Shown piece after piece: positions 1 to 38,285 of a stretch of 38,285 nt of DNA. This DNA comes from Chloroflexota bacterium (GTDB lineage Bacteria; Chloroflexota; Dormibacteria; CF-121): positions 1 to 38,285 of the forward strand of contig VBID01000050.1 of the NCBI GenBank assembly GCA_005880615.1, read 5' to 3'. A program made the position numbers and the translations under genes. The notes below the pieces were generated by a model. That model saw only the letters and a program-made list of their open reading frames with translations. It ran no database searches and had not been told where the DNA came from. How positions within the stretch are numbered: position 1 is the first letter of the stretch; each line of letters opens with the position of its first letter.

Positions 1-244
1 AGGAGACGTATACCCGTGGAGGCTCACCAGAGGCCCGTCGGCGTGAGCCCCTGGTGTCTCCCCGCTATCCGAACCTGGTCCTGCCGTCGATCGTGGATCC
101 TGGGGGCTACTGGAGGCCCTACAGAGGATCTTTAGGGGTTGGGGGCCGGCGGGCGTGCGTCGCGCTTGCGGCCTGGCCGTCGTGGCGCCGGCCGCCGCGC
201 GCCGCTTGCTGCGGCGGGCCTTGCCCTCAGCCTACCACGCCCAA

Positions 245-350
245 AACCTTACCTGTAAGCTTACATGTAAGGTTGTCTAGACAAGTCGGGGTTTCCTTGT
301 GCTCGTTCGTACAAGGTGGGTCCTGCTTGTGAATCGAGGTACAAGGTGGG
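245..350. repeat. Noncoding palindrome cluster: 30-bp palindrome AACCTTACCTGTAAGCTTACATGTAAGGTT (245-274, one mismatched pair), perfect TTGTCTAGACAA (273-284), CCTTGT-N10-ACAAGG (295-316), CTTGT-N10-ACAAG (326-345)
   Basis: Base-by-base pairing read from sequence; CTTGT-N10-ACAAGGTGGG occurs twice, 30 bp apart. Confidence 0.85.
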
Positions 351-436
351 GATTCAAGCCCGCTGAGCGGTAGGAGACGACTCCCCGCGGGCTCGTGGGG
401 GCGGCTAGGCAGGCTCCTGGGGGTGCGGGCGGCAGG

Positions 437-526
437 TCATCTTCTTCCCTCCATGAGAACGTCAGCAAGGTCATTTGCTAGCCAGACGACGGCGATCCAA
501 TAGGCCATCCACAGAATAAGGTTCAT
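437..526 (-). CDS. 29-aa single-TM microprotein MNLILWMAYWIAVVWLANDLADVLMEGRR
   Basis: ATGA overlap with upstream stop, GGAGG upstream; below the 60-aa cutoff of the ORF track. Confidence 0.5.
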   Translation of the reverse strand: MNLILWMAYWIAVVWLANDLADVLMEGRR

Positions 527-657
527 TTCCGCTCCTCCACGACGCCGAGGCGCGCGAGGATGGCGATCAGGCGTCGCTCAAATCGACAATCCTCACAGGC
601 AAGTTCTAGCGGAACGGCACCACAACAAGCGTTGCACCATTCGGTGACCTCAGCCAC
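523..657 (-). CDS. Small Cys4 zinc-ribbon-like protein
   Basis: CNACC...CEDC; ends in ATGA overlap with next ORF; GTG start uncertain. Confidence 0.4.
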   Translation of the reverse strand: MAEVTEWCNACCGAVPLELACEDCRFERRLIAILARLGVVEERK

Positions 658-665
658 CAGCGTCT

Positions 666-857
666 CTACCCGATCTTGTCCTTCGTCCCGTACCGCGCTT
701 TCCACCGATGAAACCCGATGTGGCCGGCGGGGCGGCGACACCACTGATCGCCTTTGATCGCGGGGCAGCGGTCGCGCGCCGCAGGGAATCTCCGCCGGAT
801 GGCTTGGAGCTCCGCGTTCGTCAGCCGGCGCTCCGGGCGGAGAAATCGGTCCTTCAC
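666..857 (-). CDS. Small phage protein with C-x(6)-C..GHxGxH motif
   Basis: CPAIKGDQWCRRPAGHIGFHRW; GTG start. Confidence 0.45.
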   Translation of the reverse strand: MKDRFLRPERRLTNAELQAIRRRFPAARDRCPAIKGDQWCRRPAGHIGFHRWKARYGTKDKIG

Positions 858-866
858 CAGTCGCGC

Positions 867-1757
867 TCACTGAATCATCACACCACTCGGCGCACTCGGG
901 GGCGCCGGGATGTTCCCTCCGATGGGCCCCGCCCACGTGTCATCGCGGATCTGCACGGCCGCAAAGTACCAGAACAAGCCGGTGTCTGTCGCGCTCGAAT
1001 TTCCGTTGTTCCCCATACCGAAGTTGGTGATGCTCCGCCCGCCTGAGTGCGACGCGACGTAGTCCTGGACGCAGAAGGTGAGCCCGGCCGCATAGTAGGT
1101 CGCCAGCGTCCAATCACTGCGCCCGTTCCAGACTTGGAGCCCGAAATCTTCTTGCCGGTAATCACTCTCGGTGAGCACGAGCACATTCGACGCATCATAG
1201 ACGCGCGGATGCACTTGGATGTGCGTCGCGTCCACGTAATGCACCCAGAACTCGAAGCGGTACCACGCCCCGAGGGCCAACCGCTTCGCCGAGTACCAAT
1301 GGCCGATTGGATAGACGTAGCCGCAGCCGTAGAAGCTCGAAATCGGCTGCCAAGAAGTCGAACTCGATGACTTCCGGACGAACGTGAGGTTCGGGTACTC
1401 CCACGTGTCCACGGTGACGACGTGATCCCCCTGCTGCGAGGTGTCGTCGTTCCGCATGTAGAACCGGACGTAGTAGTCCCGACCGACCGGGAGCACATCG
1501 TTCTTCTGCACGTTCGCCGGCCAGAGGGGGCCGTGCTGCGTGAGCCGCAGCGCGTTCAGGCCGCTCGGTCCGCCCGTCACCACTTGCATCACGGGCGTCG
1601 GCGGGAAGTCCCACGAGGTCGCCCAGGTCCACCGGCCCCCATCGGTCCACGCGGTCTGCGAGGTGCCGAGGGCCGTGCTCCACGCCGACTCGAACAGAAT
1701 TCCCGCGTCGGCCGTGGACGCGATGAGGAGCAGCGCGAGAAAAGCGCGCCACATCAC
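867..1757 (-). CDS. Secreted/virion-associated carbohydrate-binding or lyase-like protein, beta-rich, signal peptide, FN3-like linker at C-terminus
   Basis: MMWRAFLALLLIASTADA signal peptide; beta-rich body; ends PPSAPSGVMIQ*. Confidence 0.6.
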   Translation of the reverse strand: MMWRAFLALLLIASTADAGILFESAWSTALGTSQTAWTDGGRWTWATSWDFPPTPVMQVVTGGPSGLNALRLTQHGPLWPANVQKNDVLPVGRDYYVRFYMRNDDTSQQGDHVVTVDTWEYPNLTFVRKSSSSTSWQPISSFYGCGYVYPIGHWYSAKRLALGAWYRFEFWVHYVDATHIQVHPRVYDASNVLVLTESDYRQEDFGLQVWNGRSDWTLATYYAAGLTFCVQDYVASHSGGRSITNFGMGNNGNSSATDTGLFWYFAAVQIRDDTWAGPIGGNIPAPPSAPSGVMIQ

Positions 1758-2455
1758 TGCGTCTTGATACTGACGGGGGTCTTCGCACTCTCACCGCCTG
1801 CCCCTCGCGCGGAGATTCCCCACGTCTGCTGCCCGTGGCCCGGGAAGATCGTGGCGGGCGGTGCCGCAATCGACTGCTGGAAGACCCACGTCTGCCCTTT
1901 CAACCGATAGATGGCGAAGTCGTCGGCGCCATCTACCGGCACCCAGCCTAGGGTGCAGCTCGCCGTGTCTCACTGGACGGTGACACCCGTCGGCGCACTC
2001 GGAATCACGCACGTCGCCTCCTTCGTCCGGTCGACCACCAGCGGCGCCGCCGCCGCACGGGTCCCTTCTCCGCCCGAGACGGACATCGCAGAGACCGCGA
2101 CATTGATGATCCCCGACTGACACGGGAGGATCGGCGCGAGGATGACGCTATTCGTGATGACGCCGCCCCCCGTCGCCTTCGACGCCGGCACCACGACCGT
2201 CGATTCCACGCCGATCCCGACCTTCCAGTAGATGTGCGTCTCCTTGAGGTCGGTGAGCGCGAGGCCGGACGTATAGGTCGTCGGCTCCGTGTACGTGACG
2301 AGCGGAATCGTCCCGGTCGGCGTGACGGTGAAGGGATCGGCACTCGCGACCGACGCGACCACGAGCCAGAACGCGGCGGTCGCGATGACGCAGAACGCCC
2401 AGAAAAGCCAGAACGCGATCGGGCCGGACTTGTCGTCAAGGATCCTGAGTCGCAT
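1754..2455 (-). CDS. Signal-anchored secreted protein (1970-2455) followed in frame, across a TGA (1970-1972), by an FN3-like C-terminal half
   Basis: MRLRILDDKSGPIAFWLFWAFCVIATAAFWLVVASVASA N-terminus; ...PSAPTGVTVQ(TGA)DTASCTLGWVPVDGADDFAIYRL... is one continuous frame apart from the TGA. Confidence 0.55.
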
Positions 2456-2796
2456 CACCACTCCTCCGCTTTCGCCAACAAGGCGTGCGCCTCGTCCTCC
2501 GTGAGCCACCGCTCGGGCACGCAGCCGAACGGGCACGCCATGGACTTGGTCAGGCCCCACACCCGGCAGATCATCGGGCGGATGTCGTAGACGGAGCACG
2601 TACCGGATGGCGTCAACAGCGGGCACTGAAGACTCAGTTGGCGCCACGCCTTCCCCATCCGGCGCTCGATCCGAATCCGCTCCTCCCCGCTGAACACGAT
2701 CGGCCCACACGCCTCCTGACACTTCCGCTGACAGTTGAGCCGCGGCAGCGACGCATACGCGCGGTCGAGCTCGACGCTCCGGATCGCGCGCGTTAT
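2455..2796 (-). CDS. YkgJ-family-like cysteine-cluster (Zn/Fe-chelating) protein
   Basis: LNCQRKCQEACGPIVFSGEERIRIERR...CPLL..GTCSVYDIRPMICRVWGL..SMACPFGC; true start appears upstream of the listed GTG (2697), possibly ATA at 2796. Confidence 0.7.
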   Translation of the reverse strand: MTRAIRSVELDRAYASLPRLNCQRKCQEACGPIVFSGEERIRIERRMGKAWRQLSLQCPLLTPSGTCSVYDIRPMICRVWGLTKSMACPFGCVPERWLTEDEAHALLAKAEEW

Positions 2797-3125
2797 GGCG
2801 TCTTCGGCGGCAGCGATGGCGGCACCACGCTCCCCGCAGAGGCCGGGGGTTCCTTTCCCTGCTGGTAGATGAGCCCGTCGCCGCAGTCCACGGTCAGCGT
2901 AAAACTATTCTGACCCGCGCCACCGAGGCCCGCCGAGAGACTCGTCTGCCCGACACCCGTCACGCTGCCTTTGCCGCGGCACTCGACGTAGCCGGGATAT
3001 TCGCCCGCGCCCTTCAGGACGTAGCCGCAGCCCCCCGTCAAGGATGCCAGCAGCAGGACCACCGCGAAGCGTCTTCGATAGGGCTTCGGGTCTTCGTAGG
3101 TCGCGAGTGCGTACCAGGGCCTCAT
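2793..3125 (-). CDS. Lipoprotein (possible o-spanin-like)
   Basis: RRFAVVLLLASLTGGC lipobox; next to holin-like ORF. Confidence 0.55.
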   Translation of the reverse strand: MRPWYALATYEDPKPYRRRFAVVLLLASLTGGCGYVLKGAGEYPGYVECRGKGSVTGVGQTSLSAGLGGAGQNSFTLTVDCGDGLIYQQGKEPPASAGSVVPPSLPPKTP

Positions 3126-3343
3126 GGCTTCCCCACTTCCGGCTTCGGCACCTCCGGGAGCTTCAGGTTCATCCGGACCTCCTTCGCGGCGGCCACGAGA
3201 CCCGCCAGACACGCGACCAGAATCACGAGGCCCGACGGCATCGCCTTGCTCTCCAAGATCCCGCCCATGAGCGTCCCGCCGCCCGCGATCAAAAAGTCGG
3301 TGAAGGCGGAGATCGCCATGATGATCCACGGGGAGGCGCTCAT
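3122..3343 (-). CDS. Holin-like small membrane protein
   Basis: Two hydrophobic segments (WIIMAISAFTDFLIAGGGTLMGGIL; GLVILVACLAGLVAAA), charged C-terminus, ATGA overlap. Confidence 0.5.
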   Translation of the reverse strand: MSASPWIIMAISAFTDFLIAGGGTLMGGILESKAMPSGLVILVACLAGLVAAAKEVRMNLKLPEVPKPEVGKP

Positions 3344-3573
3344 CGTTTCGGTGGACCCTTCGGGCGTCCGACATAGAGGGGGTGGCTGGAGTAATCGACG
3401 GCCTGCACGGAGAGATGCGTGTGCGCGGGGTCATGGTCCGCCCGCGCCTCGCTCAACGCCGCGTCTTCGCTCGGCGCCGCCGAGTCGAAGGCCGCCCCGC
3501 AGTCGTTACAGTGGACCTGCCAGCGGGTCCCCGGCACGATCGGCTGGTGCTGGTGCTCGACGCCGGGTCTCAT
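3340..3573 (-). CDS. Hypothetical protein with CxxC
   Basis: HCNDCG; overlap-coupled to both neighbours. Confidence 0.45.
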   Translation of the reverse strand: MRPGVEHQHQPIVPGTRWQVHCNDCGAAFDSAAPSEDAALSEARADHDPAHTHLSVQAVDYSSHPLYVGRPKGPPKR

Positions 3574-3674
3574 CGCCCAGTCCTCTTGATTAGCCGCACT
3601 AACGTTTCAGCGGCGCAACCGAAATTAAAGATGATCGCCCCGACTACCAGACCAAGGCCGATCCACTCGATCAC
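3570..3674 (-). CDS. 34-aa single-TM microprotein VIEWIGLGLVVGAIIFNFGCAAETLVRLIKRTGR
   Basis: GTGA overlap at start, ATGA overlap at end; below ORF-track cutoff. Confidence 0.5.
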   Translation of the reverse strand: MIEWIGLGLVVGAIIFNFGCAAETLVRLIKRTGR

Positions 3675-4000
3675 TGCGGCCTCGGCTCCTTCGTCGGCGG
3701 CATGACGTCGCCGCCCTGCCGCGGGATGCCGGTCTGGTAGGCGGGCTTCTTCGTCGCCTCGCGCTGCGTGACGCTCGTGGTCGGCGGCGTCGCCTTGAAC
3801 ATGGCGCTCGCGGGCGAGGCGACGTCGGTGCGATAGAGCGTGTCGCCGTCCGGCCGCGCGTCGTTGTAGTTATGGATTTGGTGCTGCCCACCGACGTACC
3901 GCAGCGCATTCTGCGCGCTCTGCGCCCCCACGTCGCGGCGATGCGGACGGAAGGTGTCTTTGTCGGGGAGGATGTTCTTAATGCCGGGTTCCTCTGCCAT
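3671..4000 (-). CDS. Hypothetical phage protein
   Basis: MAEEPGIKNILPDKDTFRPHRRD...; coupled ORF. Confidence 0.5.
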   Translation of the reverse strand: MAEEPGIKNILPDKDTFRPHRRDVGAQSAQNALRYVGGQHQIHNYNDARPDGDTLYRTDVASPASAMFKATPPTTSVTQREATKKPAYQTGIPRQGGDVMPPTKEPRPQ

Positions 4001-4002
4001 GT

Positions 4003-4275
4003 TTACTCCTCCGGCTTGCGCCCGTAGGTGATGCGCCGAATGACTGGCGGCAGTTTGGCGTGTGCCTTCTCGCCGATCCGGGCGGCGATCTCTGCGTTCA
4101 TGATGGACTCGCGCCGTCCTGCCGTGAACGGAAGGCGACGGAGAAAGCGACGCCACGGCGTCATGAGCCGGGCGACTTCTCGCCGGCTCCACTCCTCGGG
4201 GTTGTGGTACAGCAACAGCGGGTCGCGGATGGTGGTCACGCGGGTGTCTGTCGGCAGGAGCATATCCTGAAGCAT
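4003..4275 (-). CDS. Hypothetical phage protein
   Basis: MLQDMLLPTDTRVTTIRDPLLLYHNPEEW...; coupled ORF. Confidence 0.5.
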   Translation of the reverse strand: MLQDMLLPTDTRVTTIRDPLLLYHNPEEWSRREVARLMTPWRRFLRRLPFTAGRRESIMNAEIAARIGEKAHAKLPPVIRRITYGRKPEE

Positions 4276-4493
4276 CACCGCTCCTTCCTCTGCCACCAGA
4301 GCGGCACCTGGACCAACACCGTGAAGCACACGGCGCACGCCACGCTCCACGGCTCCAACCGCCACGCGCTATACGCGAAGAGCGCGAAGCTCATGCAGAG
4401 CGACACCCACCTCGCCGCCCGGTCCGCCAGAATCCGGAGCGCGATGGCGAGCCGGTCGGGCGCGAGGAGGTCGTCCACGAGGTCGGTGTTCAT
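4275..4493 (-). CDS. Small two-TM membrane protein
   Basis: Hydrophobic segments WVSLCMSFALFAYSAW and WSVACAVCFTVLVQVPLWW. Confidence 0.5.
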   Translation of the reverse strand: MNTDLVDDLLAPDRLAIALRILADRAARWVSLCMSFALFAYSAWRLEPWSVACAVCFTVLVQVPLWWQRKER

Positions 4494-4801
4494 CCGCGCA
4501 TGTGCTTTCTGGCTCGCTCCATGAGCCCGGGCGGAATCGGCCCAGCCCTCAGCACCTGCGGCGAATTCTGCGCCGCGCGCTGGGCGAGGATCATCTCAAG
4601 GATCACGGCGCCCTTCTGGTAGAGGCCCCGCGCCACGAGTTCGTCGGGGATCGAGCACGTCATCGTGGTCTGCGTCTGGCCCGGCCCCGCCTCCACGAGC
4701 TTGATCGTGATCTCGCCGAGGACCTTTGGGCCCGGGCCCGGCATGCCGTTCCGGATCAGGCTCTCCGCCTCTTCCCGCGCCCGGTCGATGTCGTCACTCA
4801 T
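4490..4801 (-). CDS. Hypothetical phage protein
   Basis: MSDDIDRAREEAESLIRNG...; coupled ORF. Confidence 0.5.
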   Translation of the reverse strand: MSDDIDRAREEAESLIRNGMPGPGPKVLGEITIKLVEAGPGQTQTTMTCSIPDELVARGLYQKGAVILEMILAQRAAQNSPQVLRAGPIPPGLMERARKHMRG

Positions 4802-5000
4802 CCTCTTCAGCCGCCTTCCCCAGCTCCGACCCCCACTCCTTGCCCTCCAACTCCCGCTTCAGCTTCAGCCAGTTCCCCGCCGCCACCAGTGCCTGAGTGA
4901 CATGATTCAGGGGCGTCGTCTGCCCATCTTGACCCGGTTCGTCCAGGCGGGTCAAGAGCTTCTCATACATGGCGTCGATGCGGGCGGCGAGGTCGGTCAT
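4794..5000 (-). CDS. Hypothetical phage protein
   Basis: MTDLAARIDAMYEKLLTRLDEPGQD...; coupled ORF. Confidence 0.5.
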   Translation of the reverse strand: MTDLAARIDAMYEKLLTRLDEPGQDGQTTPLNHVTQALVAAGNWLKLKRELEGKEWGSELGKAAEEDE

Positions 5001-5797
5001 GGGATGACGTGTCGGACGAGCCCGCGACCCTTCTCGGCTATGTATCCCGGAGCCTGAATCGCCGCGACGGCGCCAAGCGGCACACCCGACACGGGCTGGA
5101 GGGCTGCGGCGTCGAGCCCGACCTGAAGTGCCGCGACAGCTTCCGGGTGCTCCGCAAGCCACGCGGCGACTTGGCCGAACGTCGTCTCGGGCGGCAACGG
5201 CTCGGAGGTCATCTGCCGCCCGGCCGCGTCGAGGAGCTTGCTCGGCGCCGCCTCCTTCACCGCCTCGCCCCCAACCCCCAGCTTCTTGGCGGCGGCCTTG
5301 ACCGCCTTCGGGAGCACCTTGCCTCCGACCTCTCCGAGTGTCCCGCTGGCGGCGCCAAGAACGACCCCCGGCACAGCCCCCATATCCGTAGCGGCCCCCT
5401 CGGCGCCCCCCAGGGCCCCAGACGCGGCGATCCGACCGAGGGCAGCCGGAACCCTCGCCGCCGTGGCCAACCCGCCCCCTGCCGCCACCAGAGGGGCCTG
5501 GACGGCGGCTGAAGTGAGGTGCTCGAGGGCGCCCTCGGGCTTCAGGACCACGCCTAGAGGGGTCTTGGTTCCAGGCGCTCCGGTCAGGGGAACGGCCCCC
5601 GGGCGCCCCGAGATACCGAGCGTGTCGGCCACCGCCCCGCCGAGGACCGAGCGGTCATCGGGCTTGGTCTCCGGCTTCGCAGGTTGGGCCGCGCCGAACG
5701 TCTTGGAGGAGATGTACGCGATGTCCTGATCCGAGAGGGGCTTCGGGCTCTCGATCGTGAAGTGTTTGCCGCCGGCCTCGAACTTGTACTTCGGCAT
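4997..5797 (-). CDS. Ala/Gly-rich putative internal virion (ejection) protein
   Basis: MPKYKFEAGGKHFTIESPKPLSDQDIAYIS N-terminus followed by long Ala/Gly amphipathic region. Confidence 0.5.
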   Translation of the reverse strand: MPKYKFEAGGKHFTIESPKPLSDQDIAYISSKTFGAAQPAKPETKPDDRSVLGGAVADTLGISGRPGAVPLTGAPGTKTPLGVVLKPEGALEHLTSAAVQAPLVAAGGGLATAARVPAALGRIAASGALGGAEGAATDMGAVPGVVLGAASGTLGEVGGKVLPKAVKAAAKKLGVGGEAVKEAAPSKLLDAAGRQMTSEPLPPETTFGQVAAWLAEHPEAVAALQVGLDAAALQPVSGVPLGAVAAIQAPGYIAEKGRGLVRHVIP

Positions 5798-7293
5798 TAC
5801 GGCGTCACCGTCACCTTCACCTCACCCACGCCGGGGACCGTCAGCGTCTTCGTTTCGCCTTTAGGTGTGGACTCGGCACCGCCCTGCTTGTACCCGCCAG
5901 CACTCTCAATGATGGACACGAGCGCCCTCTCGCTCTCGCGGTTCGTGTCGATGTTCCGATGCGCGTTCTGGCGCACTTGATCTACCACGGCCTTCACCTG
6001 GTTGTTCGCGAGTCCTGCGGCGAATTGTTTTCGCCCTTCTTCCCTCGTCGCCTGATCGCCCTGGGCGGTCCCCACCACGACGCGCGAGAGTTCCATCCCG
6101 GCCTCGAACGACTGAAAGACATAGGCCGCAGCGTCGGGCGACCCGGCGTATTCCCGCTGGCCTTTCAGGATCGCCTCGTTGACGGCGTGGATTTCGCTTC
6201 TTGGCACCTTCTCGCTCAACCGGACGAGTGCGTCGAGGTGGCCGTCCAGGCGCCGGATCGCCGCCATCTGAATCGCGTTGACGCCGCGGAGCTTCGTGAG
6301 GGCCGACTTCGCGGAGGTGACCTCAGCCTGCACCTGGGGCCGGGACATCGGGTCGATGCCCTGGCTCTTCGCCCACTCGTTACCTTCCTTGATGACTTCG
6401 GCTTGGACGAGGACCCCGGCCTTGCCATAGGTCCTGGGGAGCGTGCCGTAGAGGAACCACTGCTGGCCCATCGACCGGAGGTCCTCCTTCCGATAGGTGC
6501 TCAGCATCCGCTCCTGGTCCTCAATCGCGTGCTTGTGCTTCCGTTCCTCCATCTCGATCGCGTATTGATGGTTCACGGCGGCGAGGTCAAAGCTCTTCTG
6601 GAGCATGGCGCGGTCGTGCGTGAATTTGACCAGTTGCTCCTGATGCTTGTCCGCTAGCCCCTGGAGATACTGCCAGCCCTCCAGATTCGCTTTCGCGACA
6701 TCGACCGGGAACCCTTCCTTCAGGAGGTCGAGTTCCCAGAGTTGCTTCCGCTCCTGCATCGTCAGGGCCTTGTCATCCTGGAGATCCTTCCACCGCGTCC
6801 GCTTCGTCTGCCAGTTCTTCAGCAAGGTCTCCGACTGCGCCTGCCAGTCGGCGAAGTGGCGATCCGCACGCTCCTTGTCCCCTTCCTGCCAGCCCTTGAG
6901 GGCGCCGGTCAGCGCGGCGAGTGAGGCGCGCGCATCCTTCCGGCCAGCGACGCCCGTCGCGAGCAAGCCGACCCCCTGGATGAGCTTCGCGATCGTGTTC
7001 TCGGGGCGCTCGCCCTCGACTGGCGCGAGGAAGGGTGTCAAGCCGGCGGAGGGGGGTCGCGGAATCGGTGTTGGTTCGGCAGGCGGAGCCTCGTGCGGCA
7101 CCGCCGTGATCGCCTGCTTCTCCTCGGTGATACGTGTCCCGACACGCTCGGCCCGGCGTTTCTGCGCCTCCTGGTACTCGCTCTGCGCCTGGCGGACCTC
7201 GGGGAGGATGCCGGACTGGGCGACCGCGCCGAAGGAGGGCGGAGGCGCGTCGGGCTTCGCCAAGTAATACGGAGGCGCGTCGGGTTCAGCCAT
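5797..7293 (-). CDS. Large internal virion/ejection-like protein
   Basis: 499-aa helical charged protein MAEPDAPPYYLAKPDAPPPSFG...; position after tail genes. Confidence 0.5.
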   Translation of the reverse strand: MAEPDAPPYYLAKPDAPPPSFGAVAQSGILPEVRQAQSEYQEAQKRRAERVGTRITEEKQAITAVPHEAPPAEPTPIPRPPSAGLTPFLAPVEGERPENTIAKLIQGVGLLATGVAGRKDARASLAALTGALKGWQEGDKERADRHFADWQAQSETLLKNWQTKRTRWKDLQDDKALTMQERKQLWELDLLKEGFPVDVAKANLEGWQYLQGLADKHQEQLVKFTHDRAMLQKSFDLAAVNHQYAIEMEERKHKHAIEDQERMLSTYRKEDLRSMGQQWFLYGTLPRTYGKAGVLVQAEVIKEGNEWAKSQGIDPMSRPQVQAEVTSAKSALTKLRGVNAIQMAAIRRLDGHLDALVRLSEKVPRSEIHAVNEAILKGQREYAGSPDAAAYVFQSFEAGMELSRVVVGTAQGDQATREEGRKQFAAGLANNQVKAVVDQVRQNAHRNIDTNRESERALVSIIESAGGYKQGGAESTPKGETKTLTVPGVGEVKVTVTP

Positions 7294-7538
7294 TACTTGT
7301 GGCACCTGAAGAACGGGTCGTCATTGGGGAATGTGATGACGATCTCGCCGCCGTCGGAGGTTCGAAGTCGCGCCGTGACATCACGCGATGTGGCCTTCCC
7401 CCGGTAGCAGATGCCGACGGATCGGAAATCGAGCTTCGGCGCCGCGTAGCCGGTCAGCGCGATGACGCCACCGATGACCGCCACAAGAGCAACCAGTATG
7501 ATCACCAGCACCCACGGACTCCCGTACCGTTCAGCCAT
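7293..7538 (-). CDS. Small single-TM protein
   Basis: PWVLVIILVALVAVIGGVIALTGY. Confidence 0.5.
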   Translation of the reverse strand: MAERYGSPWVLVIILVALVAVIGGVIALTGYAAPKLDFRSVGICYRGKATSRDVTARLRTSDGGEIVITFPNDDPFFRCHK

Positions 7539-7656
7539 TGCCCCACAACGGATAGGTCAGCCACATGAGGAGCCCCCCGATCAGGAGCACGCCGAGAAGC
7601 CACGTCGCCACGCGGTCGTAGCGGTCCTGGTCCTTCTCGGAGTCGGGGGAGGTCAT
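7531..7656 (-). CDS. 41-aa single-TM microprotein
   Basis: MTSPDSEKDQDRYDRVATWLLGVLLIGGLLMWLTYPLWGNG. Confidence 0.5.
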   Translation of the reverse strand: MTSPDSEKDQDRYDRVATWLLGVLLIGGLLMWLTYPLWGNG

Positions 7657-7769
7657 GCCGACTTCTTCACGCGGTGATCTTCGAGGCACCACGGGCACAC
7701 GCCCTCGGTCAACTCCTCCGGGTGCGTCTTCCGGCCGCAGAGGCGGCAGGGGCGCTTGCGCCAGGTCAT
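7653..7769 (-). CDS. 38-aa zinc-ribbon microprotein MTWRKRPCRLCGRKTHPEELTEGVCPWCLEDHRVKKSA
   Basis: CxxC-x(14)-CxxC; ATGA overlaps at both ends; absent from ORF track (<60 aa). Confidence 0.6.
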   Translation of the reverse strand: MTWRKRPCRLCGRKTHPEELTEGVCPWCLEDHRVKKSA

Positions 7770-7966
7770 GCGAGTGCTCGGACCATCTTCTCAATGCTGC
7801 GGCCTGCCCACAGGGTGAACGGCTTTGTGTACTCGCCCTTCATGGCGAGCATGATGTCGAGCACGCCCGGCGGTTGGCAGAAGATCGCGTGCGCCTCAAT
7901 ATTCGCGAGCGTACGCAGCGGGTCGGACTTGTCCATTTCCTTCCCGCATCCCGGGCATTCCATCAC
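7766..7966 (-). CDS. Zinc-finger-like small protein
   Basis: MMECPGCGKEMDK...H..FC. Confidence 0.5.
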   Translation of the reverse strand: MMECPGCGKEMDKSDPLRTLANIEAHAIFCQPPGVLDIMLAMKGEYTKPFTLWAGRSIEKMVRALA

Positions 7967-8673
7967 GCCGCCCCGGCACTGAGCGCCGCGAGCTGCTTAT
8001 TCGCGCTGGCAATCAGAGAGTCGAGCGCATTGACCTCCCCGGTCGCGCTCCGCTCGGCCCCACCGGCCGCGCCTGCCGCCCCTGCGAGTCCCGCCTCGGC
8101 GGTCTGAATGCCTTGAAGCCCGAGCTGCTGCTCCTGCTCGAGCGCCGCGGCCTTCATGGACTGCGCTTGCTTGTCGATCCAGGAGAGCCAGGTCGTCAGC
8201 ATCGTGGAGTCGCCCTGGCCGGAGCGTGCGGCATAATCCATAGCTTTTTGCTTAGCGGCCTGCGCCCACTCGTCGATCTGCGCCTGGATCGGCCCCGGTA
8301 CCTGCCCCGCTGCGGCTTGACTCAACTCCTGCTGCCCGAATGCCGCCGCGGGTTGCGCGACCTGTTGCGCCTGCCGCGCACTCTCCGCCTGGACCTTCTG
8401 CGCCTTCTCCGCCGTGTGGGCTTGGCGTCCCGCGGCCTCGGAGGCTCGCAGCGTGCTCACCGCGCCGAGTCCAGTGGCCCCGAGGTTGATCCACGGCAGG
8501 GCCGACTTCGCAACACCAGCGAAGTCGGCGAGCATGCCCTTGCCGGTATCCGGGGCTGCCGGCGGTGCGGTCCACGTCGTCGGTGGCGTGAAGTCTGGAA
8601 TGGCGGCCGGCATCCCCTGCTCGAAGTAGGGGCCGAAGTCGGCTGAACTCGCGAGGTCTCCGAAGTCAACCAT
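7963..8673 (-). CDS. Ala/Gln-rich internal virion/ejection-like protein
   Basis: MVDFGDLASSADFGPYFEQGMPAAIPDF...; Ala/Gln-rich helices. Confidence 0.5.
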   Translation of the reverse strand: MVDFGDLASSADFGPYFEQGMPAAIPDFTPPTTWTAPPAAPDTGKGMLADFAGVAKSALPWINLGATGLGAVSTLRASEAAGRQAHTAEKAQKVQAESARQAQQVAQPAAAFGQQELSQAAAGQVPGPIQAQIDEWAQAAKQKAMDYAARSGQGDSTMLTTWLSWIDKQAQSMKAAALEQEQQLGLQGIQTAEAGLAGAAGAAGGAERSATGEVNALDSLIASANKQLAALSAGAA

Positions 8674-8839
8674 CTCCCCGCACCTCGCCCTGTTGAATCA
8701 TGGCCCGAAGCGGGCACGACTCGTTGTGATCCTCCGCCTTCTTGCTCTTTGCGCCGCACCACGGATCGCCAGCAACGGCGACCGCCGCCAGAATCGTCTC
8801 GAACTGCTCCCCGGTGAACCGAACGAGCGGCTCCGTCAT
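8666..8839 (-). CDS. 57-aa hypothetical protein
   Basis: MTEPLVRFTGEQFETILAAVAVAGDPWCGAKSKKAEDHNESCPLRAMIQQGEVRGDG; AGGGGG just upstream. Confidence 0.45.
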   Translation of the reverse strand: MTEPLVRFTGEQFETILAAVAVAGDPWCGAKSKKAEDHNESCPLRAMIQQGEVRGDG

Positions 8840-8863
8840 AACTACCCCCTAACTACCTCCTAG

Positions 8864-9259
8864 TTATACTATCCCAGCGGCCGTCGAGATACGGCGAAGC
8901 TCTTGCGAGAGCACCCACGTGAACGACGCCCACTCTGAAGAATCGCGCAGATCATACGACGACAGATCTTGCGGCTGCGCGATCCCCAACGCTGTCGCCG
9001 CATTCCCGAGCGTCTGCTGGAGGCTCCGGAGGTAATCGCCCGTCGGTACCGCCTCCGCCCACTTCTTCGTCGGACTGTAGCCGAGGGCGAAGAGACCGGA
9101 ACCGTCGCCGAGGTTCGCATCACTGTACGTTTTCCCGTTCAAAGCAAAAATCTTCGCCGAGAGCGCGCGGCGGTAGCCCTCCAAATATCCTTGGAGGTCG
9201 AGTAACGCAGTGACGTTGCGGAAGGGCGTCGATGCGATTTGGCGGGGATCGAGGCTCAC
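8864..9259 (-). CDS. Hypothetical virion-associated protein
   Basis: MSLDPRQIASTPFRNVTALLDLQGYLEGYRRAL...; coupled ORF. Confidence 0.5.
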   Translation of the reverse strand: MSLDPRQIASTPFRNVTALLDLQGYLEGYRRALSAKIFALNGKTYSDANLGDGSGLFALGYSPTKKWAEAVPTGDYLRSLQQTLGNAATALGIAQPQDLSSYDLRDSSEWASFTWVLSQELRRISTAAGIV

Positions 9260-10446
9260 TGCCCCACCTCCAACCCGATCTCCGCGAGACCGAGGGGGCC
9301 CCCGCCGGCGGGCGTGGCGGGGGGAACTGTCGCGGGGGCCGGCGCCACAGCCTCGGCGGGCTGTTGGATAAGCTGAACCGCCCGGGAGATTTGCAGCGCC
9401 TGATTCACCGCTTGCGAAAGCTGCGTCTGCGCGCTGAGCGCATCGGCGTACTTGATGTACGGATGCCCCACAGAGGAGAGGCCGACGGTGTACTCTCCGG
9501 TTTGAGGATCCCGCTGCGCTTCGAGGCCGAACTCTTTGAGCTTCTCCGGGGTGAGGAGCGCCTGCACCGCCTCCGGCCCCTGGCTCACAGCCGCCTGCAG
9601 GCCCGGCGCGAATCCGCCCTCCACCTTCTGCCCGAGGAGCGAGTACGCCTTCGAGCGCGCGGACCGATAGCGCGTCTGGCTTGGCTCGATCGCAGAGGAG
9701 TAGAGAATGGAGAGGAGCGGGCCGGCCACGACGCCCCCCGCGCCGAGCAGGGCGCTGAGAGCCGGAGCTGCGGCCTCCGCCCCGCCAGCCGCTCCGGCGG
9801 CCCCCGCGCCCCCAGCGCCGGCCGCACCGGCTCCACCAGCCCCAGCGCCACCCGCAGCCAAGCCTCCCGGGAGAAACACGTCGCCATACGATGCGGGACC
9901 GGCTGCGCCTCCCAGGAATGTGCCAGTCGCGCTAGCGCCGGCGCCCGCGCCGCCGGCGGCAGCCGCGCTTGGCGGGAGAAACACGTCGCCATAGGACGCT
10001 GGCCCAGGCGCGCCGCCTAGGAATGCATCGGGCGGGAGCGCTGCGGTTGTGCCAGCGCCAGCAGCGCCGGATAGATCCGCCCGCTCCCCCGCGCGCTGCG
10101 CTTGAAACGCCTGCTCGGTCTCCGGATTGCGCGCGCCGGATGGTGAGTCATCGAACGCGCCGCCGCGGCGGAGTTGTTCGAGGACCTTCTGCCCCAGGCC
10201 CGCGATGCGCCCGGCGACCTCATCGCCCGCGGGTCGCGTCCCTCGGGCCCCGCCGCCGCCCGTGAATGTAGGGCCGACGCCCGTGCCACCGGGAGCGACA
10301 GGACCAGCGCCGCCGGTGACAGGGGCGCCGCCGACAGGGAGGGTCGGGCTGCCTTTCGTTGAGACCGGCCCGGCTCTCCCTAGGTAGTCTGTTACGGTTG
10401 CTTCGTCTTCGGAACTGAGGAGGCCGGTGAGCAGGGGATCAGGCAT
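9256..10446 (-). CDS. Ala/Gly low-complexity virion protein with FLGGAxGPASYGDVFLP repeat
   Basis: Two copies of the repeat inside AGGAGAGGAGAAGAGG-like tract. Confidence 0.55.
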   Translation of the reverse strand: MPDPLLTGLLSSEDEATVTDYLGRAGPVSTKGSPTLPVGGAPVTGGAGPVAPGGTGVGPTFTGGGGARGTRPAGDEVAGRIAGLGQKVLEQLRRGGAFDDSPSGARNPETEQAFQAQRAGERADLSGAAGAGTTAALPPDAFLGGAPGPASYGDVFLPPSAAAAGGAGAGASATGTFLGGAAGPASYGDVFLPGGLAAGGAGAGGAGAAGAGGAGAAGAAGGAEAAAPALSALLGAGGVVAGPLLSILYSSAIEPSQTRYRSARSKAYSLLGQKVEGGFAPGLQAAVSQGPEAVQALLTPEKLKEFGLEAQRDPQTGEYTVGLSSVGHPYIKYADALSAQTQLSQAVNQALQISRAVQLIQQPAEAVAPAPATVPPATPAGGGPLGLAEIGLEVGQ

Positions 10447-10753
10447 GAGCCACACCATCATGAGCGCGGTTGATCCAATCAGCAGGCTGGAAATGATCGT
10501 GCGTCGTCTCATGCAGAACGCGAAGCCCCAACGTCGCCGCATCCGCCTCCACCTCCGGCTTGTTCGGGTCGGTCGCGACAGCCGCACCGGGGCGATCATA
10601 AACCACATCCGCCCCCAAAAACCACGTGTGCGGGTCGCCATCGAATCCGCCGACGGAGACGCTGTGCTTGACCGTGCGGCCCCACGAGGTCACGGAGCCG
10701 CCGTGCTTCTGGCAGACAATCGCAAGGGCTTCCGCGAACTCCCCGATGCTCAT
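10439..10753 (-). CDS. Peptidase M15-like (VanY/D-Ala-D-Ala) endolysin candidate
   Basis: GGSVTSWGR..H..VGG..GDPHTWFLGADVVYD......LGLRVLHETTHDHFQP pattern of Zn M15 peptidases. Confidence 0.65.
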   Translation of the reverse strand: MSIGEFAEALAIVCQKHGGSVTSWGRTVKHSVSVGGFDGDPHTWFLGADVVYDRPGAAVATDPNKPEVEADAATLGLRVLHETTHDHFQPADWINRAHDGVAHA

Positions 10754-11106
10754 TGTATTTCGGCGCAGCGATTTATTTTCTTCCGGTCCTCGCCCGCGTC
10801 GTTCAGGCAGAGCACCTTGAGCCCGGTCATCAAGACGCGGGTATTCGTCTCAAGCCGCTCCCGCTGCGCCTCCATCGACCGTTGCACGGCCGACATCTGG
10901 CTTGTGGTGCTCGTGAAGACCGACGGCACGTACCCCGCGTCCCGCGCGAGGAAGTAGACGGCGATGAACGCCGGGAACCCGACGACGCCGATGATCCGCA
11001 CCCACTTCGGCAATCCGTTGAACATCTCGTGCTGGTTTACCTCCACCATCCTCCGGAGGACGCGGTTCTCGAGCGCCAGCTCTTCCGGCGTCTTCTCATT
11101 GGCCAT
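10750..11106 (-). CDS. Single-TM coiled-coil protein (i-spanin/holin-like), next to endolysin
   Basis: MANEKTPEELALENRVLRRMVEVN...WVRIIGVVGFPAFIAVYFLA... Confidence 0.5.
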   Translation of the reverse strand: MANEKTPEELALENRVLRRMVEVNQHEMFNGLPKWVRIIGVVGFPAFIAVYFLARDAGYVPSVFTSTTSQMSAVQRSMEAQRERLETNTRVLMTGLKVLCLNDAGEDRKKINRCAEIQ

Positions 11107-11302
11107 AGGCCCTCGCCACGGACGTGAGACGAATCGAGCAGGCCGCGCCAACGCGCGGATACGCCACAGGAGCGCGGTGGAGCGCCACCTCCGTCTGGGG
11201 CCGGCCACAGAACCGGCAGCAGTCGGGCGGGAGCTGCGTCCGGTCCGAGCACTTGCCGCCCGGCACCCAGCGGTCGCAGTTCGTACAGAACTGGCGCGTC
11301 AC
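11096..11302 (-). CDS. Zinc-ribbon-like small protein
   Basis: CTNCDRW...CCRFCGRP. Confidence 0.5.
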   Translation of the reverse strand: MTRQFCTNCDRWVPGGKCSDRTQLPPDCCRFCGRPQTEVALHRAPVAYPRVGAACSIRLTSVARAYGQ

Positions 11303-11970
11303 TGGTGGTCTCCGACCATGCGCGCGTCATGCGGGCGACCGTGGACGAGTTGCGCCTGCGGCCCCACGATGTTCCTCAGATACCGCTTGACCATCACCGG
11401 CCAGAGCCAGGTCGGGATGCGAGGGTAGAGGCGACCCCGGTGATACCACGTGTGGCCGATCGTGCCGCCGCCGAGATGCGCGAAGATCGGGTGGCCCTCA
11501 TCGTCCGCCGCCACGTCACAGGTGGAGAGCCACCAGGGGAGGATGGCGCGGTCGCAGGGGGAGGCGAAGACACCGTTGCCCCACGCGCCGATGCGTTCGC
11601 CAACATCGGCCCCGCTCCGGAGCCCGTAGGTGAACGGTGGGCTCTGACGCAGATACGAGACGCTATACAGCGTGCCGAGCGGGTGAGGATAGCCGCGCGC
11701 GGCCCTCCAGAACGCCGCCCACGTCTTCCCTTCGGCCTTCGCCACGAGCCACGACAACCACCCGACCCTGAGCGGTGCTGCGTCGTCGTCCATCGTCATG
11801 AACCACTCGGCGTCGTCGGGCAGCCCCGCGAACGCCGCGTCGAGATTCTCCCCGTGGCTCCGGCCTCGCGCCACGATGACCCGATGCGGCTCGGGCGTCG
11901 TCCGCGCGATGGCCCAGCGGGCGCAGTGCTCCAGACGCGGCGTCACGGTCGGGATCGCGATGTAGATCAT
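11299..11970 (-). CDS. Glycosyltransferase (GT-A/GT2-like)
   Basis: MIYIAIPTVTPR...DDAEWFMTMDDDAAPLRVGWL (DxD-type motif), coupled ORF. Confidence 0.6.
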   Translation of the reverse strand: MIYIAIPTVTPRLEHCARWAIARTTPEPHRVIVARGRSHGENLDAAFAGLPDDAEWFMTMDDDAAPLRVGWLSWLVAKAEGKTWAAFWRAARGYPHPLGTLYSVSYLRQSPPFTYGLRSGADVGERIGAWGNGVFASPCDRAILPWWLSTCDVAADDEGHPIFAHLGGGTIGHTWYHRGRLYPRIPTWLWPVMVKRYLRNIVGPQAQLVHGRPHDARMVGDHQ

Positions 11971-12791
11971 TGGGTGCCGCACTCCACACACACTCGGCGC
12001 GCGTCCACGGCGGGAGCGCCGCAGAACTGACAGGTCCACCGGGCGTCCTTCGCCGAGACGACGAGCTCCGGGGCCTGCCAGATCGTTTCCCGGGTCTGCC
12101 AGACGACGCGGAGGTTGCGCCGGAGATACGCCACGGTTTCCTCGCGCCGTGCGGGCGTCGCGAGGTTCACGTCGCCTGCGCCACGCGCGAAGTTCCAATA
12201 GAGGAGGCCGCCGGGCTGGAGCGCTGCGACGAGGTGGATGGAGACGGTCAGGGGGTCCGGGAGATGCTCCAGCACGTCGAGGGCGGTGATGACCTCGAAG
12301 GCCCCGACCGCCGGGACCTCACGGCACACGATGGCCTGAGGGAGCCGCGCCTGGGCGTAGTCCCGGTGCGGCGAGGGGACGTCCACGAGTACGTAGGTCC
12401 AGTCGGGCCGGCGCTGCCGGAGCCACGCGGAGACCGGCGCGACGCCGCAGCCGAACTCGAGGAGTTGCCCCCAGCGCCCCATGCCCGCCAGCACGGTGCG
12501 CCAGGCGGTGTGGCGGCGATGGATGATCTGGCGGTAGAGGAGATAGTCGCTCGTGGCGTAGAAGCCAAGCGCGTCCTCCTCCGTCTTCACGGCGGTGAGC
12601 TGCTCCTGGGCCCGTTCGCGACGGACGGCGTAGCGCACCCACACCTCCTCGCGGGTCAGGCGCGGGTCGCCACTCACGCGCGCGAACTCCCGGACCCACG
12701 CCTGCGGCCAGCCGAGACCCTCGCCGACACGCCGCCCGACGCGCTCGACTCGATCGAGCGCACTGGCGAGGGCGAGCCGCCAGCGCCTCAT
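11967..12791 (-). CDS. SAM-dependent methyltransferase with C-terminal zinc ribbon
   Basis: LLEFGCGVAPVSAWL; VITALDVLEHLPDP; CxxC..CxxC C-terminus. Confidence 0.75.
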   Translation of the reverse strand: MRRWRLALASALDRVERVGRRVGEGLGWPQAWVREFARVSGDPRLTREEVWVRYAVRRERAQEQLTAVKTEEDALGFYATSDYLLYRQIIHRRHTAWRTVLAGMGRWGQLLEFGCGVAPVSAWLRQRRPDWTYVLVDVPSPHRDYAQARLPQAIVCREVPAVGAFEVITALDVLEHLPDPLTVSIHLVAALQPGGLLYWNFARGAGDVNLATPARREETVAYLRRNLRVVWQTRETIWQAPELVVSAKDARWTCQFCGAPAVDARRVCVECGTQ

Positions 12792-13342
12792 GGTCTCGCC
12801 ACCACGGTAATGCGGGAGGAGATCCGGAGCGCCGCGACGACGCAGCCGAGGGCGAGCGTCCACCACCACGGGCCGCGGACGTGCTTGACGATGCGCTGGT
12901 GCATGATGCGGACGCGCGTGAAGCCGCAGCCGAGCAAGAGCAGCTCGAGCGTCCCCGGCGTCCACTCCATGTAATGCCCCGGATGGCGGGCCTCCCAGCG
13001 GTCCCTCATCACCCACGCCTCGAGCGAGCGCGCCGAGGGCACCGAGAGCACGAAGTAGCCGCCGGGGACGAGGGCACGCCGGATCGCCCGGAGCACGATG
13101 AGCGGCTCCTTCACGTGCTCGAGCACCTGCCACGCGAAGATGGCGTCGTAGTGCTGGACCGGGGCCGCATCGGCCCACTGCTCGGCGGTCGGATCGCCTA
13201 CTGCGGGCTCCAGCGTGTCCACCTTCCATCCCCGTGCTCGCGCTGCACGCGCGAAGTCTCCCGCCCCGCTCCCGATCTCAAGCACTCGCGCGCCGTGATG
13301 AAGCGGCGGGAAATGCCAGATCCTGCGAACGCCAGCTCTCAC
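12788..13342 (-). CDS. SAM-dependent methyltransferase with C-terminal hydrophobic segment
   Basis: VLEIGSGAGDFARAARARG; AIFAWQVLEHVKEP; LVPGGYFVLSVP. Confidence 0.8.
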   Translation of the reverse strand: MRAGVRRIWHFPPLHHGARVLEIGSGAGDFARAARARGWKVDTLEPAVGDPTAEQWADAAPVQHYDAIFAWQVLEHVKEPLIVLRAIRRALVPGGYFVLSVPSARSLEAWVMRDRWEARHPGHYMEWTPGTLELLLLGCGFTRVRIMHQRIVKHVRGPWWWTLALGCVVAALRISSRITVVARP

Positions 13343-14430
13343 TGGCTCCCCAGCCGGTCAAACCATCCGAGAGTCACGAAGCCGACGCTGATCGTGCCGT
13401 CGGATGCCGAGAGCCGGAACCGGACCTGGGCGGCGGTATTCGTGCGGACCTGGGCCGGAAGGGCCCCGATGGTCCCGGCGGTGAAGACGTTGACGGTGTG
13501 CCCAGGCGGTGCCAATGCCCCGTTGTACGCGATCGGCGCCTCGTCATTCGCGGCGAGGTCGGACACGAGGATCGAGGACTGCGTCGCCGTCGTCTTGAGG
13601 AGCACGTTCCCGAACCACTGGACGTTCACGCCGGTCGGGACGTTGAGCGTCACGGACGAGGCGCTCGTGCCCGGGTTCGTCACCGCCGTGATGGTGGAGG
13701 TCGCCCAGCGGAAATACTGGCTGTCCTGGGTGAAGTAGTTGATCGCCTTCGAGCCGTCGGTGAGCACTGACCCGATCCGCCGCTTGTTCGTGTAGGAGGC
13801 GGGCAGCACGGGCGCGGTCGCGGAGGTGGAGCACAGCACATCGGCCACGGCCGTATCCGAGCGGTAAATGGCGAAGACCGAGTACCAGGTGGACGCGGCG
13901 ACCGCGCCCGCGTCGAGACAGCCGTTGCCGGTCCCGGCGGACCACGCGGCCGTCGTCTTCGTGAAGGCCGAAGCGAGCGAGATGAGGACGCGGCTCGAGA
14001 TCGCGGTGTCATCGGACGAGGCCGCGCCGACGGCGATGCCGATCGTGGTCGAGGGGTTCGTCCCGCCGTTCGAGAGCGTCAGACCCGTGCGCGTCTCCGC
14101 CAGGCCGGAGGTCACGCCGGGGGCGACTTGAACCCAGGAGGAGCCGTTGTCAAGATACGCGGTGCCACCGTTCACGTCGGAGGCGATAAACCAGCGCCCC
14201 GATGTGCTCGCGGCGGGCCGAGCACCAAGCGTTCCTATAGTGGCCTCCCGCGCATTTATATAATTCACGAGCGATGCCCAATTTTGGTCGAGCAAACTCG
14301 CGGCGAGATTCGGCCCGCTCTGCGCGGCGATATTGTTCGGGACGGAGGCGGTCCCAACCGCGCGCGAGGTCGCCGGCGCGAGGATCAGGAGGGCGAGGAG
14401 GACGGCGAGCCAGCGGCCCTGATGCCTCAT
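13339..14430 (-). CDS. Tail fiber-like protein with N-terminal signal peptide
   Basis: MRHQGRWLAVLLALLILAPATSRA + VPNNIAAQSGPNLAASLLDQNW; STWYSVFAIYRSDTAVADVLCSTSATAPVLPASYTNKRRIGSVLTD. Confidence 0.7.
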   Translation of the reverse strand: MRHQGRWLAVLLALLILAPATSRAVGTASVPNNIAAQSGPNLAASLLDQNWASLVNYINAREATIGTLGARPAASTSGRWFIASDVNGGTAYLDNGSSWVQVAPGVTSGLAETRTGLTLSNGGTNPSTTIGIAVGAASSDDTAISSRVLISLASAFTKTTAAWSAGTGNGCLDAGAVAASTWYSVFAIYRSDTAVADVLCSTSATAPVLPASYTNKRRIGSVLTDGSKAINYFTQDSQYFRWATSTITAVTNPGTSASSVTLNVPTGVNVQWFGNVLLKTTATQSSILVSDLAANDEAPIAYNGALAPPGHTVNVFTAGTIGALPAQVRTNTAAQVRFRLSASDGTISVGFVTLGWFDRLGSQ

Positions 14431-14876
14431 GGGAAGCGCATCCCGTGAGCAGCGAAACGCCGATGCCACTTAAAACAGATTTTGCAACTACGGTGACCCC
14501 TGTTCTTGTATGTGTTCGCGGCATCGTAGGGATGCCCACGCGGGCAGTGGGTGCGCCGAACCTGGACGCCGCTGAAGCCGTTGCCGCGCCGCCGGTTTTC
14601 TGCACCCGTCACGCATTCAAGATGCGCCGGGTTCACGCACAACCGGACTCGACAGAGATGATCCAGTTGCTGACCCTTCGGGATGGGACCTCGGAAGACC
14701 ATGTACGAGGCGCGATGAGCATAGAAGGCGACACCGCCGCGTTTCCCGTTCGGGATATAGAGGCCTCCGTAGCCCTGCCCGCGAACCGGCCCCGTCCAGA
14801 GCCAACAGCCAGTATTCGGCTCGGGCTCCGTTCTGGCGTCGAGGCGCTCGTATAAAAGGCTCAGGGGAATGACCAT
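14427..14876 (-). CDS. HNH (homing) endonuclease
   Basis: NTGCWLWTG...AHRASYMVFRGPIPKGQQLDHLCRVRLCVNPAHLECVT...CPRGHPYD. Confidence 0.85.
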   Translation of the reverse strand: MVIPLSLLYERLDARTEPEPNTGCWLWTGPVRGQGYGGLYIPNGKRGGVAFYAHRASYMVFRGPIPKGQQLDHLCRVRLCVNPAHLECVTGAENRRRGNGFSGVQVRRTHCPRGHPYDAANTYKNRGHRSCKICFKWHRRFAAHGMRFP

Positions 14877-16318
14877 GTTCTCGATTCTACAACTTCTAGC
14901 TGGATGGCCTGAATCCGATAAGGCGGATCGTTGCCGCTGACTGTGACGCCAAGAAAGTGTCCCCACATGTTCACGTTTGCCCGCGCGAGCACCATGCCCT
15001 GCGCCGTGATCGTTAGATTCGCCAAGGCCGCGTTTTGCAGTTGGAGCGTCGCGCCAATGGCATTGATGAGCGTGAGCGTATCCACAGCCGAGATCGCCGT
15101 CGTCTGGCTCGCGAACTCCGAGTCCACCGTCACCGTCGGATTCACCTGCGCCGACGCTTGAAACTCAAACCCGATCTTGTAGCACGCCTTCATTGTGGTG
15201 GATAACCCGAAGTCGAAGAGCCGTGTCTGTATTTTATAGGGCGTCGCCGTCGCATTGCTCGCCCCGAACAACTGGAAGATATGCCCCGCCGTGTCCGCGC
15301 CCCACGCCTGCGCGACCCCGTTGACGATGAGCGTCGTGATCCATTTGATCGTGGTGCCCTGGCTCGCGAGAAACACCTTGCCCTTCGTGAACCCGATCAC
15401 GATCGGGATCGGTCCCGCGCCGGCCTGCGCCTGCGTGCCCGTGTAGGTCACGAGGAAGAGGAGGCAGAGGGAGAGCACCCACGGGCCGAAGGGCGCGAAG
15501 AGGGCGAGGGCCCGGAAGTAGGGGATCACGGAGTTCTGGGCGTTACTCCCGAGGTCCGAGACGATGTTCGTGATGGAGAAGCTCGTGATGACGTTCGGGG
15601 CCACGCCGGAGGCGGTCACATTCGCGAGTTGCTCGATGCCGCCCTGGCCGACGATCCAGAGGGCCTCCAGCGTGGAGGCGAGCGCGACGACATTCCCCGG
15701 GAATGCCGCGTCCGTGATGATCGTGGATCCGGCCCCATTCCCCGCGGTGAAGTCGTTGAACGTATTGGGGGCGGTGTAGGTGATGGTCCGCTGGCTCGAG
15801 ATCCACGCCCGCCCCTCAAAGACGGCGATGGCGTCGCCTTTCTGGGAGGCGGAGATCGTCGTGAACGTCGTCCCGTCGTAGGAGAAGTAGCCTTTCGTCG
15901 GGTCGATGATGAGCGCCGTGGAGCCCTGCCACATGCTGAGACGCGCGGCCGTGGTGACGGTGCCCGCCGCGGCGACGACGGTGACAACACCCCCGGTCGT
16001 GATCTTGGAGATCGAGCCGTCGGAGTTGATCGAGACGAAGACGCCGCCCGAGGAGAAGGGCACGCCCCAGAGGGAGGCGATCCCCTGCGCGATCGTGGCG
16101 ATGGAGGCCCCGGGGCCGTTCAGAATCTGGATCGCGCCGTTCCCGATGGGAAGGGCGTTCTCGCACCAGGAAAGCTCGGAGTCCTCGATGCTGGCGCGGG
16201 CATCGGTGAGGTTGAGCGTTTTCCACTGGCGGAACTGGTAGGTCTTCGCCTTCTGCGGCCTCGGCTGCCGCCCCTTGCCATTGCCGCGCTGCTGGAGGTC
16301 GCGGAGGCTAACCGCCAT
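14861..16318 (-). CDS. P22 gp10-like packaged-DNA stabilization/tail protein
   Basis: Beta-propeller-like repeats; position beside adaptor; LFLVTYTG..PIPIVIGFTKGKVFLASQ..IKWITTLIVNG pattern. Confidence 0.5.
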   Translation of the reverse strand: MAVSLRDLQQRGNGKGRQPRPQKAKTYQFRQWKTLNLTDARASIEDSELSWCENALPIGNGAIQILNGPGASIATIAQGIASLWGVPFSSGGVFVSINSDGSISKITTGGVVTVVAAAGTVTTAARLSMWQGSTALIIDPTKGYFSYDGTTFTTISASQKGDAIAVFEGRAWISSQRTITYTAPNTFNDFTAGNGAGSTIITDAAFPGNVVALASTLEALWIVGQGGIEQLANVTASGVAPNVITSFSITNIVSDLGSNAQNSVIPYFRALALFAPFGPWVLSLCLLFLVTYTGTQAQAGAGPIPIVIGFTKGKVFLASQGTTIKWITTLIVNGVAQAWGADTAGHIFQLFGASNATATPYKIQTRLFDFGLSTTMKACYKIGFEFQASAQVNPTVTVDSEFASQTTAISAVDTLTLINAIGATLQLQNAALANLTITAQGMVLARANVNMWGHFLGVTVSGNDPPYRIQAIQLEVVESRTWSFP

Positions 16319-16523
16319 CAGCGGCGCTCCACGTCTCCAGCAAGAACCTCCCGAGCAGCACGCAGTGATCCGCCCGCACGACGACCGTCCCGTGGCCCTG
16401 CACGGTGATGACGCAGTTCCCCGCATCGTCGACTTGGGCCTGAAGCTCCCGGATCGTCGGGTCAAGCCGAGGCCGCGCCTGGTTCACCGCAGCCCAGCGG
16501 AGGGCGAGGGCCTTATCGGCCAC
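16308..16523 (-). CDS. Hypothetical protein
   Basis: MADKALALRWAAVNQARPRLDPTIRELQ...; coupled ORF. Confidence 0.5.
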   Translation of the reverse strand: MADKALALRWAAVNQARPRLDPTIRELQAQVDDAGNCVITVQGHGTVVVRADHCVLLGRFLLETWSAADGG

Positions 16524-17172
16524 TGTAGAAACTCGGCACCATGCCGGTGCGAGAGTTTAAGCCTGTGCCCACTCTCTCCTGATACATCCGGAAGAAATCG
16601 TCGCTCTCGTCATACATTCTTTCGTTCAGCTTGAGCCAGTGCGCCGCGTACAGTGGCACCGGCTCCGTGTACGTGTACGGCATCGGGTCCGTGTCAGCCA
16701 AGTTCACGAGGAGATCCGGTGCGGAGTACACGCACACGTCCCACTCGGTTTGATAGGCGACGGAGGGCGTCGGGCCAAAGACGATCTGATTCGGGCCGTA
16801 GCGCGCCCAACCTTCGCACACGCCCTGATACGGGGTCCAGGGCCGGTAGAGCTTGTTGAGACGCCGAAACGAGGTGTTCGCGAGGATCGCCCGGTTCGAC
16901 ACGAAGATCAGGTTGATCCCCACCACGTCGAAGACGTTGGCGACGCCGATCTGGGGGAAGGTGTAGGTATCGACACCGACCGTCAGGTTGAACGTCACGA
17001 GCTGGCGGTTCGCCCCGGTGTCGAGGTCGCGGCGTTGAATCCCGAGGTTGATCGCGCGCGTCTTCGTGGCCTGAGACCAGAAGACATCGCTCGGGTCGTG
17101 GAGCAAGGTCCGGAGGTCGGTCAGATAGGTTGACAGGGAGACGGTCGGGGTGGTCGGGACGCCGATTGGCAT
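16513..17172 (-). CDS. Head-tail adaptor (P22 gp4 / tail tubular A-like)
   Basis: TYLTDLRTLLHDPSDVFWSQATKTRAINLGIQRRDLDTG... typical adaptor N-terminus. Confidence 0.6.
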   Translation of the reverse strand: MPIGVPTTPTVSLSTYLTDLRTLLHDPSDVFWSQATKTRAINLGIQRRDLDTGANRQLVTFNLTVGVDTYTFPQIGVANVFDVVGINLIFVSNRAILANTSFRRLNKLYRPWTPYQGVCEGWARYGPNQIVFGPTPSVAYQTEWDVCVYSAPDLLVNLADTDPMPYTYTEPVPLYAAHWLKLNERMYDESDDFFRMYQERVGTGLNSRTGMVPSFYSGR

Positions 17173-19698
17173 CTAGGAGCCCACGCAGATGAAGCGCACG
17201 ACATCGCTCGCCGCCGCGCTCAGCGTGATCCCGTTGCCGCCGTTCTGAACGACCTTGCAGGCGGTGATGGAGGTGTCGTCATCGCACACGCAGGTGTAAC
17301 TGGTCGCGTTCGTGAAGGCGGCCGAGCCCGCGAAGGCCACGCCCGCGGTGCCGCCCGTCAACGTCACGGTGTCCTGCACGATGTGCGCGGCGTTCGTGAT
17401 GGTCCCGCTCGCGTTGTAGAGCGGGGTCGCGACGGCGGTGCCGTTAATGTAGTAGCCGTTGGCGGCTGCGATGTTGACCGTGCCCGCGCCCTTGTCCCCG
17501 CCCGTCGCGTTGATCGTAAAGAGGCCGCCGGTGTTGCCGACTTGCAGGCCATCGGTATTCCCCTGGTTCATCGCGCGGAGGCCCGAGCTATCCCCGCGGA
17601 TGATGAGCAGGTTAGCCGCGCTCTGCATGGAGGGTCCGGTCGCGCCGGTTCCGAAGAAGATCGGGAGCGTGATCCCCGGCGTCCCGGTCGGCGTGAAGAG
17701 CCCAGCCGTCACCGTGTCGATCGTCGCCTTCGGGGCGTAGAGTCCGACGTTCGTCAGGGTCCGCGTGGCCGCCGTGGAGTTATTGAGGACGTAGGCGTAG
17801 CCCGTCGGGCCCTGCGCCGTCCCGTTCGCCCCCACGGGGAACTTCTCGACGTGGATGTCGTCCACATTCAGGTTGATGGCGGTGAAGGCCCCCGACGGCG
17901 CGTTGAACTGGAACCGGAGGCTCATCGTGAGATTCGACGCGAGGAGCGAAGTGTTGAGCGTCACCGGCGTCCAGACCCCGGCCTTGAGCCCCTTGATGAA
18001 GGCCGTCTTCAGGACGGCCGCCCCGGTGTCGTTGTTCCAGTAGGCGCGCGCCGTCTCGGTGTCGAGCATGTCCCGCGAGGCTTTGATCCAGAAGGTCGCC
18101 GTCATCAGCTCGCCCGTGAGTCCGAGCCACGTCTGGGTCGAGGTCGCGACGAGACCGTTCGACCCGGCCGTGCCGTCGTAGGCGAGCTTGAGGGAATTGC
18201 TGTCGACGACCCCCGTCGTCGTGTCCTGCGTGATCGTGAGCCCGCCCCCGCCCCCGCCGAAGTTCGACGCTGTCGCGAAGGAGGAGTCAAAGAAGCTATT
18301 GGCGATGACGGAGCGCCCGGAGGCGAAGGGCGAGGTCCACTGGAGGGCCTGGAGGTTATTGTAGCTCGGACTGTTCGCGGAGACGATGAGGTTCCCGATC
18401 CCCTTATCCTGGATCTTCTCGTCCCCGGAGGTCTTGGTCCCGAGGCGGTTATGGAAGGACGCCGTGTCGAACTGGATCGTCGGCCCGAAGGCGTTCGCCA
18501 CGCCCTGCTGCGTCAGGCCCCCGTTCTCCACGTACACGTCAAACTCGTTGAAGAAGCCGTTGCAGTAAATGAGCGTGGGGCCGTTGGCGATCTCGCCCCC
18601 GGCGAAGATGTTGCTGTTGGAGTTCGACTCGACATAGATCCCGTAGACGTTGGAGGAGAAGTTCACGGCCGTGAAGATGTTGGCGTTCGAGAGCGTGAGG
18701 TGGACGCCGTAGTAGGAGTCCGTCACCACGAGGGAGTCGAAGAGTGCGTTGAAGCTGGAGGTGAGATTCACCCCCGCCTTGGCCGTCGTGCGGCAGTTGG
18801 AGACGTAGACGTGACGGACGGTGACGGGGATGCCGTTGGCGGCCCCGTTGATGTTGAGGCCGTTCCCGGCGGCCAGATTGGTCGAGAGGCAGTCGATCTG
18901 CATGTCTCGGATCTCGTGGTAGATGTTATTCGCCGCCCCCGAGATCGAGACGCAGTCCGTCCCGTTGTTGTGCGTGCACTGGAGGAGCGTGTTCCCGATC
19001 CCAGCGCCGATGACGATCAGCGGGACCGTCGTCGGGAAAGTGAGGGTCGAGGTGATCTTGTACGAGGTCGCCGCGGGGACGTAGAGGATGCCGCCCCGGT
19101 TGAACGCGGTCTGGAACGCCGCGGTGTCGTCGGTCGTCCCGTCGCCCTTGGCCCCGTAGTCCTTGACGCTCGCGATGTAGGTATTCGTCGTCGTGACCGT
19201 CGCCCATTTCGCCCCGTCCCAGACCTTGAGCGCCTGGAGCGTCTGATCGAAGCACCACGTCTTGCCAGTCGTGGGCGAGGGGATGTTGAGGCAGCTCGGC
19301 GTGGCGTTGAGCCACGTCGTCGTGGCGAAGATGTTGGGGGCGGTGCCGGGGATGGCGAAGGCGTCGTGGAGGATGAAGTCCTGCGTCTGCGCGGCACCGA
19401 AGGTGAAGCCGGGCGCACTCAGGACTTCCGTGTAGCGCCCCGAGGGCGCGTAGTAGGCGTAGGTCCCATCGCTCCCCGCCGTGATCGGGTTGCCGAGGGC
19501 GGAGGAGCCGGCTTGGTCCCCGTAGATCGTGGCTTTCGTGGTCGTGCCGGCGATGTAGACCGTGATGGAGCAGGCGGGGATCGCGGCCCCGGTGATCGAC
19601 TGGCAGAGCCAAGAGCGGCGCTGCATGGCGTCCGACGCGGACGGCAGCAGGAGCAGCGCGATTAGAGACAAGAAAATGTTTCTAATCGCAGAGCGCAC
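17173..19698 (-). CDS. Tailspike with pectate-lyase-3-type beta-helix and N-terminal signal peptide
   Basis: MRSAIRNIFLSLIALLLLPSASDA|MQRRSWLCQ; VKDYGAKGDGTTDDTAAFQTAF beta-helix hallmark. Confidence 0.85.
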   Translation of the reverse strand: MRSAIRNIFLSLIALLLLPSASDAMQRRSWLCQSITGAAIPACSITVYIAGTTTKATIYGDQAGSSALGNPITAGSDGTYAYYAPSGRYTEVLSAPGFTFGAAQTQDFILHDAFAIPGTAPNIFATTTWLNATPSCLNIPSPTTGKTWCFDQTLQALKVWDGAKWATVTTTNTYIASVKDYGAKGDGTTDDTAAFQTAFNRGGILYVPAATSYKITSTLTFPTTVPLIVIGAGIGNTLLQCTHNNGTDCVSISGAANNIYHEIRDMQIDCLSTNLAAGNGLNINGAANGIPVTVRHVYVSNCRTTAKAGVNLTSSFNALFDSLVVTDSYYGVHLTLSNANIFTAVNFSSNVYGIYVESNSNSNIFAGGEIANGPTLIYCNGFFNEFDVYVENGGLTQQGVANAFGPTIQFDTASFHNRLGTKTSGDEKIQDKGIGNLIVSANSPSYNNLQALQWTSPFASGRSVIANSFFDSSFATASNFGGGGGGLTITQDTTTGVVDSNSLKLAYDGTAGSNGLVATSTQTWLGLTGELMTATFWIKASRDMLDTETARAYWNNDTGAAVLKTAFIKGLKAGVWTPVTLNTSLLASNLTMSLRFQFNAPSGAFTAINLNVDDIHVEKFPVGANGTAQGPTGYAYVLNNSTAATRTLTNVGLYAPKATIDTVTAGLFTPTGTPGITLPIFFGTGATGPSMQSAANLLIIRGDSSGLRAMNQGNTDGLQVGNTGGLFTINATGGDKGAGTVNIAAANGYYINGTAVATPLYNASGTITNAAHIVQDTVTLTGGTAGVAFAGSAAFTNATSYTCVCDDDTSITACKVVQNGGNGITLSAAASDVVRFICVGS

Positions 19699-20240
19699 TA
19701 GACGGCCTCGAGGAGGGCGGAGACCACCTTCAGTCTCGCGCGCTTCTGTCGCATGTAGAGGCGGTGGTAGTTACGCGAACAGTGGAGACACCGACGGCGC
19801 TTGCCTTCAGGAATGGCGCTGAATCGGCTGTTCTCCTGTGTCATCGCGTGGCCGTTCTTGCAGACGAGTTGTGGGTGGTTGCCGCGTCGCCCGTGCGCAT
19901 TCGTGAAGGTGCGATCACCGCGCAGTGCTCGTGCGGCCTGAGTGCGCTTGATCGGCGAGAGCCATGCCCAGAGCATTGCGATGACGGCCTGGGCGTGTTC
20001 GAATGACGCCGTTCGATAATCGAAACGGCGCGTCTGCCGTGCATTGCGTCGGTAATCATATGGACCGTAGATCCTCCCGACGCCGACGGCTTGGCGAAAG
20101 CGCTCTAGCACATACGGTAGACCGGGAACATCGTGCGTCTCGTTCTGAGTGACAGCGACGTGCGCGGCACCACCATGCACGCCAGTTGATCCCTCACCGT
20201 CGAAGAGTCCGGCCGCCCAGGCGAGCTCGTGAGTGTTCAT
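19698..20240 (-). CDS. LAGLIDADG-type homing endonuclease
   Basis: ELAWAAGLFDGEGST LAGLIDADG motif; C-terminal CKNGHAMTQEN..CLHC. Confidence 0.7.
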   Translation of the reverse strand: MNTHELAWAAGLFDGEGSTGVHGGAAHVAVTQNETHDVPGLPYVLERFRQAVGVGRIYGPYDYRRNARQTRRFDYRTASFEHAQAVIAMLWAWLSPIKRTQAARALRGDRTFTNAHGRRGNHPQLVCKNGHAMTQENSRFSAIPEGKRRRCLHCSRNYHRLYMRQKRARLKVVSALLEAV

Positions 20241-20265
20241 GCATCCGATTGTAATTCACCACGAG

Positions 20266-21405
20266 CTAGACGACGAGGTTCGTATATCCGGCCTGTGAGG
20301 TGAACGTACTCGGCTTGACGCAAATTCCCTCAAGGACCACAATGAGTGCGCCGACGTACCCCAACGCGAAGTTCGGCAACGTGCTCGCGAATCCCGTGAA
20401 CGCGAACGCCGCCGCCTCGTGGATGTAGAAGCTGTAGTAGCGGGTATTAAAAAAGATGAACTGGCCTTCAGGCATATATAGATCCTGATAAATTGGGACT
20501 CCCGCGACCATCAGCGCCGTGAAGCTCGCCCTCGCCCCCTGCGCCGACTGATCGAAGCTACTCCCCGGCGTGATGAAGTAGGTCTCCGACCCGATGAAGT
20601 CGTTGGCGAGCAAGGCCCACGTGCCGGGCCCGCAGACGCCGATGTTCGGCGCTTCGCCGCCCGCGGCCTTCGTCGCCGACACGACCATCTGGTTGATGAG
20701 CTTTCGCGTCGGGGCCACGGTCCCCGCCGAGCCCATCACGTTCGCGTTCCACCAGGTGTTGGGCGACGCGCTCGAGATGTTGCCGTAGGTCCGGGAGGTC
20801 GACGCGATCAGCGGGAAGCCGTCCACGTTGATCGTCCCGTAGGTGCCGTTCGACATCTGCTGGGTCGCGAGGTAATCGGCGATCTGGTTCCCCGCGTCGT
20901 TCATCCTGGCTTCGATCAGCGGGATGACGGCCGCGTTCATCTGGAGGATGCCCTCCATCCCGAGGAAGGGGATCGGCACGATGACGGCCTTCAGGTTGAA
21001 GTCCGCCTCGGTGATACCCGTCTGCACGGCGGGCTGGTTGAAGGCCCCCGTGTAGTCCGTCGCCTGCGCCTGGACGAAGGGCGAGCCCTGCACGGGGACG
21101 GTGACGGAGGAGACACCACCGCTCGCGGTCTGCGCGTTGGCGAGCGCGGCGCTCAGAATGGCCGTGGCCTTATATATCTGCACGGGCACTCTGGGCACAA
21201 ACGCCCTTCTGGTGACCGCAGTCAACTCGGTCCCTACCGCGCCTGTTGGGACGATTCCCGTTCCGGTTAAAACGGCAAATGAAATCAACAGGATAGATAG
21301 CACTGCTAGCGGCCCGCTGGCGGGAGATGCGCTTACGGCAGCGTCCGCGGTTACAGGCACAACAAGCAGGAGCACGAGTACTGTTAGGAGTGCGCGTAAC
21401 CGCAT
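20266..21405 (-). CDS. Major capsid protein with N-terminal signal peptide plus second hydrophobic segment
   Basis: MRLRALLTVLVLLLVVPVTADAAVSASPASGPLAVLSILLISFAVLTGTG then TAVTRRAFVPRVPVQIYKAT...PIPFLGMEGILQMNAAVIPLIEARMNDAGNQIADYL; AGGAGG 8 nt upstream of ATG. Confidence 0.7.
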   Translation of the reverse strand: MRLRALLTVLVLLLVVPVTADAAVSASPASGPLAVLSILLISFAVLTGTGIVPTGAVGTELTAVTRRAFVPRVPVQIYKATAILSAALANAQTASGGVSSVTVPVQGSPFVQAQATDYTGAFNQPAVQTGITEADFNLKAVIVPIPFLGMEGILQMNAAVIPLIEARMNDAGNQIADYLATQQMSNGTYGTINVDGFPLIASTSRTYGNISSASPNTWWNANVMGSAGTVAPTRKLINQMVVSATKAAGGEAPNIGVCGPGTWALLANDFIGSETYFITPGSSFDQSAQGARASFTALMVAGVPIYQDLYMPEGQFIFFNTRYYSFYIHEAAAFAFTGFASTLPNFALGYVGALIVVLEGICVKPSTFTSQAGYTNLVV

Positions 21406-21437
21406 CACTGGCCTCCTGAAAGTGCTAAGCTGCGTCC

Positions 21438-21983
21438 GTGGGCCACGGGCCATCTCTGCCGAAGGGCGTCTTGACGTGTGGTCAGTGCGGGAAGCAGACC
21501 GAGGTGCTCGGCAGCAAGCTCAAGGATTATCCGAGCCGTCCAGCTCGTAAGTACTGCTCGCTCGCATGCGCCGCGAAGGGCCGAATGAACCGCACGCACT
21601 TTCAGTGCGCGCAGTGCGGCCGGTTTGCTCCGCGCCGTCACGGGAACTATTTGCGAAAGCGATTTTGCTCGAAGGACTGTGAGGTGGCGTCGCGCGAGGG
21701 AAAGGGCTTTCTCGACAAGCACGGATACAAAATCATTCGGATGCGCGGACGGGATACGCCCGAGCACCGTATTGTCATGGAGGGGATGATCGGGCGCCCG
21801 ATGCTGCCCCACGAGACGGTTCATCACAAGAACGGGCAGCGAGCGGACAACCGCCCTGAGAATCTGGAGTTGTGGGATACGCGCAACCCGAAAGGCCAGC
21901 GCGTCTCCGACAAGCTCGCGTGGTGTGCGACGTATCTGACCGATCACGGCTTCCACGTCACGCCTCCGCCGTCGCAGGCGTAG
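21438..21983 (+). CDS. HNH endonuclease with two N-terminal zinc fingers, opposite orientation
   Basis: CGQCGKQ..CSLAC, CAQCGRF..CSKDC; EHRIVMEGMIGRPMLPHETVHHKNGQRADNRPENLELW. Confidence 0.85.
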   Translation: MGHGPSLPKGVLTCGQCGKQTEVLGSKLKDYPSRPARKYCSLACAAKGRMNRTHFQCAQCGRFAPRRHGNYLRKRFCSKDCEVASREGKGFLDKHGYKIIRMRGRDTPEHRIVMEGMIGRPMLPHETVHHKNGQRADNRPENLELWDTRNPKGQRVSDKLAWCATYLTDHGFHVTPPPSQA

Positions 21984-23133
21984 CCAGACCCACCACGATC
22001 AGGCCGACTAGCGCGATCGGCACGACGTGCAGCGGGAAGAACCCGAGCGAGTTCGCGGCCAAGGCGCTCACGCTCCCGCCCCAGACGGGATGAACGAACA
22101 TCGCGCGATGGGTCCAGAGCCAGCCGACGAGGAGGATCCCGCCGATGAGCCCACACTCCGTCAGCCACTGGATCGGCTCCGAGTGCGCCTCGCGCCACAA
22201 CTCATTCGCCCCGAACGGCAGGAACTTCTCGTGGACCTGGAGGAGCGGCACGTGGTTCACCCAGCCGCCCAACCCCCAGCCGAGCACGGGATCATAGACC
22301 GCCGCGTGCTTCAACCCGAACTTCCAGACGGCGAAGCGGGAGGCGACGGCGGGAGTCGCGAGGCCCTTGAGATAGAGCATGGAAAGAAACGCAAGCCCCC
22401 CGAATCCCGCCGCTACGAGGGGCCACGTCAAATCAACGGACTGACCGTTGGATAGATGGCGACCACCCCCCCAGAGCGCGCGGACGCTTAATCCCACCGC
22501 CAGCGCCAGCAGCGCCGACAGCGAGTGCCCCAGCCACACAACCGGGATGGCGAAGACTAGGAGCCACCAGGGCATGAGCGGGGCGAGGATCGCGATGTAG
22601 GCCGAGACGCTATCGACCCCGCCGAGGGTGCCGATCGGCTGAAACGCGGTCGAGTGGACGCCCGGCGACCAGAGGATGTCGTAGCCTGCGTGCTGCTGGA
22701 ACACGTAGACCACTTGGAACGCGCCGAGTGCGGCGAGGAGGCTGGCGAGATGAGGGCGCCAGTGCCCGGGCACATGGCGAACGGCCACGAGCATCACCGC
22801 ACCCAGCGCGAACACGGCCGTGTGACTCGGGCCAAGGGTCACACTGCCGAACTGGTCCAGCGTCGCCCCGAGGGTCGCCCCGCGGTAGAAGACGGTCACG
22901 CCTGCGAGCCCGACCGCCATCCCGAGCCAGCGGTCCCCTTCACGCCAGATCATCGTGCCGAGGACGCCGAGGGCGACCAGGTAGAACGCCTGGAGCCACC
23001 AGAGCTCGATCCCCTGGACGATCGGGTACTGCGGCAAGCCAAGCCGCGGGGCCCAGAGAGACAGCATCGGGAGCCACGTGGCGAAGGGGGCCACGAGGGC
23101 CCCGCCCAGGATCAGGGGCCACGCCTTCTGCAT
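21958..23133 (-). CDS. O-antigen ligase/polymerase (Wzy/WaaL)-like polytopic membrane protein
   Basis: Multiple TM segments; GWGLGGWVNHVPLLQVHEKFLPFGANELWREAHSEPIQWLTECGLIGGILLVGW motif typical of the family. Confidence 0.7.
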   Translation of the reverse strand: MQKAWPLILGGALVAPFATWLPMLSLWAPRLGLPQYPIVQGIELWWLQAFYLVALGVLGTMIWREGDRWLGMAVGLAGVTVFYRGATLGATLDQFGSVTLGPSHTAVFALGAVMLVAVRHVPGHWRPHLASLLAALGAFQVVYVFQQHAGYDILWSPGVHSTAFQPIGTLGGVDSVSAYIAILAPLMPWWLLVFAIPVVWLGHSLSALLALAVGLSVRALWGGGRHLSNGQSVDLTWPLVAAGFGGLAFLSMLYLKGLATPAVASRFAVWKFGLKHAAVYDPVLGWGLGGWVNHVPLLQVHEKFLPFGANELWREAHSEPIQWLTECGLIGGILLVGWLWTHRAMFVHPVWGGSVSALAANSLGFFPLHVVPIALVGLIVVGLATPATAEA

Positions 23134-23137
23134 CGGC

Positions 23138-23911
23138 CTAGATGCCCTGCTTCAAGATGATCCGGTACACGCGGAGGTAGTTCGGCCCCGCCGACCCGAA
23201 GCCCCAGAGGACGTTCAGGATGTGGGCAGACGCCGTGTTGACGTTGGCGACGGTCGCCGCGTTGAGGATCATGGCGGAGGCCGGGGTCCCGACCGAGACG
23301 TACTCGAGCCGCCCGTGCATGAAGACGGTGTTGACGATGTTCGGCGTGGCGTTCCCCGCGGAGGCGAGGTTCGTCATGTTCCCGGTCGCGATCGGGGAGA
23401 GGTAGACATCGAGCAGGAACGGCGTGCCGACCAGCGAGACCGTCGGCGTGACCGCGTTGGCGAGCGTGATGGTCGCCGGTCCCGACGCGACCGCGGCCTG
23501 CGTGCCGACGCCATAGTTCACGCCGACGTTGATCGTGCCCGGCGTCGCCCCCGTGTCGAGGACGCCCCCGATCTGCAGATGGAGCGGGATCGAGCTATTG
23601 AGGGGGCCGAGCGTCGGCTGTCCGGGCACCATCGTGGAGGTCGTGTTCGCCGCGGCCTGGGTCGCGAACATGGCCCCCGGGATGACGATCGAGAAGAGGT
23701 TGACGCCGCCCGTGGCGGCGTTCGAGAGAATCACCGACGCCGTCGAGTAGTAGAGCGTCCCCGCCGGGCCGATGACGGTCACGGCCGGCGTCTGGGCCGA
23801 AGCGACCTCCATCGGGATCGGCGGGAGACCGGGGACCCACGAGAGGAGCAACGCTGCGATCAGCACCCACGCGATCAGTCGGAAGCGTCGCATACGTCCT
23901 CCTCTGGCCAT
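23138..23911 (-). CDS. Putative head decoration/virion protein with N-terminal signal peptide
   Basis: MARGGRMRRFRLIAWVLIAALLLSWVPGLPPIPMEVASA|QTPAV; beta-rich; between scaffold-like gene and MCP. Confidence 0.5.
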   Translation of the reverse strand: MARGGRMRRFRLIAWVLIAALLLSWVPGLPPIPMEVASAQTPAVTVIGPAGTLYYSTASVILSNAATGGVNLFSIVIPGAMFATQAAANTTSTMVPGQPTLGPLNSSIPLHLQIGGVLDTGATPGTINVGVNYGVGTQAAVASGPATITLANAVTPTVSLVGTPFLLDVYLSPIATGNMTNLASAGNATPNIVNTVFMHGRLEYVSVGTPASAMILNAATVANVNTASAHILNVLWGFGSAGPNYLRVYRIILKQGI

Positions 23912-24558
23912 CACTGCCTCCCCTGCTGGACATCCCACGGGGCCGGATCGAGCGGTCGCCCGGCCTTCAGGTCCTCGAGGTCCTTGTACGCGCGCTTCAA
24001 CGCCCACTGACGCCCGACCGAGCGGCCTTCGCCTTCACCGATGCCGGGGCCCCCGCCCGCCGCCTTCACGAAGTAGTCGCCGCCCGCGCCCTGGATGCCG
24101 GGGAGTTCGGTCACGAGGGACGACGAGCGCGGCGTGCCGACCTGGCTCTGCGTCTTGTAGTAGTTCGCGGCGACCTCGTAGTCCGCCGTCAGGCGCTCGA
24201 TCATGAGCTTCTCGATCCGCTCGATGTCCCCGTCCGAGTAGCCCTGGGCCTTCAGCTTCTGGTGGGCGGCCTCCCGCGAGCGGCTCTGCATCTCCGCCTC
24301 GCGCTCCCGCTTCCACTCCTCGCGCTCTTTTCGGACTTCCTCGAGCGTCTTCGCGCGCTCGCGCTCCGCGGCCTGGCGCATCTCGGCCATCGGGAGGGAG
24401 CCGGGGGCGACCTTCTCCACGAGCTTTCGCATCTCGGGGCCGGTCTCGGGATCGTTCCAGAGGAGGTTCGCCAGACGGCGCTCGGCCTCGACGCGCTGCT
24501 GCTGCTGCTCGGGCGTCGGCGCGGGCTTACCGGGTTCGGCGACGATCGGCTCGGCCAT
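23911..24558 (-). CDS. Scaffolding-like protein
   Basis: Glu/Lys/Arg-rich helical central region; position between portal and MCP. Confidence 0.55.
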   Translation of the reverse strand: MAEPIVAEPGKPAPTPEQQQQRVEAERRLANLLWNDPETGPEMRKLVEKVAPGSLPMAEMRQAAERERAKTLEEVRKEREEWKREREAEMQSRSREAAHQKLKAQGYSDGDIERIEKLMIERLTADYEVAANYYKTQSQVGTPRSSSLVTELPGIQGAGGDYFVKAAGGGPGIGEGEGRSVGRQWALKRAYKDLEDLKAGRPLDPAPWDVQQGRQ

Positions 24559-24986
24559 CAGGGCGCCTGGACCTGCGTCACGATGACGCGCTCAGAGGAG
24601 GGCTCGAGCGGGGCGACCGCATCGTGGAAGACGGTGCAGTTCGGGACGTGGACCGAGGTCCCGTAGGTGATGCCGACGCAGTGCGGGCTGGAGCCCGTCG
24701 CGAGGCAGTCGGGGTACTCCGGGCAGGAGAAGTTCGCCACGCTCCCGTCCTCGAGGATCGTGCCTCCGAGCTTGGCGTCCCGCATCGCCGCCTGGATCTT
24801 CTTCGCCTGGACGCCCTTCCGCAGGAGACCCTTCACTGACATCGCGGTCGGCTTCCCGTGATGGTCGGCGTCGTAGCTCGCCTGCTGGATATCCCCGCCG
24901 AGTTGGTTCGCCGGCCGGGACTTCATCCTCTTCAGTTCCGCTTCGAGATCCGCGAGACGCTGCTTCAGCTCGTCACTTTCGGCCAT
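24558..24986 (-). CDS. Hypothetical head-region protein, N-terminal coiled coil
   Basis: MAESDELKQRLADLEAELKRMKSRP...; ATG at 24986. Confidence 0.5.
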   Translation of the reverse strand: MAESDELKQRLADLEAELKRMKSRPANQLGGDIQQASYDADHHGKPTAMSVKGLLRKGVQAKKIQAAMRDAKLGGTILEDGSVANFSCPEYPDCLATGSSPHCVGITYGTSVHVPNCTVFHDAVAPLEPSSERVIVTQVQAP

Positions 24987-25182
24987 CGCGCGTCCTTTCG
25001 GGGATCGGCCCCGTGACCAGATAGGGTCGGCCCTGCTGATCCATGTAGAGATAGAGGCCGTTGTCCTTGGCGCGGTCGCACCGGAGCACGTGCATGCCCT
25101 CAATGCGCGTGAACGCACTGTGCGCCTGGCCGCAGGCCCCGCACGGCAGGAGATTCATGAGGCGCGGGAGCGGGGTCGCCAT
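24973..25182 (-). CDS. Zinc-binding small protein
   Basis: LLPCGACGQAHSAFTRIEGMHVLRCD. Confidence 0.5.
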   Translation of the reverse strand: MATPLPRLMNLLPCGACGQAHSAFTRIEGMHVLRCDRAKDNGLYLYMDQQGRPYLVTGPIPERTRDGRK

Positions 25183-25185
25183 CTA

Positions 25186-25431
25186 TCAGTCGTTCACGTT
25201 CGTGGACTTCCGCGCGACCTTCACGCCGGTCGGCCCGCCGGACTCCAACTGCCCGATGTACTTCTGCGCGGACTGGGAGTGCGGGAGGTTGTCCTCGTTC
25301 CAGCGGCCCGCGTTGCCGAGGCCGCCGACTTCCATGAACCTTGGAGGGTTCATGATCCGACCCACGAGCTGCGTGCGGTCCCTAGGATCCCTAATAGGGT
25401 AGATTTCCGGGGCAACTATTCCGCCGGCCAT
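25186..25431 (-). CDS. 81-aa paralog A
   Basis: MAGGI...VGRIMNPPRFMEVGGLGNAGRWNEDNLPHSQSAQKYIGQ. Confidence 0.65.
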   Translation of the reverse strand: MAGGIVAPEIYPIRDPRDRTQLVGRIMNPPRFMEVGGLGNAGRWNEDNLPHSQSAQKYIGQLESGGPTGVKVARKSTNVND

Positions 25432-25441
25432 GGCAACCTCC

Positions 25442-25684
25442 TCAGTCGTTCCGGTTGTGCGCCGTCTTCGCGACCTTGACCTTCGTCGTCGGCTTCTCGA
25501 CCTGCGCGATGTTCTTCTGGGGCGACTGGGAATGAGGAAGATGGTCTTCGTTCCACCGCCCCGGATTCCCCAACCCCCCGATCTCCATGTAGCGCGGACG
25601 GTTGTCCATCCGCCCGACGATCATTCGCTTGTCCGCCGGGAGCCTGATCTCGAAGAGGTCCGGCTTCGTGATTCCGCCTGCCAT
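25442..25684 (-). CDS. 80-aa paralog B (tandem duplicate of 25186-25431)
   Basis: MAGGI...VGRMDNRPRYMEIGGLGNPGRWNEDHLPHSQSPQKNIAQ. Confidence 0.65.
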   Translation of the reverse strand: MAGGITKPDLFEIRLPADKRMIVGRMDNRPRYMEIGGLGNPGRWNEDHLPHSQSPQKNIAQVEKPTTKVKVAKTAHNRND

Positions 25685-26125
25685 CTACGCCGCCTTCCCT
25701 GGCTCGGTGGCCGCCATCGGAGGAGCGCCACCGCCACCGCCGAGCCCCATCTGCCCCAACCGCGCCTTGATCGCTGCCGCCTGATCGGGCGAGGGCTGGG
25801 ATTGCGGGACCGCGCGCTCGCCCATGATCTTGACCTCTTGGCGCGTGAGATCGGGCTGGGCCTGACCAAAGCGCTTGGAGAGAATGCCGGCGACCTTCAG
25901 GAGGTCCTGCTCCTCCTCGGTGCCGTTCCCCATCATCGGCACGGCACTCTTGACGAGCGTGAGGATGATCCCCGCGAGGTGCATCCCTCGAGCGCGAATC
26001 CCCGCGTTCTGCGGAGGGACCGTCGCCGGCGCCGTCGTCCCCGGAGGGATCGGCGGACGCCCCGCCATGGGGGCTCCCATCGGCATCGGGGTCGGCCCCG
26101 GCGTCATCTGACCGTCAGGCATCAC
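25685..26125 (-). CDS. Pro/Met/Gly-rich head-region protein
   Basis: MMPDGQMTPGPTPMPMGAPMAGRPP... Confidence 0.5.
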   Translation of the reverse strand: MMPDGQMTPGPTPMPMGAPMAGRPPIPPGTTAPATVPPQNAGIRARGMHLAGIILTLVKSAVPMMGNGTEEEQDLLKVAGILSKRFGQAQPDLTRQEVKIMGERAVPQSQPSPDQAAAIKARLGQMGLGGGGGAPPMAATEPGKAA

Positions 26126-26126
26126 G

Positions 26127-26228
26127 TCACCTGGCGCGGCGAGCCGAACGGCCCTGATGCCGTCGAGCGCGAGCTCGCCGGAGATTGCGCCGGGCGGCTT
26201 GAGAATGCCGCCGACTCAACCGCGCCAT
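26127..26228 (-). CDS. 33-aa Arg-rich basic microprotein MARLSRRHSQAARRNLRRARARRHQGRSARRAR
   Basis: ATG with GAGG upstream; 14 Arg, no acidic residues. Confidence 0.35.
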   Translation of the reverse strand: MARLSRRHSQAARRNLRRARARRHQGRSARRAR

Positions 26229-26234
26229 GCACCT

Positions 26235-26306
26235 CTAACGGCCTCGACGGGTCCGGCGACCTTTGCCGCCGTGACCCCCACGACCTCTCGCGAACTCCAC
26301 GACCAC
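26235..26306 (-). CDS. 23-aa RG-rich basic microprotein (GTG)VVEFARGRGGHGGKGRRTRRGR
   Basis: TAGTG overlap with previous ORF stop; GGAAGG upstream. Confidence 0.3.
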   Translation of the reverse strand: MVVEFARGRGGHGGKGRRTRRGR

Positions 26307-26365
26307 TACCGGCCCTTCCGGCGTCCGCGCCGACCTTGCCTGCTACGGATGATCTCCGTGAACAT
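26306..26365 (-). CDS. 19-aa basic microprotein MFTEIIRSRQGRRGRRKGR
   Basis: ATG, AAAGGTGG upstream. Confidence 0.3.
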   Translation of the reverse strand: MFTEIIRSRQGRRGRRKGR

Positions 26366-26467
26366 CACCAGCCACCTTTCTCCCGCATCCCCTTTCGGGG
26401 CGGGCCGTTGATTACGTCTAGGGGGCAGCGTGGCAAAGGTCTGCGGACGATTTCTAGCCGGAAAAGT

Positions 26468-26495
26468 TTGCCGGGCACGTCCGAACGGGTATGGT
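26468..26495 (+). promoter_or_regulatory. Candidate promoter TTGCCG-N16-TATGGT for plus-strand module
   Basis: Directly upstream of Fis-type HTH ORF. Confidence 0.35.
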
Positions 26496-26673
26496 ATGGT
26501 CGGTCTTAGTGGACGGGCACAGCCTGCTCGTGCGAGAGACCGAGCGCATGAAACGGGCGCTCGTAGAGCGCGTGCTGAAGAAGCACAACGGCGTCCGCGC
26601 CCGCGCGGCCCGCGAACTTCAGATCGAATCGTCCCACCTCCGGAGACTCATCAAGAAGTGGGGGCTGAAGTAG
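26491..26673 (+). CDS. Fis/NtrC C-terminal-type HTH (HTH_8-like) small DNA-binding protein
   Basis: MKRALVERVLKKHNGVRARAARELQIESSHLRRLIKKWGLK; exact start uncertain. Confidence 0.65.
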   Translation: MVWSVLVDGHSLLVRETERMKRALVERVLKKHNGVRARAARELQIESSHLRRLIKKWGLK

Positions 26674-27099
26674 ATGGCGCAGTGGCAAGAGCTTAACGAG
26701 GCGGTGTGGGAAGAATGGCTCGCCGGTCGCCCGGAGGTCATTCAAGAATTAGCGCGGCGCTTTCGTCCAGATCGGTTGTATCGCCTCACGTCGAGCGGCC
26801 ATCGGTGTTACCCGGTGTCGTATAGCGAGAACGGGACGCTGACGGTTGCGGTGACGGGTCAATTCAACCGCATTCTGTTCGGGCGGAAGGTCTTTGGCAT
26901 CAAGCCCGAGGATTTGATCGAGTGCGATCTGCCTGGGCCAGACGAGGATCTCGGCGAGACTGCGCGTGAGGCGGGCTACTCAGACGACGACATCACCAAC
27001 ATCCTGATCCCGAAGCTACGTAGGACCTGGGGATCAAGCACCGAAAGTCCTAGCCCCGCATCGCCTTCACTTCCTTCGCCTTCGCCTCCCGCTCCTTGA
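26674..27099 (+). CDS. Hypothetical protein, partner of HTH gene, overlaps portal 3' end
   Basis: ATG immediately follows HTH stop codon; 50-bp convergent overlap with portal. Confidence 0.55.
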   Translation: MAQWQELNEAVWEEWLAGRPEVIQELARRFRPDRLYRLTSSGHRCYPVSYSENGTLTVAVTGQFNRILFGRKVFGIKPEDLIECDLPGPDEDLGETAREAGYSDDDITNILIPKLRRTWGSSTESPSPASPSLPSPSPPAP

Positions 27100-28720
27100 C
27101 CTCCAGCACGCGCTCCGCCCGCTTCGCCGCTGCCTCGGCGAGTTTTCTCGCCTTCGCCACGAGCAGCTCGTCGTGCGGCAAGTTGAGCAGGCGAATCGCG
27201 TCCTCGTTGTCGATGGCGCCCCACGACTTCGCGAGGGCGACCTTCTGCACGATCTGCTCGCTGTAGACGGGGGAGCTCGAGTGCGCGGACACGCGGACCA
27301 CGAAGTCGTTCGGCATCTGGGAGAGCCACCACTCGTCGCCGTTGACCTTCCGAAGCGTCTGGGACATGACGCGGCGCTGGAGGCGGAGCATCTGGGTGGT
27401 GATGCTCTCTACCCAGTCCTCTACGCGCATCGCGCGCGAGAACGTCGGCCCAGACGAGAGCGTCGCGAGGACCGCGGCCTGCTCGCCCGAGCGCACGCCC
27501 GGCTCCGTCTGCCCGTGGAGAATCGGCGGGAGACCGAACTGTGCGGCCATCATGCGCTCGATCTCCTGCACTTCCGCGAAGGCATCGGGGGGCATTTGAG
27601 GGACAACGGGCTTGATGTCCGTATTTCCTGGGCCGGGAGGAATCGGGAGGAAGCCGCCGGGCTCGCGGAGGGCTTCCATTTTTTCCTCCAAGATCCCCGT
27701 GAAGCCGATGCCGACGTAGGGCGGGCGGTAGTTCATCTGCATGATATAGGAGATCTGCTCAAGCCGTTCGGTGAGGAGCGCCTGAAGCGGCAACACCGAT
27801 TCGATCGCCGGCACGCCCCAGCCGTAGCCGGGGACGGGTCCATAGCACAGCGGGTGGAACGGATGCTCCCCCGGCACGAGCGGGTTGATCGGGTCCCAGA
27901 GAATCCGCTCGGTCGGGAGGAAGTTTTTCACGACGCGGTAGTCCTGCTGGTCGTCGTCCCAGATCCAGAGCTCGGCCAGCGGCACCACGGGCTCCCTGAC
28001 TTGCGGCATCGCGAGCGAGGTGTCGGAGGCATAGTTCACCTGGCCGATCATGTTCGGGGAGGCTTGCGCTAAGATGAGGCGCTGGACCGTCGGCGGCAAG
28101 AAATCCGCTCCGCCGCTCCCTTCCATCGGCGTCGCATGCTCTCTGGCCTCTCGGATCAGTTCCTCTCGATACTTCACGTCGGGATGCGTCCGGACCATCC
28201 GCTCGTACTTCGGCAGAGACATCGTGTAGAAGTGGCAGATCGCCTCCTGTTTGTCGAGGTCGTCCCCGTCTTCTTCCAGCACGCCGATGTCCGAGGGGTC
28301 GGCGAGAATCGTGAGCGTCGGGACGTTCCGATCCACGATGACCTTCGCGGTGAGGGTGTCCATCGCGTGCGCCCAGCGGACGGCGGAGAGGGCGACGAGC
28401 CCCGTGTCGGTGTCGTTCCACAGGCGCTGGAGTTCGAGGCGGGCTCCGTCTTCTTCCTCAATCCACTGGTCCCCGTAGTGGGGCGGAAGGATCACGCCGA
28501 AGCGCACACGCTCAGGCGCGAACAGATGCGCGGTCGAGATGTTGACGAGCTTCTCGATGGCGTTGTGACGCACTTGAACCCCAGAATCGTTACCAAGAAG
28601 CAGCCACGATCTCATCCTCCGCCATTTCGACCTCCGAGACGTTCGCGAAGCCATGTCGATCTGCCTGATCTTATTTCTGTAGAGACTATGGCGGTCGCTG
28701 AGATTCTCAGGGATCTTCAT
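27050..28720 (-). CDS. Portal protein (head-tail connector)
   Basis: 556-aa; NMIGQVNYAS..., FHPLCYGPVPGYGWGVPAIESVLPLQALLTERLEQISYIM, MAAQFGLPPILHGQTEPGVRSGEQA. Confidence 0.75.
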   Translation of the reverse strand: MKIPENLSDRHSLYRNKIRQIDMASRTSRRSKWRRMRSWLLLGNDSGVQVRHNAIEKLVNISTAHLFAPERVRFGVILPPHYGDQWIEEEDGARLELQRLWNDTDTGLVALSAVRWAHAMDTLTAKVIVDRNVPTLTILADPSDIGVLEEDGDDLDKQEAICHFYTMSLPKYERMVRTHPDVKYREELIREAREHATPMEGSGGADFLPPTVQRLILAQASPNMIGQVNYASDTSLAMPQVREPVVPLAELWIWDDDQQDYRVVKNFLPTERILWDPINPLVPGEHPFHPLCYGPVPGYGWGVPAIESVLPLQALLTERLEQISYIMQMNYRPPYVGIGFTGILEEKMEALREPGGFLPIPPGPGNTDIKPVVPQMPPDAFAEVQEIERMMAAQFGLPPILHGQTEPGVRSGEQAAVLATLSSGPTFSRAMRVEDWVESITTQMLRLQRRVMSQTLRKVNGDEWWLSQMPNDFVVRVSAHSSSPVYSEQIVQKVALAKSWGAIDNEDAIRLLNLPHDELLVAKARKLAEAAAKRAERVLEVKEREAKAKEVKAMRG

Positions 28721-29262
28721 GGGCGATAGCCGGGGATCTTCAGATAATGGCCCATGAGCAATCCTCGCGTTGGGCGTTTGTGGCTATCCGAACTCCTCAC
28801 CTCAGCTCCGCAGCCGCAGAGACACGGACGACCCGGAAGAGCCGCTTGTTCTGCGCTCACTCGGGCGCGACGCTGCCTGCCCGTTTCGTTGCGACAGATG
28901 CTACAACGGCGGCCGAGTCCGTCGAGGACATCGTAAACGTGACCGCGCGGGCAGACGACCTGCCGAGCCTTGCGTGCGCCGACGCCGACGCCGCGCATGG
29001 CATTGGTGTACATCGTCACGGCTTCGAGGTGGGCCGGGTTCACACAGGCACGAACACGACAGAGGTGGTCGAGGGTCAGTCCTGGCGGGATCGGTTCGCG
29101 GGCTAACTCATAGACGACTCGGTGAGCGTATGCCGCGCGACCATTCCAGCGAACCGCGCCGTAGTCACCATGCTGGAATCGCGCGCCGGTCCACAACCAG
29201 CATCCCGAATTCGGCTCCGGCGAGATGAACTTCTCGATGCGTTCCGGCAGGGCCTCGACCAC
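28717..29262 (-). CDS. HNH (homing) endonuclease
   Basis: NSGCWLWTG...AHRVVYELAREPIPPGLTLDHLCRVRACVNPAHLEAVT...CPRGHVYD..CSICRN. Confidence 0.85.
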   Translation of the reverse strand: MVEALPERIEKFISPEPNSGCWLWTGARFQHGDYGAVRWNGRAAYAHRVVYELAREPIPPGLTLDHLCRVRACVNPAHLEAVTMYTNAMRGVGVGARKARQVVCPRGHVYDVLDGLGRRCSICRNETGRQRRARVSAEQAALPGRPCLCGCGAEVRSSDSHKRPTRGLLMGHYLKIPGYRP

Positions 29263-29295
29263 ATGCTGACAATACCCGAACGGCCGGGGCGGTGT

Positions 29296-29775
29296 CTATT
29301 CCCTGGTGGGCCGCCTGTATCTGCGGTCGACCTTCGACCCCTCCTTCATCGCCGGCGGCTCCCGCACCGGCAGCACATCCGTCGGCACCCGCTGGGGATC
29401 GGGCCTCGACCCCGTCGCCTTGTACTGCTGTCCGGCACTCGCCGCGACCTGGTTGGCGATGTGGGGGGCGCCGAATTCCCCGAAGGTGTTGGCGAGGGCC
29501 TGGGGGACCGCTCGCGTGGGCACGACCTTCAGCGGCCCCCAGCGGGCCGTGGCGTCGCGGGCGAGGACTTGACTCGCGCGCTGCTCCTCCCAGGCTTGAC
29601 GAGTGACGCCATCCACGCGCTTGGCGATGTTGTGGCCCTCGGTGGAGATCTGGACGGCGTTGAACAACCTGACGATGCGCTTCGAGCCGCAGACGCTACA
29701 CCGGGTCGCGGAGACCGGCAGCTCGTAGACCGGGGCGGAGCCGTCCTCTTGGCGGCACTTTCGTGAGTTGCACAC
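29296..29775 (-). CDS. Hypothetical zinc-ribbon protein
   Basis: MCNSRKC...RCSVCGSKR. Confidence 0.5.
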   Translation of the reverse strand: MCNSRKCRQEDGSAPVYELPVSATRCSVCGSKRIVRLFNAVQISTEGHNIAKRVDGVTRQAWEEQRASQVLARDATARWGPLKVVPTRAVPQALANTFGEFGAPHIANQVAASAGQQYKATGSRPDPQRVPTDVLPVREPPAMKEGSKVDRRYRRPTRE

Positions 29776-29792
29776 CCAGTCCGCACGAGGAG

Positions 29793-30203
29793 TCAGATCG
29801 TCCCTTCCTTTCCGAAATCAGGGAGGCCATCACCCTCGGGCTCAAGAGACGCCCAGAGGTGAAGACAATGCGGGTGGATATTGACGTGGCGCTCGACGCG
29901 CGCGAACACCTGCACCGCCTGCATCCGGTTACCGACGAATTCGCGCTTCACATCCGAGAGGTCTTCGTACGATGGGATGTACTTTGCGCGCGAGACGGAG
30001 ACGTGGAGCCACCAACGGCCGTCATGCTGACCGATGTTGACGACCACGAGGCGCCCGTCGCGGTGCAGGAACGCCCGCTGGCCTTCGAGCATCGGGTGTA
30101 CCGGCTGCTCAAGCCACCCCCACAGTGCCCCGAGATTAGCAACCCATTCGTCAGTGCGGCGCTTTGATTCCTGCCACTCGGCCCCGGAGATTTGAAGGCT
30201 CAT
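29793..30203 (-). CDS. Conserved phage hypothetical (DUF7694-like)
   Basis: WWLHVSVSRAKYIPSYEDLSDVKREFVGNRMQAVQVFARVERHVNIHPHCLHLW. Confidence 0.5.
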   Translation of the reverse strand: MSLQISGAEWQESKRRTDEWVANLGALWGWLEQPVHPMLEGQRAFLHRDGRLVVVNIGQHDGRWWLHVSVSRAKYIPSYEDLSDVKREFVGNRMQAVQVFARVERHVNIHPHCLHLWASLEPEGDGLPDFGKEGTI

Positions 30204-32197
30204 CTCGGCCTCCCCTTTTGCATCACGCCCTGCAAGTAGTTCCCCACCAACCGCCCCTCGACGCTCTTCGGCGCCCACCGATCCGGGCGCTTCTGGCCGG
30301 CGAGAACGTGAACCGTGGGGAGCGCGTTGCGGAGCCAGTGCTCGACCGCGTAACTCGCGCAGACGACCCGGCTATCATCCGACACGCCCCCTGCCTCGAT
30401 CACGTCCGCGTCGCCCTCCTCCCCGCGTCGGAGCCCGTCGAGCCCGTCGATCAGCTCGGGCGAGCGGATGACCACGTGCCCCCGCTCGATTTCATCACGA
30501 AGCTGGTGGATGATCCAGGGGCGAATCTCGGCGGACATTTTCCAGCCGAGGGGGGCGGAGCGCATCGTGCTCTGATCCGGCCGGACATACATAAACATCT
30601 GAATCGCCCCGATGATATTCCGCAAGTCCTTGCTCTTGATCGCCGTCGGCGACAATCCATATCCGTAGTTCTGAATCCGCTGGATCTCCGCGAGCACGTA
30701 CTTCCCCACGGTCCCAACCTCGAGCGCGAAGAACGCCGGCACGCGGCAGCGGTAGGCGCCGGCCAGGTGCATCGCGAGCCACGCGAACTGGTACATCGAC
30801 CCCTCGTCCGCCGCGTACTCCGCGACCTGGACGAGCTCGTCCGCCCAGGCGCGCCAGACCTGGCAGACGAAGGCTGCGGCGTCGGGGTCGGAGGCGCGCG
30901 CGGGGTGCGCGGAGACGACGTAGACCCCTTGCGGATCCGGCTCCTCCCAGATCCGAAGCGGCCCCGCGGGGTCGGGGTCGAGGCGCATCGTGTCGATGGA
31001 GGTCCCGAAATCGTAGCGGTAGGTGGCGGGGTCAGGGGCTTTGGCAAGATCTCGCTGCAGGCGCTTGATCGTCTCGCGCCCGATGATGCGGTCGCCGAAT
31101 GCGACGAAGCATTGCTCCGGCAGCGACCCGTACTCCTGGTCCATCATCGCGGTGTCGCCGAAGAATTCCTCCGCGAGCGTCCAGCGATACCAGGCGAGCT
31201 GCTCCTGGGAGACGACGACCTCGTACCGCTCGGCCACCGCGTCCATCCACTCGCGCTCCTCAGAGGATGGCGGCTCCTCCCCGTAGCGCTCCCACATGGC
31301 GGACTCGGACGGGTCGATGCGGAAGTCCTCGCGTCTGTACCACGCGAGGAAGATGAAGCGCTGCGACACGGCGGTCTGCGCCGTCCTCACCATGTCCCGG
31401 AACGGCCCCGCCCCTTGCGCCGTGGAGATGGACATGCGGAAGCGGCGGGGATGGCGCTTGGAGAAGGCGGCGTTCAGCGAGGAGATCGCCTTCTCGTTGT
31501 TCCACGCCCCGATCTCGTCGTCAATCCGGAAGTTCAAGCCGCGCGAGCGCCCGAGGTTCGACTTCAGATTAAACCGCTTGCCCGCCGCCGCGAAGATCAG
31601 GCGCGAGCGGTTCGGGGCGGACCACGCGAGGTGGCCCTGGTTGTTGACCCGGGTCGGCCAGCGGTAGGCGGTCGGGAGCGAGTCGAGCATCTGGAGGAGC
31701 ACGTCGCGCCGGAAGTCGCGGTTATCATCATCGTCGGAGGTGTAGCAGCCGACCATCCCGGGGTAGGTCTGGAGCCAGTAGAGGCTGAGCGCGTCGCCGA
31801 TGGTCGTGCCGCCGATCTGGCGGCCGCCCTTCAGGACCACGAACTCGTGCACGCCCGCGTCCAGTCCCGCCGCGAGTTCCTCCAGGAGATACGTCTGCGT
31901 CCCGAAGAGCCGCGTGAATGGGATCACGCCCTCGTCCCGGTGATGGAGCGCGACTTGTAGGCTGTTGCCTAACGAGTAGAGATCGTGGGTGCGCATGTCG
32001 TGCCCGTCGAGACCATAGCGGGTGATAACTTCGCCGGCGGCGCACGTCGCGATCCGGGCGGCTCGGGTCGCGTCTTCATCGACGAACGGCCAGCGCCAAT
32101 CAATCATTCGGTAGAACCAACTACACCTCCAGAGTCGCCCGGGCCAACTGTTTCGTCTCGCCCTCGCCTCTGCGATCCGCTCGCGCCAGGTTTTCAT
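30200..32197 (-). CDS. terL: Terminase large subunit
   Basis: LKGGRQIGGTT deviant Walker A; LNFRIDDEIGAW Walker B-like; 665 aa; GGAGGAGAC before ATG. Confidence 0.75.
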   Translation of the reverse strand: MKTWRERIAEARARRNSWPGRLWRCSWFYRMIDWRWPFVDEDATRAARIATCAAGEVITRYGLDGHDMRTHDLYSLGNSLQVALHHRDEGVIPFTRLFGTQTYLLEELAAGLDAGVHEFVVLKGGRQIGGTTIGDALSLYWLQTYPGMVGCYTSDDDDNRDFRRDVLLQMLDSLPTAYRWPTRVNNQGHLAWSAPNRSRLIFAAAGKRFNLKSNLGRSRGLNFRIDDEIGAWNNEKAISSLNAAFSKRHPRRFRMSISTAQGAGPFRDMVRTAQTAVSQRFIFLAWYRREDFRIDPSESAMWERYGEEPPSSEEREWMDAVAERYEVVVSQEQLAWYRWTLAEEFFGDTAMMDQEYGSLPEQCFVAFGDRIIGRETIKRLQRDLAKAPDPATYRYDFGTSIDTMRLDPDPAGPLRIWEEPDPQGVYVVSAHPARASDPDAAAFVCQVWRAWADELVQVAEYAADEGSMYQFAWLAMHLAGAYRCRVPAFFALEVGTVGKYVLAEIQRIQNYGYGLSPTAIKSKDLRNIIGAIQMFMYVRPDQSTMRSAPLGWKMSAEIRPWIIHQLRDEIERGHVVIRSPELIDGLDGLRRGEEGDADVIEAGGVSDDSRVVCASYAVEHWLRNALPTVHVLAGQKRPDRWAPKSVEGRLVGNYLQGVMQKGRPR

Positions 32198-32572
32198 GTC
32201 TCCTCCTCCAACCTCACCGCCTCCACCTTGAGCGTCCAGCGTCGGCGCTTGTCGTCGGACTTCCGCATTGCCCACGTCATCACGGAGATTCTATTCCCGG
32301 CCGCGAGCCACCGCTCGGCTTTCGCCCAGACTTTCGGCGAGCGGATCTTCGCGATGCGCGTGGCGGCGTCGTCGGTGCGAGCGCACTGGACCCCGAGCAC
32401 CCCGGGCTGGTCGGGCTCGATCGCGATGATGTCAAAGAAAGCCGAAGAGGTCTTGGCGAATCCCGCGACCTCCATCGGGTCTCACGACGTAAGCGTTGAA
32501 CTTCTCCACGACCGCCGCGAGACAGCCGCGCTTGCGGAGGGCGAGGAGGGTGCGCTGGGTCGGCGAGATCAT
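32194..32572 (-). CDS. PDDEXK-like nuclease/resolvase-type phage protein, split by TGA; +1 frameshift at CTTTGAC (32431-32437) restores 125-aa protein
   Basis: MISPTQRTLLALRKRGCLAAVVEKFNAYVVRPDGGRGIRQDLFGFL/DIIAIEPDQPGVLGVQCARTDDAATRIAKI...; ATGA overlaps at both ends. Confidence 0.65.
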
Positions 32573-33213
32573 GTCCTCGCCTCCTGCACGCCGGGGCGGG
32601 CGAGGGCGGCGCGGGCACGACTCAGTGCCTCGTGGAACTCATGCTTTATCTTTCGTTGATTCGCATCCCCATCGACCCATGCCATCGGTCTGTCAACCAA
32701 ATCGGCCAGCGCCTCCGCGCACGCGCGCAAGTTCGCCTGCGCCGTCTCAAGTTCCAAGCCGAGCTTCCCAACGCGCTCACTGTAATGATTCGCATGCTCC
32801 GTCGCACGTTCCAGGTCGGCGCGGAGGGCGTCAACGCGTTCGTCCTGATCCATAAGCAGACCGAGGACTCTTTGCAGTTCAGCCCGCGTCTCCTTGTAGT
32901 CGGCGCGGAGGGCGTCGCACTCGCGAGCACGATGCTCCGCCACATAGGCGGCATCGGCGAGCCCCTGTTTCAAGCGCATGATCTGATCGAGGCTGATATT
33001 TGCGTCGAGAATCGCGTCGTCAGCGATCTTGCGGAGCTGCACAATGTCCTTGCCGTGCACCTCATGCACAAGATCTTCAAGGGGGGACGCCGGCCGCAGG
33101 CGCGCGAGGAGGGCGTCGGCGATCTCTAGTGCGTAATATTCCCCACGCGGCGTGTGAAGCCTTACTCCGGCACGAACGATCTCGGCGATCTCCTCCCGCG
33201 TCGGAAGACTCAT
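32569..33213 (-). CDS. Coiled-coil hypothetical protein
   Basis: MSLPTREEIAEIVRAGVRLHTPRGEYYALEIADALLARL...; heptad-rich. Confidence 0.5.
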   Translation of the reverse strand: MSLPTREEIAEIVRAGVRLHTPRGEYYALEIADALLARLRPASPLEDLVHEVHGKDIVQLRKIADDAILDANISLDQIMRLKQGLADAAYVAEHRARECDALRADYKETRAELQRVLGLLMDQDERVDALRADLERATEHANHYSERVGKLGLELETAQANLRACAEALADLVDRPMAWVDGDANQRKIKHEFHEALSRARAALARPGVQEART

Positions 33214-33446
33214 CGCTGGGGCATCCACCACACAAACACGCGCGGCCCCCGGCACGGGCCGCTGTGACCAAGTGGTCGGATGCACTTGCGTGCAGTCCCC
33301 CGGATCGCGCCTTCCGGTCGAGTGATCCGACCACCCTCAGCCGTCCTTGCGCGCTCGCGTCTGCTGGGATCGCGTGGGCGCCTGAGCCACATGTCTGCGC
33401 AGCCCAAGATCTCTCGCGCGGGGTTCAGCGCGCCCGGGGCGGTCAC
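33210..33446 (-). CDS. Small phage protein with CxxxxGHxGPC motif
   Basis: KCIRPLGHSGPCRGPRVFVWW; ATGA overlap. Confidence 0.45.
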   Translation of the reverse strand: MTAPGALNPAREILGCADMWLRRPRDPSRRERARTAEGGRITRPEGAIRGTARKCIRPLGHSGPCRGPRVFVWWMPQR

Positions 33447-33450
33447 GTCG

Positions 33451-33663
33451 TCACCTGGCCTTCAGTCTTCTCGCGTGGTTGGCCAGATGGCGAATCCAGT
33501 TGGGAACGGAGTCGGACTCTATCGCCGCGACGTGTTGGCAACCAACGATCTCTCGGAGTACGTTCAGATCATTGAGCGTCACCCGCTCCGTATCTTCCTT
33601 GGGAAACGGCACGGCAACCCACGTCGCCAGCTCAGCACGTAAGCGCCGTCTCACCCGTCTCAC
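33451..33663 (-). CDS. Hypothetical protein (GTG start uncertain)
   Basis: RRRLRAELATWVAVPFPKEDTERVTLNDLNVLREIVG... Confidence 0.4.
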   Translation of the reverse strand: MRRVRRRLRAELATWVAVPFPKEDTERVTLNDLNVLREIVGCQHVAAIESDSVPNWIRHLANHARRLKAR

Positions 33664-33697
33664 CCTCCCGCCTCCCGCGCCCCCAGCGCCGGGGGGA

Positions 33698-33871
33698 TCA
33701 CCACTCCGGCCTCGCGCCGCAGTCGCACCGCTCGCGCCCATCGGTCCAGACGTGAATGCCGGGGCCGCAAAGGTTCAGCTCCACCTCGTGGAAGAGGCAC
33801 ACGTCATAGTAGCGCGCCTGGAGCCCGTGGACGCGGTCACAGTGGTGGTCGCAGGTGAGGCAGTAGGTCAT
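33698..33871 (-). CDS. 57-aa Cys/His-rich microprotein
   Basis: MTYCLTCDHHCDRVHGLQARYYDVCLFHEVELNLCGPGIHVWTDGRERCDCGARPEW; ATGA overlap; absent from ORF track. Confidence 0.5.
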   Translation of the reverse strand: MTYCLTCDHHCDRVHGLQARYYDVCLFHEVELNLCGPGIHVWTDGRERCDCGARPEW

Positions 33872-34077
33872 GCGGACCGCCTCCTCGCCTGCCCCAAGTA
33901 GATGAGCTGTTTCTCTAGGAGCGCCCGCTCCACGACCGCACGCGGCAGCACGCGCTCGCGCTGTTGCTGCTCGTCGTAGACCAAGACGGTCCTCGGTCGG
34001 ACCCGCAGGATCGTGAATGTAATGTCGAAGGGCGGTGCCGTCCTGAACCGGGCGCGCTCGAGGTGGGAGAGGGTCAT
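33868..34077 (-). CDS. Hypothetical protein
   Basis: MTLSHLERARFRTAPPFDITFTILRVRPRTVLVYDEQQQ... Confidence 0.45.
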   Translation of the reverse strand: MTLSHLERARFRTAPPFDITFTILRVRPRTVLVYDEQQQRERVLPRAVVERALLEKQLIYLGQARRRSA

Positions 34078-34166
34078 CGGCGCTTCCGCATGTAGTAAAC
34101 CGAGATGGCGAGAATCCACACCATAACGATGATTGTTAAGGCCGCGGGGATCTCAAACCACCGCAT
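34074..34166 (-). CDS. 30-aa single-TM microprotein MRWFEIPAALTIIVMVWILAISVYYMRKRR
   Basis: TGATG and ATGA overlaps with neighbours; absent from ORF track. Confidence 0.5.
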   Translation of the reverse strand: MRWFEIPAALTIIVMVWILAISVYYMRKRR

Positions 34167-34339
34167 CACGCCTTCTCCTGCTCCTTCACGTTCTCGCGCA
34201 GCCGGAGATACCAATCCAGTGCCTCCGCGAGCGGGGCCGTATGATAATGGAACGAGCCGACATCTTCACAACCCGGATCTGCGTCGTGGCCTTGAGTGAA
34301 ACAGGCGTATAGTCGGATGCGTACGGCAACTGCGGTCAT
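34166..34339 (-). CDS. Hypothetical protein
   Basis: MTAVAVRIRLYACFTQGHDADPGCEDVG... Confidence 0.45.
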   Translation of the reverse strand: MTAVAVRIRLYACFTQGHDADPGCEDVGSFHYHTAPLAEALDWYLRLRENVKEQEKA

Positions 34340-34623
34340 TTCTCCTGCTCCTTCACGACTCCGCGCCACGCGATCTCGGCGTCGAGTTTCTCGCGTTCGT
34401 GCTTGCGGTTGATCTCGTCGTTGATCTTCTGACGCTCACGCTTCTCGATTGCGGTCACGAAGTCGGTGAGGTCCCGATACGCCTTCTCCGCCCTGATCCG
34501 CGCGAGGTTCAGGCTGCGGCCGGTCGCGGTGATCGACCACATGATGCCCTCGCTGGTCTTGGTGATGCGGACCGAGGGACGCTCGGCGGTGCCGTTCTGG
34601 AGGTAGACGACGCGGGGCTTCAT
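34336..34623 (-). CDS. Hypothetical charged protein
   Basis: MKPRVVYLQNGTAERPSVRITKTSEGIMWSITATGRSLNLARIRAEKAYRDL... Confidence 0.5.
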   Translation of the reverse strand: MKPRVVYLQNGTAERPSVRITKTSEGIMWSITATGRSLNLARIRAEKAYRDLTDFVTAIEKRERQKINDEINRKHEREKLDAEIAWRGVVKEQEK

Positions 34624-34862
34624 CGGGCAAGATCCGGGCGCTGCTTCGTATCAAGTTCGCTCGGCGGTCGCCACAGAATCCCCGGACCCTGATACCGTGG
34701 GTCCCTGACCGGCTTCTGCCACTCACTCCATATCGGATCCTTCCATGTGTTCCAGCATCTCTCGGCGGTCGCTGTTCTGACGAGACCATCACGCCATTCC
34801 ACTCCGGCTGGATAGGTGTGGCATGTGATAATGCCGAGCCAGACGAGGAATTCGGTAATCAC
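34620..34862 (-). CDS. Hypothetical protein
   Basis: GTG start overlapping previous stop; VITEFLVWLGIITCHTYPAGVEWRDGLV... Confidence 0.45.
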   Translation of the reverse strand: MITEFLVWLGIITCHTYPAGVEWRDGLVRTATAERCWNTWKDPIWSEWQKPVRDPRYQGPGILWRPPSELDTKQRPDLAR

Positions 34863-35155
34863 CGCCCGAACTCCCGCTCCATCCACATGAGACACCGCGC
34901 GTTCCGATCCGACGTCGTCACCTCCGGATGCGCGACGCGCCAGACCGCGAGCTCTAGGTCGCTGATGCAGAGCCAGGGCTGGGCGTGGCGCTTGGAGTGC
35001 GGTGCGTCGCATTGGCAGCGCCAATCAGACGCACGCCAGATCGCGGGCGTCTTGTACCAGGCGACGCGGTGGGCCGCACGCTGCGCGGGCGTCGGCGGGG
35101 GCGCGTCGAGGTCACGCACTGAGATGATCCCGCAGTGCTCGCAGCGCCGCCACAT
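34859..35155 (-). CDS. Cys-containing hypothetical protein
   Basis: MWRRCEHCGIISVRDLDAPPPT...WRCQCD... Confidence 0.5.
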   Translation of the reverse strand: MWRRCEHCGIISVRDLDAPPPTPAQRAAHRVAWYKTPAIWRASDWRCQCDAPHSKRHAQPWLCISDLELAVWRVAHPEVTTSDRNARCLMWMEREFGR

Positions 35156-35879
35156 CCGCCTTCATCGGATCGGCCTCAGCGCTCCCCAACCAGACCTCCT
35201 TCAGTTTCTTCACCTTCGCTTCGGGGATATGGTCGTCCCGGATGATGGCGCGGATCGTCGGGATCAGCGCGAGCCGCTCCTCCTCCTCTGGCGACTTCGG
35301 GAAAAGGCCGTGCGCCTCCTCCACCATCGCGCCAGCCGTCTCGGGGTCCATCTGGACCTCGCGGACCTTGCCCTGGGCCTTGAACGCCTCGATGACCTTC
35401 TGCTGGAGCGCTTGGGGCGTGAGCCGCAGAATCGCGTTGCGCATCGCCTTGGCGCATCCCTGCTCCCAGTAGAAGCCGTTGGGCTCCTCGGTGCCGTCGC
35501 GCCGGATCAGGAACTTCGCCTGCCGCTTGACGCCGATCGCGGAGTCGAGCTTGACGCGCACGACGGACTCGCCGCTGACCTTCACCGCCCACCGCGAGGC
35601 GCGCGCCTTCAGAAAGAGCGCGTCGTCGGTCTCGCGCTCGATCTGCACGTCCTCCTCTTCGAGGACCTCGCCTTGGCGCGCCATCTCGCGCTTACACTCC
35701 TCGGCCCCGTCGATCCCGAGGCCGTAGAGTTCCTGGCCGCCCTGGCGAAAGTGGTAGACGCACGCGGCGAGGGACGCTCCGCGAATGCGGGCCAGGACCG
35801 CATCATCATCCGCCCGATCGAAGAGAAGATAGGTCTCCGGAGCGGCTGGAACGGCCGGTCGGGTCGCGATCTCGGTCAT
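35112..35879 (-). CDS. Putative recombination/ssDNA-annealing-like early protein
   Basis: AIGVKRQAKFLIRRDGTEEPNGFYWEQGCAKAMRNAILRLTPQALQQKVIEAF resembles phage annealing-type proteins; weak. Confidence 0.35.
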   Translation of the reverse strand: MTEIATRPAVPAAPETYLLFDRADDDAVLARIRGASLAACVYHFRQGGQELYGLGIDGAEECKREMARQGEVLEEEDVQIERETDDALFLKARASRWAVKVSGESVVRVKLDSAIGVKRQAKFLIRRDGTEEPNGFYWEQGCAKAMRNAILRLTPQALQQKVIEAFKAQGKVREVQMDPETAGAMVEEAHGLFPKSPEEEERLALIPTIRAIIRDDHIPEAKVKKLKEVWLGSAEADPMKADVAALRALRDHLSA

Positions 35880-36088
35880 GCGAAGGCCTTTCGCTGCCGA
35901 CTGACGATGTCGGCAAGCGCTGCTAGCGACGCCCACTTGACCTCTTGGATTTGGCCGCCGTCCTCAAGCGGGGGTCCGGTCGCCAGCGTCTTGCTGGCGC
36001 GCCAGTCCCCGAGGACCCTCTCCGCTGCGGCAAGCAGGCGCTCGTGGTGCGCGGCGAGTAAGATCACGTCCCAGAATTCGTGGTCCAT
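35876..36088 (-). CDS. Hypothetical protein
   Basis: MDHEFWDVILLAAHHERLLAAAERVLGDWRASK... Confidence 0.45.
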   Translation of the reverse strand: MDHEFWDVILLAAHHERLLAAAERVLGDWRASKTLATGPPLEDGGQIQEVKWASLAALADIVSRQRKAFA

Positions 36089-36295
36089 TTATTTCTCCTC
36101 CCCGAACGTGTCGAGAATCCAGCGGGCGAGGGCGAGCATGTCGGTTGCGCTAATGGCGTGTCCGCAGACGACGCCGTGGGCTTGCCCGGTGCCGTCACGA
36201 GAGATGTTCACATTCGCGCCGTTCTTAAACCATCCTTCGGGTTCAATCTTCTTAGCTGCTCCTACGGCTTTCGCCCACTCGCTCGCCTTGCTCAC
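36089..36295 (-). CDS. Hypothetical protein
   Basis: GTG start in GTGA overlap; VSKASEWAKAVGAAKKIEPEGWFK... Confidence 0.45.
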   Translation of the reverse strand: MSKASEWAKAVGAAKKIEPEGWFKNGANVNISRDGTGQAHGVVCGHAISATDMLALARWILDTFGEEK

Positions 36296-36468
36296 CGCGC
36301 CCGCTCCACTAGGATCTCGATGATCGCCGCGTAGGACTGCCCCGTGCGCCGCTTGATCTCGCGGAGCTTCTCGTAGGTCTTCCGCCGGACCCCGACCGAC
36401 CGATCCTTCCCCGGCTTCTCGTACTCCGGGATGACGATCACGGGCTCGGGGCCGTTCTGGGTGGTCAC
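36292..36468 (-). CDS. Ribbon-helix-helix (CopG-like) regulator
   Basis: DRSVGVRRKTYEKLREIKRRTGQSYAAIIEILVERAR. Confidence 0.55.
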   Translation of the reverse strand: MTTQNGPEPVIVIPEYEKPGKDRSVGVRRKTYEKLREIKRRTGQSYAAIIEILVERAR

Positions 36469-36677
36469 TTCTTGGCCTTCTCGCACCAGACGTAGCTGCG
36501 GCGGGCACCGTTCTTGAGCACGTGGACCTTCAGGTGCCACCGCGCCATCTGGTAATACAAGCGCGACACGGAGGTGGAGGGGAGGAGGATCGCCTTGCCG
36601 TTGCTAGCGGTCTGTCTGAGGGCCTCGGTGATCGCTCCGTGGACTTCGCCTTTGGGTCGCGGTACAAACTTAATCAT
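36465..36677 (-). CDS. Hypothetical protein
   Basis: MIKFVPRPKGEVHGAITEALRQTASNGKAILL...; ATGA overlap. Confidence 0.45.
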   Translation of the reverse strand: MIKFVPRPKGEVHGAITEALRQTASNGKAILLPSTSVSRLYYQMARWHLKVHVLKNGARRSYVWCEKAKK

Positions 36678-36871
36678 GCGTCCAGCCTTTCCACCACCGT
36701 CTTGTGCCCGGTCGCCGACGTGTGGTGCTCGCCGACGCTCTGCGCCGACTCCGAGTACCGCGTCTTGATCGACTTGTTGAGTGCGCACCCGGGCTCCATG
36801 CAGCGCACGGCGTACCGCCAGAAGTCCGGCGGGCGCGTGTAGTCGCCGAGGAGTTCAGACACCGCGCCCAT
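36674..36871 (-). CDS. Small CxxxxC protein, paralog A
   Basis: YAVRCMEPGCALNKSIKTRYSESAQSVGEHHTSATGH. Confidence 0.5.
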   Translation of the reverse strand: MGAVSELLGDYTRPPDFWRYAVRCMEPGCALNKSIKTRYSESAQSVGEHHTSATGHKTVVERLDA

Positions 36872-37097
36872 CCTTCCGGAGATCCTCCTCGGGCTCCCAG
36901 TCCTCGATCACCACGGCGTGCTGCTCCCGCGTGGCGTGGCCTTGGGCCAAGGACTTGACGTAGTCGAGCGAGTTGGAGGTCGTGAGGTCTTGGGCCTGCC
37001 GCTCGGCTCGCGCCATCCCGCACCCAGGCACCAGACACCGCACCCGGTAGCGCTCGGGCTTGAGCTCTCCGGGGAGGATGGTGGCGACGATCTTCAT
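36855..37097 (-). CDS. Small CxxxxC protein, paralog B
   Basis: YRVRCLVPGCGMARAERQAQDLTTSNSLDYVKSLAQGHATREQHAVVIED. Confidence 0.5.
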   Translation of the reverse strand: MKIVATILPGELKPERYRVRCLVPGCGMARAERQAQDLTTSNSLDYVKSLAQGHATREQHAVVIEDWEPEEDLRKDGRGV

Positions 37098-37351
37098 GGC
37101 GTCTCCCTCCCCTCGATCCGTGCGAGTAGGGCGTTCGCATCAGATGTCCACTCGTCTGGATCTTCCGCCATCATCGCTCGGTGGATCATCTCCAGCATCT
37201 CCGGCGCGGCGGCGTGAGTTGAGCAGTGTTGGATGTAGATGAGGCGGGGCCCGTGAGGCCCCGTAGGTTCTTGCTCGGTCGCCCTGCAGCCGCAGGCGAG
37301 CCTTGTAAGGCCATGTTGCATAGTGGCGGACGGTCCCGGCGTGTGGGTCAT
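37094..37351 (-). CDS. Cys/His small protein
   Basis: RLACGCRATE...IYIQHCSTHAAAPEMLEMIHRAM. Confidence 0.45.
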   Translation of the reverse strand: MTHTPGPSATMQHGLTRLACGCRATEQEPTGPHGPRLIYIQHCSTHAAAPEMLEMIHRAMMAEDPDEWTSDANALLARIEGRETP

Positions 37352-37605
37352 GGCCGATACCGCTTGGGGTCAAAAAGCGGGAAGATGGCAGCGGCACTCT
37401 CAGAAAAGAGCTTCATACCGTGCGCCACAACGTACTCAGGGGGATACTTGTCCTGATCCGCGTAGGCCGCCCAGTCGTCTACAGCACCCTCCTTCGCGAC
37501 GACGCGGAGCGTGGTGCCATTCGGTGCGCCAAGGTAGGGCAAGCGCTCGGCAGGCACGAGGCGCTCGCTGAGCCAATCGCGGCGGGTCCCTTCTAGGTAT
37601 TGCAT
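37348..37605 (-). CDS. Hypothetical early protein
   Basis: MQYLEGTRRDWLSERLVPAERLPYLGAPNGTTLRVV...; GGAGG upstream. Confidence 0.5.
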   Translation of the reverse strand: MQYLEGTRRDWLSERLVPAERLPYLGAPNGTTLRVVAKEGAVDDWAAYADQDKYPPEYVVAHGMKLFSESAAAIFPLFDPKRYRP

Positions 37606-37623
37606 GGCGTCCTCCATGTCATG

Positions 37624-37652
37624 ATGCTAGCGGAGGCGCGAGACTATGTCAA
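37624..37652 (-). promoter_or_regulatory. Sigma70-like promoter TTGACA-N17-TAGCAT driving the leftward operon
   Basis: -35 at 37647-37652, -10 at 37624-37629, 17-nt spacer, ~20 nt upstream of ATG 37605. Confidence 0.7.
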
Positions 37653-37822
37653 GAGTTATTTCCATTCATGGCGAGGTCGGTCAAGCAGGACGGGCAGCGG
37701 GGTCGCTTGCTCTTGCGCTTTCTTTCACGAGGGAGCCAGCGGTGAAAACAATGAGGGCACCGGAGGCCGTCGAGGACGATGCGGGCCTTGGTGACGCGGC
37801 GATCTCTGAGGAGGTTGGCCAC
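37649..37822 (-). CDS. 57-aa zinc-ribbon protein
   Basis: LRCPHCFHRW...RPRCPSCLTDL; GTG start. Confidence 0.5.
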   Translation of the reverse strand: MANLLRDRRVTKARIVLDGLRCPHCFHRWLPRERKRKSKRPRCPSCLTDLAMNGNNS

Positions 37823-37829
37823 GGCGGCA

Positions 37830-37838
37830 AGTATAGCA
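37830..37838 (-). promoter_or_regulatory. Extended -10 (TGCTATACT), possible leaderless transcript start for 37822 GTG
   Basis: TGnTATACT 8 nt before GTG. Confidence 0.4.
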
Positions 37839-37844
37839 CCAGAC

Positions 37845-37874
37845 TTGACGTGGCGGTAGGGGGTGGCGTAGGGT
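37845..37874 (+). promoter_or_regulatory. Candidate promoter TTGACG-N18-TAGGGT for plus-strand HNH-like gene
   Basis: Upstream of GTG 37882. Confidence 0.3.
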
Positions 37875-37881
37875 AGCGGGC

Positions 37882-38280
37882 GTGAGTCAGATAGGCGCCG
37901 CGATTGACAAGGGCGAGCTCCGCCTCCTCCGACGCGTCTGGCAGGGGATGAAGCAGCGATGCTCGAATCCCAACACGAAGCACTGGCGGTACTACGGCAG
38001 GCGCGGGATCCAGGTCTGCGAGCGGTGGCGGGAATCGTTTGAGAACTTCCTCGCTGACATGGGTCCACGCCCGTCCCCGAAGCATTCGATCGACCGGATC
38101 AACTCCAACGGGAACTACGAACCCGCGAACTGCCGCTGGGCGACGTGGCGACAGCAGATGGAGACGCGTCGCCCGAAAGCTCTCTTCACCGTCCACGCCT
38201 ACGGCGTTGAGGAGGCGATCCGTCTCTTCCTCGAGGCCGACGCGCGGTGGCGCGCGGACCACCCCCAGGAGCCTGCCTAG
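37882..38280 (+). CDS. HNH-like phage endonuclease
   Basis: WQGMKQRCSNPNTKHWRYYGRRGIQVCERWRESFENFLADMGPRPSPKHSIDRINSNGNYEPANCRWATWRQQ. Confidence 0.65.
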   Translation: MSQIGAAIDKGELRLLRRVWQGMKQRCSNPNTKHWRYYGRRGIQVCERWRESFENFLADMGPRPSPKHSIDRINSNGNYEPANCRWATWRQQMETRRPKALFTVHAYGVEEAIRLFLEADARWRADHPQEPA

Positions 38281-38285
38281 CCGCC

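Follow-up and report, generated by a model that had tools for sequence, protein, structure and literature searches.

Do structural proteins of a tailed phage leave the cytoplasm on their way into the virion? Tailed phages are taught to assemble wholly in the cytoplasm. The window, by which we mean the whole 38,285-nucleotide stretch of DNA analysed, is a tailed-phage contig with its leader-bearing genes on the minus strand (Table 1). The sequence-only reading had named six hydrophobic leaders, on the tailspike, the tail fibre, a putative decoration protein, the major capsid protein (MCP) and two distal late proteins (g867 and g1970), and all six were found, on the minus strand and more often than expected by chance. 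Under a home-made scoring rule by which 11 known E. coli signal peptides (SPs) score 9.7-13.3, these leaders score 11.1-13.7, in the range of the E. coli set, and the positive n-region, hydrophobic core and small residues at -3 and -1 are present. SP-scoring start codons amounted to 0.2-0.3% in Markov shuffles. Export through the Tat pathway was rejected, as inspection of the leaders by eye revealed no twin-arginine consensus.

Table 1. Features of the window discussed in the text.
Feature	Coordinates	Strand	Details
Distal late protein with SP	867..1754	minus	MWRAFLALLLIASTADA, predicted cut before G; score 11.2; start ATG 1754
Distal late protein, SP- or TM-led	1970..2455	minus	score 11.1; start ATG 2455
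Lipoprotein-like leader (LTGGC), spanin-like candidate	2793..3125	minus	score 11.5
Holin-like protein	10750..11106	minus	phrog_4898 holin, E 1.5e-4
Tail fibre with SP	13339..14430	minus	predicted mature N-terminus equals start of SP-less fibres
Fibre signal peptide	14359..14430	minus	MRHQGRWLAVLLALLILAPATSRA, predicted cut before V; score 13.7
Tailspike, head-binding domain then pectate-lyase-like beta-helix	17173..19698	minus	PF12708, 47.6 bits
Spike signal peptide	19627..19698	minus	MRSAIRNIFLSLIALLLLPSASDA, predicted cut before M; score 11.8
MCP with hydrophobic N-terminal extension	20266..21405	minus	phrog_9953 match starts after leader
MCP second hydrophobic segment	21265..21309	minus	LAVLSILLISFAVLT; predicted TM, capsid body back to cytoplasm
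MCP signal-peptide-like segment	21340..21405	minus	MRLRALLTVLVLLLVVPVTADA; score 13.7
Multi-TM Wzy_C (O-antigen ligase/O-oligosaccharyltransferase-like) protein	21958..23133	minus	between decoration gene and MCP
SP-bearing 'decoration' protein, 251 aa	23138..23893	minus	head module; leader MRRFRLIAWVLIAALLLSWVPGLPPIPMEVASA, predicted cut before Q
Decoration signal peptide	23795..23893	minus	predicted cleavage between ASA and QT

The window belongs to an exclusive MCP clade of eight contigs (support 0.95 among 85 tips), seven of which come from an independent virus collection, with identities of 30-98%; its members are uncultured soil and environmental tailed phages. Within this clade, 27/151 late-strand ORFs scored as SP genes, a few of these calls being false and lying inside genes (e.g. 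L008 10046 and L096 11912), versus 2/617 in 47 non-clade relatives (p = 3e-18); among antisense ORFs the count was 2/185. The rule misses the decoration leader of clade member L002 and gives the L002 MCP leader a lower score of 9.5. Each of the five longest members has 5-10 SP genes, and the original list, real for its six entries, proved incomplete: many more occur in the relatives, and the window itself has a lipoprotein-like leader whose protein had no match in family searches. Two Manatee Spring freshwater phages, ctz7E20 and ctah5458, and IMG/VR relatives share MCP family phrog_9953, whose profile covers the body of the window MCP (E 8e-24, residues 75-371); their MCPs are 53-55% identical and they keep the TerL-portal-scaffold-MCP order, but they lack the MCP leader and the decoration/Wzy_C gene pair, and practically lack SP genes.

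The long starts had been claimed to rest on Shine-Dalgarno sequences or operon overlaps, and this was borne out. The MCP starts at ATG 21405, six bases after a perfect AGGAGG (21453 is a mechanical ORF start only), the spike at GTG 19698 with a TAGTG overlap with the upstream ORF and GAGG seven bases upstream, and the fibre at ATG 14430 with an ATGA overlap with an HNH gene. The decoration protein starts at ATG 23893 (AGAGGAGG) or at 23911, and a Shine-Dalgarno sequence or stop-start overlap accompanies its leader in 8/8 clade members, as well as most other leaders. Judged from sequence, the leaders of the spike, fibre, decoration and distal proteins are translated and Sec-type SP-like.

Comparison with SP-less homologues revealed that the recognisable phage domain begins where the leader ends, with the coding sequences of spike, fibre and MCP homologues starting at that point. 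Residues 25-93 of the spike are homologous to the tailspike N-termini of Serratia MTx and E. coli ECOO78 phages, whose coding sequences start exactly at the equivalent of window residue 25. This head-binding domain is 37-45% identical in MTx, Spe5P4 and ECOO78 and 31% identical in E. coli Alux-21, and a homologous one opens the Serratia MyoSmar tailspike; all five tailspikes start at the domain, without an SP and without Cys at either of the positions occupied by C32 and C43 in the window, where SP-less homologues have Ala. The window protein thus combines a homologous N-terminal virion-binding domain with a beta-helix, as a tailspike does. The L002 spike has an unrelated SP sequence at the same place, ending APASA before M. 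The fibre, whose N-domain is common to phage fibres, has an SP in L002, L008 and L009 as well, while SP-less fibres begin M-PGSLTIPN, matching the predicted mature start; the cleavage site was picked by comparison with these orthologues. Among the fibre orthologues compared, those of L007 and L093 lack the SP, and there the fibre is predicted to stay cytoplasmic.

The decoration SP occurs in every clade member, down to ~30% identity and each time with a strong Shine-Dalgarno sequence; its cleavage site was placed manually, as the score itself put the cut elsewhere. An AF2 model of this protein, of modest confidence, is all-beta and resembles domains of phage spikes and depolymerases, and comparison with the PDB gave only weak lectin-like matches (TM below 0.31); we treat it as a putative lectin-like protein of the head module. 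The distal protein at 867 has an L002 homologue that is 53% identical with a different SP (VEA before G), and the leader of the one at 1970 resembles that of a gene in L142 at 8778. In L008, L009 and L093, many of the SP genes lie distally, vary between members and encode beta-helix or lectin-like proteins; the beta-helix protein L008 13780 and the distal SP proteins could be secreted enzymes. BACON/fn3 and Hoc-like matches in L008 join the spike head-binding domain and the fibre N-domain as signs of virion-type proteins.

An even Cys count is a mark of exported proteins (PMC7678975). Among Cys-containing proteins, even counts were found in 34/37 SP proteins versus 16/26 non-SP late proteins, with p-values that are optimistic because homologous proteins were treated as independent; the three odd ones are two spikes and L008_11034. 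Cys density is about three times as high in SP proteins (14.4 versus 4.6 per 1000 aa in other late proteins), and the window spike, previously described as Cys-rich, has 13. The Cys pair of the fibre was seen in 4/4 fibres with an SP and in 0/7 homologues without one, and the decoration proteins of relatives carry Cys in close pairs. Because the mature forms carry paired Cys that are absent from SP-less homologues, these proteins most likely fold outside the cytoplasm. SPs placed directly before the ancestral Met, Cys parity and SP-linked Cys pairs are lines of evidence for predicted export that are independent of the SP predictor. The proposal that secretion signals were grafted ahead of the usual start, with folding in an oxidising compartment, is strongly supported for the spike, fibre, decoration and distal proteins, and their export through Sec, taken by itself, is very probable.

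The MCP behaves differently. Apart from the window, only the two contigs closest to it, L003 and L002, have an MCP leader, and its type differs: L003 carries another SP-like segment and L002 a TM hairpin. In nearly all of the ~85 relatives the MCP opens with M-P[IL]xGxGIxP, and the leader was rejected as a general trait of the family. No leader was assigned to L013, L017, L018 and L082, whose tblastn matches reach query residues 1-8, because their reported starts do not read through as MCP in frame. Of 19 junction codons compared between the window and L002, 13 differ synonymously and none non-synonymously, and L002 has no start codon between leader and junction onset. Loop charges are +/-/+ in the window, L003 and L002, a topology predicted to keep the body cytoplasmic in all three leader types. 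No paired Cys gain was found in leader-bearing capsid bodies versus the leaderless L007. Because of the second hydrophobic segment, the loop charges and the absent Cys gain, we rejected export of the MCP alongside the adhesins; of the earlier proposal, capsid export is not supported, and membrane-tethered assembly fits the MCP as a prediction. In the window's sub-lineage the MCP is probably tethered to the membrane with the capsid body on the cytoplasmic face. The MCP start of L007 carries a 14-base tandem duplication that resembles an assembly slip.

We hypothesize that in this one clade receptor-binding and decoration proteins were turned into Sec-exported proteins. Signal peptidase would cut the leader and restore the ancestral virion-binding N-terminus, and disulfides would form in the exported proteins. 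Heads would be filled in the cytoplasm, on MCP held at the inner membrane face in the window's sub-lineage, until the holin opens the membrane, at which point virions would encounter the spikes and fibres already outside and be completed. That the exported proteins join virions at all is favoured on balance, and the same guarded preference applies to the whole explanation of adhesins exported, oxidised and joining virions at lysis. The three odd Cys counts, the SP proteins that could be secreted enzymes and the fibres of L007 and L093 weigh against it. The full two-compartment scheme, with DNA-filled heads on tethered MCP inside, disulfide-bonded adhesins and decorations outside, and glycosylation as an option, is tentative. 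The Cys-paired adhesin set predicted to be exported takes up roughly 1/10 to 1/4 of the clade's coding capacity. If the explanation holds, completion of tailed virions is possible beyond the cytoplasm, where disulfides and the glycan chemistry of the envelope are within reach; alternatively, virion-derived adhesins would serve lytic tailed phages as a secretome. As far as we know, either case would be a first. Filamentous phages give their coat proteins signal peptides and build their particles at the membrane, but they are not tailed, have neither procapsid nor terminase and share no homology with the window phage. Tailed-phage proteins do pass through Sec in the case of SP- and SAR-endolysins such as fOg44 Lys44 (PMC6116005), which are lysis enzymes, whereas the window proteins are virion-type adhesins. 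Phage PBR31, with an SP-bearing tail-hydrolase-like esterase (PMC10975493), is among the nearest cases in the literature, beside the systems compared here; the open-access papers searched yielded no tailed phage whose structural proteins are exported, an absence that is weak evidence.

The main rival, which we consider less probable, is that the proteins are exported and never enter virions. They would then be lectins and glycan-active enzymes, secreted or at the cell surface, with which the phage removes or hides host receptors, prevents superinfection or works on matrix polysaccharide. The often distal and variable SP genes of L008, L009 and L093 would suit such a role, as would a Wzy_C protein able to alter surface glycan. 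Bacteria offer parallels: Pantoea WceF has a tailspike fold and is exported, as predicted for the window spike, although by a Tat signal and as a bacterial biofilm enzyme (PMC7949094), and Bdellovibrio MAT fibres are phage-fibre-like adhesins behind a signal peptide, like the window fibre, but are encoded by a predatory bacterium rather than a phage (PMC10769870). Against this, an intact head-binding domain would stand at the N-terminus of the mature spike and a phage fibre N-domain at that of the mature fibre, the window has no other recognised spike or fibre genes, and the decoration gene keeps a fixed place within the head module.

Phage-encoded O-glycosylation as the reason for export, with the Wzy_C protein loading glycan onto exported virion proteins on the membrane's outer face, is doubtful. 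With an active site that would face the same compartment, that protein may glycosylate the exported proteins or the host surface, and the former we regard as unlikely. In 8/8 clade members the gene lies next to that of the decoration protein, and it was not detected in the loci of non-clade relatives, a co-occurrence that comes from one clade and therefore counts as one event; methyltransferases (PF13489) also lie in the late region. In a profile search of the genome the window protein scored 36.8 bits against PF04932 (cut-off 31.7), hmmscan of the same protein gave no PF04932 match at E 0.01, and the L009 orthologue scored 41.2 bits. Wzy_C, however, also spans O-antigen ligases and polymerases with substrates other than protein, and the top PDB match, WaaL 7tpg, is weak (E 0.22, TM 0.3, model pLDDT 55).

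It is improbable that the leaders are translated without export, or bypassed by internal starts that give cytoplasmic forms, the stretches being neutral or otherwise used. Cytoplasmic assembly is the norm for tailed-phage parts and the spike retains a Met (M25) right after its leader, but M25 lacks an upstream Shine-Dalgarno sequence, the L002 MCP has no matching internal start, the leaders have AXA-type ends despite unrelated sequences, and paired Cys gains are confined to SP-bearing homologues. An assembly, binning or gene-calling artefact, which the window's place in a metagenome-assembled genome (MAG) and the L007 duplication might suggest, is very improbable given the same pattern in eight contigs of largely independent origin and wide divergence. 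The contig may be mis-binned in its MAG. A prophage shared with host relatives was rejected, as the MCP was not found in 100 related genomes and the genome-contig collection contained only five relatives, all distant. Searches of the MAG for LptD and WhiB found neither, and Omp85 was detected.

All six Sec-type signal-peptide (SP) leaders proposed in the sequence-only reading, on the major capsid protein (MCP), spike, fibre, 'decoration' protein and two distal late proteins, were found in the window, with good ribosome-binding sites or stop-start overlaps at the leader starts, as it had also claimed. Leaders were scored with a purpose-written rule covering n-region charge, hydrophobic core and -3/-1 site, under which eleven well-known E. 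coli signal peptides score 9.7-13.3. This gave 13.7 for the MCP and fibre, 12.6 for the decoration protein, 11.8 for the spike, and 11.2 and 11.1 for the other two, while 0.2-0.3% of start codons in shuffled sequence met the threshold. By gene content, the minus strand of the window, which is the entire contig C59 of a 3.6-Mb metagenome-assembled genome, is a tailed-phage late region. The phage host is uncertain because the MCP had no match in 100 related bacterial genomes. In G000, the genome holding the window, Omp85 was matched and LptD was without a match.

Late-region features of the window
Feature	Coordinates	Strand	Family or remark
Terminase	30200-32275	-	phrog_2
Portal-type protein	27050-28720	-	
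Scaffold-position protein	23911-24558	-	
Decoration protein	23138-23893	-	
Wzy_C protein	21958-23133	-	
MCP	20266-21405	-	phrog_9953
Spike	17173-19698	-	further late-region member
Fibre	13339-14430	-	further late-region member
Two methyltransferase genes and one further ORF	11299-13342		PF13489 (methyltransferases); between fibre and holin
Holin-like protein		-	further late-region member
Distal late protein	1970-2455		
Distal late protein	867-1754		

Relatives were gathered by MCP scans of viral contigs, yielding two near ones, L002 and L003 (96-98% identical to the window from about residue 56 onward), intermediate ones at 63-71% identity (L007, L008, L009, L093, L096) and numerous distant ones. 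On an 85-tip MCP tree the eight SP-rich phages, the window among them, form an exclusive clade (support 0.95) with L010 as sister. With an SP-scoring start as the sole filter, 27/151 late-strand ORFs scored in the clade versus 2/617 in the 47 relatives outside it (Fisher 3e-18), and 2/185 on the clade's antisense strand; the enrichment is thus lineage-specific, a point the sequence-only reading had left to be checked. SP genes are more numerous in clade relatives than in the window: L008 has ten, comprising four in a row that immediately follow the MCP, the decoration and fibre genes and four distal ones, whose products total 3723 residues in a 43.7-kb genome. The sister phage has one SP-scoring gene (804-1349), upstream of its portal gene.

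In the spike and fibre, the leaders precede what is the usual start elsewhere, as had been proposed. Spike residues 25-93 are homologous to a head-binding domain of other tailspikes, that of Serratia phage MTx among them. Inspection of four such tailspikes (MTx, Spe5P4, ECOO78, Alux-21) showed that their CDS starts exactly at the equivalent of residue 25. The SP that L002 places before this Met is very different, ending APASA|M, against SDA|M in the window. SP-less fibres of L007, L093, L123, L125 and L126 begin M-PGSLTIPN or similar, coinciding with the N-terminus expected for the window and L009 fibres after cleavage. Every clade member's decoration protein carries an SP. The first 23 codons of the decoration gene (window 23840-23911) are DNA-identical in the window, L002 and L003, with the protein body 70-81% identical, and L093 has two SP-bearing paralogues (7362-7952 and 9359-9980) flanking its Wzy_C gene.

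The cysteine patterns are evidence independent of the SP rule. After a fixed 28 residues were trimmed from each of 42 SP proteins, cysteines numbered 14.4 per 1000 residues, versus 4.6 in 45 non-SP late proteins. The count was even in 34 of 37 Cys-containing SP proteins (binomial 6e-8, taking as independent proteins of which many are homologues) and in 16/26 non-SP proteins; such a preference characterises the exported proteins of E. coli and, to a lesser degree, those of Burkholderia (PMC7678975). The effect is sharper inside single families. At fibre residues 170 and 199, 4/4 fibres with an SP have C/C; seven SP-less homologues (L007 and Bradyrhizobium, Rhizobium, Microcystis, Pseudomonas and environmental phages) have G paired with F, Y or L, or once K/F. 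The window spike has C32 and C43 in its head-binding domain, two positions at which residues other than Cys, mostly Ala, stand in SP-less homologues, and decoration proteins gained close pairs (CAPVGFC, CGGATQAPNAC, CTDLRVC). For the spike, the fibre, the decoration protein and several others, the best-supported reading is export through Sec with oxidative folding. Its main rival takes them for adhesins or enzymes that are secreted without ever becoming part of a virion, for which bacterial precedents exist. Searches of open-access papers turned up no tailed phage whose structural proteins are exported. Because virion-binding domains are intact at the mature N-termini, and given gene position, we infer that the exported proteins would join the virion once the holin opens the membrane.

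The MCP leader is present only in the window, L002 and L003, and nearly all other relatives begin at a GIVP-like motif. As all changes from L002 across the 19-codon junction are synonymous (13, with 0 non-synonymous), the junction is, on codon evidence, translated; the segments upstream are almost wholly different. Two leaders combine an SP with a second hydrophobic segment and one forms a hairpin, with +/-/+ loop charges in 3/3, and the two main cysteines of leader-bearing capsids are common to leaderless L007. The capsid body is accordingly predicted to stay on the cytoplasmic face, tethered to the membrane, rather than to be exported; of the options entertained in the sequence-only reading, this would fit membrane-tethered and not periplasmic assembly. 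At the 5' junction (window 21200-21290) 13/19 codons differ from L002 versus 78/316 in the body, and this local peak of divergence suggests recombination at the leader. An HNH-like frame, seen by eye in L003 (9400-9870), lies on the opposite strand just upstream of the leader-bearing MCP, and the corresponding window place (~21450-21950) likewise holds an insertion of roughly 500 bases. In L007 (7408-7450) a 14-base tandem duplication, CACTGGTCGGCACC, either real or an assembly error, throws the MCP start out of frame.

All clade members encode, in the space separating the decoration and MCP genes, a multi-TM Wzy_C superfamily protein (36.8 bits in the window, 41.2 in L009; cut-off 31.7), found neither in the loci of other relatives nor among 50,697 phage records. 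Its top PDB fold is WaaL, a weak match, and a role in protein glycosylation is possible. The further ORF in the methyltransferase stretch (11299-13342) is glycosyltransferase-like by eye, with no Pfam or PHROG match. Endonuclease-like ORFs lie directly upstream of the fibre (14427-14966), portal (28717-29262) and spike (19698-20240) genes, so that the SP-bearing fibre and spike genes both follow such genes; two are HNH_3 and one has a LAGLIDADG-like motif, AAGLFDGEG (no Pfam match).
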